The notes below the pieces were generated by a model, which had not been told where the DNA came from, searched no databases, and saw only the letters and a list, made by a program, of their open reading frames with translations. Positions 1 through 64,000 of a DNA stretch of 64,000 nt are shown piece by piece. Within the stretch, counting starts at the first letter, position 1; every line of letters begins with the position of its first letter. Source of the stretch: Zelonia costaricensis (lineage: Eukaryota > Euglenozoa > Kinetoplastea > Trypanosomatida > Trypanosomatidae); the NCBI GenBank assembly GCA_030849075.1, contig JASAOO010003559.1, positions 1 through 64,000 of the forward strand, written 5' to 3'. Position numbers and translations under genes: made by a program.

Positions 1-1
1 G

Positions 2-349
2 AAGGAGTACATGGGCCTGGAGACGCTGGGGCACGACGACATTGGGTGTCTGCAGGACATCCACTGGGCTTGTTGCGGGTGGGCCGGCTTCCCGGCCTAC
101 TCGATTGGCGCGATCGGCGCGGCGCAGCTGATGGCGGCGATCCGGCAGCAGCTGGGCAACGACGTCGTGACGCAGTGCATCCGGACGGGCCGCATTGACC
201 CGATTCTTGCGAAGCAGAAGGAGATGATCTGGGACCAGGGCTGCCTGCTCGAGACGGACGACCTGCTGATCAAGGCAACCGGTGAGCCGCTGAACGCGCG
301 CCACCTGCGCGAGCACCTCGAGCGCCGCTACCTGCGCAACGAGGACTAG
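2..349 (+). CDS. M32 metallocarboxypeptidase (Taq family), C-terminal fragment
   Basis: The window opens inside this gene; only the last 115 codons are present, read from base 2 in the frame that stops at 347-349. M32 enzymes are zinc carboxypeptidases that trim C-terminal residues, and they are well known in trypanosomatids. The fragment carries the family's C-terminal block: a G-x-LQD-x-HW motif just after the start, then a FPAYSIGAIGAAQL stretch, and the helix that ends in LRNED. The HExxH zinc site lies upstream, outside the window. In family members I remember, the segment after HW reads roughly G-YFPTY-LG. Here it reads CCGWAGFPAYSIG, so the aromatic GYFPTY core is altered. Assignment to M32 is secure from the LQDxHW block; the specific paralogue is not known. 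Confidence 0.85.
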   Translation, partial: KEYMGLETLGHDDIGCLQDIHWACCGWAGFPAYSIGAIGAAQLMAAIRQQLGNDVVTQCIRTGRIDPILAKQKEMIWDQGCLLETDDLLIKATGEPLNARHLREHLERRYLRNED

Positions 350-1850
350 GCTCCCGTCGCCGCGTTCCCTCCCCGTTGCCTCGACGCTGCTGCTGCTGCT
401 GCTGGACCTGCCGCCGCCGCCGCGCACCCGTTCTGTGCTCCGACGCAGCTGCCGGCGGCGCCGCAAGCACGCGTAGCACCCGTAGCGCTGCTGCACCGTC
501 CGCTCCCGCTCCCCCCTCTTTGTTCCCTCCCTCCGCGCGCGCGCCAGCGCCTGCTGCCGCCGTGCTCCGACACATGCGGCGGCTCGCGCACCGCGGTTGC
601 GCTCGTCTCCCTCACCACCCCTCGCCACCGTGTGCCGTGCTCTCCTCCACCCATCGCGCCGCCGTTGCGCCCCCCTGTTGTGCCCCCCTCCTGCCTTTCA
701 CCTCCCGCACTGTGCTCGCCTGTGTTTTATGTTGTCTGCTTTCTGTTCTCTGTGTTTGTATTTCTGGCCTGCAGCCCCCCGCGGCTCGCAGACGCTATCG
801 CATATGCCTGTCTTTTGCCCCCTCACTTGTGCTGTGCGCTGCTGCGGGCCGGCAGGCGTGGTGGTGCGACGCGCGCTGTGACGCCGCCACCACGCCGTGC
901 CGCCCGCGCGTGCGTGCCCGCTTTTTTTTTTTCCCTTCACGACCGCCTCTCTTCAACACACCCCATCTCCCCTCCCCCGTCTCTTACACCGCCCTCCTTC
1001 CCTGCGCACGCAGCGGGCGCATGCGCAGCTGCGGCAGTGGTCACTCGCGCCCACCGATGGCGCGGCGGCATGGCGTGCGCCTAACACGACTGCCGCCGCG
1101 TCCGGACCGGGCCGTGCTTCCATGCACCCCCCGACACACTGAGCCCCCGCCAGCTGCTCCTGCGTCTGCCGCGCGCGCCGCTGACGTGCGCGTCGCCCTC
1201 CCATACGTTTGTGCTCGCATTCCCTGCGGCGCAAAGCAGAAGAACAAGCAAAGCAACGACCCAGAAAGAAGCAAACGCTTGCGGAGTCACGTGAGGACGT
1301 GAAGGTAGCTTAGCGGAATTCTGGACGAGGTTTTCGGAGTGCTTCATTGGTTTGAAGTGGCAACGGTTGTTGGAGCTGCGTTGAGTGTTTTGCGGTGGTG
1401 CGGTGACCTGAGGAGGCCGTCGCAGCGCCGTCCTGGTTCGCGACATTTACGCGTGCCGATGAGAGGGCAGGCGTGATGTTGAAGTGAATGATGGTTGCTA
1501 TGCTCTGGGGACTCGCTCAACTAGTGACGACTAACTCACACACACACACACTCCGTTACCTTTTTTCGGTTCTTTGAGTTGTGTGCTTTGCTGGTGGGAC
1601 ACTTGTCGTCCCTCGGGTCTGCGGCAGCTCGCAAAGGAGCACGTGCTGCAGCGTGCACGAACAACATTGCGGCGAAGGGTGTGTGTGTGAAGTTTCTCAT
1701 TGTGGCAGCTGTTCTTTCGTGTTCCTGGAGCGGGACCGGCACTCTTGTGGGGTTTGACTCGCAGAGACGAGGCGTCGTGCTTTGCTCACCTTTCATGAGC
1801 TCTGCCCATAGGCGCTCGCATTTGGCCCACGCTGCAGCCGCCTGCGGACC

Positions 1851-1856
<6 letters not shown>

Positions 1857-1896
<40 letters not shown>

Positions 1897-1897
1897 C
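1857..1897. repeat. CA dinucleotide microsatellite
   Basis: About 16 uninterrupted CA units, one CG interruption, then three further CA units. It lies immediately before a T-rich tract and AG, a common arrangement upstream of trypanosomatid splice acceptors. Confidence 0.9.
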
Positions 1898-1912
1898 GTC
1901 TTTACTTTTTAG
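1898..1912 (+). promoter_or_regulatory. Candidate trans-splice acceptor for the RAB23-like gene
   Basis: A short T-rich tract is followed directly by AG at 1911-1912, the first AG after the CA repeat. It would give a 5' UTR of about 410 bases before the ATG at 2321. Acceptor use is inferred from sequence only; other AGs lie nearer the ATG. Confidence 0.35.
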
Positions 1913-2320
1913 AACTGCGCTGATTTTGCTTGAGCAGCGAGAGTCCGACCAACACGAGTCGTGCTCCGATCACCCGCTCAACTGGCGTTTGTGAAATCGA
2001 CCCGAGCGACTGGGTGCGTCGTCTGTCCACCGCCACACCTCGCCCTTTCCGCCGCTCGGCGTGCGAGGCGTATCGCCCTCCCCGGTACGCAACCTCCGCC
2101 ACCACCAGTAGGCTGTTATGCAACTGCCTGACAAGAACGGACTACACGGTGCTCACTAGATCACAGTTGCGGTTCTCAGGACACACACACACACACACGC
2201 GCGCAGTCGTACGCGTCCATTAAAGGGACCCCGTTTTGGTTGCGGCAGAGCACGCCCCCCCCCCTCGTTCAGCATCGCGCATTGGATCGCGAGACGAGAA
2301 AAGGTAGAAGTGGGGAAGCA

Positions 2321-3235
2321 ATGCTCGACTACGCGGAGGAGGGCATCAAGGTGATTGTCGTTGGTGATGGAAATGTGGGCAAGACGTGCATGCTGCGCCG
2401 CTTCGTGAAGGGTGACTTCATCGAGCAGTACCGCAAGACCATCGGCGCCGAGTTCATGGAGAAGGACGTTTTCTTGCGCTCGTCGAACACGACGGTGAAG
2501 CTGATGCTGTGGGACACTGCAGGACAAGAGGTGTTCAATGCCCTGACGCAGGCGTACTACCGCGGCGCCGGCGCCGCTGTTCTTGCCTTCAGCACCGTCG
2601 ACCGTGACAGCTTTATGAACATTGCGGGTTGGAAGCAGCGGGTGGAGTCCGTTTGTGGACCCATCACGATGGTGCTGTGCCAGACCAAGTTCGACCTCTC
2701 ACACGAGGCCGTCATCACGAATGAGGAGGCGGAGCGGCTGGCGAGTCAGCTGGAGGTACCGCTGTTCCGCGTGTCCACCAAGGATGACTTCAACGTGACG
2801 CAGCTTTTCGAATTCACGGCGCAGCAGTGCGTCGAGAATGCGGCCCAGGAAGATGCAGACGAGGAGGAGGCGGAGTATGAGGACGGCACGGAGGGTGTGG
2901 CGGGCAACGCGACGGGCAGCGGAACCGAGCCGGCCGCCGAGGCGTCTGCGAGCCCCGCCGTGGAGCCCGAGCCGCACGGTGAGCAGGCCAGTAGCAGCAA
3001 CGGTGGCGCGCGCGCCGCTGCGCCGCCCGCAGGTGCCTCCGCGTCACCTCCCAACCCTGCCGCCGCGGCCCCCGCGCCACCGGCGCCAGTGCCCGGTGCA
3101 CCCGGCAAGGGGAAGCACAAAGGGGGCCGCGGCAAAACCAAAGCGACCGATGCCCCAAAGAACAAGGTCTCTCTTGCAGAGTCTGAGGTGTCGCCGTCGC
3201 ACAAGAAGAAGCGCTTCAAGTGCTCGCTGGCGTGA
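2321..3235 (+). CDS. RAB23: Rab-family small GTPase, RAB23-like
   Basis: 304 residues. The GTPase domain fills residues 8-172: P-loop GDGNVGKT (15-22), switch-I Thr40, WDTAGQE (64-70), TKFD at the G4 position (122-125) and STK at G5 (152-154). The run LMLWDTAGQE followed by AYYRGA and FST-DR-SF is what I recognise from RAB23 rather than other Rabs. RAB23 acts in ciliary membrane traffic in animals, and trypanosomes have a RAB23. Residues 173-304 form a long acidic, then Ala/Pro-rich tail ending in a polybasic KKKRFK and CSLA. That ending is a CaaX box predicted to be farnesylated, rather than the usual double-Cys Rab end. ATG 2321 is chosen because the P-loop then sits at the normal Rab distance; the frame is open to 2240 but upstream is UTR-like. 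G4 normally reads NKxD, so TKFD is a departure. Confidence 0.87.
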   Translation: MLDYAEEGIKVIVVGDGNVGKTCMLRRFVKGDFIEQYRKTIGAEFMEKDVFLRSSNTTVKLMLWDTAGQEVFNALTQAYYRGAGAAVLAFSTVDRDSFMNIAGWKQRVESVCGPITMVLCQTKFDLSHEAVITNEEAERLASQLEVPLFRVSTKDDFNVTQLFEFTAQQCVENAAQEDADEEEAEYEDGTEGVAGNATGSGTEPAAEASASPAVEPEPHGEQASSSNGGARAAAPPAGASASPPNPAAAAPAPPAPVPGAPGKGKHKGGRGKTKATDAPKNKVSLAESEVSPSHKKKRFKCSLA

Positions 3236-5800
3236 GCGGAAACACCAGCCTTCACCCTGATGGCGGCGAGTAGAGTGACGCCGTGGAGCTCCGTTGCTTC
3301 CCATTACCACCAGTGCCGGCGCGGCAACATGTCGTGGGCTTGAGAGCAAGAAGGGCGCGCACCGGTTCGGATAGGGCAAGGGTGTGTGTGTGTGTGCGTT
3401 GTTGCGCGGCGGCTGCAGGACTGTGAGGAAGAAAAGGGATGCTGTTGTGCCGGGGCGTAAAAAGAGGAGGAGGAGGCTCCAGATGGCAGAAGCCAATCTC
3501 TGCGCACTTCTGAAGCGAACTTGACCATCACCTGTGGCATAGACGGGAGACCTGCTGTGGGGTGTTTTGAGGGTGGGGAAGGCAGAGGCGCGGACGAGTG
3601 TTGAGGCGGAAGGGATTTGAGTGTGGGCAGACGTGTGCTGCGGCGGCGTTTGTTTTTTTTTTTCCTCTGTTTTAGTTGTTTGGACGTTGAGGCTGGTGGC
3701 TTGCGTGCAGAGTGTCTTTTCTGCCGCACAAGCGATGAATCCGTCTAGACGCCGTGCCTTCTCCACCATGATAACTTCTTCCTGCGGTCGCGTTGTGCGT
3801 TTTTGTTTTGTTTTCCTTTCCGCCTGTTGTACCTGTACACTGGAATACACTCCTTCGCATTCGACTCGGCCGGCACGCTCACCTCTCTTCACGCCCCCCC
3901 CCCCACACACACACGCCCCCTCCTCCCTACCACCTCTCTACCTTGTGCAGCTTTCTCCAGCCTCGTTAACCGCCACCTCTCCTTCTTTTGTGCCAACCCG
4001 CTTGGCGGTCGTGATGACCGAGACGCACCCAATAGCGCGTCGTTCAGTGTTTGCCAGTGAGGGCGTCCTTCTGTTTCATTCACATTTTCGTCAGCGCACG
4101 ACCCCCCTCCCCTCCTTTCCGCCGCGGCGTTGCCACGAGAAACCGCGCCGAGGGCTGCCACACGCTGGCTCACTTCTGTGGCCCATTTTGGCGGGCCCTG
4201 TTGTTGCGATGTCACCGCTGCGCGTTGCTGCTCTCCTCCTCCCTCGTCTCCGGGGTTTGGCGCCCGTGGGCTCCGCACATGGGCCTTTCCGCTAACCCCA
4301 CAGCCCCCCCCCCCGTGCCGGCCGGCATGCATACGTGCGTGCGCCTCTCTGTTTACGTGTTTGCGCAGGCGGTTGTGCTACTGAAGGCCCAGCCGTCCAC
4401 TTCCGCTCTTGCCAAGGCGGCGTTGAGGCTGAGGCGCCACTTTTTTTTTCCATGCATGTCGCACAAAGGGCACTTGCGCTTCCCCGACGCACCACCCAAG
4501 CACGGCGTCGACACTCCGGTGCGTTTGTGCTTGCGTGCTTGAGGTGACGAAGTTTGCGAGCCCAAAAGAAGTGAACGAAGCGTTGTACAGGTCTTATCAA
4601 GGCGAGGAGCGCCGTCTCCCCTGACGTGCACATGCAACGAGACCCCCAACGTCATGTGATGGGCGCCGCGTATCGCCACCAAAGCTCCGCTACACGTCTT
4701 TGCCGAGGTGCCTCCTGCCAGATGGGCGCCTTGTGCCCTCTCCCCCTCGCGGCTCAGCAGCGCTAAAGCTGTCCTTCTCCTCAGCAGGCCGAGAGTGCGG
4801 GCCAGCCAGAGGAGCACACGAGCAAGCAACCCTAGCCGGCGAGGCAGCTGACGCGGGTGTACCGTCCGATGAGGGAAGCGTCGCGCCAAGTCGTGCCGCT
4901 CTGCCAAGACGGCATACCGCTGCAATACCTGTGTCACGCGGCCGCTCCGCCTCTACCTCGCTTCGCCTTTCCCCCTTCTTCTCCCCTGAACCATTCTAAT
5001 GCCCGTACAAGTCACAATCCCGCGACGTGAGCTGCGAAGCGCCCCTTCCCCCCTTCTCACAGCGGCTGGCCCGTCAGCATCCGTCTGTGTTTCCCCTCTC
5101 CCTCTCTCTCCCTGACAGCCTCTGCAGCGGGTTTCTTTTTTGTCGTCACGTCAAACGGCGAATGCGGCAGGGAGGGGTCGAGCGCGTTGCTGCACCACCA
5201 CCCAGGTACGCGTACGAAACGAACCGGCCTTGGGAGCGTCGTGCAGCGCCTGTTCTTCTACCTTTGAGCGCGCCTCCCGCGACACCCGCACGCGAGCACT
5301 GCGGACGAGGAGGAGCCTCCCGTCGCGGACGCGCACGTCTCGTGCACGTGCTCCGCTGTCGCCACGGCCGCCACGCTCCTGCTCGGGTCACCAACCTGTC
5401 TCGTTTACTGGGCTCCCCCTCCCCTTTGTTCTCACCTGCTCTCTGTTTGGTTTGCCGTAGGGTTGCTTTCGTCCGGCGAACTTTTTGACCGACCTCGCGC
5501 GCGCGTGCGTGTGTGTGTGTGTGTGTGCGCTTGGGGAGCGGGGCAGCTGCCACGGTTCGTTCTTACCGGTCACATTTTTTTTTTCATTGCTGGCTTCACA
5601 GCAACAATAACAACGACAAGAGGTGCCGGGACGGGCGCTCTGCAGGACGGGGGTGGGTGAGAGTTGTTCTCGCCTCCCCGCCCACCTGCCTGTCAGCGGT
5701 GGTGTCCGTGTTGCCGGAGGGCTTGTCGCGCCTCCACGTGGCCCAGTTGCACTCTCCTGCTGAACCGTTGTGCACATAACGGAAAAACCGCCATCACGCG
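3236..5800 (+). other. Intergenic region, RAB23-like to RABL6-like gene
   Basis: No credible gene. It holds a GT run near 3380-3396, 11 T at 3653-3663, a C run near 3893 followed by CA units, 9 T near 4441 and a GT run near 5507-5527. Bases about 4540-4960 are less pyrimidine-biased than the flanks and could be a degenerate repeat; see findings. Confidence 0.55.
5575..5601 (+). promoter_or_regulatory. Candidate trans-splice acceptor for RABL6-like gene
   Basis: Ten T (5575-5584), then a pyrimidine-rich stretch and the first AG at 5600-5601, 200 bases before the ATG. This is a textbook polypyrimidine/AG pair for spliced-leader addition. Confidence 0.6.
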
Positions 5801-7921
5801 ATGTCTTTCCTGAGCTACGTGCAAGGCTTATGGACTCCCTCGACCCCCTCCGGCCCTGTTACTGACGCGTCCTCTCGAAATGGCGGGCTGCCGCTAGCCT
5901 TTGCGGGCTCAAGCTCCAGCAGCGCCTCGGCGCAGCAGCTGGGAAGCGGTGTGTGGCCGCTCTCCGCGCTGGTGAGGGAAGAGATGAAGAAGGGCATCCG
6001 GTACAACATGAAGGTCATCCTGCGCGGCACTCGTGCCACCGGCAAGAGCACTCTCATGGCCCACCTCAGCGGCCACCCGCAGCCCGCACGCTACACCCCG
6101 TCGACAGAGTTGATGGCGTCGACGATGCGTCTGCAGGGCGAGCACTGCGCGCCGCACGAAGGCACCAAGGTGGACATGTGGGAGGTCGTGGAGGAGAGCA
6201 GGCAGCGCTCCGCCGCGTCGTCGTCGCCGAACGACCGCGCTCGTGTTGCTGGACATATTCCATCCGCACAGCTGCATGAGGCGCTGCGCGTAGCGGCTGA
6301 TGCGCGGCTGCTGGACGTGTACGCTAACTGCCAGCTCGTCGTTTTCATGATCGACCCACGCCACCGGGCCTCGTGGGAGTACGCAAAGCAAGAGACGGTG
6401 CACGTGCCGCCGACGTGCTGCATCCTCTACGCGCTCAACTTCGCCGATCTCGAGCCTTTCTCGGCGAGTGGCGGCACAGTCCTGCCGCACGAGGTGCAGT
6501 CCTGGTGCAACCGCAGTCGCCGCGCCACCACGAGCGTCGTGCACCGCATGCTGGAGGGGCGGCAGGCGCCGGCGGAGTTCTCCGTACGGCCGATGATGGC
6601 CGTGCTGAGCGCGCAGAGCGGGGTCGGCATGCTGGGGGTGACGCGCGCCCTGCACGTGGCCAGCACGCTGCTGCGCATCGCCACCGAGGAGGTGCGCGTG
6701 CAACGCCTTTTTGGCCTTCTCGCGCGCCAGCAGGCCGTGCCGGTGGTGGGCGGCGAGGCGGAGTCGACGACGGACACGCAGAGCCCCGCAACGGCGGCGG
6801 CGTCCACCGCAGGCCCGGTCACGAACGCAGGGCGGGCGGCAGAGCACCCTCTCCTCAAACCTGACATACTGAGTCCACCTACATATGGGGAGTTTGCTGC
6901 GCCGACGGCAATGGCGCTTGCGGAGGCGGCGGCTGCCACTGCGCCAGCCACCCCGCTGCCGAGCACGACCGGCCTGCGCATGGAGCACCGCACCAAAGTC
7001 GCGGCCGCCGCGGGTGGCACTGGCGGCGGCGGCGCCGCAGCTGCCGCACAGGCGCTGACCGCCCGTTCCATGACAGACGCGGAGGCGATGCGGCACTTCC
7101 TCGGTAGCAGCGGCTCCAGCGCCTCGGCGCGGTCCTCCACCCGCTCCGCCTCGACGACATCATCGTCAGGGGCGCCGGCGGGCCGAGTGAGCGGCAAGCT
7201 TAGCGGCTACGCCGCGCCGCAGCCGCGCCGTCCCTCCCACTCGCACGCCGCACCGCCCCTTCGTGGAGAGGAGCACGCGGCGCTGGCTGAAGTCGGCGGC
7301 GCGGCTGATGTCCCCGAGCCACTTGTCGCTGCAGCGCCGGTGAATCCCCCAGCAGAGGAGGTTGCCCGCGTTTTGGCTGCCGCCATGGTACACGATGCGG
7401 GCAGGCCAGCCGACAACTTCTTCGCGGACGAGAGCGACGGCGAGGCTGCAGCTGGCGATGCTGAGGACGACGTCTCGGCAACGCCGACGGCCGCCATGGG
7501 GCCCGGCGCACGCACGGCCCGGCCACTCGAAACTCATCGGGTGGCGCGGGGAGGCGACACGGCTGATGAAGCGTCCGCTGCCTCTGCCGCCGCAGCTGCG
7601 GCTGGCGCGGCGCAACCCGCCTTGGTCGTTGAAGTCTCGACTCTCCTCGCGGAGATGACAGCGGCGCTGACGAGCGAGGTGCCCACCGACAACGCAAGCG
7701 GTGCAGCCAACACCGCCACAGCAGCTGCCGTGCCCAAGAAAAAGAAGAGGTCTAAGCGCTCCGCAAACGGCGCGGCGGATGAACAGGCAGAGCGGCGCCA
7801 ACACCACCACCGCAAGCGACGAGGAGGCTCGGGCACTGCCGACGCGGACGTCGTTGCGGTCTCAGCTACCGACGCCACAGAGGCGGAGGACGATGGCACT
7901 TTTGAGCTGGTCCTGGTCTGA
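5801..7921 (+). CDS. RABL6: Rab-like GTPase RABL6 (Parf-type) homologue
   Basis: 706 residues. The N-terminal third matches human RABL6 as I remember it: a YNMKVILRG strand runs into a P-loop GTRATGKST (76-84), then MWEVVE (126-131, where human has VWDVVD), LLDVYANCQLVVFMID (170-185) and a G4-like NFAD (213-216). The G3 Asp is replaced by Glu128, so nucleotide hydrolysis may be altered. Residues from about 330 on are low complexity (Ala, Ser, Gly), then acidic (DNFFADESDGE near 540), then a lysine/arginine/histidine-rich tail (KKKKRSKRS near 643). Human RABL6 also has a disordered, acidic-then-lysine-rich tail. RABL6 binds GTP and has reported nuclear and ARF-linked roles in mammals; its role in trypanosomatids is not known to me. 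Confidence 0.82.
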   Translation: MSFLSYVQGLWTPSTPSGPVTDASSRNGGLPLAFAGSSSSSASAQQLGSGVWPLSALVREEMKKGIRYNMKVILRGTRATGKSTLMAHLSGHPQPARYTPSTELMASTMRLQGEHCAPHEGTKVDMWEVVEESRQRSAASSSPNDRARVAGHIPSAQLHEALRVAADARLLDVYANCQLVVFMIDPRHRASWEYAKQETVHVPPTCCILYALNFADLEPFSASGGTVLPHEVQSWCNRSRRATTSVVHRMLEGRQAPAEFSVRPMMAVLSAQSGVGMLGVTRALHVASTLLRIATEEVRVQRLFGLLARQQAVPVVGGEAESTTDTQSPATAAASTAGPVTNAGRAAEHPLLKPDILSPPTYGEFAAPTAMALAEAAAATAPATPLPSTTGLRMEHRTKVAAAAGGTGGGGAAAAAQALTARSMTDAEAMRHFLGSSGSSASARSSTRSASTTSSSGAPAGRVSGKLSGYAAPQPRRPSHSHAAPPLRGEEHAALAEVGGAADVPEPLVAAAPVNPPAEEVARVLAAAMVHDAGRPADNFFADESDGEAAAGDAEDDVSATPTAAMGPGARTARPLETHRVARGGDTADEASAASAAAAAAGAAQPALVVEVSTLLAEMTAALTSEVPTDNASGAANTATAAAVPKKKKRSKRSANGAADEQAERRQHHHRKRRGGSGTADADVVAVSATDATEAEDDGTFELVLV

Positions 7922-8851
7922 TGGCCCGCGGCTTAAGCGCGGATGCTGAAGTCGGCGTTTTTCCGCGAGAGGGGCGTGACCGCGCACGTTGGCGATGCGG
8001 CGTTCGCCCCTTTCATGCCACTCCGGCGCCTTCGCCTCTCCCCAACCCATGCGTGTGCCGAGTTGCACAGCTGCGCCACGACGACGCCAGCCCTTTCGCC
8101 TCATCGCGACTGTCATTACGTCGGTTGCAAAAAATAAAATAAAAACAAGAAGAACGATGATCGAGACGAGAATACTGCGTGCAAACCCCCCTCCCCCTTT
8201 CGTATCACACAACGTACGCCATTCCTTCGCCGCGGCACTCATGCGTTGTCTTCCCCCTCCCTCCCCTCCCACACCAGCTCCCTTTCGTCTTCTGTCGTCT
8301 CTCTCTTTCGTTCTCTGACGGCTGATGTCTCTCTCCGCGCTCTCCGCGTTTGCCCCGCCCCCCTCCCCCCTCCTACTACCTCTCTTGAACACCACACGCG
8401 CGTCGGCAAGTCGAGGGGAAGTCACTCTGGCGCATCACACGCCCCTGGTGCCACCCAACCGCGGCATCGAGTACCTTTCCCCTTCTTTCACCACAGCCAC
8501 CACACGAACACACGCCGGAGAAAAAAAAAAGAAAACGAACGTTTGTTCTCCGCGGCGCACGAGTGTCGTCTTGTACTCGCGACGGCTTTCGAAGCTCGTG
8601 CTACCCCCGTCGCACCGCCGCGCGTTTCCCCGCGACGCGGCTGCCGGTGCTCGTGGGCCTCCTCTCCGCTTGTGCGAGTGTGGGCGTTGCAACACGAGCG
8701 GCTGCCGGCGTTGGACAACGGAGCCGGCACGCGTGTCGTCAGTGTCCCAGCTGAAGAACAAGAGTGTTGTTTCTCTTTTCACCCGGTGCGCCGCTGCGTC
8801 CTGATTGCGTAAGCGACGCTGGATGATGACGCCGGCCGCCTCGCAACCATC
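7922..8851 (+). other. Intergenic region, RABL6-like to ARL3-like gene
   Basis: No gene seen. An A-rich patch lies near 8129-8147 and an A run near 8521-8531. C-rich pyrimidine tracts at 8180-8390 may feed trans-splicing of the downstream gene. Confidence 0.6.
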
Positions 8852-9388
8852 ATGGGCATCCTGGACTTCTTGATGCGCATCCGCCCCACGAGTCGACCCG
8901 CCGGCATTCTAATTCTCGGCCTCGACAACGCGGGCAAGACGAGCGTTCTCCGGCAGCTTAGCGACGAGGACGTCTCGCACGTCACGTCGACGCAGGGCTT
9001 CCAAATAAAGAAGCTCATCTCGGGAGGCATAAAGCTGAACGTCTGGGACATGGGCGGGCAGCGGGCGACGCGGTACTACTGGCGGCAGTATTTCAAGGAA
9101 GCTGACGTTGTCATCTTCGTCGTCGACGCCGCCGACCCGCGGCGCATTCTCGAGGCGCGGCGGGAGCTGGAGCACCTTCTGGAGGAAGAGAAGGTTGCCG
9201 GCGTTCCGCTGCTCGTGTTCGCCAACAAGCAGGACCTCATTGGCGCGCTGACGGTGGAGGAGATCACGGTGGCGCTCAACCTCACCGACCTGCGAGACCG
9301 GCGGTGGTACATCAAGGAGTGCTCCGCGAAGACGGGCGAGGGCCTTGACGACGGGTTTAGCTGGGCCGTGAAGCAGGTGAAGAAATGA
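8852..9388 (+). CDS. ARL3: ADP-ribosylation factor-like GTPase, ARL3-like
   Basis: 178 residues, the usual ARL size. Motifs are intact: GLDNAGKT (23-30), switch-I Thr47 in TSTQGF, WDMGGQ (65-70), NKQD (125-128) and SAKTGEG near the C terminus. The sequence LKLNVWD-like (KLNVWDMGGQR), LEEEK and the STQGFQIK segment point to the ARL3 branch rather than ARL1, ARL2 or ARF. ARL3 in its GTP form releases lipidated cargo from carriers in the cilium, and Leishmania ARL3 family members affect flagellum assembly. Trypanosomatids have more than one ARL3, and I cannot say which this is. Gly2 is present, but ARL3 proteins use an amphipathic N-terminal helix rather than certain myristoylation. Confidence 0.88.
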   Translation: MGILDFLMRIRPTSRPAGILILGLDNAGKTSVLRQLSDEDVSHVTSTQGFQIKKLISGGIKLNVWDMGGQRATRYYWRQYFKEADVVIFVVDAADPRRILEARRELEHLLEEEKVAGVPLLVFANKQDLIGALTVEEITVALNLTDLRDRRWYIKECSAKTGEGLDDGFSWAVKQVKK

Positions 9389-11481
9389 CGAGGCAGGGAG
9401 CACGTGCGTGTGTGTGCGCTTGTCATAGACCCGGGGGTGAGCGCCCGCGATAAGCCACACCGCCAAAGCCTCACTCAAGCCACCCGCCGGCTTCGTTTCG
9501 CATTTGCGACGCACGGCCACTCCAAACCGACGACCCCGCTTCCCCTTCCTCCCTTCGTCAGCGCAGACAGCGCACATGCTGTCTCAATCTTTTTTTCTTG
9601 CTTTTGCATTTCAGTCGCGCTCGCACCCGCGTCCTGTGAGCGCATAGAGTTGTGCAGCGCCGTCCGTTTTCGTCTCAGCGGCCGCACGGGTGCCACCGCG
9701 TGTTTGCTCCGACTCCTCGCTGCCTGGCTGCCACGCAGGCGGCCGCCAAGGCACGCCGAGGCGCCTCCCGCTTCTCTTTCCCCCCTCCGCCTATAAGCTC
9801 TTCTTGCGCGCCATATTGTTTGCTTGTTTCCTTGTCGCATGCGCGCCGCGTCGCCGCCGACGCGAGCCGCTCCAGTTCGGCTCCTCATACGTGTCCACTA
9901 CCCCAGCCCAAATACATGCGGCACCGTCCCTCTGTGGTGCGCGATGCGCTCGTTCAGCCACTGTCTTGTCTCCGTGACCACTCAGCTTCCCCTCTTCCCC
10001 CCCCCCCCCCGCACTCACGTCCTGTTTTCCTTCTCCTTTGTGTTTCCCGCCCCGCGCGTCGCGCTCTCATCGATGTTATGTCTGCACGCTCCGGAGTTTG
10101 TACAGTACCCACGTCGTGCTCCACCGACCCACTCCCCTCCTCTCCTCTTTCTCCGTTCTTTCTCACCAACTCCACAACGCTCCCACGCGCTCGCGTGCCT
10201 GTCTTGGATAGCGGGGGTCCCGTTTCATCTTCCATGCGTGTGCGGGGCTGGTGGCGCGTGGACCGACGCTGGTGCTATGGTGTGTGGTGCAGTGGTCCAC
10301 GCAACGGACTGCGGCGCAGCCGGCAAAAGGAACTCCGCCTCCCTCAATGCCCCCCCCCCCACTCCACTCCCCCTCCCCCTCGCCAAGCTGTGTTTCCCTC
10401 CTCTCTATCTGTTTTCTGCTGTCTGGCGGCTCGCGTCTGTGGCCCATCGGCTCCCCCATTTAGCGGACGACTTCGTGCGCGTTTACTTGTCCAGGCATGG
10501 CTCGCCACCATTGTCTGTCCAGTTCTTCCGCCCCCCCCCCTCTTGATGTCGACCTCTTCGTCTCCCTCTGTCTCTTGCCTCTCCGCTACCTCGTGTGTGT
10601 CTGCGGGCGCGTTCCTCTTCTTGTTCTCTTTCCCTGACGGCGACCTGCGTGCCGAGCGCGTCGCATTTGGGAAGACGTCGTGATGAGTCAGCCAACCGGC
10701 AACGGCGCTCACTCTGTCGACACTCACAGGCCACTTTTTCTTTCGTTTCCGCCACGAACCGCTTTCGAAACGACACGAAAACAAAAGCAAAGCAAAAGTG
10801 GACGGCAAACGCGCAGTAGCCGCCGCTCCGCACGTCGCGTAAAGGAAAAAAAAAGAAGCAAACGCCCAGCGCCCTGAACGCCCCTCGGTCCCCCAACAGC
10901 ACCGCTCCCATCGCATCTACGACGCTCTCACTTCGGGTGCTCGCCTTGGCGGGAGTCGACGTGCACGAAAACGGCGCCGCACCGTCGTCAGGGGAGGCCC
11001 GCCGTCCCTCCACTTCCCACTCTCACTTGTGCTGAGCGTTTTTCACCTCCCCGTCACAACATCCGCCTTTGCGGTTTCTTGTTCGCACCGGGTCTCGCAC
11101 GCACGTGTTCGTCGACGCTACTGCACGTGTGCCCGCCACCTTCTACGACAACGAACTCACGCACGCAAGTTCTTCACACCACTCAACGTCCCAGGGGTGC
11201 AGAGCTGATAGACGCACACACCGGCTGCACTTTAGACGGGACTGCTGGCCAACTACACACACATACACACATACACCTGCATAAAGAGCAGTAGACCCAA
11301 CACGGTGTTCTGTAGGCACACGAAGCGTTTTGCCTTTTGTACCTTGGCACACCCACCCCCGTTGTCGGGTTGGGGGTCATCGCGGCTTCCCTCGAGGCAC
11401 TTTCACCCTTGCACTGGGCAGCGGCTTCCCTTTGCGTGCGTGCCGTGCTGCGCAGCCAGTTTCCCACTGCGCTCGCTTTCC
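9389..11481 (+). other. Intergenic region, ARL3-like to 1,501-residue coiled-coil gene
   Basis: No credible gene. It is long and pyrimidine-rich with C runs near 9999-10009 and 10352, A-rich patches near 10770-10800 and 10845-10856, and a short CA run near 11257-11272. The forward open frame 9652-10683 is translated pyrimidine tract (Ser/Pro/Leu-rich), not a gene. Confidence 0.6.
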
Positions 11482-14400
11482 ATGGCGACACAGCAGCACG
11501 CGCGCCACTCCGCCGAGCAGGACGGCGAGGACGAGGTGTACGTCCGCTCCCCCCTCACCGCAGCGGAAGAGGCCTTGCAGCTCCTGCCCGGCAGCCGCTT
11601 CCTCAACACGCGCGAGTTCAAGCGCGTCTACCTCGGCCTCGATGCAGCGGCAAGCAGCAGCCGCGGCGCAGAGCAGACCCACGCGTCACCTGCGGCGGCC
11701 CTCTCAGGCACGCGGCTCGCTCAGTCACACAACCCAACGTACGCGCCGCGCCGGCCTCTCGCCAGTGCGGCATCCGCGCCGCTCCGTCGCGGCCGCGGCC
11801 GTGGAGTGACGCGGCGGCTGCGACAGCTTTACGGCGGCACGGAGGCTGCGCTGCGCGCGCCATCCACGCCGCCACCATCGCCGGCCGTGAGCGCTGGCGG
11901 CGCGGGGGTATGGAGGCTCGACCCCAGTCCGTCTGCCGCACTGGACATGCCAGGAGTGGCTGCCGGCGCCCTTCGCGACGCCCACCCGCACCTGCCACAT
12001 CAGGTGCGCACACGCGTCCGCTCCGCTCGTGCCGCCGCGGCCCCGTCGCCGGCAGCGCAGGCACCGTCCAGCAGCGGCGCCTTCTGCACTGAGGACGCCT
12101 GGCTGGCCCTTCGGCGGGAGCTGGAGGACAAGAAGCGCGAGGCACACACTCTGCAGCAGCAGCTGCGACGTGCCCACGTCGTCATACGCACCTTGCACTG
12201 TGTCCCAGAGGACGCAGTGGCTGATCCTGAAGACGTCGGCGCGGCTGCGGCAGCCGCGCCACCCCCCGCAGCTCCCGCGGCAGCAGCGCCTGCGGAGCCG
12301 GCAGCGGGCGAGTCTGCCGAGGCGAAACCGGCGGAGCCGCCGCGGCCGCGCGAGTACTGGCAGCGCCGTGCGTACTTCCTGGGGCGGCAAAACGAGGAGC
12401 TTCAAGCGGAGGTGGAGCAGCTCCGGGGCGACACGCGGACCAGCAAGGTGCACGCGCTGCTGCACGAGCTCGAGGTGGTGCGTGCCGAGCTCGTCCGCTT
12501 CCGCCGGCACGGCAGCGGGGCCACAGCTTCACGGTGGCTGGAGGTGACGCCGGTCCCACACGAGGCCGCAAGTGAAGCTGCCGACGGCGACGCGCCGACC
12601 ACCGGCGAGGAGGGGGTGGCCCTGGCTGGGTCTGTGCGGCCGCGGCTGCTGTCGGGGCGCAGCGCGGTGCCCTTCTCGCTTGCCACCGCCGTGGACGAGG
12701 CGTTTTTGCGTCAAAAGGATGAGGCGATACGCGACTTGCAGGAGCGGCTGCGGTTGCTCAGCCAGCAGTACCAGAGGGCTGACGCGGAGCGCATTGCGGT
12801 GACACGGCAGCTCGAGGACACGACGCACCGCCACACCACCCTGCAGGCGGAGTGGAAGGCGCTGTCCCGCCTGCCACAGGAACTGGCCCGCACGCAGCAG
12901 CAGCTCGCCGTGGCGCAGGCTCGCCTGGTCGACTCGGACCGGGCCGTGGAGGCGTTTCGCCAACTCTTCGATACGCTCGAGTCGCCTACCACGCTGCGCG
13001 CCGTCGTGGAAGAGCGCGACCACCTCGTCGAGCTGCTGCGCCAACGCCAGCTGAGTGAAGCCGCTCTGCGCGATGACATGAAGGCGACCCAGGAGCAGGC
13101 GCTCCAGGCTGCGGCGAGGCGCTTCGAGGAGCAGCACGGCGAGGCCCTCGCCATGGCGCACGACCGCGAGGCGCAGCAGTGTGGCGTTGCGCAAGCTCTA
13201 CACACGAAGGTCGCGGCACTGGAGCGGCAGCTCGAGGCGCAGCGCGAGGCGTACGAGACGCAGCTGGCGGAGCTGGCGCAGGCGCACGAGGCGGAGTTGA
13301 CGGAGCGCCTGCTCGAGTCGGTGCGGCAGCCGCCGGTTGGCGTCGTGAACGTGGCCGCGTCCGTGTCTGCGCTGGCCAGCGCCGCGGTCTCACCACTACC
13401 AGGGTCGCCGGACGGTGGACCGCTGCGGCTGCAGCAGCCGACAGCGGCGCTGCTGCCGGGCCTGGCCGACTCGCCGCTCTCCATATCGCCCGCCAGCGGC
13501 TCGGCGTCGCGGCAGTCTCGCGGGACGGAGTCGGTGGCGTCCAGCGCGCGGCGAGTGTCCGACTCGGCATCGTTGTCGGTATCTTTCGTAGCAGCGGCAG
13601 CCTCGGCTCCGCGGCACGGCGACGACGAGGACGACGCCACCGCGGCTGCCGCGCCGGATGCCGTGTCGTCGACGCTGTCGTCTGTGACGGACAGCGAGGC
13701 GGACGCGGAGGAGGATGTGGCGGCCGCGTCACTCTCGTCGTCTGTGTCGGCGCCGGGCTCACGCAAGCCCAGCCGCGACGGCGCACCCGCCTCGCAGGGC
13801 GTCGACATCGCGGTGCGACAGGAGTGGGTAGCCGACAGCGGCGATGACGTCGACAGTGGCAGTGACAGCGACAGCGCCACAAGCTCGGGAAGCGACGCGT
13901 CGGGAACGGCGTCGACGCTGAGCTCCGCGGCCTCCTCCGCCATGAAAGGCGAGGCGAAGGGCGGTGCGGCGCTCGGCGGAAGTGCGGCTGTCGGGAGTCC
14001 CGTGGACGGCGACGGCGACGAGACGCCAGAGAAGGACAGCGGTCCCAGCACGAACTCCTCGCTCGCCTCCGTGGGCCACCCGTTCCCGATGCCCGCTGCT
14101 GCTGCCGCGGCGAGAGAGGCGGTCACGGCCGCCTCAAGCGCGCGTGCGGCTCCTGCCGTTGGCAAGGCGACGCCCCCTGCAACGCCGGCTGGCTCGCATC
14201 GATTCGTCATGGACCTGCCAGCCGCGCCGATCGCCGTCGCGCCGCCTACGTCAATTCTCATCAACCGCAGCCTTGTCTCGGCACCCATCTTCACGCGGCA
14301 CCTGCGCGCCGTCGTGCACTCACCCACGACAAGCACAGCACCCACCGCGTCGGCTACCGAGCTCACCCAAACGCAGCAGACCCTGACCAGCACGAGCGAC

Positions 14401-15987
14401 CCAAGGAGCGGCAGCGACGACCAGGGGGAGGGGAGCTACAGCGAAGGCTCGAGTGGCAGCCGGGAGTCGTCCTCCTCCTCCGGGGTCAGCGGAACTCTCA
14501 GCGGCGCCGGCGCGCTACCAGCAGCCGCAGCGGGCGATGGGGTCGTTGCGGTGGCGAAGCAGGGCAGCTCTGTCTACTCCGGCGACCGCGTGTCGGCAGA
14601 TTCCCCGATAACGCCGGCGTTGGGGTTGCCAAGGGTTGGTGTGGTGGCGCACTCGACACCGCCGTCGCCGCCACTGGGGCCGGCGCAGCCGTCCTCTGCC
14701 GCGGCCACCTCGCTGCAAAGCGGGGGGACGCCACCGTCGCTGAGCCAGCCGTCGTCACCGAGGCTGTCTCCGCCGCGGACCAGCGCCAAGTCGCCGCCTG
14801 CGCTGTCGTCGCGCGGCGTGCCGATCCCCTCGCCGCCGGCCGTCACCCCAGTCGTCGCCTCCAACCTGTACCCCCCACGCCCCAGCAGCTCCTTCCTGCT
14901 CTTTGGTGGCGCCAGCGAAGACGAGTTTGGGCGAGGTGGGGCCAACTCGCGGCCGACCACGGCCGATCAGAACACCAGCTTCGACCTCAGCCCGCACTTC
15001 TCCGGCAACGCCTCCTTTGACTTCGTCGGCCCGCTGGCGGAGCGCCACCGGCTGGAGGAGATGCAAAACGTCTCGGGCGCGTCGTCGCAGCAGCCCTCGC
15101 CCCGCTCCGTCGGCGCCGCCTCGGGGGTCTCCGCCTTTTCGAGCGGGGCCCCGCAGGGCCGCTCCGCCCCCCCGGGGTCGCAGGGGATGGGCACCGGCGC
15201 GTCGGGGCTGCGCAGGACGCCGTCGCCCCCGCTGGTGCTCGTCGCGGCGCACTCGGGCAGCGCCGTCCCTGTGCCTGCGGACGACGACGCGTCTGGCGGC
15301 AGCGCGAGTGCGAGCGCGTTGGAGGTGTCCGTGCCGGATGGCGACGACGACGACGACACCGCTTCCAGCATCTCGGCCGAGCGCGTGACGGCCGGGACGC
15401 GTGAGCGGCAGGAGGCGCCGCCCCGCCGTGGTCGGCTCGTCTACGCCGGCACGACGGCGAGCGGCGGTATCGCCTTCACCACCCCACGTGGCGAGCCCGT
15501 GACGGCGTCGCTGTCCCCGCTGCCACCGAGGCCGGCCACGACGACGGGCTCGTCGGGCGCGAGCAGCCTCAAGCGCAGTCCCATCCCCGCCAACTTCCCG
15601 CCAGACGACAACACACCCATGTCGCTCCCGCTCGACGCTTCTGCGGCGGGCAGCGTCGCCGAGCGGCCGATTCCCGCCGCTGTGGTTCCCCCACCTCCGC
15701 CGGCGACCTCAGTTCCCTCGCCGCCGCCACTGCCGCCGTCGTCCTCCTCTTCCGCAGTGCCGCCGCCGCCCGCCGCGGCCGTGCCCTCCCGACCGCCCCC
15801 GCCGCCGGCACTCGTCCCGTCCCCGCCCACCCCCGCAGCCCCGCTAGCTCCCCTTCCCCCGATGGTGGCAGTGCCCTCGCCACCGCCGCCGCAGACCTCT
15901 GCGCCGCCAGCCGCTCCACCGCTCCCAGCCGGTCTCGCGCCCCTCCCGCCGCGCGTCGAGGTGCCGCAGCCGCCCGCGGGGGAATAG
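11482..15987 (+). CDS. Large coiled-coil protein with Ser-rich middle and polyproline C terminus, function unknown
   Basis: 1,501 residues from the ATG at 11482; the frame is open to 11305 without an upstream ATG, so 11482 is the first Met. Residues about 20-55 are compositionally normal (EDEVYVRSPL, then LNTREFKRVYLGLDA). Helical, heptad-like segments lie at about 206-235, 290-340 and 400-620, rich in Gln, Glu, Arg and Leu, and typical of a long coiled coil. Residues about 620-1,400 are Ser/Ala/Asp-rich low complexity with acidic clusters. The last 100 residues are repeated proline runs of up to five, separated by Ala, Ser and Val, like a formin FH1 segment or a ligand for profilin, SH3 or WW domains. 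No FH2 or other catalytic domain is visible. It could be a cytoskeletal or flagellar scaffold, but that is inference only. Confidence 0.8.
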   Translation: MATQQHARHSAEQDGEDEVYVRSPLTAAEEALQLLPGSRFLNTREFKRVYLGLDAAASSSRGAEQTHASPAAALSGTRLAQSHNPTYAPRRPLASAASAPLRRGRGRGVTRRLRQLYGGTEAALRAPSTPPPSPAVSAGGAGVWRLDPSPSAALDMPGVAAGALRDAHPHLPHQVRTRVRSARAAAAPSPAAQAPSSSGAFCTEDAWLALRRELEDKKREAHTLQQQLRRAHVVIRTLHCVPEDAVADPEDVGAAAAAAPPPAAPAAAAPAEPAAGESAEAKPAEPPRPREYWQRRAYFLGRQNEELQAEVEQLRGDTRTSKVHALLHELEVVRAELVRFRRHGSGATASRWLEVTPVPHEAASEAADGDAPTTGEEGVALAGSVRPRLLSGRSAVPFSLATAVDEAFLRQKDEAIRDLQERLRLLSQQYQRADAERIAVTRQLEDTTHRHTTLQAEWKALSRLPQELARTQQQLAVAQARLVDSDRAVEAFRQLFDTLESPTTLRAVVEERDHLVELLRQRQLSEAALRDDMKATQEQALQAAARRFEEQHGEALAMAHDREAQQCGVAQALHTKVAALERQLEAQREAYETQLAELAQAHEAELTERLLESVRQPPVGVVNVAASVSALASAAVSPLPGSPDGGPLRLQQPTAALLPGLADSPLSISPASGSASRQSRGTESVASSARRVSDSASLSVSFVAAAASAPRHGDDEDDATAAAAPDAVSSTLSSVTDSEADAEEDVAAASLSSSVSAPGSRKPSRDGAPASQGVDIAVRQEWVADSGDDVDSGSDSDSATSSGSDASGTASTLSSAASSAMKGEAKGGAALGGSAAVGSPVDGDGDETPEKDSGPSTNSSLASVGHPFPMPAAAAAAREAVTAASSARAAPAVGKATPPATPAGSHRFVMDLPAAPIAVAPPTSILINRSLVSAPIFTRHLRAVVHSPTTSTAPTASATELTQTQQTLTSTSDPRSGSDDQGEGSYSEGSSGSRESSSSSGVSGTLSGAGALPAAAAGDGVVAVAKQGSSVYSGDRVSADSPITPALGLPRVGVVAHSTPPSPPLGPAQPSSAAATSLQSGGTPPSLSQPSSPRLSPPRTSAKSPPALSSRGVPIPSPPAVTPVVASNLYPPRPSSSFLLFGGASEDEFGRGGANSRPTTADQNTSFDLSPHFSGNASFDFVGPLAERHRLEEMQNVSGASSQQPSPRSVGAASGVSAFSSGAPQGRSAPPGSQGMGTGASGLRRTPSPPLVLVAAHSGSAVPVPADDDASGGSASASALEVSVPDGDDDDDTASSISAERVTAGTRERQEAPPRRGRLVYAGTTASGGIAFTTPRGEPVTASLSPLPPRPATTTGSSGASSLKRSPIPANFPPDDNTPMSLPLDASAAGSVAERPIPAAVVPPPPPATSVPSPPPLPPSSSSSAVPPPPAAAVPSRPPPPPALVPSPPTPAAPLAPLPPMVAVPSPPPPQTSAPPAAPPLPAGLAPLPPRVEVPQPPAGE

Positions 15988-17204
15988 CGGCTCCGAGGCG
16001 AAACACACGCATGCCGCTCGGCGGGCCGGCACCTCAAGCATCGCACGACGTCGGTGCAATAGATTGACCTGCTTGTGCCTGTGCGTCCTCACGTTGTTTC
16101 TTTTCCTGTGAAATAGACGACCATGGGATGGGAAAAAGCGGGTACGCCATTTGCCGCCACCGCGCTGGGCGTTAGACTCCGTGTTTGTGTGTGTGTGGGG
16201 GGAGGGCAACCTCCACGAGAGGACCTCCGTCGGGGGCCTACCCGACGCTTTTCGCATTCCCGGGCCGGCACCCCCTGGCGCGGTGCAGCTCACTCTCCCG
16301 GAGGCCTCATTTCCGTCCGCCCAGCTTCCATCTACATCGCCACGCACGTAGAAGGCTCTGCCCTCTTGCTGTAGGGTGGCTGCGCAGTGGGTGTCCCCCA
16401 CTCGCAGCAGGAGAGAACAACAAGAAACAAAAAAAATTGAAGACGTCGCGGCGTGGTTGGTTTTGCCCGTTTGCGTTGACACGCTGAGCTGAGTGAGCGC
16501 AGGAGATGCGCCGCTTCGCCTTTGACGGGCCGCCTCCAAAAAAGAGAGGGGGAAAAGGGTGTCTCAATTGCCACTGGTGCACGTCCGTCAGACTGGCAAC
16601 AAAGTAAGGCAACGCACACACAAACGTACGAACACACGTGGGCACGCAAGCCCTGCCACCGGTGGCCCTTCCCTCCGCTAGGCAACGCTACGTTCCCAGC
16701 CAGCCCTTCTGCCTGTACCCTACTCGCCTCCTCGATTCTTGCCCACTCCGCAACGCGCGCCGTCTCCCTTTTTCTTTCATACGCCGCACGCCGCAGCCGG
16801 GGTTCCCGCTCTCTCAACGTGGGGTGGGTAACGCAAGAGCAAGAAACGGGGTGCATCTCGACAGGGACGCGCTACACCCGTCTTGGCACATTCCCTACGC
16901 CCTCCCCCGCACTTCAACGCCGCCGACGCCCTCACCCCAGCCTGCGTCGCCGCTGCCAACTTGAAACAAATCGGTTGCAGTGAATGAGGGGTTCATCAGC
17001 CTCCGCGCTCCCCTCCTGTCGCCTTGTACCACTACTGCGGAGCTCCTAGCGTCGACAGCCGTCACGCAGCGGTCATCTCTCCTCTTTTTTTTTCCTCTAG
17101 TTTTTTTTTTATTTGAAAGGAGGGCTTCTTTCCGCTGCCTACTCTGCCCCATTTCTCACACCTCCCCCTCTCTCCCCGTGTCTTGACGAGCAGCGCGGTG
17201 TGCG
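15988..17204 (+). other. Intergenic region, coiled-coil gene to VPS54
   Basis: No gene seen. It has a GT-rich patch near 16183-16200, a short A run near 16428, and strong T tracts from 17085 that serve as splice signals for VPS54. Confidence 0.6.
17074..17119 (+). promoter_or_regulatory. Tandem candidate trans-splice acceptors for VPS54
   Basis: Two polypyrimidine/AG pairs in a row. A CT- and T-rich tract ends in AG at 17099-17100. Ten T follow at once (17101-17110), with AG at 17118-17119. Both are about 85-105 bases before the ATG. Confidence 0.6.
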
Positions 17205-20200
17205 ATGGCGTCACCAGCCGAGCGGCGCGTCGAGCTCACCTCCTCGACGCACCTTCTCTCCGCAGGGTCTGCCAGCCTCAACGCCACCGCACGCCGCGGT
17301 CACGACGCCGCTGCATGCATCTGCGCCCATCTCATCGTTCACCACGGGCTGAGCCGCGTGCGCGTCGCCCAGGCTGTGGGTCTGCCCTCGCTGGTGGTGG
17401 AGGAGTCGATCCGCAACGGTGTGTCGTCTGCCACCCTGCGAGCCCAGCTGCGCAACTGGCTCTTCGAGGCGTCCAGCGCTGCCTCACCGCAGAAGCTGCG
17501 CGTGCCCGACGCACTCTTCACCCAACTCCAAGAGGACTGCGCGGCAGATGAGCTTGCGCGCCAGCAGGAGCACGGCCAGGGCAACGGCGCGGCGGCCGCG
17601 TCGGTAGCGGACGACAGGTCGCCGTTCTCCGCGCTGGACCCCATCTCGCAGCACCACTTCCGGCAGCTGCAGCACTCGGTTGGGCAGAGCTTCATCTCCA
17701 TCTTGAACGACCCAGGCGAGCCGACCACCAACGTGGACTGGTCGACCTGGCTCGGTGGCAAGCTGTACGAGGCGTTCGACTTCAACGGACGGGTTGGCGG
17801 GCTGGAGGAGGTGCTGCGCGCCTACGCGGCGGGGCAGACCGGCCCGGAGTCCTCTGCCGCGCTCCTGGCCGAGTATCCGCCGTCGCAGGACTTCAGCGGG
17901 TACGTGCGGCTCATCTCCGAGGCGTACCAGGTGAACCGCCGCGAGGGCATCGTCAACGATGCGCGGGAGTGGCGAGAGGACGGCGCGCTCGACGGTGTGG
18001 GCAGCCGTGCCCACGTCGGCTCAGCCACGATGGTGGATGGCGGCCCGTGGCCCACCGGCGTGCCGCGCCACTTCTTCGCCGCCGCCTACAACGCGGCAGC
18101 CGAGCTGCAGACGCTGTCCGACGCCGTAGGGGAGTCCCTGCCGGCAGCCGCCACGTCCCCCCACTCGAGCTCGCCGCACCACCCCGCCACCGCGTCCAAG
18201 CCGGCAAGCAAGGCGCCGAGCAGCGACAGTCGCAGGGGCAGCAACACGAACAGTGGCGGTGCCGCCCATGGCGCCGCTGCTGCGCTCCCGACGCAGGTGG
18301 TGGACAACTCCACCTTTGCGGTGGACTACGAGTACCTCGAGAGCCGCAACAAGGAGCTCCGAGCGTGGGAGTCGGCGGTCGAGAAGTGCCTGCTGCAGCA
18401 CGTCAAGCACCGCAGCGAGGACTTCTTCGCAACCTCGCGCACCTTCGGCACCCTCAGCGGCGACGCTCGCGCTGTTCTGGCCGACGCCCGCGAGGCCCGC
18501 GAGGGTGGCATGCGCGCTGGCGAGCACTTCATCGCCGAGTATCTCCGGATCGGGCAGCTGTACCGGCGGCGGCAGAACTTTGTGCGACTGCAGGCGACCG
18601 CGACGACGGCGCAGCAGGTGCTGCAGCGCCTCCGCAACGTGGAGAACTGGGCCGCGCTGCCGGAGCGCGACTTGAGTGAGGTGCTGACCATCTCCTCCGC
18701 CCTCGTCGACCTCGAGACAGTGGTGCGCGGTGCCAAGGACGCGGAGCAGGGCATCGCCTGGGCGTCGCTGTCGCGGCTGCACTGCCTGGCCGAGGTCCCG
18801 GCGCGGGTGCGCGCCGCGCGGAAGGCGATGGAGCAGGTGGTACTCGGGGAGTACTGCCGCGTACTGCTTAGCGACTTGAGCGCCGGCGAGGCGGGCCAGC
18901 GCGTCGCCGCCGTATGCGAGAGCGTCACGCGCCTCGGCGTACTGAACGCGGCGAACCACCTCTACCTTGTAAAAGCGGTGGAGCTGCTGCAGGTGACAGC
19001 GCAGGAGTCGCTCGTGGGTCTCTTCATGAACGCCGGTGCCCTCGACGACGCAAAGGCGAACGAGCTACTTGCCGTAGCAGGCAACGCCGTCGCCCTCGCC
19101 CTGCCGGACGCCCGACAGCAGCTGTGCGGCTTCGCCAAGTACCTCCGCTTCCCGAGCTACCAGCAGGTGCTGCAGCAGTTCGTCGACGGTCTCGTCGACT
19201 TGGTGACGCAGGTCTCGCAGAACTGGGGCTTTTTCGTCACGGGCGGACTGCGTGTGGCACTCGCGATGTTCGACAACCGCCACACCATGATCGAGGCCGC
19301 CACGCGCGACTTGTTTGGCCGGCTGTGCGGCGAGGCCGAGTCCCTCATCGCGTCTCTGCTTGAGGCGTACGCGACCAGCGGCCCACAGCTCACCTCGATG
19401 GCCGAGGCGGCACAACTGGCCCGCGTCAGCGTGCAGTTTCCGCTGCGCATTACGAGCGACGTGGCGGGCCGCATCGTGTCGCTCTTGCGCGAGGAGGGTG
19501 CCGGCGACGCCGCCCCGGGCGCGCCGCCCTCCCCGCACGCCGTCGCGGCCGACGAGCCAGGGGGCTTTCGTGTTTACCGGCCCTCGCGTGTGATTGGCAC
19601 GACGCTGCAGCGAGTCGCAAAGCGCTGCTTTCGCAACCAGCACATCCTCAACAAGGAGCGGGTGGCGATGGTAACGGAGGGGGAGACGTGGGCGGCGAAG
19701 GAGGCTGTCGACGCCGCCATTCAGCAGCAGGTGGAGGACATGTGCACCGTGGCACCCGCCGCGCTGCGCGCCTTCCGGCTGCGCTCTCTGCAGGCCCTCG
19801 CCCCCTCCGGCGACGCCGCCGGCGACGGGCCGCACCACCGCTCTCACCACCGTTCCGTCAGCCGCAGCCTCGCCACCCACGACGCCGGCGTGGCGGACGA
19901 CGAGCTCCTCAGCGCGGGTGCGACAAAGCTGTACGTGCGGGTGCGCGACGGCAGCGTCGCCAGCGGTGATGGCGAGGCGGCGGAGGAGCAGGAGCAGGAG
20001 GGCCGCATCGTGCCCAACTCTCTGCTGGTGCTCGTCGACCTGCTGCACCGCTACCACGACTGCGTTGCCCTCTTCCCGTTTCTCGCCTTCGACGTCGCCT
20101 CGCGCATGAGCGAGTTGCTGGACGCTTACGAGGGGCAGGCCGCCGCCATGGTGCTCGGCGCGCGTGCCGTGGAGAAGGGCACGCTGTCCACCATCACGAC

Positions 20201-20951
20201 CCAGCACCTCTGCGTAGCCTCTCAGTGCGTCGCCTTCCTCATCGAGTTCATCCCCGCTCTGCAGGCGCACTTGGCAGCTGCTCTGCAGGGCAGCGCTCTC
20301 GACGCCTCGCTGCGTGGCCGCGCACCACGTGACGTGTTGGAGGTGGCCAACGCTCTCGGGCTTGTTGCCGCAGCCGTGCTGCCGCCGTCCGACGCCGCGC
20401 CGGAGAAGGCGAGGCTCTTCATCGACAACGACTGGAACCGCGTCGTGCGCAATAGCCGTGCACACCGCAACGAGTTCTTCTCCAAAATGGGCTCGCTGGT
20501 GTACCGCAAGGTGGAGAGCCTCGGCACCGTGTCGGTGCAGAAGGGGCGGTGGTCGGCTGGCGGCAACGAGTGGGTCATGGCGATGCTGCGCGAGGTGGCG
20601 CGGCTCATGCGCGCCTTGCGGCCGCTGCTGCCACCGGGTGACATGGACGGCGTCGTGGTGCCGCTGCTCGGGTCCCTCAGCGTCATGCTGCGCGAGGTGA
20701 CAGTCCGCATTCCAGCCACCGCGGGCGACGAGCGCGCCACCGCCGCCTCGGACGCGATGCTCTTCCGCGCCAACGTTGAGAAGTTCGGCTACGACGTGCT
20801 CAAGTGCGCCGAGGTGACCTCCGTGGCCGCGGTGATGCAGGGCGGCACCTCCTTTGCGCCGGCGTCCACCGAAGAGGCGGTGCTGCGGTGGTTTCTGCCG
20901 CCGCCTGCTGCCCCGAGCAGCCCGGCAAAACCGACTGGCGGGGCACCGTAG
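17205..20951 (+). CDS. VPS54: VPS54, GARP tethering complex subunit
   Basis: 1,248 residues. VPS54 is a subunit of GARP, the tether that receives endosome-derived vesicles at the trans-Golgi. The C-terminal third is diagnostic. MSELLDAYEGQAAAMVLGA runs into TITTQHLCVASQCVAFLIEF and IPALQAHL at about residues 965-1,030, matching in order the LSDLL, LVLGAGAL, KTITTKNLALSSRCLQLI and IPVIRAHF blocks of human VPS54. It is followed by a helical segment (FFSKMGSLVYRKVESL, then WVMAMLREVARLMRALRPLL). The middle (about 370-620) is predicted to be all helical, as in other rod-shaped tethers. Low-complexity inserts, Ser/His-rich near 320-360 and 870-900, separate the helical parts. The N terminus (1-300) has no clear counterpart that I can name. 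Confidence 0.84.
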   Translation: MASPAERRVELTSSTHLLSAGSASLNATARRGHDAAACICAHLIVHHGLSRVRVAQAVGLPSLVVEESIRNGVSSATLRAQLRNWLFEASSAASPQKLRVPDALFTQLQEDCAADELARQQEHGQGNGAAAASVADDRSPFSALDPISQHHFRQLQHSVGQSFISILNDPGEPTTNVDWSTWLGGKLYEAFDFNGRVGGLEEVLRAYAAGQTGPESSAALLAEYPPSQDFSGYVRLISEAYQVNRREGIVNDAREWREDGALDGVGSRAHVGSATMVDGGPWPTGVPRHFFAAAYNAAAELQTLSDAVGESLPAAATSPHSSSPHHPATASKPASKAPSSDSRRGSNTNSGGAAHGAAAALPTQVVDNSTFAVDYEYLESRNKELRAWESAVEKCLLQHVKHRSEDFFATSRTFGTLSGDARAVLADAREAREGGMRAGEHFIAEYLRIGQLYRRRQNFVRLQATATTAQQVLQRLRNVENWAALPERDLSEVLTISSALVDLETVVRGAKDAEQGIAWASLSRLHCLAEVPARVRAARKAMEQVVLGEYCRVLLSDLSAGEAGQRVAAVCESVTRLGVLNAANHLYLVKAVELLQVTAQESLVGLFMNAGALDDAKANELLAVAGNAVALALPDARQQLCGFAKYLRFPSYQQVLQQFVDGLVDLVTQVSQNWGFFVTGGLRVALAMFDNRHTMIEAATRDLFGRLCGEAESLIASLLEAYATSGPQLTSMAEAAQLARVSVQFPLRITSDVAGRIVSLLREEGAGDAAPGAPPSPHAVAADEPGGFRVYRPSRVIGTTLQRVAKRCFRNQHILNKERVAMVTEGETWAAKEAVDAAIQQQVEDMCTVAPAALRAFRLRSLQALAPSGDAAGDGPHHRSHHRSVSRSLATHDAGVADDELLSAGATKLYVRVRDGSVASGDGEAAEEQEQEGRIVPNSLLVLVDLLHRYHDCVALFPFLAFDVASRMSELLDAYEGQAAAMVLGARAVEKGTLSTITTQHLCVASQCVAFLIEFIPALQAHLAAALQGSALDASLRGRAPRDVLEVANALGLVAAAVLPPSDAAPEKARLFIDNDWNRVVRNSRAHRNEFFSKMGSLVYRKVESLGTVSVQKGRWSAGGNEWVMAMLREVARLMRALRPLLPPGDMDGVVVPLLGSLSVMLREVTVRIPATAGDERATAASDAMLFRANVEKFGYDVLKCAEVTSVAAVMQGGTSFAPASTEEAVLRWFLPPPAAPSSPAKPTGGAP

Positions 20952-21705
20952 GGGGGGGGGGCCATGACCTTTTTGCGGGAAGAGAAGAAAGAAAAGATGA
21001 CGCACAGGCCCGTACGTGTGCGCGTTGCAGCGTGCCGTCGCTTCGTCTCCATCTGCCACCGCCGTGTCTTCTTCTTTCCTACGACGGTCTCGCGCTTCGG
21101 TTCTCACACGAAGGCTCCAGGAGCATGAAGAAGCAACGCAACTGCACAGCGTTCGTCCTGCGCCAGGGCGGGGCAGGGGGGGGGGAGGGCGCACGTGAAC
21201 TGGCGTGAAAGAAAGGGAGGGGGGAAGAGGAAAGAAGGAAACAAGTCAGACCCACGAGCACCTCCTCAGCCTCTGCAAACTCTAGGCGACACTGCGCGAT
21301 TGGCCGTGTGCTTTCTTTTTGTGTGTTTTTTTTGTTGTGGAGGGTAGGTGGAGGGAGGATTCGCGAGCTGCGACGTCTCAAAACCGCAGCCGCGCTGCCC
21401 CCATGCACCGGAACGCCGGCGATGCCGCCCATCTTACACGCGTCACCTGCTTCAACGTCCTTGCGTCGCCTCTCCGTTGACTCTGCTTGTCTGACCTCGT
21501 TTCTCGCCTGCGCGGCCAACGCGACGCTGTAGGTGTGGAGCGGCAGGGCCAACCGTTGCATCGACTGCTCCTTCACACACACACACACACACGAGAAAAC
21601 AACAAGAAGACCTACAGCGGATCTCTCCTGCTCCGCGCCTCAGTTCCACCCTCCTCCCCCACCCCCACACCTGCGCGACGTTGCAACTGCGCCGCGCCCG
21701 GGTCC
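20952..21705 (+). other. Intergenic region, VPS54 to decayed TFE-alpha gene
   Basis: No gene seen. G runs near 20952-20961 and 21177-21187, a T run near 21325 and a CA run at about 21574-21591. AGs just after the CA run (near 21608) are plausible splice acceptors about 100 bases before the ATG. Confidence 0.6.
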
Positions 21706-24700
21706 ATGCGCCGTCTCGTCCCGTGTGCGCTGGCGCATCCGCCGCGGCTGACGTCGACGCCACTTGCGGTGCCTGCCCGCCTGCAGTCCTCACTGCGCGA
21801 CACCCCTCGTTTCGCTGCCTCTTCCAGCAAAGACGCGGCGCGCACGGACGATGAGGTCACGTCCTCCTTCCCGGGTGACCCTGCGGCGCAGCTGCCGCCA
21901 TCTCGCCGGCGCCGCGGCACGGGCGCGGTCGATGCACTACTGACCGACGTCCTCACCCTCGGCAAGCGCGTCGCCGACGAGCAGCAGCGCCACCGCGTGT
22001 CCATCCCTGCCTCTCAGCTGGCCAGCCTGCGTCCGCCGCCGCGTGGGGGTCCGCCCACGGCAGAAACCGCTGCAAAACCGACGGAGCCGCCAATTTCTCC
22101 ACCGCCGCGGCAAAACGCAACGGTGCGGCTGCGACGTGCAGCGGCACTGTCGCGCCCTCCACCGCCCGCCCCGCCAACCACCGCCCCGCCGCCGCTGCAG
22201 TCGTGGACGCCGTCGCTGGTGCTCACGCCCGAGCAGCTGCGGGCCACTGCGGCTGCGCACACGGCGTCTGACATCGCCTTCACCCTCGAGGAGCTGGAGA
22301 ACACGCTCTTTTCGCCCGACGCCGACGCTGCGAGAGACGGCGACGGCGATGGCGTTCCTCAGGTGACGACAGCGACTGCGGCCGAGGCGTCTGCGGCGCC
22401 CGCCCCAGAGCACCCCGAGGCTGCTGCGCCGCCGCCAACACCGCCTCTGCCTCTTCCAGCGCCCGAGGCGATGCCAAGCGGCGCCGCACCGGCGTCACTT
22501 CCACTGACGCCTCCTGTCGACGCCTCGCCCGCGCGGGGCACCAACGCCACTCCTTCACCCGTGGCAGCGACCGTGCAGTCGTCGCCGGCTGCGGCCCCGC
22601 CAACGGTCGCCTCGCCGCCCGTCCCCGTGGTGCGATGCCGCCTTCGCGGCGCGGCGGTGGTGGTGCAAGTGACTCGTGCGTCCCCCGCGCCTCGCGCGCT
22701 GCTGGAGGCACTTCAGGAGGCGGTCACCTTCGCAGAGTCGCTGCCGCCGCAGTCCGAAGGGCCGCGCGAGGTCCGGCTTGGCCTCGCCGAGTCCGCGACA
22801 AGCAGCGGCGCCACGCATGCCTTTGTGGAAGCGGATGGCTGGATCGAGGTGACCAGCAGCGGCGAGGAGCGGGCCGCGGTGCAGCTGCTCAAGGACCGAC
22901 TCCTGCGGCGACTCGCGGAGGGTCCTGCGCGCGGGCTGCGGTACGTGGCGGAGCTGCGCGTGGGCGGGGATGTGGGCGGCGACATTCACGGCCAAGCGAT
23001 GGCGCCGCTGCCCCTCGTCGTGCGGGACACGGCGGCGGAGCTGCTGCTGGCGTGCACGGCGCTGGATCTGCGTCACCGCGAGCGGCCCGACGCGGGAGTG
23101 GACGCGTCAGCGGTGCGACTCTCCTTCAGCGGCATCGCCGTCGGCGTCTTTCCGGCGCCCGCCACGGTGCAGCGCGTCACGCGCGTGGTGCGTGCTGCGT
23201 GCGCCAGCGATGGTGGGCGCGAGGCGCTGTGCGTCCCGCACCTCCGCGCTGCCGCGAGTGCGACGCCGTCGGAGCTCGTGGCGGCTCTGATGCCGCAGCT
23301 CCACCAGCTGCCACACACGGCGTCTTCTGCGCTTCTCGCCGGCTGCGTTGGCGCACGCAGCAGCAGCAGCAGCGCGACACCGACGCTTGGTAAAGCGAAC
23401 ACCGCATCGCCTCACTGGGCGGCCACGCTCCGCGAGACGGCGCGCGGGTGGTGGTGTCGGGTAGCACAGGCGTGCGGTGTCGGCAAGGCATCACCGGCGG
23501 CGTCGTCGACGGCGTGCGCTGCTGCTCCAGCGGCCTGCGTGACCGCCACGGACGTGTGGCGTGCCCTGTGCGCGGCCACGGCGGCGGCACACCTCACGGA
23601 GGACGCAGTCTGGCAGGCGATCAACACAGCAGCGCACGCGGCGCCGGTTTGGAGGTGCGCGCAGAGCTACCGGCGGGTCACTGCGCCTGCCCGCGTCGAC
23701 TCCGGTGCGGCTCCTGCGCTGCCGCTCGTGGTGAACGTGACGGCTGCCGCGCTGCAGCGCGCGTCGGTGGCCGATCTTGCGAGCGAGGTGCGGGAGCAGC
23801 CGTCCGACGTGGTCCTCGTCCTCGCCGAGTCGGTGCGGTTGCAGCAGAAGTTGCAGTTCCTCGCATCCTTGCACCTCATCGACACCGGCAGCCACCACTG
23901 CGTGACGGTGCTGCTCCCTGGCGACCCGGGCACGCTGGCCGAGTGCGCGTCGCTCACCGCGTCGTCGGCGTGCATGACCCCGCAGTTGCCTTGTGGTGGC
24001 CGATGCGGGGCAGCTGTGCCCCTGTACAGCGATGTGCACTGGCTGCAGCACCTGGTGGAGGTGAGCACCGCCACCACCGGCGCCGCACGTGCCACGTCGG
24101 CAACGTCGACGGTGGGCGAGGGTAGTACTCCCGTGACTCTCGCCGAGGCATACGTCACGCAGACGTGGCGCCGCCCGTGCGTGGCGACCGCGTCGGGCAC
24201 GGTCGGGTTGGCGATGTCGGCGGCTGTGGCCGTGGCGTGGCAGCGACTCGCCGCCCCGGGGACGGCCGCAGGCGGCCAGGCGATGCGGCGACGGCGCGAG
24301 TTCCAGCAAACGCACCTCGCCCCGCTCGTCCTCAGCTCGGCTGGAAGCGGGACGGACACGGTCGTGGCGTGGTGGACCGCCACCGCCCTCTCCGCCCCAG
24401 CCGCCAACGAGGATGGCGCAGCGCAGCCCGCCTCCGTGCCGGCACTGATGAAGCGCCTCGGTGCTGCGTGGCCGGCGTCGCCGCCTCCGTTGCGGGCCTC
24501 CACCAGCGCACAGGGCGGCGCAGCAGGGTGCGGCGTGGCGTTTCTGTTTGCGCTGGATGCGGCGTGTCAGTGCCTGCAGCGCCGCCACGCTGCCTCGCCG
24601 GAGGCGCTGAACGCGCTCTCTGTTGCGGCCCTCGGTCTGGACCCCTCCGCCGGCGGCATCCTCACCGTGGCGGACCGTCTCGCCGGCGGCGACGGCGTGG

Positions 24701-24864
24701 ACGAGGTTGTGGCCGCCATGGAGGATGCCGCAGCGATGCACGGCATCAACTTTGCCAGCCTCCCGCTTCTCCGGTGGATGGTGGGGGAACGCCTGCTCTT
24801 GTACCAGCTGACCACCGCCGTGCTCGACCGCTTTGCGAGCGCGCAGCCTCCTGAGACGGCGTAG
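21706..24864 (+). CDS. Probable mitochondrial trifunctional-enzyme alpha-like pseudoenzyme (ECH + HAD folds, active sites lost)
   Basis: 1,052 residues; ATG 21706 begins an Arg/Ala/Leu-rich, mitochondrial-type presequence (MRRLVPCALA). Residues 40-300 are Pro/Ala-rich. From about 308 the sequence follows the enoyl-CoA hydratase/isomerase pattern: CRLRGAAVVVQV strand, AAELLLACTALDL (443-455, where active enzymes have GGG-x-E-LALAC) and RLSFSGIAVGVFPAPATVQR (471-490, where active enzymes have GLPEV-LG-PG-GGTQR). From about 700 it follows 3-hydroxyacyl-CoA dehydrogenase: DVVLVLAESVRLQQKL (701), AVPLYSDVHWLQHLVEV (about 769, active: G-H-FSP-), PCVATASGTVGLAMS (about 824, active: VVVKD-PGF) and a C-terminal LGLDPSAGGILTVADRL. 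One ECH Glu is kept (445); the other is Gly476, the oxyanion glycines are gone, and the HAD His is absent. Fold assignment is my alignment by eye. Confidence 0.6.
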   Translation: MRRLVPCALAHPPRLTSTPLAVPARLQSSLRDTPRFAASSSKDAARTDDEVTSSFPGDPAAQLPPSRRRRGTGAVDALLTDVLTLGKRVADEQQRHRVSIPASQLASLRPPPRGGPPTAETAAKPTEPPISPPPRQNATVRLRRAAALSRPPPPAPPTTAPPPLQSWTPSLVLTPEQLRATAAAHTASDIAFTLEELENTLFSPDADAARDGDGDGVPQVTTATAAEASAAPAPEHPEAAAPPPTPPLPLPAPEAMPSGAAPASLPLTPPVDASPARGTNATPSPVAATVQSSPAAAPPTVASPPVPVVRCRLRGAAVVVQVTRASPAPRALLEALQEAVTFAESLPPQSEGPREVRLGLAESATSSGATHAFVEADGWIEVTSSGEERAAVQLLKDRLLRRLAEGPARGLRYVAELRVGGDVGGDIHGQAMAPLPLVVRDTAAELLLACTALDLRHRERPDAGVDASAVRLSFSGIAVGVFPAPATVQRVTRVVRAACASDGGREALCVPHLRAAASATPSELVAALMPQLHQLPHTASSALLAGCVGARSSSSSATPTLGKANTASPHWAATLRETARGWWCRVAQACGVGKASPAASSTACAAAPAACVTATDVWRALCAATAAAHLTEDAVWQAINTAAHAAPVWRCAQSYRRVTAPARVDSGAAPALPLVVNVTAAALQRASVADLASEVREQPSDVVLVLAESVRLQQKLQFLASLHLIDTGSHHCVTVLLPGDPGTLAECASLTASSACMTPQLPCGGRCGAAVPLYSDVHWLQHLVEVSTATTGAARATSATSTVGEGSTPVTLAEAYVTQTWRRPCVATASGTVGLAMSAAVAVAWQRLAAPGTAAGGQAMRRRREFQQTHLAPLVLSSAGSGTDTVVAWWTATALSAPAANEDGAAQPASVPALMKRLGAAWPASPPPLRASTSAQGGAAGCGVAFLFALDAACQCLQRRHAASPEALNALSVAALGLDPSAGGILTVADRLAGGDGVDEVVAAMEDAAAMHGINFASLPLLRWMVGERLLLYQLTTAVLDRFASAQPPETA

Positions 24865-25532
24865 GGAGGGCGCGGCGGTCAACAGCTGCCTCCCCTGTGT
24901 AATGCACTCGCATCCGCACACATGCACACACGCCGAGGCAGGCATGATGCTGCGGGTACTTTTTTTTGTTGCCGTCGTTGTGGTTGTCCTCACGCACTGG
25001 GTGCGCTTCACACACCGTTTCGGGCTGGTGCCGGAGTAACAGCCTTCTTACAACAACAAAACGAAGAAGAGAGCCAGAGCGCATTCTGCGGCATCGCCCA
25101 CGAAGCCCTCCGCGCGGCGCACACTCCGCTGCCGCGCCTGGTCCCGCGTGTGCGAGGGCCTGCCACGGGGATGGGTCGGGAAGCAGGTGTGAAAAAAAAC
25201 AGAATGGCGAGCACACACGGCGGCGAGTGTCCGCGAGCGCTGCGCTTGGCCGTTTCCCCCCCCGGCGTTGGCGGGGGCAGGGGAGGCGGGGAAGGCGCCA
25301 CCTGCTGCCCGGCAGCTGTGCCGCACGGATACCTCCACATTGCCCCTCCCCCCCGCCGTCGTACCCATGTTCGTTGGCGCTTCTTGTGCTGCTTACCATC
25401 TCCCGTGGCTCTCCCCTCCGCTCCTCCTCCTCGTCGCGGCCGTAGGTACGCCGCTTCACTTGGTCCTCGAGTGAGCGCCGTATTGACGTAGCTCGGCGCA
25501 CACCGACATCTCTTCCGCCCCTCCGTGAGGCC
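24865..25532 (+). other. Intergenic region, decayed TFE-alpha gene to 185-residue unknown
   Basis: No gene seen. A T run near 24960-24967, an A run near 25193 and GC-rich sequence elsewhere. Pyrimidine-rich tracts at 25340-25440 probably supply the splice signal. Confidence 0.55.
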
Positions 25533-26090
25533 ATGGTGCTCAACAAGTGGGCCGTGGTGACCAAGAGCGCGCCGCCGGCGGCTGGGCTGCGCCCGCTCGC
25601 CCGCATCGTCTCTGCCAACCCGAAGCTCCGCCCGGCCGACTACAAGGTGCCGTACGTGCTGCGCCCCTTCATCAAGGAGCGGCACCTGAGCGAGATGCAG
25701 CACGTCGAGAACCGCGGCATGTACCGCGAGGAGCTTGCGATTGAGCGGTCCCGCTTTCCACGGATGCACAAGACGCTGACTATCCACACGGACGGCTCGC
25801 TGAACGAGCGCGAGTTCGAGTTTGCCGTGCCGCCGGTGGTGACACTTTTCCAGGACCGCCTCGCCGCCCACCGCCAGCGCCAGGTGGCGCTGGCCAAGAT
25901 TGGCAAGCTGCGGCGCGCCAGGAGCTGGGAGACGCCGCCGCAGGGGAAGGAGCCGCTCAACCCGGTGTGCAATGCGCTTGTCTTTCCGTACTGCGTGCCC
26001 AAGAAGATGCTGGTGCGCCCGCGCATCGTCGACCCGCTCAGCGCGAAGAGCATGGCGGACAGCCGCAGCCGCGACGACGACGCCGTATGA
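25533..26090 (+). CDS. Small basic protein, function unknown
   Basis: 185 residues, not recognised. The frame is well used: normal amino-acid composition, no low-complexity tracts, a clear ATG and a GC-rich third position, so I take it as a real gene. The N terminus (MVLNKWAVVTK) is short, basic and hydrophobic and could be a mitochondrial signal. The body is charged, with aromatic and proline residues (YKVPYVLRPFIKERHL near 38-53). A basic helix lies at about 110-130 (RLAAHRQRQVALAKIGKLRRAR), followed by a VFPYCVPKKMLV segment near 150-161. The Arg/Lys content and size would suit a mitochondrial ribosome or RNA-processing component, but no family signature is visible. The C terminus (DSRSRDDDAV) is acidic and probably disordered. 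Confidence 0.75.
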   Translation: MVLNKWAVVTKSAPPAAGLRPLARIVSANPKLRPADYKVPYVLRPFIKERHLSEMQHVENRGMYREELAIERSRFPRMHKTLTIHTDGSLNEREFEFAVPPVVTLFQDRLAAHRQRQVALAKIGKLRRARSWETPPQGKEPLNPVCNALVFPYCVPKKMLVRPRIVDPLSAKSMADSRSRDDDAV

Positions 26091-27107
26091 CGAGGTCCCC
26101 ACGTTTTTCTCTGTGCGTTAGCGCGGCGGTGACCGTACGCCGGTACGGTGTTGTGTCTCACATGGAGAAGTGCAGCAAGCAAGCAAGCAGCCAAGGAAGA
26201 GGGGCAGAGTAGAAGGGGAGGTGACGCTGATGCCGCAAATGCACCTTGTCTCCATCGCCGTCGTCTTCAGGGGTTTGTCTGCGCTTTCAAGGAAGCCGGC
26301 GCCACACGCAAACGTGGTGGTTGTTCGCGGGCTGTGGTGCTGTCCCGCGTTTTATGCGCCGTTGCAGCCCTCTACGCTTCACTGCCATTTCTGCCTTCTG
26401 CCTCTTCACACTAACGCGTAAATGGGGCACTCTGCTTTTCACTCGTCGCCCGCACTCTCCTCACCCACGACAATGACACGTGCGCGTGTCGCCATTTCAC
26501 TTTTTCACATCACTCACACCTCACTCACACCAACATTAACGCGCGCGCACTAGCTTCTAGGATAACACCGCTTCTCAGAGCTCCTCTCCTCTTCTGCTTG
26601 GAACAGCACAAGAAGCAAAAAGAAAAAAAAGCAGTTGCCTCCATCACATCTGCTCAACTCATCCGTCACCCCCCCCCTTGCTCTCTATCGCCAACCACCC
26701 GATCTTTCACCTCGCTCTCAACTCGCTGTGCTGAATTCACTGTTATTGAACCTTATCGTCGGTGCCTCTCTTGTGGAGCTGAGCTCGCGTCACGTAGCCT
26801 CAATCTAAACTTGTACGCCCCCCCTTCTTCTTTTTTTTTTTTTGCTCTCCGTGGTGCGACCCGCTGTGGGGGTTGCTCACCTGGTCGAGAGAACTCCTTC
26901 TTCAGTTTTCTCGTAGCAAAGAAGAAACCGGCTACACGGTGCTGTGTTTTGCACCCTCGGCGTCACCCGCCGCCGAGCCTCTTTGACCTCTCATCTCCGC
27001 GTGTGCACGTGTGTGGACGTGTCTGCCTTTCTGCTCTCCGTCTCCCCGTTTCCTGTCTCAGGCCGTTTTGGTTGTTTACCGTTAAAAGGCGAAGAGGCAA
27101 GGAAGTG
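26091..27107 (+). other. Intergenic region, 185-residue unknown to Apd1-like gene
   Basis: No gene seen. A run of about 13 T near 26831-26843 is followed by further T-rich tracts, and AG at 26904-26905 is one plausible acceptor. The forward frame from 26598 runs into the next gene but crosses these tracts and is not taken as coding before 27108. Confidence 0.6.
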
Positions 27108-27875
27108 ATGGAGGATTCGAACTCGTTCGAGGCGGTGAAGCCGAAGCTGACGAAGCAGACGCTGCAGGACATCGAGGGCCTTGACCCCCAGCGCTACGGC
27201 TTCGGTCGTGCGGAGTGCTGTGGCCCGATTCCTGCGAAGATTATGGGCAGCATGAAGTTGAGCGAGCACATATTCCTCAACACCCGCATGCCCGCCACGG
27301 AGTGGGACAAGCGGACCGAGAACGTTCCGGGCTACAAGGAGCTGAGCCACCACGTGAAGCGCGCCTGCCCCGAGGCGAGCTTCACCGTCTCACACCTGGA
27401 CAGGGACACCGAAGATTCCATCCTCCACTTCAAGGTAGACGATGAAAGGAAGGCGGTGGCGATCACGCAGTACTGCGGCATCGCCGAGCCGTACGAGCTG
27501 CCGTGGAACACGAGGGGCACGCTCGCGGTGGATCGCTCTGGCGAGTATTTCATCTTCATTTGCGCGCACTTCACGCGCGACGAGCGGTGTGGCTACTGCG
27601 GCGCTGTCTTGATCGACCTCTTCCGCCACGCCATTGCGGAGACCATGGGCCCTGGCGGGGCGGAGCGGGTGACGGTGTACCCGTGCTCGCACGTGGGCGG
27701 CCACATCTACGCCGGCAACGTCATCATCTATAGCCGCCACGGCGGTATCTGCTACGGCCTTTTCAAGCCAGAGGACGTGCAGACCGTCGTGAATGCGATC
27801 GCCGAGGACAAGGGAGCCATCCCTCCATCCCTGGCAAACCGCATCCGTGGTCAGATGGGGCCCAATATCGCCTAG
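27108..27875 (+). CDS. Sucrase/ferredoxin-like (Apd1/Aim32-type) thioredoxin-fold 2Fe-2S protein
   Basis: 255 residues. The C-terminal half carries the family signature: CAHFTRDERCGYCG (about residues 151-164), followed some 40 residues on by CSHVGGHIYAGNVIIY. In yeast Apd1, two Cys of the first motif and two His spaced as in H-xxx-H hold a 2Fe-2S cluster in a thioredoxin-like fold. Both His are present here with that spacing (SHVGGH). The N-terminal half (ECCGPIP, then HIFLNTRMPATEW) matches the part that precedes the ferredoxin domain in this family, with a CCGP-type Cys pair. ATG 27108 is preferred because the sequence before it is pyrimidine tract. Likely role: redox or iron-sulphur function in cytosol or mitochondrion; the partner is unknown. 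Confidence 0.83.
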   Translation: MEDSNSFEAVKPKLTKQTLQDIEGLDPQRYGFGRAECCGPIPAKIMGSMKLSEHIFLNTRMPATEWDKRTENVPGYKELSHHVKRACPEASFTVSHLDRDTEDSILHFKVDDERKAVAITQYCGIAEPYELPWNTRGTLAVDRSGEYFIFICAHFTRDERCGYCGAVLIDLFRHAIAETMGPGGAERVTVYPCSHVGGHIYAGNVIIYSRHGGICYGLFKPEDVQTVVNAIAEDKGAIPPSLANRIRGQMGPNIA

Positions 27876-30344
27876 AAGCTCCCCCGCCTGTGATGTACAG
27901 TCATCCCGTCGCGTGCGTGATGCATCTCCGTGTTTTCCACCCTCCACCCTTTCACAAACCACGCGCACACGGGAGTGCAGCAGTCGAGCCTTGCTCTTAA
28001 CGCGCTAGCCCACCACGTCGAGCGTCCCCTAGAGAAAAAAAAACACCCCAACTTGCGCTGATGCAGTCGCGCGAAGACTGTGCGTTTGTCAGGACGCCGC
28101 GCGGGACAGAAAACCGGCAGGGGGGGGGGGCTGAGTGGAGCGGTGGTGTGCCTTGAAGGACCTCCGCGTTTATACGTAAACGACGCAAGAATTCTCCATT
28201 CTGGCCCACCAACCCCTCAGGGGCCGTGTCTGCGACGATGCCAGCGGTAGAGCGGGGAGGCGGGCGCTGGGGGGGGGGGGGGCNNNNNNNNNNNNNNNGG
28301 GGGGGGGGGGGGCTTCGTTCTTCTTCTTTGTTTTGTCTTCGCGCCCCCCCCCCCGTGCTGGCGGTCGTTCCTTCGCGAATCTGTGTTTGTTTGTCTTGTT
28401 CTCACGCGGCGGCGCCTCGCCCTCTCACACGCACGCCACCACCCTCCCCGCTTCTCAGTCAGTGCACCCCTATCGTCTCTCTACTGTATGTGCATCTGCC
28501 TGCTCACTGCCTGCGCCTGCGCCTGCCCCCCCCTCCCCTCTTCCATCGACTCGTCGTGAGCAAGGTGACGGCGAGTGGAGGTGAGGAGGGAGCAAAAGGG
28601 CGGCGAGGCACTATTCAAGACGGGGTTGGGTGGTGGTGGTGGTGGGGAGGAGAGATTTGAAGGGGAGAGAGTGGAGAGGGATGGGGAGGGGGAGCGACGG
28701 CAAGCGAGCTGGCCCTCTATCGGTTGCCGTGACGAGATGAGCCCCGCTCCAGCCCCCTTCCCCGAGTACTCAGACCCCCCTGTTTTTGTGGGCGAGTGAC
28801 GTTTTCTTGCTGCTCTACGCGCCAGCCTCCCCCTCCCCCGGCTCCACGACCAGTGACTTACAACCTTAGCCTCTACCCCCGCAGTGCTGCTCATTTTTTC
28901 TGTTGTTGTTTCTCTGTGCGTTGTGCGCGTGCTTTATGTCCTCCTTGTCCACCCCATACGCCCGCCGCTCTGCCCTTTCGACCTCTCCCACCGTCTCAGA
29001 CGCTATGGGGCTCACCCGGTCATAGCTTTCTCTTTGCCTCCTCCTTCTGCAGCACGCACAGCCTCCTTTTTTTTGTTTCCGTTTTGCTTATGGCTCTCCG
29101 CTCTCTCTGGTTGTGCCCACCACCTGCCCTAACAAGCGGGTTACACCTTTCGAACCCCTTCCCTTCTCACCCCCCCCCCTGTGTGCCTCGCCCCCGATCC
29201 TTTCCTCTTGTGTCATGCGTTTTTTGTGAGTGGGCGCTGCGCAGCGAAGGGACAAGCACGCCACACCCGCGCCTCCTCCATGACTTCGCGTTGGCCCCGC
29301 TCCGCGTGTGAGGCAAGTGGGCAGTTTGAGTCCAAAACGCCACCGCCGTTGGCGTTTGTGCACCACCCCGAGCTGCATGTTTCAGCGCACTGCCCGCGCG
29401 TCGTGACTGCGTCAAGAGCAGGCGTGGAGCTCGTGGATGCCCGCACCCAACAACGTGTTAGTGCGGGAGCGTGTGCCTTCGTGTGTGTGTATGTGTGCTC
29501 GCCCAAGTGGCGCAAGGAGACATTAGTGTTTCTAAAATGAGAAGGAAAACCTACTTCAGCAGAACGCTCGACACTGTAGAGTTGGCTGTGTGTTGGTGCC
29601 GCCTGCATATGTGATCTATTGAGGAGGCCAATCGGCGGGTTGGACATGTAAACACGACAGCTTCCAGCGCTGCCCGCTTTTCGTCTTGACCGCAGGCTCG
29701 CGGCTCCTCACGCTTGACGAAGTTTCCACGCGGAAGCTCCGAGTCGTCTCCAGCTCGTCGCTCTATCGCTCTCCCCCCCCCCTCGTCACGGACGTCCTCT
29801 CCTTGCGTTGAGTGGCCCTCCTCTGCGTCTTTTTCCTTTTGCGCCTCCACTTTGCTGCCCACGCACCGCTCCACCACACGCCGGTCACTCCGCAACCGGA
29901 AACGGCGCCCGACGCAACACAAAACAAAACAAACAAGAGAACAAGCGTCGGAGAGTTTTGAGAGGTGCCGTTACGTACACGTCCCGGCTCGCCCCCCCCC
30001 CCCCACACACACATACACCCAGACAGCGTGAGGGGTGTGTCTTGCCCACACCACGAGCACGGCGCTCCCTAGCTGCTCTACCTCTCCAACTCCACCGCGT
30101 CGAGCACCGGCGTGGGATCAGGAGCAAAGGGACATTTTTCGCGAATCTCCGCCCCACCCCCCCTCCCCTGGCCTACACACCCCGCCCACACCATTTCCGC
30201 CTTCGCACCAGTTTGGCACCGAAGCGTCACGAAGCGCTCACCACAGTCACTCATACACCGCTGTGGCCAGTGCTCCTCCGTCTGCGTTTCTGTCGCCGCG
30301 TCTGTGCGTTCGCGGCACGCTCGATCGTTGGGGCACGCAGCAGG
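27876..30344 (+). other. Intergenic region, Apd1-like gene to kelch gene
   Basis: No credible gene. It includes a G-run/N-gap (28269-28312), G-rich patches near 28620-28700, pyrimidine tracts at 28810-29180 that produce a spurious 171-codon frame, and a C run near 29992-30004. A duplex-rich, less biased segment lies at 29370-29720, in which I recognise nothing. Confidence 0.55.
28284..28298. other. Assembly gap (15 N) inside a G homopolymer
   Basis: Fifteen N are flanked on the left by about 14 G plus a C and on the right by about 14 G. Both edges are low-complexity, so the true length of missing sequence is uncertain. Confidence 0.95.
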
Positions 30345-31799
30345 ATGGAGCCGTGCAATAGCCTCTCGGAGTTTCCCTACGCGGAGGCGACCGCGGCGGC
30401 GGCCGGCAAGCGGGCCCCGCCGTCGCCCAAGAGTCTCCCGGCGCCGTGGACGACGTCGATCACAGAGTCCATCACCGCCTGCACGGAGGACCGCATCTTC
30501 GCCATTGGCGGCTTCGACGTCCGCACGCAGCGCATGGTGGCGTACACACGGATGTGGGACGCCGCGGCGCATGTCTGGACGCGGCTGCCCGACGCCCCAG
30601 TGCGCGTCTCACACGGCGGCGCCGTGGCCGTGCCCGGTGACAGCTCCCTCCTGCTCTTCGGCGGCTGGGACGGGGAGGGCTGCAACGCCGAGCTCTGGCA
30701 CCTCCACCCACAGCGGAGCGACGTGGGCGGCATTGCTGACTCACTACAGTCCTCAGCACGGAAAAGCACGTCAACGAACGGCAGCCCCGCGGCTGTCTCG
30801 GCGGCTCCGTCCAACGGCAAAGGGCGCGCTAACAAAGCAGGCGAGAACGCCGTCCTCCAGTGGGATCGGATTGAGGCGGATTCCCGGGTCTCTGCGCGGC
30901 CGGTCGGCCGCTACGCCCATGCGATGGCCGCAGGTGCGGCCCCCACAGCCGCACGCCTCGCCGGCGCCCCGCGCTCGCCACCGTCCGCCGCGGTGCGGTC
31001 CACCGCGGCCGAACCGACTGCGGCAGCCTTCACGACGACTGGAATTCTGGCGCAGACTGCCACGGAGCCGGTGATTTACGTCTTTGGCGGCAACGACACA
31101 TCGAGCCGCCTGAACGACGTGTGGCGCCTGTGGGTGACGCCGTCTGTGGAGCAGCAAGTGGCGCACTGGGAGCGGCTTGAGGTCGCACCGGGGGTGAGCC
31201 CGTGTCCCCGTGAGGACGCTGTGGTGGCCTTTGACGACGCGCGCAAGTGCCTGTGGGTCTACGGCGGGCGCACGGCCTCGGGCACTCTAGATGATCTGTG
31301 GTGTCTCTCCCTGGCAGACGGGCGGGCGTCGCAGGCGCACGTCTGGACGCCGGTGCAGCCGCTGGGTGGACACTCGCTCGGGCCGACGCGGCGCGACCTT
31401 TCCCCCGACTGCGTGCCGGCAGCGGCCCTGGTGGAGAGTGGGTGCCTCTACCTCTCCTTCGCCGACACGCCCGAGTCGGCAAAGCGGGTGTACGGCAACG
31501 ACCGTGTACCGCTCTACCGTTTTCGCCTCACCACACACCAGTGGCGTCCTCTTTCGCTCGCCGAGGACGAGCAGCAGACCCGCCCCTCGACGGCCGCGCG
31601 GAACTCCGTTCGCTCGGTGCAGCAGCCGACGGCCTTCCGCTTCCCCGCCTCGTGCGCGTGCGGGCGTTTCCTGTACTGGCTCAAGGATGCCTCAGACGAC
31701 GATACGCCCGCGGCTCTCAGCACGCCGGGAGTGGTGTGCGTGGAGCTCAACATGCCCGCCACGAAGCCGGCGAAGCGGCGCACCGAGCGCAACCGCTGA
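30345..31799 (+). CDS. Kelch-repeat protein
   Basis: 484 residues. Kelch signatures recur: RIFAIGGFDVRTQ with W-x-LPDAP (about 45-85), LLLFGGWDGEGCNAELW (about 101-117), VIYVFGGNDTSSRLNDVWRL (about 243-262) and CLWVYGGRTASGTLDDLWCL (about 303-322). Each has a hydrophobic strand, a GG and a downstream W or L at kelch spacing. At least four clear blades can be seen, with weaker ones towards the C terminus. A Ser/Ala-rich insert (about 130-235) interrupts the propeller between blades two and three. There is no BTB, BACK or kinase domain. Kelch propellers are protein-binding platforms, and the partner is unknown. The first in-frame ATG after the pyrimidine-rich leader is at 30345. Confidence 0.85.
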   Translation: MEPCNSLSEFPYAEATAAAAGKRAPPSPKSLPAPWTTSITESITACTEDRIFAIGGFDVRTQRMVAYTRMWDAAAHVWTRLPDAPVRVSHGGAVAVPGDSSLLLFGGWDGEGCNAELWHLHPQRSDVGGIADSLQSSARKSTSTNGSPAAVSAAPSNGKGRANKAGENAVLQWDRIEADSRVSARPVGRYAHAMAAGAAPTAARLAGAPRSPPSAAVRSTAAEPTAAAFTTTGILAQTATEPVIYVFGGNDTSSRLNDVWRLWVTPSVEQQVAHWERLEVAPGVSPCPREDAVVAFDDARKCLWVYGGRTASGTLDDLWCLSLADGRASQAHVWTPVQPLGGHSLGPTRRDLSPDCVPAAALVESGCLYLSFADTPESAKRVYGNDRVPLYRFRLTTHQWRPLSLAEDEQQTRPSTAARNSVRSVQQPTAFRFPASCACGRFLYWLKDASDDDTPAALSTPGVVCVELNMPATKPAKRRTERNR

Positions 31800-33871
31800 G
31801 ACGACGCGTTTGGGCGCAAGGTGAAAGCTCGCCAGCACCGCTCTGCTCCTCGGGAGGGAAGGGGGGGGGGGGGGCTCTGTCTCTCCTCTGGCATACCGCG
31901 CGTTTTACGAAGCTACAAGGCTTGCAGCTCACCTTGACTCCTTGTTTTTCTGTCTTCGTGAGCGCGAGCACAGCACGTGCAGTGCCACAGCTGGAACGCT
32001 GGCCTCGTCTTGTTTTTTTTCCCCCGCTGCTGCTGCTGCTGCTGCTGCTTCATGGCGTTTGCTGCACCGCGCCACCTTGCACGGGCGCCACCTCGCTCTC
32101 TCCACAGTCCTGTCCCCCACTCGGCACCGTGAGGCACACCTCTCCGGCGATCGCTGGTTGGGGGCGCGCTCCGCCGCCGTTCCATTGTGCTCGCACGCGC
32201 GCCTATTCTCGCTTACCTGGGTCTCCGCGACACTGGCACAACACTCTGCTATCCTCCCTCTTCCACCCCCCCTCTTCTCCCGCTTCATTTTTTTCTTTGT
32301 GCGTGACGTGGAACTGTAGCAGGCAACGCGGCGGTAGGCGCGCGTGAGTGTGCAGGCGCAAGTCACGGTAGCGGCCGCCGACGCCTAACGGAATTGCCGA
32401 AGTGGCGTGGCAGGAGAGGTGGAGTGGCGTGAGCCGCACCCACGCCCTTTTCTCCTCCAGCGCTCCTTCTCCTCCTTCCACCCAGCACCCACGTCCCAAA
32501 CGACAATCGGAGAAGTGGGCTTGCGATGCTGGGCCAAGTGCACAAGCCGCGTATGGACCGTCTTTTTTGTCCCTTTCTTTTCCTCTGCAGACCGTGCCCT
32601 GGTCCCGGTGCGTCTGCGCGTGTGCTTGTGTTTCACAGGTGCAAGGAGGAGGAGACGGAAGACGACGGCGAGGGGGAGGCTCCTTGGTCCGCCCCTTGTC
32701 CGTTTCCTGGCGCGCTTCGAGTGTTGTTTCTGCGAGTTGCCTTCTCGTAGCGGAGTTGTTGCAGGAGCTTCTCACGAACCGAGAACAACAAAAAAGATGA
32801 CTTGGTGCGGTGGGAGAAGTTGGAATCGTGGCGCTGATGTGGCTCGTGGCACGTCAGAAGCGCCACATGAAACCCCCTCCCATCCCCCCCTCCAACCCTC
32901 ACACTACCGCACCTCCTTTTGTCATTCCCCCCTTTTGCCTTTTTCTTTTCTTGTCTGTGCACCATCTCGCTTTCGTGAGATTTTCGTGCCTGCGTGGGTG
33001 ACGTCTTTCCCCACTCCCCCCCCCCCCGAACCTGCACCCCTGTGTGAACTAGCGCCCAAGACGGGGCTTTTGCGTACGACAACAACAGCAACAGAAGAAG
33101 AAAAGAAAAGAAACAAACACACACACACTTGGAAAGCCGTGTTTCGCCAAGGCTGCACCGAGGTGAGCGGCGGGAAAATGACTTGGCCTTTTCCACCCTC
33201 CCCTCTTGTACTTGAGAGGCGTCGCGCACGGAGTGTGGACGGCTCCGTGGCCGTCCTCGTGACAATGAGGCTGCGCGCAATGCGAAATAGTGACCGCGGG
33301 TTGCTCTGTGGCTGACCTGGGGGGGCAGGAGGTACGAGAGACCGGCAAAACACTATGCTGCTGCGCGTGACTGGCCATCCGACACGCCGCTCGCATTGCA
33401 GCGGAGCACTGAGGTGGAGGTGCTTGAGTCGTATGCCAAGTCCCAGCTGCAATCGAAAACGACTCTTCGATATGGCGCTCGTCGCGCAGATTAGTGTCCC
33501 TCTCCTCCCTGTCCTTGTATCTGATACCCAAGAAAACACAACAAAAACGCGACCTCGACGTTAACGAGACAGGGCACAAGTTCGTCGTGAACTTTTTCGC
33601 TCGCATACAGGAGGGCGCTTTTGTCCTTTGAAAAGGAATCGGAAGCGGTTTGGAAGCGCCACACACACACACACACAAAAGAGAGCACAGAGAGCTACCT
33701 CCCGCACTTCCAGGGTTCAGGCTGCAACACGTGTTAATTCTGCCGCACGAAATCAAAAACGCACATCAGACTTCCCGCTCCTCCCCTCTCAACCCCCCAC
33801 CCCCGCCCCGTACGAAGGCTACCCCGACAGCAACGCCAACGCCATCCCCTCCACTTACTCTCAGAGTGATC
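31800..33871 (+). other. Intergenic region, kelch gene to nucleoporin gene
   Basis: No credible gene. G run near 31861-31873, T run near 32012 followed by a CTG-repeat stretch near 32024-32049, C run near 33019 and a CA run near 33662-33678. The forward frame 32407-33315 is translated pyrimidine tract. Confidence 0.6.
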
Positions 33872-35170
33872 ATGAGCGACGCTCCCCGGAAGCGCGTCGC
33901 GGGTGACCAGCTCACTCGCGACGACGACGGCGATGACCGTGCCGACGCCGAATTTGCGCAGACACCGCAACTCGCAGATGACGCAGAGATGGCGACTCGG
34001 CGTGTGTTGCGTGTGCGTCGCCCCGGCGAGCCGGCGCAGCCGGCGCCAAACGCGTTCGCCAGCACCGGCTTTGCCTTTAAGGATGCCTCAGCCAGCGGGT
34101 CGGCGACGTCTGCGGTGAAGCCGTCGTTTGGGTTCGCGGCTCCAAGCGGCGGAGGCGGCGGCACTGCACCACCGGCCTTCTCCTTCAACGCGCCTGCCTC
34201 GTCGCCGGCGTCGTCGTCTTCCACGGCAGACGCAAAGGCGCCGCCCTCGTTCGGCTTCGCAAGCGCGGCAAAGCCCTCCAACCTGGCGGCGCCCAGCGGC
34301 TTCACCTTCGGCAGCGCCACAAGCAACGCCAGCACGTCGCCGGCCAGCACCGGTACCAGTACCGCCACCACCACCACGCCCATGTCCTTCTCCTTCGGCG
34401 CGCCAGCAAAGCCCACGACGACGCCGTCGACGGGCGGCTTCAGCTTTGGTGCCACCACGGCTGCTGCTGCTGCTGCTGCTGCCCCGTCTTCCGCGGCCAG
34501 TGCGCCCACTACCAGCGGCAGTGGCGGTGGCTTCAGCTTCGGCTTCACCCCAGCGGCGAAGCCGGCACCTGCGAGAACGGACGACGCGGCACCCACCTCG
34601 TCTAGCGCGCCGGCCCCGCTCTTCGGGGCCGGCAGCTTCAACTTCGGCATGGCGGTCAACAGCTTCGTCGAGGCGCGCAAGAAGATGGAGGAGGAGAAGC
34701 AGGACAAGAAGAGTGACAGCGAGAACGACGACGACGCGGATGCCCCCAAAGACGACGCGGACGGCAACGGCTTCGGCAGCGAGGTTGTGGCGCAGACGGC
34801 GCGCGACGTGCTGGCTAGCGGACCGTCGAAGCTCTTCTTGTTTGAGAACGGCGAGGCGGGGGCGGCCGGTCGCTGGGTGGAGCGCGGCACGGGTGAGGCG
34901 CGGCTGATCGCCGAGGAGAAGAAGACCGAAGCCGGCACGCACGTGCATCGCCTTCTGGTCCGTGCCGGCTACGCACTGAACGCCACGGTGCGCAAGAGCC
35001 TCTTCACGCTGTCCAAGACGGAGACCAAGCACCTCGTCATGGCCGTCGCCACGGCGGAGGGGCCCCACACGTACCTCCTCAAGTTCACCGGCGCCAACGC
35101 CGAGGCGAACACGGCCAAGTTCTCTGAGGAGATCAAGAAGATCATGGACGCTGCCGGGGAATCGAGCTAA
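33872..35170 (+). CDS. FG-repeat nucleoporin with Ran-binding domain (Nup50/Nup2-like)
   Basis: 432 residues. The N terminus (MSDAPRKRVAGDQLTRDDD) is short and charged, as in Nup50/Nup2, where it binds importin alpha. Residues about 60-270 hold some eight FxFG-type repeats (FAFKDA, FGFAAP, FSFNAP, FGFASA, FTFGSA, FSFGAP, FSFGAT, FSFGFT, then FNFGMA) in Ser/Ala/Thr/Pro linkers. An acidic Lys/Glu/Asp stretch follows (about 270-300). The last 120 residues look like a RanBP1-type domain: KLFLFENG, then GRWVERGTGEARLIAEE, HRLLVRAGYALNATVRK and TYLLKFTGANAEANTAKFSEEI. This order (basic N terminus, FG repeats, RanBD) is that of Nup50 and yeast Nup2, mobile basket-side nucleoporins that bind Ran-GTP. 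The frame is open upstream, but ATG 33872 fits best. Confidence 0.85.
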   Translation: MSDAPRKRVAGDQLTRDDDGDDRADAEFAQTPQLADDAEMATRRVLRVRRPGEPAQPAPNAFASTGFAFKDASASGSATSAVKPSFGFAAPSGGGGGTAPPAFSFNAPASSPASSSSTADAKAPPSFGFASAAKPSNLAAPSGFTFGSATSNASTSPASTGTSTATTTTPMSFSFGAPAKPTTTPSTGGFSFGATTAAAAAAAAPSSAASAPTTSGSGGGFSFGFTPAAKPAPARTDDAAPTSSSAPAPLFGAGSFNFGMAVNSFVEARKKMEEEKQDKKSDSENDDDADAPKDDADGNGFGSEVVAQTARDVLASGPSKLFLFENGEAGAAGRWVERGTGEARLIAEEKKTEAGTHVHRLLVRAGYALNATVRKSLFTLSKTETKHLVMAVATAEGPHTYLLKFTGANAEANTAKFSEEIKKIMDAAGESS

Positions 35171-36277
35171 GGTGCGGTAACTCATGCATCGCATTGCCAC
35201 CAGCCAGCCAGCCAGCCAGCTCCCCCCCTTCCCTCCCTCCCGCTTGTCTCTCCTTTATTTCGGCGCTGGTGCCTCTCCACCCCCTCAGCTTCCCCCCTGT
35301 CCTCTTTGCCCAGCCACTGACGAAGGCGTGCACGCTGTTGAAGGGGCGGAGCACTACCACGGTGGTGAGCGTGTCGCTCACATTTCTTGGGTTGTGAGGG
35401 GCGAGGGTGGCCACTTTGTGGTAAAATGCACGTTCGCTAATCAGAAAAAAGGAAAAAAAAAACAGATCACAGCACTCACGCCAACGGACACAAGCACCGA
35501 TTGCTGAGAGAGAGATGGAAAGCTGCGGCGCGAGGCGTTCACCTCTACTCGGCTGTTGTTGGCAGCCATTGCCACACGGGGCGAAGAAAGGCGCGCCTGA
35601 CCGCTGCAGCTGAAAAGAGACGAACTCGTAAGCACGCTTGGCGGCTGCGATCCCGCGATGCCCACCCATCCAAAAGATAAGAAGACGTGCCTCGTGCTCT
35701 CAGCGATTTTCAGCGTGCCTGGCTTCTAATGTGGGTGTGTCACGGTCTCACGCCTGGCGTTCCCCCCACTCTTGCCAGCCTGACTCTCCGGCGTGTGCTT
35801 GTGTCCGCCCGATCGCATCTGTGGCAGTCTGCATGTGGCCCGCGCAGCTGCGATTGCACCCGCAGCATATCCGCCCCTTGCGAGTGAACACGGCTTCTCA
35901 CGTGATCGCAATCTACGCCCCACTCGCGTTCTTCGCCTGCACAAGCGCACACCTCCGCCCCCTCCCCCTCCCGCCCCCCAAAAGCAAACTAAAACAACAA
36001 AGCGCACATACACATCGAACGTACTCTACTGCGCGACAACGGCTCGGCACGCCCCACTCGTGCTTGTCTCCCCTCCTATCTCTCTTGTGTTGCTGCCGTC
36101 TCCCTGAAGAGCGGTGAGTCTATAGGCGCTGCTTCTTCTTTTTTGGCTTGTTGTGACCGACTTAACGTGCTGGAGCCGGGGCGCCCCTCGCCCGCGCGCG
36201 GACTCCCTGCCCCCCTTTTTTCCTCCAGCCGCGACGCCGCTCGGTGCACCGGCCGTTTGCCACCGGTGCATCGCGCC
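35171..36277 (+). other. Intergenic region, nucleoporin to FIS1-like gene
   Basis: No gene seen. A short CAGC tetramer repeat lies near 35199-35220 and an A-rich patch near 35445-35462. Pyrimidine-rich stretches from 36065 to 36145 probably carry the splice signal for the next gene. Confidence 0.6.
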
Positions 36278-37351
36278 ATGTTCCTCTTTTCGTCCTCGGC
36301 CCCACCCGCCGCCCCCGCGTCTTCGCCGCCGTCCCCATCGCGGCCGGAGACGGCGGAGCCGGCGGGCTTCGTGGAGGCGGTGCACGTTCTGCGCACGCCG
36401 GACCCCCGCTACGACGCCATCCTGTACCCGTCGGAGGAGCAGCTCGAGAACCTCAACGCGGTCATCAAGGGGCTACGGCTGGAGCTTGACAACGGCGTGG
36501 ACGAGGCGACAGGTGACTCGACCGCGTACGAGCTCGCCGTGGCGCTGCTGTGGCACGTGGACAAGGCCCTCATCGAGGAGGGCATGCAGCTGATGGAGTT
36601 CTTGCTGAAGGGTCGGTGGGACCAGCATTGGTCCACGGTGGTGCGCCCCCGCATCGGCGACGCCGACGACGCCGAGATGGCGCGGCGGCACGGCGTGCAG
36701 AGCGTGGCAGACGGCGACGCCGACGACGTGTCGGCGGACACGGTCGACCCGCATGCAGACTCGTGCGAAGCGCTGCCAGGTGCAGCACCTCAGCCGGCGA
36801 CCACGACGGCGTCGGGGGTGCTGTACGGCTCCGCGGTGCAGTTCGCCACGGCGCCCCCGCCGCCTGAGGACGAGTGCGACTCGGTGCCGCCGTCGCTTGT
36901 GCGTGACCGTGGCTCATCACCGCTTGTCGCGCGCGTCAACTCAGCGATCGCCGGGGCGTCCGCGTCTTCGTGTGCGGCCTCTGTCGCAGCCCAGTCAGCC
37001 GCCGCGCCGAGTGCGGCGACGCCCTCGGGCAGCACCCGGCAGACCTCGAGCACCTGCTTCACGAGCCCTGGCACGATGAGCTGCAGCACCGACAAGGCCA
37101 CCACCTCCTCCTCGCGCGGCGCCGACGCGCACGACGAGCGGCTCTCGCGATGCTACTATCACCTCGCCGTGGGCCACACGAAGCTGCGCCACAATGACAA
37201 GGCGCTCTTCTTTCTGAGGAACGCGCTTGAGCTGGCCCCGCGCAGCGAGGATGTGCTGCTGCTGCGGCGGCTCGTGAGTGCGCGCGTGCTCGTACGCCGC
37301 TACGTTTTTGGCTCCCTTCGGCTTTTGGCGCTGGGGCTGCTTTTCCTCTAG
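36278..37351 (+). CDS. FIS1: FIS1-like mitochondrial/peroxisomal fission adaptor with a large insertion
   Basis: 357 residues, where FIS1 proteins are usually about 150. The first TPR-like block (about 80-113) reads TAYELAVALLW, then KALIEEGMQLMEFLLKG, matching the FIS1 pattern FEYAW-L, then GI-LLEELL. The second block (about 287-322) reads LSRCYYHLAVGHTKLRHND then KALFFLRNALELAP, matching the FIS1 YYLALG-YKL, YEKAL and LL--EP pattern. The last 20 residues (RRYVFGSLRLLALGLLFL) are a tail anchor, preceded by Arg residues. Between the blocks lies about 170 residues of Ser/Ala/Thr-rich, partly acidic sequence with no counterpart in FIS1. FIS1 sits in the outer mitochondrial and peroxisomal membranes and recruits dynamin-type fission factors. 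The tail lacks the lysines that usually follow the anchor. Confidence 0.72.
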   Translation: MFLFSSSAPPAAPASSPPSPSRPETAEPAGFVEAVHVLRTPDPRYDAILYPSEEQLENLNAVIKGLRLELDNGVDEATGDSTAYELAVALLWHVDKALIEEGMQLMEFLLKGRWDQHWSTVVRPRIGDADDAEMARRHGVQSVADGDADDVSADTVDPHADSCEALPGAAPQPATTTASGVLYGSAVQFATAPPPPEDECDSVPPSLVRDRGSSPLVARVNSAIAGASASSCAASVAAQSAAAPSAATPSGSTRQTSSTCFTSPGTMSCSTDKATTSSSRGADAHDERLSRCYYHLAVGHTKLRHNDKALFFLRNALELAPRSEDVLLLRRLVSARVLVRRYVFGSLRLLALGLLFL

Positions 37352-38285
37352 TCGGCAGCGCCAGCGTACAGTGAATTGTCCGTGTGCGTGTGTGTTTGCG
37401 TGTCTCTGCGTGACTTTGTGGTTACTTGGCTCACCCAGCACTTTGCCTTCCTTTCCCTTTCTTTCGGTGTTGATGTTGAACTGCTCTGCTACTATACAAC
37501 GGTTTACGAGCTGCTTGCGTGCTTGCTTGACCAAGGTCACCCCTGTGTTCCTCCTACATCTGCAAGTGGAATGAAAGAGAATGAACAAGAGGAGTGCCTC
37601 TTGATGTGTGGCGGCGCTGAAGCCTGCAGTGATGCTGCAGTTGGGTGCGCCGGAGAGGCGTGCGCTATGATGCAACCTTGACGGAGTTTTGTGGTGCACC
37701 TGTTGCATGGCTCAACTTGAAACCCGGCAAACGGCTCAGTCTCTCCCCGTCGCTTCACACACACACACACACACATACACACACACACACACACGCACCC
37801 GTACCGAATTCAAACGCGCATGCATGTGCGCAGCAGCAACCACACCGGTCAAACGTGCAGTGAGGCGCCGATTTAGGAAACGGCGCCTCTTCCCCGAAGA
37901 AAGAGAGCCGTGCCCCCGACGGCTTCACGCGAGCGGAAGAAGCACACGCGCAGACGTCGGCTGAAGAGTCTGAGGCCCGCTGGAATACCACACGCCGTCT
38001 CCCATCGTCAAGCGACTCTAAGAGTGCAGACTCGCTACACACAAAGACCCACCCACCCCTCCACACACATACACACACACACACGGAACAATCCTCACAC
38101 AGAAGACCACAAGCTGAGTAGAAACACACAACCTGAGGGGCGACAAAGAAGCACCTCAAGCGCCCCCAACAACCCACAGCGCCCCCCCCCCCTCCTTGCC
38201 GGAGTTTATCCCTCGCGTCGTCTGCACCGCTTCATAGAGTTCGTGGTTCGCTCCTTTCGTAGACCCCTCAGCTCAAGCTGCTCGC
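37352..38285 (+). other. Intergenic region, FIS1-like gene to basic protein gene
   Basis: No gene seen. GT-rich tract at 37380-37400, CA runs at 37756-37794 and about 38062-38084, and a C run near 38189. An AG-rich segment lies between. Confidence 0.6.
37756..37794. repeat. CA dinucleotide microsatellite
   Basis: Nineteen CA-type units with a single TA interruption at about 37776. Confidence 0.9.
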
Positions 38286-38837
38286 ATGCTCCGCGTGCCC
38301 GCCGCGCTCCTGCGGCGGCGTGCCGCTGCGTCCTGCGCCCTCGCCAGGCCGACGCCGCTCTCACTGCGTGGTGCTGCCTCGTGGGCTGCGCTGAGTAACA
38401 GCGCTCTCAGCCACTGCGGGCGCCATGGGCCTGTGACGGCAGTCATCGCTGCTGCGCTGCGGACGAGTGCCCGGTTGGCGTCCACATCGGCGCCCACGCA
38501 GCGGTGGCGCCGCACAGCCAAGATGCGCTCGTGGCGGCAGCAGCACCGGCGCGCTCCGCCGACCGGGAAAGTCACTGCGGCTACTGCGAAGCTGACCGCA
38601 AGACGCGCGACACCAACGCGCAAGAAGCCGGTCGCTGAAAAGAAGAAGAAGGAAGTGACGGGCGCGGGCCGCGGCAAGAGCGGGACGCCGCGCCGACTCA
38701 GCCCGCACCAGAAGCAGGCAAAGAAGTACAACAAGCGCGTCGAGGCCATCGCACGACTCTGGAAGGAGCAGCAGCAACACAAGCACCAGGTGCCCAGCAA
38801 GGTGCCCAAGAAGTCGCTAGCGTCGCGGCTCAAGTAG
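38286..38837 (+). CDS. Small, very basic mitochondrial-type protein, function unknown
   Basis: 183 residues, strongly basic. The N terminus (MLRVPAALLRRRAAASC, up to about residue 65) is Arg/Ala/Leu/Ser-rich with no acidic residues, the pattern of a mitochondrial presequence. Residues 74-150 are Arg/Lys-rich with no obvious fold (RARRATPTRKKPV, KKKKEV, GRGKSG). The last 35 residues form a basic helix (HQKQAKKYNKRVEAIARLWKEQ) and a lysine-rich tail. Composition resembles lysine-rich histone H1-like or kinetoplast DNA-associated proteins, and also small basic mitoribosomal proteins. I cannot separate these from sequence alone. Its real-gene status rests on the presequence, the lysine/arginine codon usage and its position at gene spacing in the cluster. 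Confidence 0.72.
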   Translation: MLRVPAALLRRRAAASCALARPTPLSLRGAASWAALSNSALSHCGRHGPVTAVIAAALRTSARLASTSAPTQRWRRTAKMRSWRQQHRRAPPTGKVTAATAKLTARRATPTRKKPVAEKKKKEVTGAGRGKSGTPRRLSPHQKQAKKYNKRVEAIARLWKEQQQHKHQVPSKVPKKSLASRLK

Positions 38838-40783
38838 GCGTGGCGCGCGCCGCTTCCGCAGGCCCTCTCTCGCCGTGTCGTGGTTGCTCCCAGCACGGGC
38901 GTGTGTACCATGAGCCGCGCCGCGGCTTCACTGCTTGGCCTTCTCTCGCCAGAGTCGCTGTACTCTGGCAGGCGTGCAGCTCACAGCCCCACCACCGTGA
39001 GCTGTGCTCACTGTGTGACGGCATCGTGACACAGCCTCGGCGTCCCTTCCTCAACCCTTCAAGGCGCCCTCGACGCGGTGCCGGACAAGGCCCTGCCTTG
39101 CCGGCCCGCATGTGCGTGCCCCCGTCTCCTTCCACGCACACCCTGTCTCGCCTCTCGTGCGAATACGTTGCGAGATGTCCACGAGCGACGCTGCTCGGCG
39201 TCGTCATCGTTTGTGTGAGTGTGTGTGTGTATGTGTTTTGTTTATTTCCTCGGTTCGTGTCATGCGTTTCTTGTTTTCCCCTCTTTGATTGCTTGCGTTT
39301 CTTACGACGAGGTCGCGCGTTTGCTTTTGCAAGGGTCGGCTGGTTGCTACGTGTTAAGCAAACTCTGCAGTCCAGATTTGTCCTGCGTCACTACCCGAGA
39401 CGGCCAGCACGCGCGGGTGTGTTCATGGGTCTGTGTGTGTGTGTTTACGTGGGCGAGCCACTCCTGTCTCCCTCTCATTTTTTTTTTCTTCTGCTGTCGC
39501 TTTCGTGCTTCCACCCCCCTCCCCCCTCCCCTGTAACTGTACACAACTCGATCGCAACAGGCATAGAACCCCTCAGACCAAACACACTCATGCGGTGATG
39601 CGCAAAAAAAAAAAGGATGGAACATGTGCACTTCCAGAAACAAGCAGCAGAACGTGCGCCGGTTTGTCGGTCGTCTGACGCACCTCCCTGCGGCACGGCA
39701 TGCGAGGCTGCGCCATGGGTGCGTAGGCTCCCTCGCCGCGTGGAGCAGAGCGCAACACACGGAACCATACACACACCCATAGACAGCTTCTGTGTTTTCG
39801 TAAGCCCTTCTGAAACCCCTTCAAACCTCCCGTTGCACGTCTTTCGTCTACACATTCTCTTTTCCCTGGTGATGCCAGCAACGCGCACCGCTGCGACACT
39901 GGGTGACGCTGCTCCAACGAAGAGCGCCGTGCCGGCCCACAAGTAGGTATCAGCAAAGCTGAGCAGCACCGCGTACAGCCTTCTGTGTAGACGCACCACA
40001 GTCTCCTCCCCACCTCCTACCGCACCGTTCTCCCCCCTTTCCACGGAGGCGCGGTAGTCCTCTTCCCCTCATTCTTGCGTCTTCACGCCTTCCACAGACT
40101 CCCTTGGTGCTCGTCTTGATCGGCGGCTTGTACGCACTTGTGCGTTCTCCAGCTTGCACGGGGTGAATCACTGCTACGAGACGCTGGCGTAGACGCACCC
40201 TCGGCGGCACGGACACAGTTTCATGTACAGACGCGAGCCGCTCGCGTTGTGAGTGCATCGGCTTTCCTCCTTCCTTAGTTTCTCTTCCCGACATCTGCTC
40301 ATCGCACCCCCCACTTCCTCTTTGGCGACCTCTGACGCTCCTCAGCGTGCGCGTGTGTGTGTGTGTCTGTGTCTGTGTCTGTGTCTGTGTGTGCGTGCCG
40401 GCCCTGTTTCCCGCTCCTTCCACTCACACCGCGCGAGTCCATCTGTGCGTGTCTGCGCTCGTTAATTCTGCGCGGCTCCGCCCCCCCCCTCCTCCCCCCT
40501 CCCCACACTTCCCTTTTGCTTACCTGCTCTCTTGCGGTGCAGCCGTGCGGACGCGTGCTTGTGTGTGCGTCACGCACCGCACTACCTGCTGACCTAGTGT
40601 CCTCCCTCCTCGAGTCCCTTCACAGCCCTTTTCTCTTTCCTCTGCGCCCGTCACGCTCGCTTGTCCATCCGCTGCCTCCCGGTGCGAGTCTGTTGTGCTG
40701 CATCCGCCTCAGGGCGCGCTGCCCCGCTCTCTTCGTCTATCGGAGTAGCCTGTGCACACGGAAGAGGAGGGCGCGCTGAATGA
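38838..40783 (+). other. Intergenic region, basic protein to 882-residue unknown
   Basis: No gene seen. GT-rich tracts near 39210-39235 and 39430-39450, T run near 39478-39487, A run near 39603-39614 and a TGTGTC-type repeat at 40352-40393. Pyrimidine-rich sequence from 40470 to 40740 leads into the next gene. Confidence 0.6.
40352..40393. repeat. GT and TGTGTC compound microsatellite
   Basis: About six GT units pass into four TGTGTC-type hexamers and end in GTGTGC. It falls in the pyrimidine/GT-rich leader before the 882-residue gene. Confidence 0.85.
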
Positions 40784-43432
40784 ATGACAGAGGCCCGGCT
40801 GTCCCTCGGGCCGTCCGGCGAGTTCCCGCGCGGCAGCCTCTGGCGCTCCCTGACCTCCTTTGAGAGTCAGCGGGCCTCTTTGAACGGCAGCGACCCCGGA
40901 CGTGGAGCCCGGTCCTCGGCCGCCCGAGGCGGGGTACCGCCGCTCTCGCCCGCCGCAGCCACCACGGCGGCGCAGCGGCCGCCGCTGAACGCCTCCGCCA
41001 ACCGCGCGGCGTCGTCACTGGCGCTCAGCAGCGACACCGCCTCCACCTCGCTAGATGTCGCCGGCTTCGATGGCGGCGGCGCCGCTGTGGAGGCGGCGGT
41101 TGTGTCGCCGCTGTGGGGCGGGGCGGCCGCCCCCGCGGCGAACCAGAGCGGCGGTGCCGTGCGCGGGCGTGCCGGTGCCTCGACGGAAAGGTGCGCCTCT
41201 CTGGACTTTGCCCAGCAGCTCGACGGGATGGCGGAGCGGGAGCTGCAGACGCTCTGGGCGGAGCTGTGGACGGCGACGCACAGCGAGGCGGCGCTGAAGA
41301 AGGCGCTGCAGAGCCGGCGCACGCACTGGAACCCGTACCGCCCAGCCCGTGGTGGGCCTGAGGTGCGGGCTGAGATCTTGCGTAGCGAGGTGGTGGAGTT
41401 TCAGGCGATGGTGCCGACCGACAGCCTCTACCTCGCCGGCACGCCACTCCGGCGAGCGGCTTCGTCGTCGCCAGCGCTCGGCAGGGACAGTCAAGCACGC
41501 AGCCCGCGGCACCAACACAGCCGCAGTGGACCCGTGGCGGGGGCAGACGGGGACCACACGGAGGAGGAGGAGGTGCTGGTGGCTGATACCCCAGTCGCGT
41601 CCCCGACCGCGTCGGCCGCCGCACTGTACTCCCTCCCCGGCTCGCCGTCCCGTGGCGACGCACCACAGCCCCGACAGCCGCGCTCACCGCAGCACGCGGA
41701 AAGCGAGGCGGCGCTGTTTCGGTACGTCTGGGAGTCTGTGGTGGTGCCCTTCTACGCCGCGAAGCCGACCGCCTTCTTTGCCAACCCCGCACCGGGCGAG
41801 CGAAGGACGACCGAGCCGAGCACCTCCTTTGCTTCCCTGCAGCCGCCGCGTGCTGAGGAGCGGGACGACCGGGAGACGAGCGAGGTTGTCACGGCGTTCG
41901 GCGCGACGCAGGACGAGGTGCGTCAGCGGTCCCAAGAGCCGTGGCGGCGCTCGGTGTCACCGCCGCTGCCGGGCGTGTCGCCGACAAAGGCGCTTCGTCG
42001 CCCGTCGGCGGGCGCAGACGCGGTGCGAGAGGGGCGAGGCAGCGGGGCTGGTGTGCCACGCGTCCGCAGCTCCGACGTGTACGACATCGCGTCGGACGAG
42101 TCGCTGGAGGTGGAGGTGCTGGACGAGTCGCCGGCGGGCGTGCGCGGTGCGCAGCGCGACACGGCCTCGCTCCTGGCAAAGAGGCGAGGCTGCGAGGCGG
42201 ACGCGGGCGGGAAGGGCGCCACCGCACCCGCGCAGCGCAGCGGCCACCGACGGCAGCGGCCATCGACGGCGGGCGTGCAGGGGCTGGGTAGCTTGCCTAC
42301 CGACGGCGCCACGGCGGAGCGGCACGTCTCGGGGTCGAAGGATGAAAACAGCGGCGGCGCGCAGCGACGCGCGGCGTCGGCGCGGTCCGACAGCGTGCTC
42401 AACGCCGGCGCCGCCGCCTCCGCCCCGCGCAGCGCTACGGCGGCCCTCTCGCCCGGGAAGGCTAGCGGCGTCGGCGATGGCGATGACGGCGGCGGTGACG
42501 GGTCGCCCGTGTTTGCGAAGGCTGCAGGTCGCGCCTCTGTGGCGTTCTTCGGTTCCTACCAAGCTCAAGCCTCTAAGCGCGCTGTTCCGATGGAGGAGCT
42601 GGCGGCCCAATCGCCGCCGCGCTCGTCTGGGCACCAACGCCCACCCGCTTCGCAGCCACGCACCGCACGCTCTGACCAGGCGACGTCGGCGGCGACACCC
42701 GCGCAGGCGGAGGCCGATGTCAGGCCGCCGCAGCGCGGCAGCGGCACGGCCACGGCGAGCGGAAAGAGCCGCGGGACGCGGGGCAGTGTCGTGGCGACTC
42801 GCAGCAGGGTGCCGCCCGCTGGCCGGAGCAGTGGGCGAAGCACGGCGGCGCGCGCGATGGCCCGCGAGCGAGCGGCGCTGGTCGGCTCCGCGAACGGGTC
42901 GGCGCAGCGAGCGCTGCAGCTGCTGGAGATGCATAGCCGGTCCGCTGTCCGCTCCCCGCCGAGTCTTCGCAACCCGTCGCCGCGACTGCAGCTGTCCGCC
43001 GACGCGTCGCGTCGCGAGCCGGCGGCTGTCGGCACGGAGGCCGACTTGACCCCGTCGCACCCCCAGCGGCACGGGCTTCTCTCTCCGATGGCGTTGCCTG
43101 CTCGCGGTAAGCGGCGCCGCAACCCCCCGCCGACACGCCAGCCAGCAGACGCGGAGCCGGGTCCGCTGCTCGGCACGGGTGGCTCGGAGAAACCGGCGGC
43201 GAACCCGCGGCTGGGGCCGCTGCGCGAGGTGGCCCACCACTCCGCGTCACCAGAGCGGCACCGACCCTCGGCGCTCGTGCCGCCAAGTGCCCCCGTCGCG
43301 TCTGGTGTCGCGCCGGCAACGCGCAACGCGTCCGTCGCGACCCGGCAGCAGAGCAAGTTGCCGCAGCGACCCGCTTCGAAGCTGAAGCGCTCATCACCGC
43401 CGTCGCAGCGCCCCACCACAGCACAGCGCTGA
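40784..43432 (+). CDS. Large low-complexity protein, function unknown
   Basis: 882 residues, not recognised. Two stretches are compositionally normal. One is at about 138-215 (FAQQLDGMAERELQTLWAEL, then ALKKALQSRRTHWNPYRPA and ILRSEVVEFQAMV), which looks helical and may fold. The other is at about 306-330 (EAALFRYVWESVVVPFYAAK). Everything else is Ser/Ala/Arg/Pro-rich, with acidic patches (SDVYDIASDESLEVEVLDES near 428-447) and arginine-rich C-terminal sections, probably disordered and phosphorylated. The N terminus (MTEARLSLGPSGEFPRGSLW) shows no signal peptide. Its size and composition match many trypanosomatid cytoskeleton-associated proteins, but no localisation signal can be named. An alternative ATG at 40780 is in another frame and closes at once. 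Confidence 0.75.
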   Translation: MTEARLSLGPSGEFPRGSLWRSLTSFESQRASLNGSDPGRGARSSAARGGVPPLSPAAATTAAQRPPLNASANRAASSLALSSDTASTSLDVAGFDGGGAAVEAAVVSPLWGGAAAPAANQSGGAVRGRAGASTERCASLDFAQQLDGMAERELQTLWAELWTATHSEAALKKALQSRRTHWNPYRPARGGPEVRAEILRSEVVEFQAMVPTDSLYLAGTPLRRAASSSPALGRDSQARSPRHQHSRSGPVAGADGDHTEEEEVLVADTPVASPTASAAALYSLPGSPSRGDAPQPRQPRSPQHAESEAALFRYVWESVVVPFYAAKPTAFFANPAPGERRTTEPSTSFASLQPPRAEERDDRETSEVVTAFGATQDEVRQRSQEPWRRSVSPPLPGVSPTKALRRPSAGADAVREGRGSGAGVPRVRSSDVYDIASDESLEVEVLDESPAGVRGAQRDTASLLAKRRGCEADAGGKGATAPAQRSGHRRQRPSTAGVQGLGSLPTDGATAERHVSGSKDENSGGAQRRAASARSDSVLNAGAAASAPRSATAALSPGKASGVGDGDDGGGDGSPVFAKAAGRASVAFFGSYQAQASKRAVPMEELAAQSPPRSSGHQRPPASQPRTARSDQATSAATPAQAEADVRPPQRGSGTATASGKSRGTRGSVVATRSRVPPAGRSSGRSTAARAMARERAALVGSANGSAQRALQLLEMHSRSAVRSPPSLRNPSPRLQLSADASRREPAAVGTEADLTPSHPQRHGLLSPMALPARGKRRRNPPPTRQPADAEPGPLLGTGGSEKPAANPRLGPLREVAHHSASPERHRPSALVPPSAPVASGVAPATRNASVATRQQSKLPQRPASKLKRSSPPSQRPTTAQR

Positions 43433-44249
43433 AACGGCGTGTCGCACGCGTCCGCGGGGGCGCAATCGCTTCGGTTGTTGTTTGCCGTGGAGTACCTGCG
43501 CTCGTGCACTGGACCGTGAAGACGCATGAAAAACCGAAGCCAAAACGCACCGCATGACGAGCGCGTCATCCGGCACGCAACGAGTTCAAGGGTAGGCTCG
43601 GTAGGACAGCTGTGCGTGCATCAGCGGCTGCGCCCTGGCGGTCTTCTCGCCTCTGTGAAGCGCCCAAGCAGGCAAACCGAAAAGCTCTGCCGTGTCGCGT
43701 CTCGCACCCCCGCACTACTGTGTTGTGCCGGCGAGGGGCGCGTCACTCGTGTTCCCGGCTTTGCCGCCCAATCATGCCCCCTCTAACTGCTCCAACCCGG
43801 CGACTTGCTCCCACTTTGGCCTCGCTCACCCCGCCCTCAAGTTCACAGGTCAGACCGCAGCAGCTGCTGCGCATTCCCACTCTGCACCACGTGCCAGTCG
43901 AAGGGACGAGTCTCGCTGCGTCGACCTCGCCCGTCGGGCGACGGAGGCAGTGCGTGGTCTAATCAGCCTTGCGGTGGTGCCGTTCCAAGCTGCTTTTGGT
44001 GGCCTGGGCAGAAGGCGACGACTCTCCACCGATCCCAGGTGCATCCGCAAAGCACAGATTCCTGCGTGCACGTGTAGAGAGACACACAGAGGGGGGGGGG
44101 GAAAGCCCACACGCACATACACACACACACTTTCACCTGTAGCACTTCATAGACCGGCTTTGTCAACAACTCAGAGGACGGCTGCAATTCAGTTTTTTTT
44201 CTTGACAGCGGTGCACGTGGCGTCACGCCCGCCCACCCCACCCTTGCGC
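43433..44249 (+). other. Intergenic region, 882-residue unknown to C2HC-finger gene
   Basis: No gene seen. A G run near 44092-44101 is followed by a CA run near 44115-44130 and a T run at 44192-44199. An AG follows at about 44207. The frame running from 43692 into the next gene crosses these tracts and is not taken as coding before 44250. Confidence 0.6.
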
Positions 44250-46355
44250 ATGAGTACACTGACGGTGTGCCCGCACTGCGGCGATGCGACGCGCTTCGAC
44301 GCCATGAGGGCGCACCTCGACATCTGCGCCGAGCGCTCGCCGCTCATTAAGCTACGGCACAGCTCACCCGCCAAGTTTCCCGCCACGGCTGACGTGAAGC
44401 CGCTCTCAGGCTTGGACTTCTACAACCAGCTGAACAAACTCAGCCGCCTCGCCCGACCCAGTCGCAGTGCCAGCGCGGACCGAAACGGTCGCTTCAGTGC
44501 GTCGCCACTGCGGGATGAGGCGGCGGTGGTGCAGCGCCTCATGTATCCTCCGACCTCCCTCACCATCGACGTCGCACCACCGCACTCGCCGATGCTCGTC
44601 GAAGCGCCGCGGCAGCCCTGCCCATCGTGGGCCGCCGTCTCCGCCTTGTCACCGCCCGCACCGCCTTCCATACAGGTGAACCTGCGCAGCCGCAGCCGCG
44701 AGTCACACGTGTCCTCGAAGAGCGGCGGCGCGCTCGAGCGGGCGGCCTCTGCCGGCGGCCACTCCGGAGTGTCCTCCTTGAGCCCCTCTCTCGCCTCGTC
44801 CTCTGCCCTCGGCCGGGATCCATCCGGCTCGCACTACGCCACTGCCAACGGAGCGGCGGCTGCGGCGGCGATCCATGGCACGACGTCGTGGAGTGCCTCG
44901 AACGGAGGTCCGAAGGAAACGCTGTCGGCTCCGCCCGGCTCCGGCGGCGCTGCCGATGCCGCGTCGCTTCCGCACGCTCGCTCGCCGCCGAGCGCGCGCC
45001 GGAGCACCGCAGCGGGTGTGGCGGCGGAGCAGGAGTCGGGTCTGCCCAGCACCATCGCGGGGCTGAGCCAGAACACCTCGATGCACGGAGGGGCGCTGGG
45101 GCACGACAGCGGCACTGCGCAACACTGCGTGTCACGCACCTCCGAGTCCTCTGTGGCGTCCTCCGCTGCATCGTCGCGGCGCCGCGCACCGCAGCAGAGC
45201 AGCTTCGCCATTCGACTGCGCGGCGACCCCGCAGCCCCCACCGCGCACACACGCGCCGGTGCGACGCGTTTCGCGAGCGCTGCCGGGGACGGTGGTGGAG
45301 GTGCTTCTCCTTCGACGACTGTGTCGGTGATGCAGCTACAGGCGTCACTGCGGCAGGTGCAGCACATGTTGCGGCAGCAGCAGGCGCAGTACTCGGCACT
45401 TCTCCAGGCCCACGGCGACCTGCACCGGCAGGTCGCGGCTCAGCAAGGGGCGCACGGCAGCCTGCTGCGCCGCTCCATGGACCAGGCGACCGCCGTCGAG
45501 GCTGCGCTAGCGCAGCACAGCGGGCAGTGGCGTCGCGAACAGGCGGCGGTGCAAGAGAGCGTCTCGTCGCTTTGGGCCGCCGTATCTGAAATCCACGAAC
45601 GGTTGCACAGCGTTGCCGTGCCGTCGCCGGCCAGGGCCTTGGCTGCACCGCTCGCGGCGCAGAGGGCCGTTGCGGTTGCCGCCTCGGCGCCGTCCACGCC
45701 GCCGGGACGGCCGTCTCGCCACGACGCCAGCACGCACCGGAGCCCTGTGGCGCGGCCCGCAAGGGGTGTCGCAGGCATCAGCGAGCTGGGTAGCGGGTTG
45801 CGTTACCGGCAGGTCACCTCGACGACATCTGCGGTCGACGGTGGAGCGGGGCGGCGCCACGAGGCTGCGGCGACCCACATCCACGTGCAGCAGCGCCGGA
45901 CTGCCGGGGCCGCAACGCAGGAGAGCGCCTACTACTCCGACCTGGCCTCGTTCATCCACGCAGACGCCACGGCTGCGTCCTCGCTGCAAGCATCGCTGCT
46001 GTCCCACAAGCCAGTGGCGGACCCCAGCTTCACTCACCAGACGCTTGCGCGCGCTGCCGCCCTTGACGCCGCTGCGGATGGCGGTGGCGAGCGGACTTGC
46101 ACCTCTGCGTCTTTTACGACTGAGCCTCTCGCCAGCAGCTCCCGCCCACGCTGGGCAGTGCCGCAGCCAGCGGCCGTGTCGGCGCCGGCACCCCAGGCGC
46201 TACCCTACGCCATGGACGTGCAGCAGCAGGAACAGCGGCTGCTCCCGAGGCAACACCACACGTCGCTGCAGTCGAGTGGTTCGGTGGAGGACCGGGTCAT
46301 CGCAAAGCTGCGCGCCAAGCCCACCGTCGTCGTGCAACACTGTCCGTGGAGGTGA
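44250..46355 (+). CDS. C2HC zinc-finger and coiled-coil protein, function unknown
   Basis: 701 residues from ATG 44250. A zinc-finger motif opens the protein: Cys7-x-x-Cys10, then His22 and Cys26 (CPHCG then MRAHLDIC), the spacing of small C2HC or UBZ-like fingers that bind ubiquitin or protein partners. Residues 45-95 have normal composition (LSGLDFYNQLNKLSRLARP, then AAVVQRLMYPP). The centre is Ser/Ala-rich. A coiled coil is likely at about 350-450 (VMQLQASLRQVQHMLRQQQ and QSAVEAALAQHSGQW-type repeats). The last 15 residues (VEDRVIAKLRAKPTVVVQHC) are conserved-looking and end in CPWR. There is no enzymatic domain. A role as a cytoskeletal or flagellar adaptor is possible but unproven. The first finger supports the chosen ATG, since it lies six residues after it. 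Confidence 0.78.
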   Translation: MSTLTVCPHCGDATRFDAMRAHLDICAERSPLIKLRHSSPAKFPATADVKPLSGLDFYNQLNKLSRLARPSRSASADRNGRFSASPLRDEAAVVQRLMYPPTSLTIDVAPPHSPMLVEAPRQPCPSWAAVSALSPPAPPSIQVNLRSRSRESHVSSKSGGALERAASAGGHSGVSSLSPSLASSSALGRDPSGSHYATANGAAAAAAIHGTTSWSASNGGPKETLSAPPGSGGAADAASLPHARSPPSARRSTAAGVAAEQESGLPSTIAGLSQNTSMHGGALGHDSGTAQHCVSRTSESSVASSAASSRRRAPQQSSFAIRLRGDPAAPTAHTRAGATRFASAAGDGGGGASPSTTVSVMQLQASLRQVQHMLRQQQAQYSALLQAHGDLHRQVAAQQGAHGSLLRRSMDQATAVEAALAQHSGQWRREQAAVQESVSSLWAAVSEIHERLHSVAVPSPARALAAPLAAQRAVAVAASAPSTPPGRPSRHDASTHRSPVARPARGVAGISELGSGLRYRQVTSTTSAVDGGAGRRHEAAATHIHVQQRRTAGAATQESAYYSDLASFIHADATAASSLQASLLSHKPVADPSFTHQTLARAAALDAAADGGGERTCTSASFTTEPLASSSRPRWAVPQPAAVSAPAPQALPYAMDVQQQEQRLLPRQHHTSLQSSGSVEDRVIAKLRAKPTVVVQHCPWR

Positions 46356-46883
46356 GGCGTCGGTGCACACGGTGCGAAGGATTCTTGTTTGTTGTTCTCG
46401 AGGCCGGAGTGCTTGCGAGCAACCGTGTGCCCGTCAGGAGGGGCGAATCTCATCCTTCTCGCCCTCACTCACTTCCCTTCACACACACACACACACATAC
46501 ACGCCAAAGCGCACGTCGTAGAAAGGGCATGCAACAGTCGCCAAGGCACCGGCACACGCCCCAAAGGAAATACGCCGCACCTCCCCCCCTTCCTGAGCGG
46601 CGGAGCGGGACTGTGCGGGGCCACTTGGGTCAATGCGGCACCTGCCCCTTCTGTTCCTCTCTGCGACTTCCTTTTGTGCCCCCTCCACTCGAGTTCGCGG
46701 CCCACTGTCTCTTTCCCCCTGTCCCCCTCCCCCCCTCCACCGCTGTACTGCCATCACACACACACATTGACGCTGTAAACTGGTTCAGTGCAGGTTTGCG
46801 GGGTGCTGACACTGCGGCGGCGTCTGCGCCCTCCTTGTCCCAGTCACATCTCCGCCTCCTGCGCGGGTCGGGTTGACGGCATT
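46356..46883 (+). other. Intergenic region, C2HC-finger gene to CTU1
   Basis: No gene seen. CA run near 46481-46500, C- and CT-rich tracts to 46745 and a second short CA run near 46755. AGs at about 46788 and 46792 are plausible acceptors. Confidence 0.6.
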
Positions 46884-47849
46884 ATGCCACTCAAGTTCGC
46901 GTGCGCGCGATGTGGCGTCGAGCGGGCTGCGATGAAGCGCCCGCGTGATGGGCAGTTGCTGTGCCGCGAGTGCTTCTTCACGCTTTTCGAGGAGGAGATT
47001 CACCACACCATCGTCGGCGAGCGCCTCTTCGCACCGGGCGACGTCGTCGCCTGCGGGGCGAGCGGCGGCAAGGACAGCACGGTGCTCATTCACCTCCTCC
47101 ACACCCTCAACCAGCGCCACGGCTACGGCGTCCGTCTCGAGCTCGTCAGCATCGACGAAGGCATCGTCGGCTACCGCGACGACAGCCTCGAGACGGTGAA
47201 GCGCAACTCGAGCTGCTACGGCCTGCCGCTGCACATCCTCTCCTACCGCGACGTCTTTGGCTGGACGATGGACGACATTGTCCGCGTCGTCGGTCTGCGC
47301 AACAACTGCACGTTCTGCGGCGTCTTCCGGCGCCAGGCGTTGGAGAGGGGCGCCGCGCTGGTCACGGCCGACAAGATCGCCACGGGCCACAACGCGGACG
47401 ACATGGCCGAGACGATCCTCATGAACGTTCTGCGCGCCGACGCGCCGCGCCTGTCACGCTGCACGAGCGCCGTGAGTGCTGGCGAGGGCATCTTGCCGCG
47501 GGTAAAGCCGCTCAAGTACGCCTACGAAAAGGAGATTGTGTTGTATGCGCACTTCAAGAAGCTCGACTACTTCACGACGGAGTGCACGTATGCGAAGGAG
47601 GCGTTTCGTGGCACGGCCCGCACGTTGGTGAAGGAGCTGGAGGCGCTGCGGCCGCGCAGCATCGCCGACACCGTCTACAGCGGCGAGCACCTCGCCGTGC
47701 AGGCGCAGGACGCCGTCCCAACCAGCGAGCCGAAGCCGTGTGAGAAGTGCGGGTACCTGACAAGCCAGCGACTCTGTCGCGCCTGTGTGTTGCTCGAGTC
47801 GCTCGCCCGTGGCGACCCCGCTTCAGCGCTGCGGCGCACCATGGTGTGA
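46884..47849 (+). CDS. CTU1: CTU1/NCS6, cytosolic tRNA 2-thiolation ATP pyrophosphatase
   Basis: 321 residues, near the usual length. CTU1 adenylates U34 of tRNA-Lys, -Glu and -Gln and places sulphur on it, completing mcm5s2U, with CTU2 and the URM1 sulphur carrier. The PP-loop SGGKDST sits at residues 60-66. N-terminal CxxC pairs (CARCG at 7-11 and CREC at 27-30) and a C-terminal CEKCG with CRAC build the zinc ribbons of the family. Also visible are the conserved [19 protein letters not shown] segment (about 91-108), [14 protein letters not shown] (about 140-153) with the catalytic-type cysteine, and [18 protein letters not shown] 46884 places the first CxxC correctly; the frame is open upstream but is UTR-like. 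Confidence 0.93.
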
Positions 47850-48415
47850 GGCAGCGGGAGGCCCAGCCTCGCGGTGCGTCCTCCACCACGCCACGTGTCC
47901 GTCTCCTCCAACGTGACGGCTGGTCGCACGGGTCGCGTTTCCTTTTTTCCCCTGCCACTACCACCGTATGCACTGCTGCACCCGCTCTCCGTAAGAGTGA
48001 GCGGCGAGTAAGAAGGGAGCCAAACAAGCCGATTGGAAGCGCCGAGGCAGAGGGTCGCACGCATGTGTGGCCTCTGCGTGCGCATGTGCACAGAACGCCG
48101 ACAACGCACAGGGTCGACTTCTCCGCCGGGGAGGGAGGGAATGGGACCTGGAAGCGGAACGACGTGTGTGTTGCAGATGCACCATTCTGCGCGCTTGCAC
48201 GGCGCGCCGTGACATGCACCACACAACGTTGCAAGGAGATTCTTGACGAATCGGAGCCTGGCTGACACCGTCTGCCCCCCCCTCCTCACTCGTGTATGCA
48301 CCTCTCTCTGTTCCCGTTCTCCCCCCTCACTTTTCGTGGATGCACCTGCCGCCGTGCACCTTGCCACATGGCCCCCTCCCCTCCCCCCACGTGTCACCTG
48401 ACGCGCAGTGCGACA
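47850..48415 (+). other. Intergenic region, CTU1 to selK
   Basis: No gene seen. GC-rich with pyrimidine tracts near 47938-47955 and from 48275 to 48390, the latter leading into selK. Confidence 0.6.
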
Positions 48416-48784
48416 ATGCCGTACATCCACAACGGCCGAGTGGTGGAGAAGAAGCCCTTCACCGTGAAGGGCCTCCTGCTCGCCATCCAGTCGTCCCTCT
48501 CCCTCTTCGTCGGAACCCTCTTCACAACGCGGCCCATGACGGAGGTCATCGAGGAGCACCGCAACCCATCCCCGCAGGCGACCAACGGCGCCGGCGGTCT
48601 TGTCGCGTCGCTCCGTGGTTTTCTGGGCCGCCTCGGCGGTGGCGGCGGTGGCCAGCGCGTCGGCAACGGCGGTCGAGGCGGTGATAGCGCTTGGGCCGCT
48701 GCGGTGAACCGCCGCGGTGGCAACGTGCACACGCTGCCCCGGCCACCCATTTCCGGCGGGTGCGGCAGTTCCTGATCCAGGTAA
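48416..48784 (+). CDS. SELK: Selenoprotein K homologue, TGA at 48773-48775 probably decoded as selenocysteine
   Basis: 122 residues if TGA is read as Sec (119 otherwise). The N terminus MPYIHNGRVVEKKPFT matches the selenoprotein K start M-YI-NG-V. A single transmembrane segment lies at about residues 18-36. A Gly/Arg-rich, disordered stretch follows (60-105), then HTLPRPPISGGCGSS, the Pro/Gly-rich end seen in SelK. The TGA codon (Sec120) is followed by Ser, Arg and TAA. In vertebrate SelK, Sec is also followed by exactly two residues, and it sits just after a GG, as here with a short CGSS insert. A SECIS-like hairpin lies about 0.8 kb downstream (49551-49631). SelK is an ER membrane protein linked to ER stress and palmitoylation complexes, and kinetoplastids are known to have it. 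If TGA were a stop, Cys116 would occupy the equivalent of Sec. Confidence 0.78.
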
Positions 48785-49081
48785 GCGGGCGGGGACCTTG
48801 ACAGCAGCAACGTGTGTGTCTGTGCCCGGGTAGCACGGCAGCAGCGGCGGTACTGGGGTAGGATAAGGGAAATGTGCGTCAGGTGCGGCGCTGCAGCGCC
48901 AGCGTCTCGTGTGTGTTTTGTGAGCCGTCTTGGGCGACAGTGGCCGTCGTGCAAGTCGCCTGGCGCTGCCGTCCAACGTGTCCACACTTCCTCTCATTCC
49001 CAGAGCCTCCTGGTTGTGTGTTGCTTCGCCATTTTTGCTGCTCTTTGCTCGACCACCGGTTGTGGCACTCGTGCAACGCCC

Positions 49082-49148
49082 GGTCCTGCCGATGGCTGCC
49101 TACATCCTACAGGCGCTTCTGTGCAGACAGGCAGCCGTCATCTGGACC
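49082..49148 (+). other. Imperfect hairpin in the selK 3' region, function unknown
   Basis: Outer arms GGTCC (49082-49086) and GGACC (49144-49148) are complementary. Inside, GATG plus GCTGCCT pairs with AGGCAGC plus CATC, with a three-base bulge on the 3' arm. A smaller ACAG/CTGT stem sits in the loop. It lacks the SECIS TGA/GA quartet. It may be a structured UTR element or chance pairing in GC-rich sequence. Confidence 0.35.
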
Positions 49149-49550
49149 AGTGCGTGGCGTCGCACAAGAGTGTGTCCTGTTCCCTCCCCCCCCGCGCCAC
49201 CTAAGCGCCCCCCCCTCCCCCCACTTTCACCTGCTTTGCCGTTGTGGTGCCCCCGCTTCTCTCCCCCTCACCTGCTGGCCGCCGTCTGCCAGCGGCAGCA
49301 GCAGCGCACTCACAGCAGCATACGTTTTCAACATGATGCGACATAGTCCCTGCACCCCCCGGTCTCCCCCCCTCCCTTCCCACTGTATCCGCTGGAATGT
49401 GCAGCGGTGGTCGGGAACGGGTGTCGGGGGCCGGGTTGGGGGGGCGGGGACAGCCGTATCGCCCACGGACATACGCTTCAGCAAACTGGCCTGCTGGCTC
49501 GGCCTCCGCAAGGTGCCCTCTTTGGGTGCAACGGGGCTCGACAGCCTGCT

Positions 49551-49631
49551 TTTTGTTTTCTTTGGATGACTCCTCGCGGTCAAAGCCTGCCTGCCATTCG
49601 CGGGTCCCGCCTGGACGACAAAAAACAACTG
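49551..49631 (+). promoter_or_regulatory. Candidate SECIS element (form 2) for selK
   Basis: The core is ATGA (49566-49569) and GA (49617-49618). After ATGA come 12 bases and then AAA (49582-49584), the canonical position of the unpaired A pair. Helix II pairs TCC with GGA and GCGG with CCGC, with a two-by-two mismatch between. Above the AAA loop, CCTGC pairs with GCGGG to make the extra apical helix of form 2. Below the core, the T-rich arm 49551-49564 pairs with the A-rich arm 49619-49630 in about ten base pairs with two bulges. All helices were found by eye and not scored. SECIS elements recruit SBP2 and EFSec so that UGA is read as Sec. Confidence 0.62.
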
Positions 49632-50608
49632 CACACAACAGCACACATGCGCACTCCGGTGTGCGTGTGCGTGTGTAACTCCTATTGCCTTTGCTGATGC
49701 AGTCCACGGGTTGAAAAACAACAACAACAACAGGCGGCGCAAGAATACGTCTGGCGTGCGTGTCGCCCCCACCCCCCTCTCCCCCCCCTCCTTCCCTCCT
49801 CTCCTCTCACGCCGTATTGCACCGCCTGTCGTTCCGGCCAAGACGCGTTTCCAACCAAATCGTTGTGCGCAGCCGTTCTTCTCTTTGTATTACAGCTCCG
49901 TCCGCGTGCGTGCATTGCCCGTACTGTTTTTTCCCCCCTTTTCGTCCACGTTTGTGTGGCTGTCACGGTGTGTGATGTTGCGTTGGCACCATTGCTGTGG
50001 TCATCCAACGCACGCGCAGACCGCTGGTCTGCGGGCCCACCTCACGTGAGGTGGTCGTCGGTGCTGCTGGGTCGTCTCTCCTTGTTTCGCCGTTCCCCCA
50101 TGTCGTTTGCCTTTCCTGTGCGGCGTTGTGCCCTTCTCCCGGCGTTTGTGCTTCGTACATCTGAGTGCGTCCTGCGATTGTCCGCCTGCCCCAACAGGGA
50201 GACAAACACACACGAAAACAACAAAGAAAGGGTGAGCCAGCAGAGTACGGGCAGCGCTCTTGTCCGTGTCTGTGGAGAGTTCCAGCTGCCCGAGGCTCGA
50301 CGCGTCGCAATCGCGACGGACGGCCTGCGTGTGCCTGTTGGGGATTCGCTCCTGAAAAAAGGCGAGCGAGATAGCTGCTGTCTGCGTTCAATGCGCTGAC
50401 ACGGGAAGGTGCACGCGCAGCATTCGGCCTTTACCCCACAGCCGAGCAACATGCACCCAGCTCACCAGCTTCCACTCGTCCCTCCGTGCTACGCCTTTTC
50501 CCGAGTCCCACACTTTTACTGCCGCGCGGCGACTCTCTTTCGGCTGTCGGGCTCCCAACTCGTCACGTGAACTCCGCACGCCGCAGCTCTGTGCATTACA
50601 TAGCTGTT

Positions 50609-51106
50609 ATGAACAACACCGCTTTCTCGACGGCGGACGGCCGGCGTCTCCCGCGGGACCTAACGGACCAGCAAAAGCGGGACATCGAAGAGGCGTTTCG
50701 TGTGCTGGATGTGAATGGGGTGAACACCATCACCCCGAACGACCTGAAGGTGGCGCTGCGCGCTCTCGGCTACGAGCCGGATAAGGACGCGGTGCGCAAG
50801 CTCGTCGCGGAGATGGACCGTGGCGGCGTCTCTAGCAATCTCGTGCTCAACGAGTTTGAGGACGTCATGCGGCAGCGCTTCTTCGCCGAAGACAACGACG
50901 CCGAGCTCGACCTGGCCTTTCCGCTCTTCACCGACGGCAAGTCGGAGTTCATCAGCCTCGACGACCTGAAACGCGTCGCAGCCGAGGTGGGCGAGGACAT
51001 TCCGGAGGACGTGCTGCAGGAGCTGATCCGCGAGTGCGACGTGCTGGACCGCGACGACCGCATCTCCCGCGAGGAGTTCAAGCGGATGCTCAAGGGCGAC
51101 AAGTAG
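50609..51106 (+). CDS. Centrin-like EF-hand protein with degenerate calcium loops
   Basis: 165 residues. The layout is that of centrin/calmodulin relatives: LTDQQKRDIEEAFRVLDVNG (first EF helix and loop), ITPNDLKVALRALGYEP, MDRGG with LVLNEFEDVM (second), AFPLFTDGKSEFISLDDLKRVAAEVGE (third) and ELIRECDVLDRDDRISREEFKRML (fourth). The LKVALRALGYEP phrase and the 20-residue N terminus are centrin-like. Calcium-binding positions look lost: the first loop has Val at position 5, Asn at 6 and Asp at 12; the second and third lack acidic residues at 1-3-5; the fourth begins with Val instead of Asp. It probably works structurally, for example at basal bodies or the bilobe, where trypanosomatid centrins act. 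The ATG is supported by the normal EF-hand spacing. Confidence 0.78.
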   Translation: MNNTAFSTADGRRLPRDLTDQQKRDIEEAFRVLDVNGVNTITPNDLKVALRALGYEPDKDAVRKLVAEMDRGGVSSNLVLNEFEDVMRQRFFAEDNDAELDLAFPLFTDGKSEFISLDDLKRVAAEVGEDIPEDVLQELIRECDVLDRDDRISREEFKRMLKGDK

Positions 51107-52620
51107 CGGGGGCTGGGGGGTGGGGGACGTCTTTGTGTACGGCGATGGCGCGGCGGTTTCCCGCCCTACGTGGCTTCCTGTTCCTCTTTCTTGCCTGCTG
51201 CCGATGTAAGCTAGCCGACGACAGACCAGCCCGCGCGTGTGTGTGCGCGCGTGCGCTGTGGCTGACGTTCAGTTTGTGACGCGAATAGACACGCAATGCT
51301 TGCAAAGCAAAAAAAAAACACCAGCGAGGTTGCACTGCGCGTGCTGAAGCTATGGGCCGCGTTGTGCGAAAACCGCTTTCCCGCACGGCTCGTACGCTTT
51401 GGTGCTGTGTTGTGCGTGTGTGTGTGTGCCTCACATCCTTCCTCTCTCAACGCGTTCGCTGACGTACATTTCGTGCAGCATGGTCTCTTCGTCCGTTGTC
51501 CGCAAACTCCTCTCCGCTCTTGCACCCTTTCCTCACCCCGCCCCTCTCGCACACGCTCACACCTGCGATTTGTGGCGTCACTGCACCCTTCACCACGACG
51601 CCGCTGGCACTTCTCTCTTCCTTACCGCAGCAACCTCGCCTACCCACACACGTCAACAGAGAGCACACAAGCCCATTACAACTCAACTTGCCTCAAGCTT
51701 CGCCCTTGCTTGTCCATCTCCTGGCTCCTCACCTCTGGCGCACCTCGTATCTGATTTCCTCGCTCCCTCCCATCATAGAGGGTGTTGCAGTAGCCGCCCT
51801 CCAAACAAAAAGCACTTTCCACCGTTTCTCCGCCCTTTCCCCACCTTCAGCCCGCCGTCCAACTGAGCGGGGTACGTGCCTCAGCTTGGAGAAGCTGCAA
51901 AACAAACAACCACACAGACGCTTGCACGCACGCGCACACGGGCACCTGCATCACACAACCTTCTCCCACCTTTCTTCCCGCACGCCATCGCCGTATTCAT
52001 ACACCAGCGCACACGCGCGTCCGTCGTCGCGCCACTTCCCCGCCTCCTCCTCTTCTCCTTCCCCCCCTCCTCCCCTCCGCCACAGCGTTGAGCCTCTTGA
52101 ACGCTTTCCACAGCGCACGCCGCATTCCTCTGCAGACGCGCGGCTCTTGTCTCACCTCTCGGTCCCCACCACGGGTCCTACCCACGTGTGTCCCGCTGCC
52201 TCTGTGTCTGCGTGCAAGCACGCTACTCCCTTGTCTTTCCTGTCTAAGACTCGCTCGCGCTCCCCCTTCCCACCTTCTCCTTTGGCTCCGCAACGCGGCA
52301 CTCTGTTCAGCTCTGTCCCCCCCCCCCCACAAACACTCATATCTGCCTCCCCAACCATCTCAGGCTTGTTGGTGCGTTTAACGTCTCTGGCTCTCGCTTT
52401 CTTTGTGCTCAAACCACCACCACCGTTCGCGCCCTTGACACGGCTCATCTACACCATCCCCTCGGTCCCACCTCGTCGGCAACCCCGTCCTCGCGCCGCG
52501 TTCCGCCTCCTCCATCCCACGGCGGTGCTCCCGCGATAGATCTCTCACGTCTGCGCGCACTGCTGACCAACAAAGCGTCGAGCAACGGAGAAGCGACCGC
52601 ACACGAGTTGCATCTCGAGA

Positions 52621-52675
52621 CACAGAGAGACAGAGACAGAGACAGAGACAGAGACAGAGACAGAGCGAGCGAGCG
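52621..52675. repeat. CAGAGA hexamer microsatellite
   Basis: About five tandem CAGAGA units (52631-52660) flanked by degenerate CAGAG and GAGC units. It is purine-rich on the + strand, unlike the pyrimidine-rich surroundings, and lies upstream of the splice acceptor, so outside the mature mRNA. Confidence 0.85.
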
Positions 52676-52770
52676 CATATTTCTTTTGGGTTGTTTGTTT
52701 GAAGGGCAGCGGCGTTCAACTGCGCGTAATTTGTACCGGGTGATTGCAAGGCCACACGTCATTGGTGCAT

Positions 52771-52807
52771 TTGCGTTTTTGATTGTTTTTCTTTTGTCTT
52801 CCCGGAG
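52771..52807 (+). promoter_or_regulatory. Candidate trans-splice acceptor for CNOT10
   Basis: T-rich tract from 52770 to 52800 followed by the first AG at 52806-52807, 84 bases before the ATG. Confidence 0.6.
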
Positions 52808-52890
52808 CTCCTCCTCTTGTCCCCGTTACGCCCCACGGTTTCAACTCTTATCTTGCGCTCGGCGTGCTTCCACCGCGCAGCCCTGGGTGA

Positions 52891-54567
52891 ATGATGGCCG
52901 ACGCCCATAAAAAGCAGCTCACAGACGCCAAGGCGGCGTTCGACGCCGGCAACTATGCTGAGGCGGAGAAGGTGCTGCGGGCCATGCCGCAGGACGACGC
53001 AAAGGTGCAGCACAACTTAGTCATCGCCCGCTACCTGCAGCAGCAGGTGACCAGCGAGCAGGCCCTTGCCGCCTTGCGTGCCAACGCCGATGGCACAGGC
53101 GAGGACCTGAACCTGAAGGCACCCGGCCTCATGCTCCAGTACGAGGGCCACGAGACGGCCGTGTACAACCAGGCCGTCCTCTACGCCCGCAGCGGACAGG
53201 CGCACGAGGCGATGCAGCTGCTGCGCCGCATCCTCGAAAACGCGCAGGACGTCTCGCTGCCCGCGCTCGTGTACAGCCTCTGTCTCTTCCACGTCCTCAC
53301 AAAGCCGCTGCGCAAGACGGCGAGCCGCATGTCGAGCCGAAACGACGAGGAGCTGGTGCAGACGGTGCTGAACGCGCATATGGAGCGGCTCCGCACCGTG
53401 CCGGAGCTGATGAAGCTGGTCGAGTCGGCCTTCGCCGACTCGAGCGGGCTGCACGACGTGTTTGTCAACGCCGAGGGCGATGTGGCGAAGCAGTCGGTGT
53501 ACCTCAACAACCTAGGCGTCTTCTCCCTCGCAGAGGACAAGCTCAACGTGGCGAGCCTCTGCTTCGCCAAGGCGGAGAAGGCGGCCGCGTCAAAGCCGGC
53601 GGGGCAACACTTTCTGCACCCGATCCAGTACAACGTCGGGCTCTGCGCGCTGCTCCGCGAGGACTACGAGGGCGCGCTGCACGAGTTCCTCAGTGTGCAG
53701 GACGCGATGAAGTCGTCGCCCCTCTTCTGGGTCCGCTGCGCTGAGGCGGCGGTCTCGTGCGTGCAGCAGGAGGCACGCAATCAGCGCCGCAGCGACTACG
53801 AGCGCGAGCAGAACAACTTCAGCGCGATGCTGCAGAGCGGCAAGGTGTACGCCAACTTCCAGTTCATGCTGCTGCCGAGCGCGACGAGTGTGCCAGGGCC
53901 GGCGGCGATCGAGTCGGCCAGGGACTCGGCGCAGAAGACGGCGCTGGAGCAGATTGCGACGACCGCCGTGCAGAACGCGCTCTTCCTCCTAGTCCCCAAG
54001 GGCCACACCTTCAGTAGCGTGGTGGAGGCCTTCCCGCACGAGGAGGCGCTGCTGCACTACGCGATGCTGTACTGGGTCGCGCTCGAGATGAGCCGCCGCA
54101 ACTACATGGCCGCTGCGGAGGCCGGCCAGGAGCTGCTCAACGCCCACGAGCGCCGCCCGCTGCCGGCCAACCTGCACGCAACGCTGCTGACGTACGTCGT
54201 GGAGGCCCTCGTCCACCTCAACGACCAGGACCGCGCCATGAAGGTGCTGCGTCGCGCCTCTCTGTCGTCGCTCGTCACGGGCTCGAGCACCGACCCGGTC
54301 GACTCGGCGCAGCGCAGTCGCGTGGAGGCGCTCTTCGTCAACCTGGCCGTGACGCACATTCTGACGGGCTCGTGGAACCAGGCGCACTCGATTATGGAGT
54401 CGCTGCTGCGCAAGATCTACGACGCCGCGTCGGCCGGCACTGCCGAGTACACGCCAGAGCGCGACACGATGTTCGCCTACTGCATCCTCGAGGTGTTCCT
54501 TGAGCTGGCCCAGGGTAACCAAGAGAAGGCCACCGAGTGGATGTCCAAGATCACATGGAGCATTTAG
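52891..54567 (+). CDS. NOT10: CNOT10 homologue, CCR4-NOT deadenylase subunit
   Basis: 558 residues of alpha-solenoid (TPR-like) repeats. Recognisable CNOT10 phrases are VYNQAVLYARSGQAHEAMQL (about 90-109), YLNNLGVFSLAEDKLNVASL with CFAKAEKAA (about 204-232) and QYNVGLCALLREDYEGALHEF with WVRCAEAAVS (about 247-290), in the same order as in other NOT10 proteins. A helical C-terminal section ends in MSKITWSI. In trypanosomes NOT10 links the CAF1 deadenylase to the NOT1 scaffold and is important for mRNA decay. That control matters here, since trypanosomatid genes are regulated mostly after transcription. Two in-frame ATGs (52891 and 52894) start the gene; the first is taken. No catalytic domain is expected or seen. 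Confidence 0.82.
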   Translation: MMADAHKKQLTDAKAAFDAGNYAEAEKVLRAMPQDDAKVQHNLVIARYLQQQVTSEQALAALRANADGTGEDLNLKAPGLMLQYEGHETAVYNQAVLYARSGQAHEAMQLLRRILENAQDVSLPALVYSLCLFHVLTKPLRKTASRMSSRNDEELVQTVLNAHMERLRTVPELMKLVESAFADSSGLHDVFVNAEGDVAKQSVYLNNLGVFSLAEDKLNVASLCFAKAEKAAASKPAGQHFLHPIQYNVGLCALLREDYEGALHEFLSVQDAMKSSPLFWVRCAEAAVSCVQQEARNQRRSDYEREQNNFSAMLQSGKVYANFQFMLLPSATSVPGPAAIESARDSAQKTALEQIATTAVQNALFLLVPKGHTFSSVVEAFPHEEALLHYAMLYWVALEMSRRNYMAAAEAGQELLNAHERRPLPANLHATLLTYVVEALVHLNDQDRAMKVLRRASLSSLVTGSSTDPVDSAQRSRVEALFVNLAVTHILTGSWNQAHSIMESLLRKIYDAASAGTAEYTPERDTMFAYCILEVFLELAQGNQEKATEWMSKITWSI

Positions 54568-56717
54568 ACGGTGGGAACACCCCCCCCCCCGCCCGCAAAA
54601 GAAGAAACAACATGGGCCGCGCGTGTCAGACCTTTCCTTCTTCTTGCTCCACATCATGTCAGCCGCGCATCGTGTGGTGTTGCCCTGCTGCTTGCCACAG
54701 CTCCCCCCCTCCCCTCCCTGTCTTCCGCCGCGTCCCTCTTTTGCCCTCGCTTTTCCCAATCACGCTACGATTGCCTCCTCCTCGTTGTTGTTAATTAAGA
54801 CAGCGGTGTGTGCGCCGTTCCTTTCTCCCCACCCCGGCCACTGCCCCGGCCACCCGCGCTGCCTGATTTTGGCGCTGATGTTGTGCCTGGTGTGCACCCG
54901 GGCAGCCACTATGGGGGACCGGACGAGGAGGGCGTTAGGTGAGGAGGGGGGGGGGAGAGGGGAGGGAAGCAAAGGCGAGGAAGAGCTTAAGCTGCAACAT
55001 ATCTAGCACCCCGTCCTCACGTGCGTGCAGTGCCTGTGTCTGCCGCATCTGCCCGGCTTCAGGGCTGCGGTTGTGGGCGAGTGCTGTGTCCTCCTCCTCC
55101 CTTCTCTCTCCACAGTGTTGGCGCCCTCTCCCTTTCGACGGCCGCGTGCGTGTTCTGCGTGTTTGGCGTGTTTGGCGCGTGTTTGTGGTAGCCGCGCTGT
55201 TGGCTTAGTGTGTGTCTGTGTGTGTGTGTGTATGCGTATGAGCAGCTTTTGTTTGTTGCGTCGTGCGTGAGTGTGATGCCCGTGCGTGCGTGGTTCTATC
55301 CTACACTTGCTACCCTGTCCCCCCAACCTATCTCTCTACTGAGAGGCTACCCGCCGTCCGCGTTGGTGCATGTGTGCATGATTGTGTGCCGCTCCCACCT
55401 CCCCCCCACCCCACCCCACACCCCACCCTCCTCTCCCCTTCGCACCATTTCTCCCTCCCCACTTCCAACCCTAACGACACAAGAACAAGAGGACGGGGGG
55501 CATCAGGTACACCAGCGGATGGGGTGTGCACACGCTTCTCAAACAGCGAGAGCAAGAAAAGAAAAGGCGTCTTGCTCGGCATCGCTCGGACGAAAGAGGC
55601 TGAATCGTGCTGGGCGTCCGACGCTGCGTCCGCACACACACACTCTCTCTGCCTCCTTCACCGTCGCTTGGTGGTGTTTCTTGGCTTGACGTAAAGCGTC
55701 GCGGGCCCTGAATGGGAGAACATACGTGGTGCTGCCAGCTCGTGCAGCAGTGTCGACCTTTTCGCACTCACGGAAGGGCAGACTGCGGGAACTGGAAAAC
55801 AGACTTTCACCGGCAGCGACACGTGATGCGGCAAAGGACGAGGCGCCGGTGGTGCGAGGCAGAGAGGGAAGCCGGTCGTGCGCGGGGCGTGACATGGCGT
55901 CACCCAGCGGCGCCACTCACAATCGGGCAGTGTCTACGATGGTGCTGTCGCTCTTCCTCATTCCCCGCCTCATTTTCCTCACTTGTCCTGACTCTCCCTG
56001 ACATCCTCGCTGCCTCGCACTCTTTGGGAGGGGCGCACACTGCAGCTGCACAGGCACGCCTAGCCGTACCCACATCTGTCCACGACGAGATTTCCTTACT
56101 ACCCTCTTCCTCATCTCCCCCCCCGATTTGCATCGCCGCGTTTTACGCGCAGCGTCTCGGGCTCTGCTGCGTCTCGCCTTCACCAGCGAAGACTCCGCAT
56201 ACCTACGTGCAAGGCGCACACCCACCGCTCACTCGCATCAGAGAGTGGCCTTCTGCGAGGTTCGTGGAGCTTACATCAGCCACACCTTTTTATAAACACA
56301 CACACACACGCACGCACGCGACCACGCATACACCGCGGAACCGCCGCTGTTGTTGCTTCTTATTCACCCGGGAGCCTGACCAGGTCGCTGCCGCTTTCGT
56401 TTCTCTGAGTGTACTTCGCCTCTGCCCGCCAAAGGCGTCTGCGTGTCTCGCAAGAGTGCGCCCTTCTATCCTACATTGCACCCGCCAAGCGTCCGCTTTG
56501 TTGTCTTGCTCTCTCTCCCCTGCAGCGGCACATAAACGTGGCGTCGTTACGCGTATCCCTGCGTAACTCCCGAGCGCGCCGCGCCAGCTGCTGTTTCCCC
56601 TCTCGCTCTGCGGTCGGCGCGCATCGCCACTGCGCAGCAACGGACCTCTCTGCGCTGCCCCTTCGTCGCTCTTGTGTCTAGTGGTGGTGCGGTGCGGCTG
56701 CCAGGGCTCCGCTCGCC
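54568..56717 (+). other. Intergenic region, CNOT10 to ADCK2-like gene
   Basis: No credible gene. C run near 54583-54591, G run near 54939-54950, GT runs near 55206-55230 and a CA run near 56297-56311. The forward frame 55712-56566 is pyrimidine-tract translation in its second half and is not taken as coding. Confidence 0.6.
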
Positions 56718-58322
56718 ATGGTGATCAAGCTTTTGCGCTCACGCGTGGCCAAGGTGGCGCTGGCCACCATCAGCGTGCCGACCGTGGGCGCAGGCGGCCT
56801 TGCTGTCTACGTGAAGTACCGCCAGCGCACTCGGCCTCCGCCGCGGGTGCTGAAGCCGCTTGTCGACCACGATGGCAACCTCATTCTAGAAGGCCGCATC
56901 GTACTGCGCCCATCCCGCATCGCCGTGTGCTGGCGCCTCGTCGAGCTCGCGCTCATCTTCATTCCCGTCGCGGTGCTGTACTTTGTCATGTCGCTGCGCC
57001 AGGACTGGTACGATCGGTGGTTGCAGATGCTTCTCGCGGCGGTGCAGCGAGCCGGGCCGGTGTACGTGAAGATTGGCCAGTGGAGCTGCACCCGCGAGGA
57101 CCTCTTCGCGCCGGCCTTCCGCAACGTCTTTAAGCGGCTCTACAACGAGGTGGACGTGCACCCGCACGCAGACACCATGCGCATCCTCGGCGAGGAGCTC
57201 AAGTGCGACCCCCTCACCGTCTTCGAGTGGGTGCAGGAGAAGACGGTCGGCTCCGGCTCCATTGGGCAGGTGCATATCGCCAAGCTCAAGAACTCGGACC
57301 GCAAGGTGGTCGTCAAGGTCATGCACCCGGGCATCATCGAGACCATCGTGCTGGACTTTACAATCCTCAACAACCTCGCCAAGAAGGTCGACGCGTGGTT
57401 CCCGAACGTGGAACGCTACCGGCTGCCCTCCCTCTCCCTCGCCTTCACCAGCCACCTCGCCGCTCAGCTCGACTTCCGCATCGAGGCCGAGAACCTCGAG
57501 CGCTTCCGCGAGAACTTCCAGAAGGAGCGCTACGTTGACTTCCCCGAGCCGCTCATGTCGACGCAGCGCATGCTCGTCGAGACGTTCTGCGTCGGCGAGC
57601 CGGCCAACCCCGAGTTCCTGGCTTCCCTGCCATCGCACGCGCGCGACGTGCTTGCGAACAAGGGTCTCAACACTTGGTGCAAGATGCTCTTGCGCGACAA
57701 CTTCGTCCACGGTGACATGCACCCGGGCAACATCTTGATCGACTGCACGAGCGACCCGCACGAGCCGCGCGTCACGATGATCGACGTCGGCCTGTGTCAG
57801 CAGCTCACTGAGCACGAGGGCCACGTGACACACGATCTGCTGGAGTCTTTTGTTCGCTGGAACCCCGATCAGTGCGCCGACAGCTTGCTCGCCATGTCCG
57901 AAAGCCAGCCGTACGCGGACAGAGACCTCTTCCGCGATGACCTGGCCCACCTCTTCAAGCACTTCCGCCCCACCCGCAACGACGAGAACGCCGTCACCAA
58001 CATCCTGCAGTCCGTCTTCGAGAGCATTCGGCAGAACAATGTGCAGATGGACCCGGCGTACGTGTCGCTGCTCTTTGCCGTTCTCGTGCTGGAGTCGTTC
58101 ATCATGAACCTCAATCCGGAATTCAACATGGTGCGCCACACCGCGCCGTGGCTCGTCAGCGAGGGCCACCTCTCCAAGGGCGTCGTCAAGAACGTGATTA
58201 AGACGAAGATCGACAACATCAAGCGCGACTACGGCATCTTCACGGGTCGCATGGTGGACGGCATGCGCCGCGAGGAGCAGGATGAGACCAAAAACCTGCG
58301 CGTCAGCGGGAGCACCTGGTGA
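56718..58322 (+). CDS. UbiB/ABC1 atypical kinase, ADCK2-type
   Basis: 534 residues. UbiB kinases act in or on mitochondria and support coenzyme Q synthesis or lipid homeostasis. The family KxGQ motif is VKIGQWSCTREDLF (K118-Q121), in the W-S/A-x-TR-DLF form that marks ADCK2. The glycine loop reads VGSGSIGQVHIAKL (about 176-189), not the AAASIAQVH form of ADCK1/3/4. The catalytic loop is FVHGDMHPGNILI (about 331-343) and the metal-binding triad is MIDVGL. The N terminus (MVIKLLRSRVAK) is basic, and there are two hydrophobic helices (about 12-31 and 70-92), fitting an inner mitochondrial membrane protein. Family and subgroup are clear; the substrate is not known for this branch. Confidence 0.9.
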   Translation: MVIKLLRSRVAKVALATISVPTVGAGGLAVYVKYRQRTRPPPRVLKPLVDHDGNLILEGRIVLRPSRIAVCWRLVELALIFIPVAVLYFVMSLRQDWYDRWLQMLLAAVQRAGPVYVKIGQWSCTREDLFAPAFRNVFKRLYNEVDVHPHADTMRILGEELKCDPLTVFEWVQEKTVGSGSIGQVHIAKLKNSDRKVVVKVMHPGIIETIVLDFTILNNLAKKVDAWFPNVERYRLPSLSLAFTSHLAAQLDFRIEAENLERFRENFQKERYVDFPEPLMSTQRMLVETFCVGEPANPEFLASLPSHARDVLANKGLNTWCKMLLRDNFVHGDMHPGNILIDCTSDPHEPRVTMIDVGLCQQLTEHEGHVTHDLLESFVRWNPDQCADSLLAMSESQPYADRDLFRDDLAHLFKHFRPTRNDENAVTNILQSVFESIRQNNVQMDPAYVSLLFAVLVLESFIMNLNPEFNMVRHTAPWLVSEGHLSKGVVKNVIKTKIDNIKRDYGIFTGRMVDGMRREEQDETKNLRVSGSTW

Positions 58323-59634
58323 GGAGGAGAAGGAGGGGTGAAGTGGCTGCGACCACCTTAAAAAAAAAAAGGAACGATTACTGAGCGAAGAGCCGGCGTG
58401 CGTGTAATGGAGGGCACCGCTGTTCCTGCCGTCGTTGTTGGCGCCGACGCTCGTGCGCGTGGGTGCGTGTGTGGTTTGTTACAGAGTCATTTTTTTTTTT
58501 TTTTGCTCACTCTTCCAACTGTTCTTCTCGCTCTTCGTTTTCATTTTTTTCCCGTCGTCCTTCTTGGTTAATCTGGTGGCGCCGCCGCGTCCACTCACCG
58601 AAGCATTTTGTGCCACGCAGCTGCGGCGATGCGGCCCCGCGTGCTGACGAGGCGCGCACCCCACCCCCTCTTCGTCTCGCGGGGCTCGAGTGGAGTGGGA
58701 AGCGGCACTCCCGTGTTTTGGAGTGGTGCCGTTGACGTGTTTCGCAACCTGAGCGTTTGTACGAGTCCCCGTGATCTTCTTTTGTTCCCCTCCTTCACCG
58801 GTCAAGTTGCTGCTTCTCGTCTCTGTCTCCCTCTTCCCCGGTGCGGTTGTGTAGATGTGTGTGTGTGTGTGTGTTTGTGTGTGTCTCCGTGCGTGTGTGG
58901 TGGCATGGACGGCGGTGTGTGTTTGTGTGCGTGTGTGTGTGTCGCTGCGGTGGATGCGGTGCTTGACAGGGGCCACTCCTTGCCTCGTCTCTTTCTCTCA
59001 AGGTCCGAGAGTGACCGAAGCGACAACTTCCAGAGGATACAGCTGAGTTGAAGGTATGCGTCTGGACGGCGGCGCAGCTGTGCTCGCACCCAGTGGCCCC
59101 TCTCTTGGGTTTGCTCTTGCTGGCGCTGAAGCGTGTGGGCTGCGGTGAATCAACGCTCTTTGCAAGCCTTTGCTGTTGCCTCATGCACCCAATGGGGCGG
59201 CTGAGTGCGCCGTGCTACCGAGGCATTCCCCACAGTTGGTTGACTCCACTACTCCGACTTCCTCTTGCCCCCATCGTCACAAGTGGTACGGCTGACGCAA
59301 AAAACGGTCGTCTTGCTGCGGCACCCGCACACGACGTCCCCGCCGTGCACCTTCGCTGTTCCACAGCCGCAACTCTTTGGGGAGACACGTACGAGCTGAG
59401 GGCACCGCATGCAGAGTAGCCCGCGTGCACCCCGCTCGATTGCCGCACTCTTCCGGCGTAGCAGCGGCTTTCGCAGCGGCCCGTCGCCACTACTACGACT
59501 GCGCTCGTCTGACTGCAACACACACGCGCGAAACAGAACCAACCCTCCCCACTCGAGGCACGTATCAATGCTTTGTGCTCCATTTCGGAGCGAAGAAACA
59601 CAAAACGAACACCGCGCCAGCGCAACACCGGCCG
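58323..59634 (+). other. Intergenic region, ADCK2-like gene to 911-residue unknown
   Basis: No gene seen. A run near 58360-58371, T run at 58490-58504, GT-rich tracts at 58855-58945 and a less biased stretch near 59050-59420. The frame that continues into the next gene is open from 59377 but UTR-like. Confidence 0.6.
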
Positions 59635-62370
59635 ATGTCCGCCTCCTCTCTCCTGGAGGAGCTCTTCGGGACACCTGGCACGGCTGACACTGTGGCCGAC
59701 GCGCCTTTGCACGAGCTTTCTTCCGTGAAGGCCGAGACGCACGGCCTTGCGACGAACCGTAGCCTCGGAGCCAACTTGACGCATCAAGGGCTAGGACTGC
59801 CGCACCGCGCCGTGTCCGCGTCTCCTCCCCACACCGCCCCCGACCGCACGGCCGCGCCGCTATCCTTCAATGGCGGGACACGCACCTCTCCTACAGCCGA
59901 TGCGGCGGCGCTCCAGATCTGCACCTTGTCGCACGGCAGCGCCGAGTACGAGGGCATCTCGTCCACGGTGTCACGCAGCCGCACGCAGGCGAGCTCCCCC
60001 GTGGCGTCGGCGTCCACGTCGCGCGACGCCATTTCTTTTGCGTCGCAGAAGGCAGAGGCAAGTGTGTCCGCGAGCCGCTGCGACACTGCCGCTGCATCCA
60101 CGCCAGCGACGCCACGGAGCGGCCTCCTGTCCCCCACAGAGACGGGTGCTGAGTCTGGAGGCGACAGTCCCTTCTCCACTCTCGCGCTCCTGCGGCGCTT
60201 TCTGGAGGAGCGGTGGCGCATCGCCAGCGGCGCGGCGGTGAACGCCGCGGCTCCTGCCGTGGCTGCACCAACACTAGCGATGGCCGCGTTGCAGGAGGCG
60301 CACCTCGTGCCGTCCGTGGTGCCCACCGGTGCGGCTGCTGCTGCGCTGACGCCCGACGTGGCTGACCGTGCCTCGCCCTCCACTTCCTCGGCTGGTTCTG
60401 CAAGTTCGAGCGCTGGGGTGACGCGTCAGCCTAGGGACGCGCCGTATCGCGTTGCGCGCGTGCACATGCGCGCTGTCACCGTGGGCGTGGTGCTGAAGCG
60501 ACAGCGCGCGGAGCGCCACGAGGCGCACAACGCGGCTACAGGCTTCTTCTCGTCGCCGCACTCGGCGGGCCGAGCAGCTGCACGACTCCCGCGAGCAGAT
60601 GACACGCCGCGGCTGCCCGCCGTGCTTGACATGCCCCTGCGGCTGCGATGCGCCATGTGCCAGAAGCACGACTCGATGTGCAACCGCTGCCACCGCCGCT
60701 GGGGTGCGCTGCAGGCGTCGTACCGCGAGGCGACTGCGCACCACTGCTACAGCACCATCGACGTGCGCCGGCGCAGCGCGCTGACGTTGTTGACCGCTGC
60801 GGTGGGCACGGGTGCCTTCCTGCAGATGATGGCCATCGCCGACGGCTCAACACTGAGCACCGGCGCCGCGCTGCCCGTGTCACGGGCGCGGCTGGGGGCG
60901 TTGCTGCAGTGGTGCGGCTGCTCTTTGTCGATCTCGAAAGAAGTCCGCGTGGCGCATGCGTACCGCAGCAGCAGCAGCGCAGGGAACACGCCGGCTCCGG
61001 CGTCGACGGTGTCGTGGAAAGCGGCTCACATGGCCTGCCTATTCGACCAGCGCGACACGCTGCGGGCACTGCTGAACTCGTGCCCGGGCGGGTGCAGCCA
61101 GGCCGCCCTCGTGACGACCAACGGCCTGCACGCGCTGGAGCTGCTCCCCCCGTCGTACCCACCGGCGCTGGCCATGCTGCTCAACACCTCAGCCCCGCTA
61201 CGGGAGTACCTGCTCTGGGCGCGTGTGATGCAGTGCCTCGCCGTCAGCGCTGCCGACGGCGCGGAGGCGGAGCACCTCAGCGAGCTCCTGCAGGTGACGG
61301 GCAGTTGGGTCGGTCTGTGGTCGGCGGCTCTTGTGGCCTTCGTGAAGGGCGACACGGGCCGCTGCCTGGAGCTCTGCGATCGACTGGGGGCATCCGCGAC
61401 GTCAGCCGGCACCGAAGAGGCTGTGGCAGAGTCTGACGGAACAGCGGTGCTTCCATCGCGGCCAGTGATGCCCCTGGATCGCGTGCAGCGGCTCGCGGAC
61501 CTCGCGCGGCGGCCGCCCTCACCCCACAAGATTGTAGAAGCGCCTGCTGTGAAGGGAGGAGCGGCGGGCTGCGGCGGCGAGGCGGCGGTGCGTGGAGGCG
61601 ACCTCGCCGCTGCAGCCCTGCCCAGCACCGGCAGCGGCGCTCGCTGCTTCCGACTGCGCCGGTTGCCGTTCTCGCTCGTCCGGCGTGCGCTGTCCTTCTG
61701 CGACGCGGCGACGCTTCTCTCCGTGCACGGTGCCACGCGCGTGCCTCTGCTGCGGTGGGTCACGCTGGCCCGCGTCAAGTGCCTGCCGCGACCAGAGTGG
61801 GGTGCGCTGCTCGCCGCGTGCGACGGCTACGCAGAGGCGGTGACAGCGCTGTGCGCCTACGTGGCACCGCCGCCTCCGTCACGCGAAGAACGCGAGGCTG
61901 TCGCAGTCGCAGTCGCAGTCGCGTCAGGGGGATCGACTGCACATCTCGACGCGGCCGCAGCGGAGACGCGGGCCGAGGCTGCCGTGGCCGCGCTTGCCGT
62001 GCCACCTTTTGAGCCGATGCGGGTTGCCGTGGCGGAGCTGGAGGACTTCAGCAGCCTCGTCGTAACCGCCACTACACTGGGGCACAAGTCCACAGCGCCA
62101 GAGCAGGCGGCGTCGCAGCCGGAGACGCTGGGGAGCTGGCTTCTTCGCAGCCTTTTTGGCAGTCAGTCATTCTTGATCGACGCGTCGCCGTACTTGGTGC
62201 TCTCCCGCAGCTACCGCATCACGGCGCCGGGGCATGGCGCGGACTTGTCCAACTCGTCACTGAGCGGCTGGACGCGGCTGGAGCTGTCGCCGTGGGCGGT
62301 GGACGTCGAGGCCACGCTGCGGTGGTGCCGGTACGTGCAGTCGCACCCCGAAGCAGCGCGTCTTTTCTGA
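59635..62370 (+). CDS. Large protein with C4 zinc-knuckle and ankyrin-like region, function unknown
   Basis: 911 residues, not recognised as a whole. ATG 59635 follows the UTR-like leader. Residues 1-320 are mostly Ser/Ala/Thr-rich. A four-cysteine motif follows: Cys339-x-x-Cys342 and Cys349-x-x-Cys352 (CAMCQKHDSMCNRC), set in a basic helix-rich area, which should bind one zinc. Next is a helical stretch with ankyrin-like phrases: WKAAHMACLFDQRDTLRALL (about 461-480), then LVTTNGLHALELL and YPPALAMLLNTSAPLREYL. A later segment at about 672-710 (LRRLPFSLVRRALSFCDAA with LLSVHGATRVPLLRWV) resembles an F-box, though weakly. If that holds, it would be an F-box/ankyrin-type adaptor for ubiquitin ligases. 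The C terminus (LSGWTRLELSPWAVDVEATL) is conserved-looking. The role is inferred, not shown. Confidence 0.75.
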   Translation: MSASSLLEELFGTPGTADTVADAPLHELSSVKAETHGLATNRSLGANLTHQGLGLPHRAVSASPPHTAPDRTAAPLSFNGGTRTSPTADAAALQICTLSHGSAEYEGISSTVSRSRTQASSPVASASTSRDAISFASQKAEASVSASRCDTAAASTPATPRSGLLSPTETGAESGGDSPFSTLALLRRFLEERWRIASGAAVNAAAPAVAAPTLAMAALQEAHLVPSVVPTGAAAAALTPDVADRASPSTSSAGSASSSAGVTRQPRDAPYRVARVHMRAVTVGVVLKRQRAERHEAHNAATGFFSSPHSAGRAAARLPRADDTPRLPAVLDMPLRLRCAMCQKHDSMCNRCHRRWGALQASYREATAHHCYSTIDVRRRSALTLLTAAVGTGAFLQMMAIADGSTLSTGAALPVSRARLGALLQWCGCSLSISKEVRVAHAYRSSSSAGNTPAPASTVSWKAAHMACLFDQRDTLRALLNSCPGGCSQAALVTTNGLHALELLPPSYPPALAMLLNTSAPLREYLLWARVMQCLAVSAADGAEAEHLSELLQVTGSWVGLWSAALVAFVKGDTGRCLELCDRLGASATSAGTEEAVAESDGTAVLPSRPVMPLDRVQRLADLARRPPSPHKIVEAPAVKGGAAGCGGEAAVRGGDLAAAALPSTGSGARCFRLRRLPFSLVRRALSFCDAATLLSVHGATRVPLLRWVTLARVKCLPRPEWGALLAACDGYAEAVTALCAYVAPPPPSREEREAVAVAVAVASGGSTAHLDAAAAETRAEAAVAALAVPPFEPMRVAVAELEDFSSLVVTATTLGHKSTAPEQAASQPETLGSWLLRSLFGSQSFLIDASPYLVLSRSYRITAPGHGADLSNSSLSGWTRLELSPWAVDVEATLRWCRYVQSHPEAARLF

Positions 62371-63405
62371 GAGCGAGGCGGGGGAGGAGCAGCACGAAGC
62401 CTCATCCATGTAGGGGTTTGCGCCGCACACGTTTCCGCTCACGCCGTGTCGTCACTGCGCAGCCGAACAACGTGGCCCTGATCTCGCACCACTGCGCGGC
62501 GTCGTATGTCTCTTGCTCTTTTCCCTCTCCTTTTTTTTTTTGTTTCTCCTGGCATCTGTTTCCCGGTGCGTCCCCGCGCTTGCATACCTCGGGGGCTGCG
62601 CTGTCATGGGTGGTGCACTCGATTCACGCAAGCAGAACACCGGCTGGCGCCGCCTTTTGCTCTCCCCTCGTTAGGGATGGTCGGCAGTGCCAACACAGCA
62701 CGGTGGTCCGCCCTTTCAACGACTTCTCAGAGTTGATCTGGGGTGCAAGGCACCAAGACGCACCGCGTTGCCACCCCGCGGAAGTAACAAAACTGAGCAG
62801 CGCTACTCAGCATGCCCACCGTCACTAACTCGATTTCCTGCCTGCATCGGCTCCTCTCCGTCACCACCGCTGCTGACCACTCTAACACAGCTACAGAGAC
62901 GTAGTGCGCATCAACTACACCCCCCCACCCCCCACACACACACGGCCGCTGCCGAACCGGCTTCCTAGCTCGCCAACGACCACTGTTGACTGTCCTATCC
63001 CGGCGGCGCGGCTCCGTGCCCCCCCCTCTCCTTCATTCCGCCACGTTGAAGTGACATCACTCCCCTCCTTCCTCCTCCCTCCCCTCGCTACTACTGAAGC
63101 TCCCAGTTCTTTTTCCGCCTCAGCGCACTCGGCGGTCCCCTCCCCCGCCTCCAAGCCCCACTTGTGTCCCTCGTTTCTTTTGCTATGATTGCTTCGCTCT
63201 GCTTTTCAGTCGTTTTCGTCGAACAGAAATCGCGTCGTCTGCGCTGCTTCGTTTCTCCTTTTTGTTGGCGTCTTGTGTGTTTGTGCTGCGCCGAGTGAGA
63301 CCTTGCTTCCGCGGTCGGCCTCTCGCAGCCGCTTCTTCTTGTTTTTTTTCCCTTTGGCTGACCGGGCGGACCACGCGCAGCAACCTCTGGTTTTCGCTTA
63401 CCGCG
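62371..63405 (+). other. Intergenic region, 911-residue unknown to TBC gene
   Basis: No gene seen. T run near 62530-62540, CA/CT-rich tracts near 62920-62945, and two T-rich/AG pairs from 63171 on, before the ATG at 63406. Confidence 0.6.
63171..63209 (+). promoter_or_regulatory. Candidate trans-splice acceptor for the TBC gene
   Basis: Pyrimidine-rich tract ending in TTTTCAG, AG at 63208-63209, 197 bases before the ATG. A second T run (about 63341-63350) with a later AG near 63379-63380 is an alternative. Confidence 0.5.
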
Positions 63406-64000
63406 ATGCCCAAGGGTGCACCCCCGGGGAAGGCCACGAGGGCCGGTCAAGTCGTCGTGGCCGAGGCTGCCAAGAGCACACTGAGCATCCTTCCGCACGC
63501 CGAGGAGGTCGAACTGCGACGCGGCTCGGCGGTCGGCATCATCAGCTCCACCACAGGCCGCATGAACCGCGCCGCCCCCGACAGCGCCAGTGGCACCAGC
63601 GCCGAAAGCGAGGAGACCATCAAGCACGACAGTAGGCCTGCCGCTGCCTCGGCCAGCCCCGCCGCCGCATCACCGAGCACGACCGTCATATCCAACCAAG
63701 TGGCCGGTGCCGTCAGCGCGCACCGCCGCGCCGCAACTGCCAAGCCGCTGCCGTACAGGTGCTACGACGTGTTCGGTTTCTCTGTCACGGAGGCCGAGAA
63801 GGCTGCCGAGGATTACGAGCGCCGCAACGGTGACTACAGCGCCAGTTACTTGGACAAGTGGCAGCGCATGACAGCCCGTTGGGGGAGCGTTAGTACCGAC
63901 AAGCTGAAGCGGAACTGCCGGCGCGGCGTGCCGCAGGCGAGGCGACGCGTCGTGTGGCAGCGGTTGCTGCGCAGCTGGGGGATGAGGGAGCGGAACCCCG
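63406..64000 (+). CDS. TBC-domain Rab GTPase-activating protein, N-terminal part
   Basis: The first 198 codons; the gene runs off the right edge. Residues 1-115 are Ala/Ser-rich with basic patches and probably disordered. From about 120 the sequence becomes ordered: YDVFGFSVTEAEKAAEDYER, then YLDKWQRMTARWGS and KLKRNCRRGVPQARRRVVWQRLL. The last phrase is the first signature of TBC domains (R-K/R-GIP--LR--VW--LL). The catalytic Arg and Gln fingers lie beyond the window. TBC proteins speed up GTP hydrolysis by Rabs, so a RAB such as the RAB23-like protein is a conceivable partner, but that is only a guess. It is the only start in the frame that leads into the TBC segment without crossing pyrimidine tracts. 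Confidence 0.82.
   Translation, partial: MPKGAPPGKATRAGQVVVAEAAKSTLSILPHAEEVELRRGSAVGIISSTTGRMNRAAPDSASGTSAESEETIKHDSRPAAASASPAAASPSTTVISNQVAGAVSAHRRAATAKPLPYRCYDVFGFSVTEAEKAAEDYERRNGDYSASYLDKWQRMTARWGSVSTDKLKRNCRRGVPQARRRVVWQRLLRSWGMRERNP

What the first reader, a model, noticed from the sequence alone, without database searches (positions are those of the whole stretch)
21706..24864. Decayed trifunctional-enzyme alpha subunit kept as a full-length gene
Enoyl-CoA hydratase-like and hydroxyacyl-CoA dehydrogenase-like segments occur in the order of the mitochondrial trifunctional alpha subunit, including the C-terminal GG-x-LT-AD-L block. But the oxyanion glycines, the second ECH glutamate and the HAD histidine are replaced, and a 260-residue Pro/Ala-rich leader is added. 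The frame is intact over 1,052 codons, so selection keeps it. It may be a structural or regulatory pseudoenzyme, for example in a mitochondrial complex.
Basis: partly seen in the sequence, partly recalled or inferred. Interest (0 to 1): 0.75.

Follow-up and report, generated by a model that had tools for sequence, protein, structure and literature searches.

The report
Dead fatty-acid-oxidation enzyme kept in trypanosomatids
In relatives of Leishmania, a gene descended from a fatty-acid-burning enzyme has lost parts needed for catalysis yet is kept and conserved, so it has probably been given a new, non-enzymatic job, most likely in the mitochondrion.

Summary
The frame is real: 21706-24864 (+), 1052 aa, in a trypanosomatid genome. 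A capped search found 17 relatives; the 13 with an organism name are Leishmania, Porcisia, Leptomonas or Novymonas, all 'hypothetical'. Pfam, NCBIfam and PDB sequence searches give nothing significant. The C-terminal block matches a trifunctional-enzyme alpha (TFEa) profile at E 2.4e-9, 0 of 100 shuffles as good. A predicted model's best PDB matches are TFEa chains (E 4.0e-5, but TM-scores only 0.22-0.26), with a crotonase-type front domain. No sequence test supports the NAD-binding domain. In 15 of 15 aligned rows the oxyanion glycines and second hydratase glutamate are replaced.

New here: the genome holds two TFEa genes over Pfam cut-offs and a second decayed TFEa-like gene, P0019, grouped with this family at 92/99. 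Two islands in the leader are as conserved as the best core parts.

Best reading: a non-catalytic TFEa descendant serving as a mitochondrial scaffold or assembly subunit. Ancestry is well supported; location and role are inferred.

The parts
21706..24864 (+). whole open frame, 1052 aa, decayed TFE-alpha-like protein (P0001)
   Evidence: 17 relatives
21706..21795 (+). residues 1-30, basic N-terminus without acidic residues, possible mitochondrial presequence
   Evidence: 4 K/R and 0 D/E; the 14 other rows of A1 have 3-9 K/R and 0-2 D/E, P0003 counted from an internal Met; no predictor run
21925..22020 (+). residues 74-105, conserved island A in the leader, predicted helix at 74-96
   Evidence: mean pairwise identity 0.67, 9 of 32 columns invariant; helix in the low-confidence full-length model
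22192..22314 (+). residues 163-203, conserved island B in the leader
   Evidence: mean pairwise identity 0.68, 14 of 41 columns invariant; flanking linkers 0.32 and 0.29
22618..23385 (+). residues 305-560, crotonase (enoyl-CoA hydratase) fold domain
   Evidence: 16 of the first 25 ten-residue blocks of the model at pLDDT 70 or more; Foldseek and VIA-align matches; semi-global profile alignment; local hhalign not significant
23026..23040 (+). residues 441-445 (DTAAE) at the place of GGGFE of the active paralogue; first catalytic Glu kept, oxyanion glycines lost
   Evidence: E445 in 15 of 15 rows, 441-444 never Gly; A443-E445 aligned with GFE by hhalign, 441-442 by ungapped extension
23122..23166 (+). 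residues 473-487 (SFSGIAVGVFPAPAT) at the place of GLPECMLGLLPGGGG; second catalytic Glu replaced by G476
   Evidence: S473, F474, G476, I477, G480, P483, P485, T487 invariant in 15 rows; register from hhalign
23719..24072 (+). residues 672-789, segment at the place of the NAD-binding domain; strongly conserved within the family, homology not shown by sequence
   Evidence: residues 672-760: identity 0.68, 28 of 89 invariant; not significant
24538..24813 (+). residues 945-1036, C-terminal hydroxyacyl-CoA dehydrogenase (C2) block with the GG-x-LT-x-AD-x-L motif at 983-992
   Evidence: range from hhalign; domain against domain E 2.4e-9, prob 96.2%, 0 of 100 shuffles as good; 0 of 300 shuffles and 0 of 118 reversed controls

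Best explanation
The gene encodes a catalytically dead descendant of the alpha subunit of the fatty-acid trifunctional enzyme. It keeps the crotonase fold and the C-terminal dehydrogenase block. It has lost the oxyanion glycines, the second hydratase glutamate and any GxGxxG nucleotide-binding motif, and has a long leader, probably disordered, with two conserved islands that may be docking sites. It most likely enters the mitochondrion and works as a protein-protein scaffold or assembly subunit, possibly together with the second decayed paralogue P0019, much as the crotonase-type protein mS47 was recruited into the kinetoplastid mitoribosome. Shown: the C-terminal homology, residue replacement, conservation, two TFEa genes and a second decayed gene in the same genome. 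Supported by model and one profile method: the crotonase fold. Inferred: loss of activity, mitochondrial location, scaffold role, pairing with P0019.
Against: The NAD-binding and first C-terminal domains are not supported by sequence. Without the C2 block the whole-length alignment scores 10.6, and 130 of 151 circular shifts and 1 of 300 shuffles do as well or better. Local hhalign of the crotonase part is below its reversed control. The whole-length Foldseek matches have TM-scores of 0.22-0.26 and rmsd 14.5-22.6. Mean pLDDT of the core model is 56.6, and 304 of 752 residues are under 50. E445 and E785 (of LVEV) are kept in 15 of 15 rows, so chemistry or ligand binding is not ruled out. Pairwise BLAST does not set P0019 nearer to this family than to TFEa: best 40.0 against 39.7 bits. 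No localisation, interaction or phenotype data. The L. tarentolae relative matches no solved chain, so a place in the solved mitoribosomes has no support.
Confidence: 0.5

Rival explanations
1. Regulatory pseudo-subunit of the working TFE complex: it pairs with the active mitochondrial TFEa or with the thiolase beta subunit and tunes or anchors the complex through its leader islands.
For: TFEa-type C-terminal block kept; a TFEa with its motifs and Pfam domains is present; found so far only in Leishmaniinae-type species, and Leishmania has a mitochondrial TFEa while African trypanosomes lack it (PMC4262433).
Against: No interface data. Orthologues elsewhere could have been missed, because only the 7989 to 7991 candidates sharing most words were scored in each search. 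Several core blocks change fast (0.22-0.37 identity).
Confidence: 0.25
2. Acyl-CoA or nucleotide sensor: catalysis is lost but ligand binding in the crotonase pocket is kept, with E445 and the invariant residues of loop 473-487 forming a new binding site.
For: E445 and eight residues of the 473-487 loop are invariant in 15 rows.
Against: Loss of the glycines that in hydratases hold the thioester (recalled); pocket not modelled well enough to test.
Confidence: 0.12
3. A still active but strongly altered enzyme using another mechanism.
For: E445 and E785 kept in 15 of 15 rows; His at the hand-aligned dehydrogenase position in 6 of 15 rows.
Against: Second Glu and oxyanion glycines replaced in 15 of 15 rows; no GxGxxG in the window's protein.
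Confidence: 0.08
4. Unrelated alanine-rich protein whose resemblance is due to composition and to bias of the structure predictor.
For: No Pfam match better than E 0.12 in any of 15 members; local hhalign of the ECH part no better than a reversed query; low TM-scores.
Against: The C2 block beats all composition-preserving shuffles; it also links to P0019, itself a clear TFEa relative.
Confidence: 0.05

Closest known systems
Mitochondrial-type trifunctional enzyme alpha subunit (HADHA / FadB / FadJ type; here the paralogue on contig C242, L012)
   Same: Order crotonase then dehydrogenase; C-terminal C2 block; first hydratase Glu; similar core length
   Different: Oxyanion glycines, second Glu and GxGxxG absent; no Pfam match; about 300-residue leader with two conserved islands; NAD-binding domain not recognisable by sequence
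P0019, second decayed TFEa-like protein of the same genome (contig C60, L071:2524-6690:-)
   Same: Basic N-terminus, Pro/Ala-rich leader, second Glu lost (PSC where the active enzyme has PEC), C2 block; grouped 92/99 in the C2 tree
   Different: Less decayed (TFE profile E 1.2e-24, PF00725 over its cut-off); leader of repeated Pro/Ala units; 28-34% identical in the C2 block to most of the family
mS47, crotonase-type (ECH_2) protein of the kinetoplastid mitoribosome (here L070:414-4016:-)
   Same: Crotonase-type protein recruited into a mitochondrial assembly, with large additions
   Different: From the hydroxyisobutyryl-CoA hydrolase branch (molecule name of a related chain), no dehydrogenase match; the window's protein matches no solved mitoribosome chain

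Membership tests
TFE alpha subunit | N-terminal crotonase fold | tested here: met
   Foldseek and VIA-align on a predicted model; semi-global profile alignment 0 of 300 shuffles and 0 of 256 reversed controls; local hhalign alone not significant
TFE alpha subunit | C-terminal 3-hydroxyacyl-CoA dehydrogenase block | tested here: met
   hhalign E 2.4e-9, 96.2%, 0 of 100 shuffles
TFE alpha subunit | NAD-binding domain with GxGxxG | tested here: not met
   No GxGxxG in residues 660-760; profile tests not significant
TFE alpha subunit | Oxyanion-hole glycines and both hydratase glutamates | tested here: not met
   First Glu kept in 15 of 15 rows; no Gly at 441-444 and Gly for the second Glu in 15 of 15; register, 441-442 by ungapped extension
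TFE alpha subunit | Dehydrogenase catalytic histidine (HFFNP) | tested here: inconclusive
   Hand register puts it at residue 773: Leu here, His in 6 of 15 rows
TFE alpha subunit | Curated family cut-offs (Pfam, NCBIfam) | tested here: not met
   0 families; in 15 members two one-member hits at E 0.12 and 0.14, to unrelated families
TFE alpha subunit | Complex with TFE beta (thiolase) | not testable with these tools
   needs co-purification
Mitoribosomal protein | Chain present in solved kinetoplastid mitoribosomes | tested here: not met
   L. tarentolae relative P0011 matches no PDB chain at E 10, while bL31m and mS47 of this genome find chains of entries 7aih and 7ane; that these entries are L. 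tarentolae mitoribosomes is recalled
Mitochondrial matrix protein | Cleavable basic presequence | tested here: inconclusive
   3-9 K/R and 0-2 D/E in the first 30 residues of 15 rows; no predictor or localisation data
Pseudoenzyme | Catalytic residues replaced while the sequence stays under constraint across species | tested here: met
   by protein conservation only (no dN/dS); absence of activity itself not tested

The most novel reading that the evidence does not exclude
Leishmaniinae mitochondria hold an unrecognised complex built around two sister dead TFEa paralogues (the P0001 family and P0019) that pair as TFEa subunits do and whose island-bearing leaders recruit partners: a beta-oxidation enzyme turned into architecture.
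Probability: 0.25. Interest if true: 0.7.

Novelty: new variant of a known kind. Interest (0 to 1): 0.5.

Why it matters
Enzymes turned into structural parts are a known theme of trypanosomatid mitoribosomes (PMC12885271, one passage seen), with mS47 as an example in this same genome. I found no printed description of a whole two-enzyme TFEa polypeptide kept after losing its active-site residues, within the ten paper searches made in a library of openly licensed papers. The less decayed P0019 offers a readable intermediate of that decay. The family is carried by human pathogens such as L. donovani and L. major as an unnamed hypothetical, so its annotation would be improved.

Tried and rejected
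Ordinary TFEa: rejected on residue replacement and absence of Pfam matches. Pseudogene or chance frame: rejected because 17 relatives of 732 to 1174 residues were found. Mitoribosome subunit: no support, as the L. tarentolae relative matches no solved chain; an assembly factor is not excluded. Orthologues in Trypanosoma or other kinetoplastids: two profile searches found none beyond the first list, but only the 7991 candidates sharing most words were scored, so absence is not shown.

NAD-binding part against the TFE profile by hhalign, by my own profile alignment, and against P0019: all negative. Circular-shift controls keep part of a true match and so test order only: whole core 0 of 177 as good, without C2 130 of 151, ECH 16 of 216, C2 0 of 78. 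The first AlphaFold run, with the leader, was poor (mean pLDDT 42.0) and was not used for fold search. Which TFEa (mitochondrial or glycosomal type) gave rise to the pair is not resolved; the C2 tree has long branches and 6 of 22 inner branches well supported, the 92/99 branch not among them. PMC3021533 (passages) reports possible Ufm1 conjugation to a mitochondrial TFEa of L. donovani; nothing there shows it to be this gene. BLASTP of the family against TFE sequences gave C-terminal hits of E 7e-4 to 0.03 in a very small database, taken only as a lead.

Rows dropped: A1 used 15 of the 18 proteins (left out P0006, P0010, P0012); A2 had 17 rows (left out P0012). The TFE profile used 15 sequences: two paralogues, L014 and L051-L062. 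Of the 27 loci only L014-L016 gave a + frame of 600 residues or more; I left out L015 and L016, and L042 and L044 gave no row. Only 12 of the 50 listed plasmid hits were fetched. The identity blocks leave out the near-copy P0002. The tree used 9 of the 15 family rows.

Full report
What is there. The frame runs from ATG at 21706 to TAG ending at 24864 on the + strand, 1052 residues, no internal stop. The window lies in a 28.7-Mb, 755-contig genome. It is trypanosomatid: downstream at 25533-26090 is the mitoribosomal protein bL31m, best solved match a chain of entry 7aih at E 2.6e-106 (that this entry is from L. tarentolae is recalled), and the best relatives of the frame are Leishmania and kin. 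Upstream at 17205-20951 is a Vps54-type protein. Because GC is 66-73% here and long antisense frames exist, frame length proves little. Conservation does: 17 relatives, 13 with an organism name (Leishmania, Porcisia, Leptomonas, Novymonas), every given name 'hypothetical'. The taxonomy lists the first three genera in Leishmaniinae.

What it descends from. Curated-family and solved-sequence searches fail; the one chain is a fatty acid oxidation alpha subunit at E 0.96. Profile comparison succeeds for one block. Residues 945-1036 (range) align with the last 3-hydroxyacyl-CoA dehydrogenase domain of TFEa at probability 96.2%, E 2.4e-9 for that one comparison, and 0 of 100 column-shuffled controls reach the score. 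The crotonase part aligns in the right order (residues 308-496 with 75-243 of the active paralogue), but local hhalign does not make it significant: 18.6 against 20.2 for the reversed query, 7 of 100 shuffles as good. A semi-global profile alignment does: 19.8, with 0 of 256 reversed-and-shifted and 0 of 300 shuffled controls as good, though 16 of 216 forward circular shifts, which keep part of a true match, do as well.

What is broken. In the active paralogue (L012) the hydratase motifs read GGGFE and LPE...LLPGGGG. Here A443-A444-E445 stand against GFE. E445 is kept in 15 of 15 rows and 441-444 hold no Gly in any. The second Glu stands against G476, Gly in 15 of 15. No GxGxxG lies in residues 660-760. 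At the hand-aligned place of the dehydrogenase histidine (773) the window has Leu; 6 of 15 rows have His. E785 of the LVEV stretch is kept in 15 of 15.

What is conserved. Mean pairwise identity among 14 rows is 0.57 in residues 305-500, 0.68 in 672-760, 0.64 in 941-1045 and 0.22-0.49 in the other core blocks. The leader is 39% Pro+Ala over residues 36-300, but residues 74-105 and 163-203 reach 0.67 and 0.68 between linkers at 0.32 and 0.29. This is the pattern of short docking segments in a disordered arm (inference). N-termini are basic with few acidic residues, which fits but does not prove mitochondrial import.

Relatives in the same genome. Two TFEa genes are over the Pfam cut-offs: L012 on contig C242, with its motifs and Pfam domains, and one on C602. 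This agrees with one mitochondrial and one glycosomal TFEa reported for Leishmania (PMC4262433, passages and section 21). A search with PF00725 hit these two, a 429-residue frame on C524, and contig C60. C60 encodes P0019, 1389 aa, with a basic N-terminus and a leader of Pro/Ala units (62% Pro+Ala in residues 36-640), a crotonase part reading VGFPSCRVGLFPSTAT where the active enzyme has VGLPECMLGLLPGGGG, and a C2 block. It matches the TFE profile at E 1.2e-24 (one sequence searched). The family's crotonase part and C2 block each match P0019 better than all controls (ECH 25.8: 0 of 256 and 0 of 200; C2 25.0: 0 of 118 and 0 of 200). A C2 tree of 25 rows puts P0019 and nine family members on one side of a branch at 92/99, against 15 TFEa rows. 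Branches are long, so attraction of long branches is possible, and pairwise BLAST does not separate the two (best 40.0 bits to the family, 39.7 to a TFEa). P0019 is thus a less decayed relative, probably a sister, and a useful link between the family and real TFEa.

How it most likely works. Shown: the C2 homology, residue loss, conservation. Supported: the crotonase fold. Inferred: no catalysis, mitochondrial location, scaffold role. The nearest precedent is mS47, identified here on contig C481 by its match to solved mS47 chains and holding an ECH_2 domain. The window's protein is not in solved structures, as far as its L. tarentolae relative shows. I prefer a scaffold or assembly subunit, perhaps paired with P0019, over a regulator of the working TFE complex, but no result here separates the two firmly.

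Verdict. It is a new variant of a known kind (repurposed metabolic enzyme), of moderate interest.

Noticed in passing
L071:2524-6690 (-), contig G000:C60: Second decayed TFEa-like protein, 1389 aa, with a Pro/Ala-unit leader; second hydratase Glu replaced by Ser; one ambiguous residue in the leader.
   Followed up: yes
L070:414-4016 (-), contig G000:C481: mS47 of this genome, a 1201-aa mitoribosomal protein with an ECH_2 domain.
   Followed up: partly
window 25533-26090 (+): bL31m, mitoribosomal protein, downstream of the frame; neighbourhood carries little functional meaning in trypanosomatid gene arrays (recalled).
   Followed up: partly
window 2240-3235, 17205-20951, 26598-27875, 33650-35170, 56718-58322: Ras-type GTPase, Vps54-type protein, sucrase/ferredoxin-like protein, NUP50-type protein and ABC1-type kinase by Pfam.
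   Followed up: no
window 11305-15987, 40784-43432, 43692-46355, 59377-62370: Long open frames without a Pfam match at 0.001.
   Followed up: no
G000:C709:35087-37761: Two crotonase-family matches lie close together on one contig, perhaps tandem copies.
   Followed up: no
P0003 (Leishmania donovani relative): About 80 extra N-terminal residues before the Met that aligns with the start of the others; perhaps a start annotated too far upstream.
   Followed up: no
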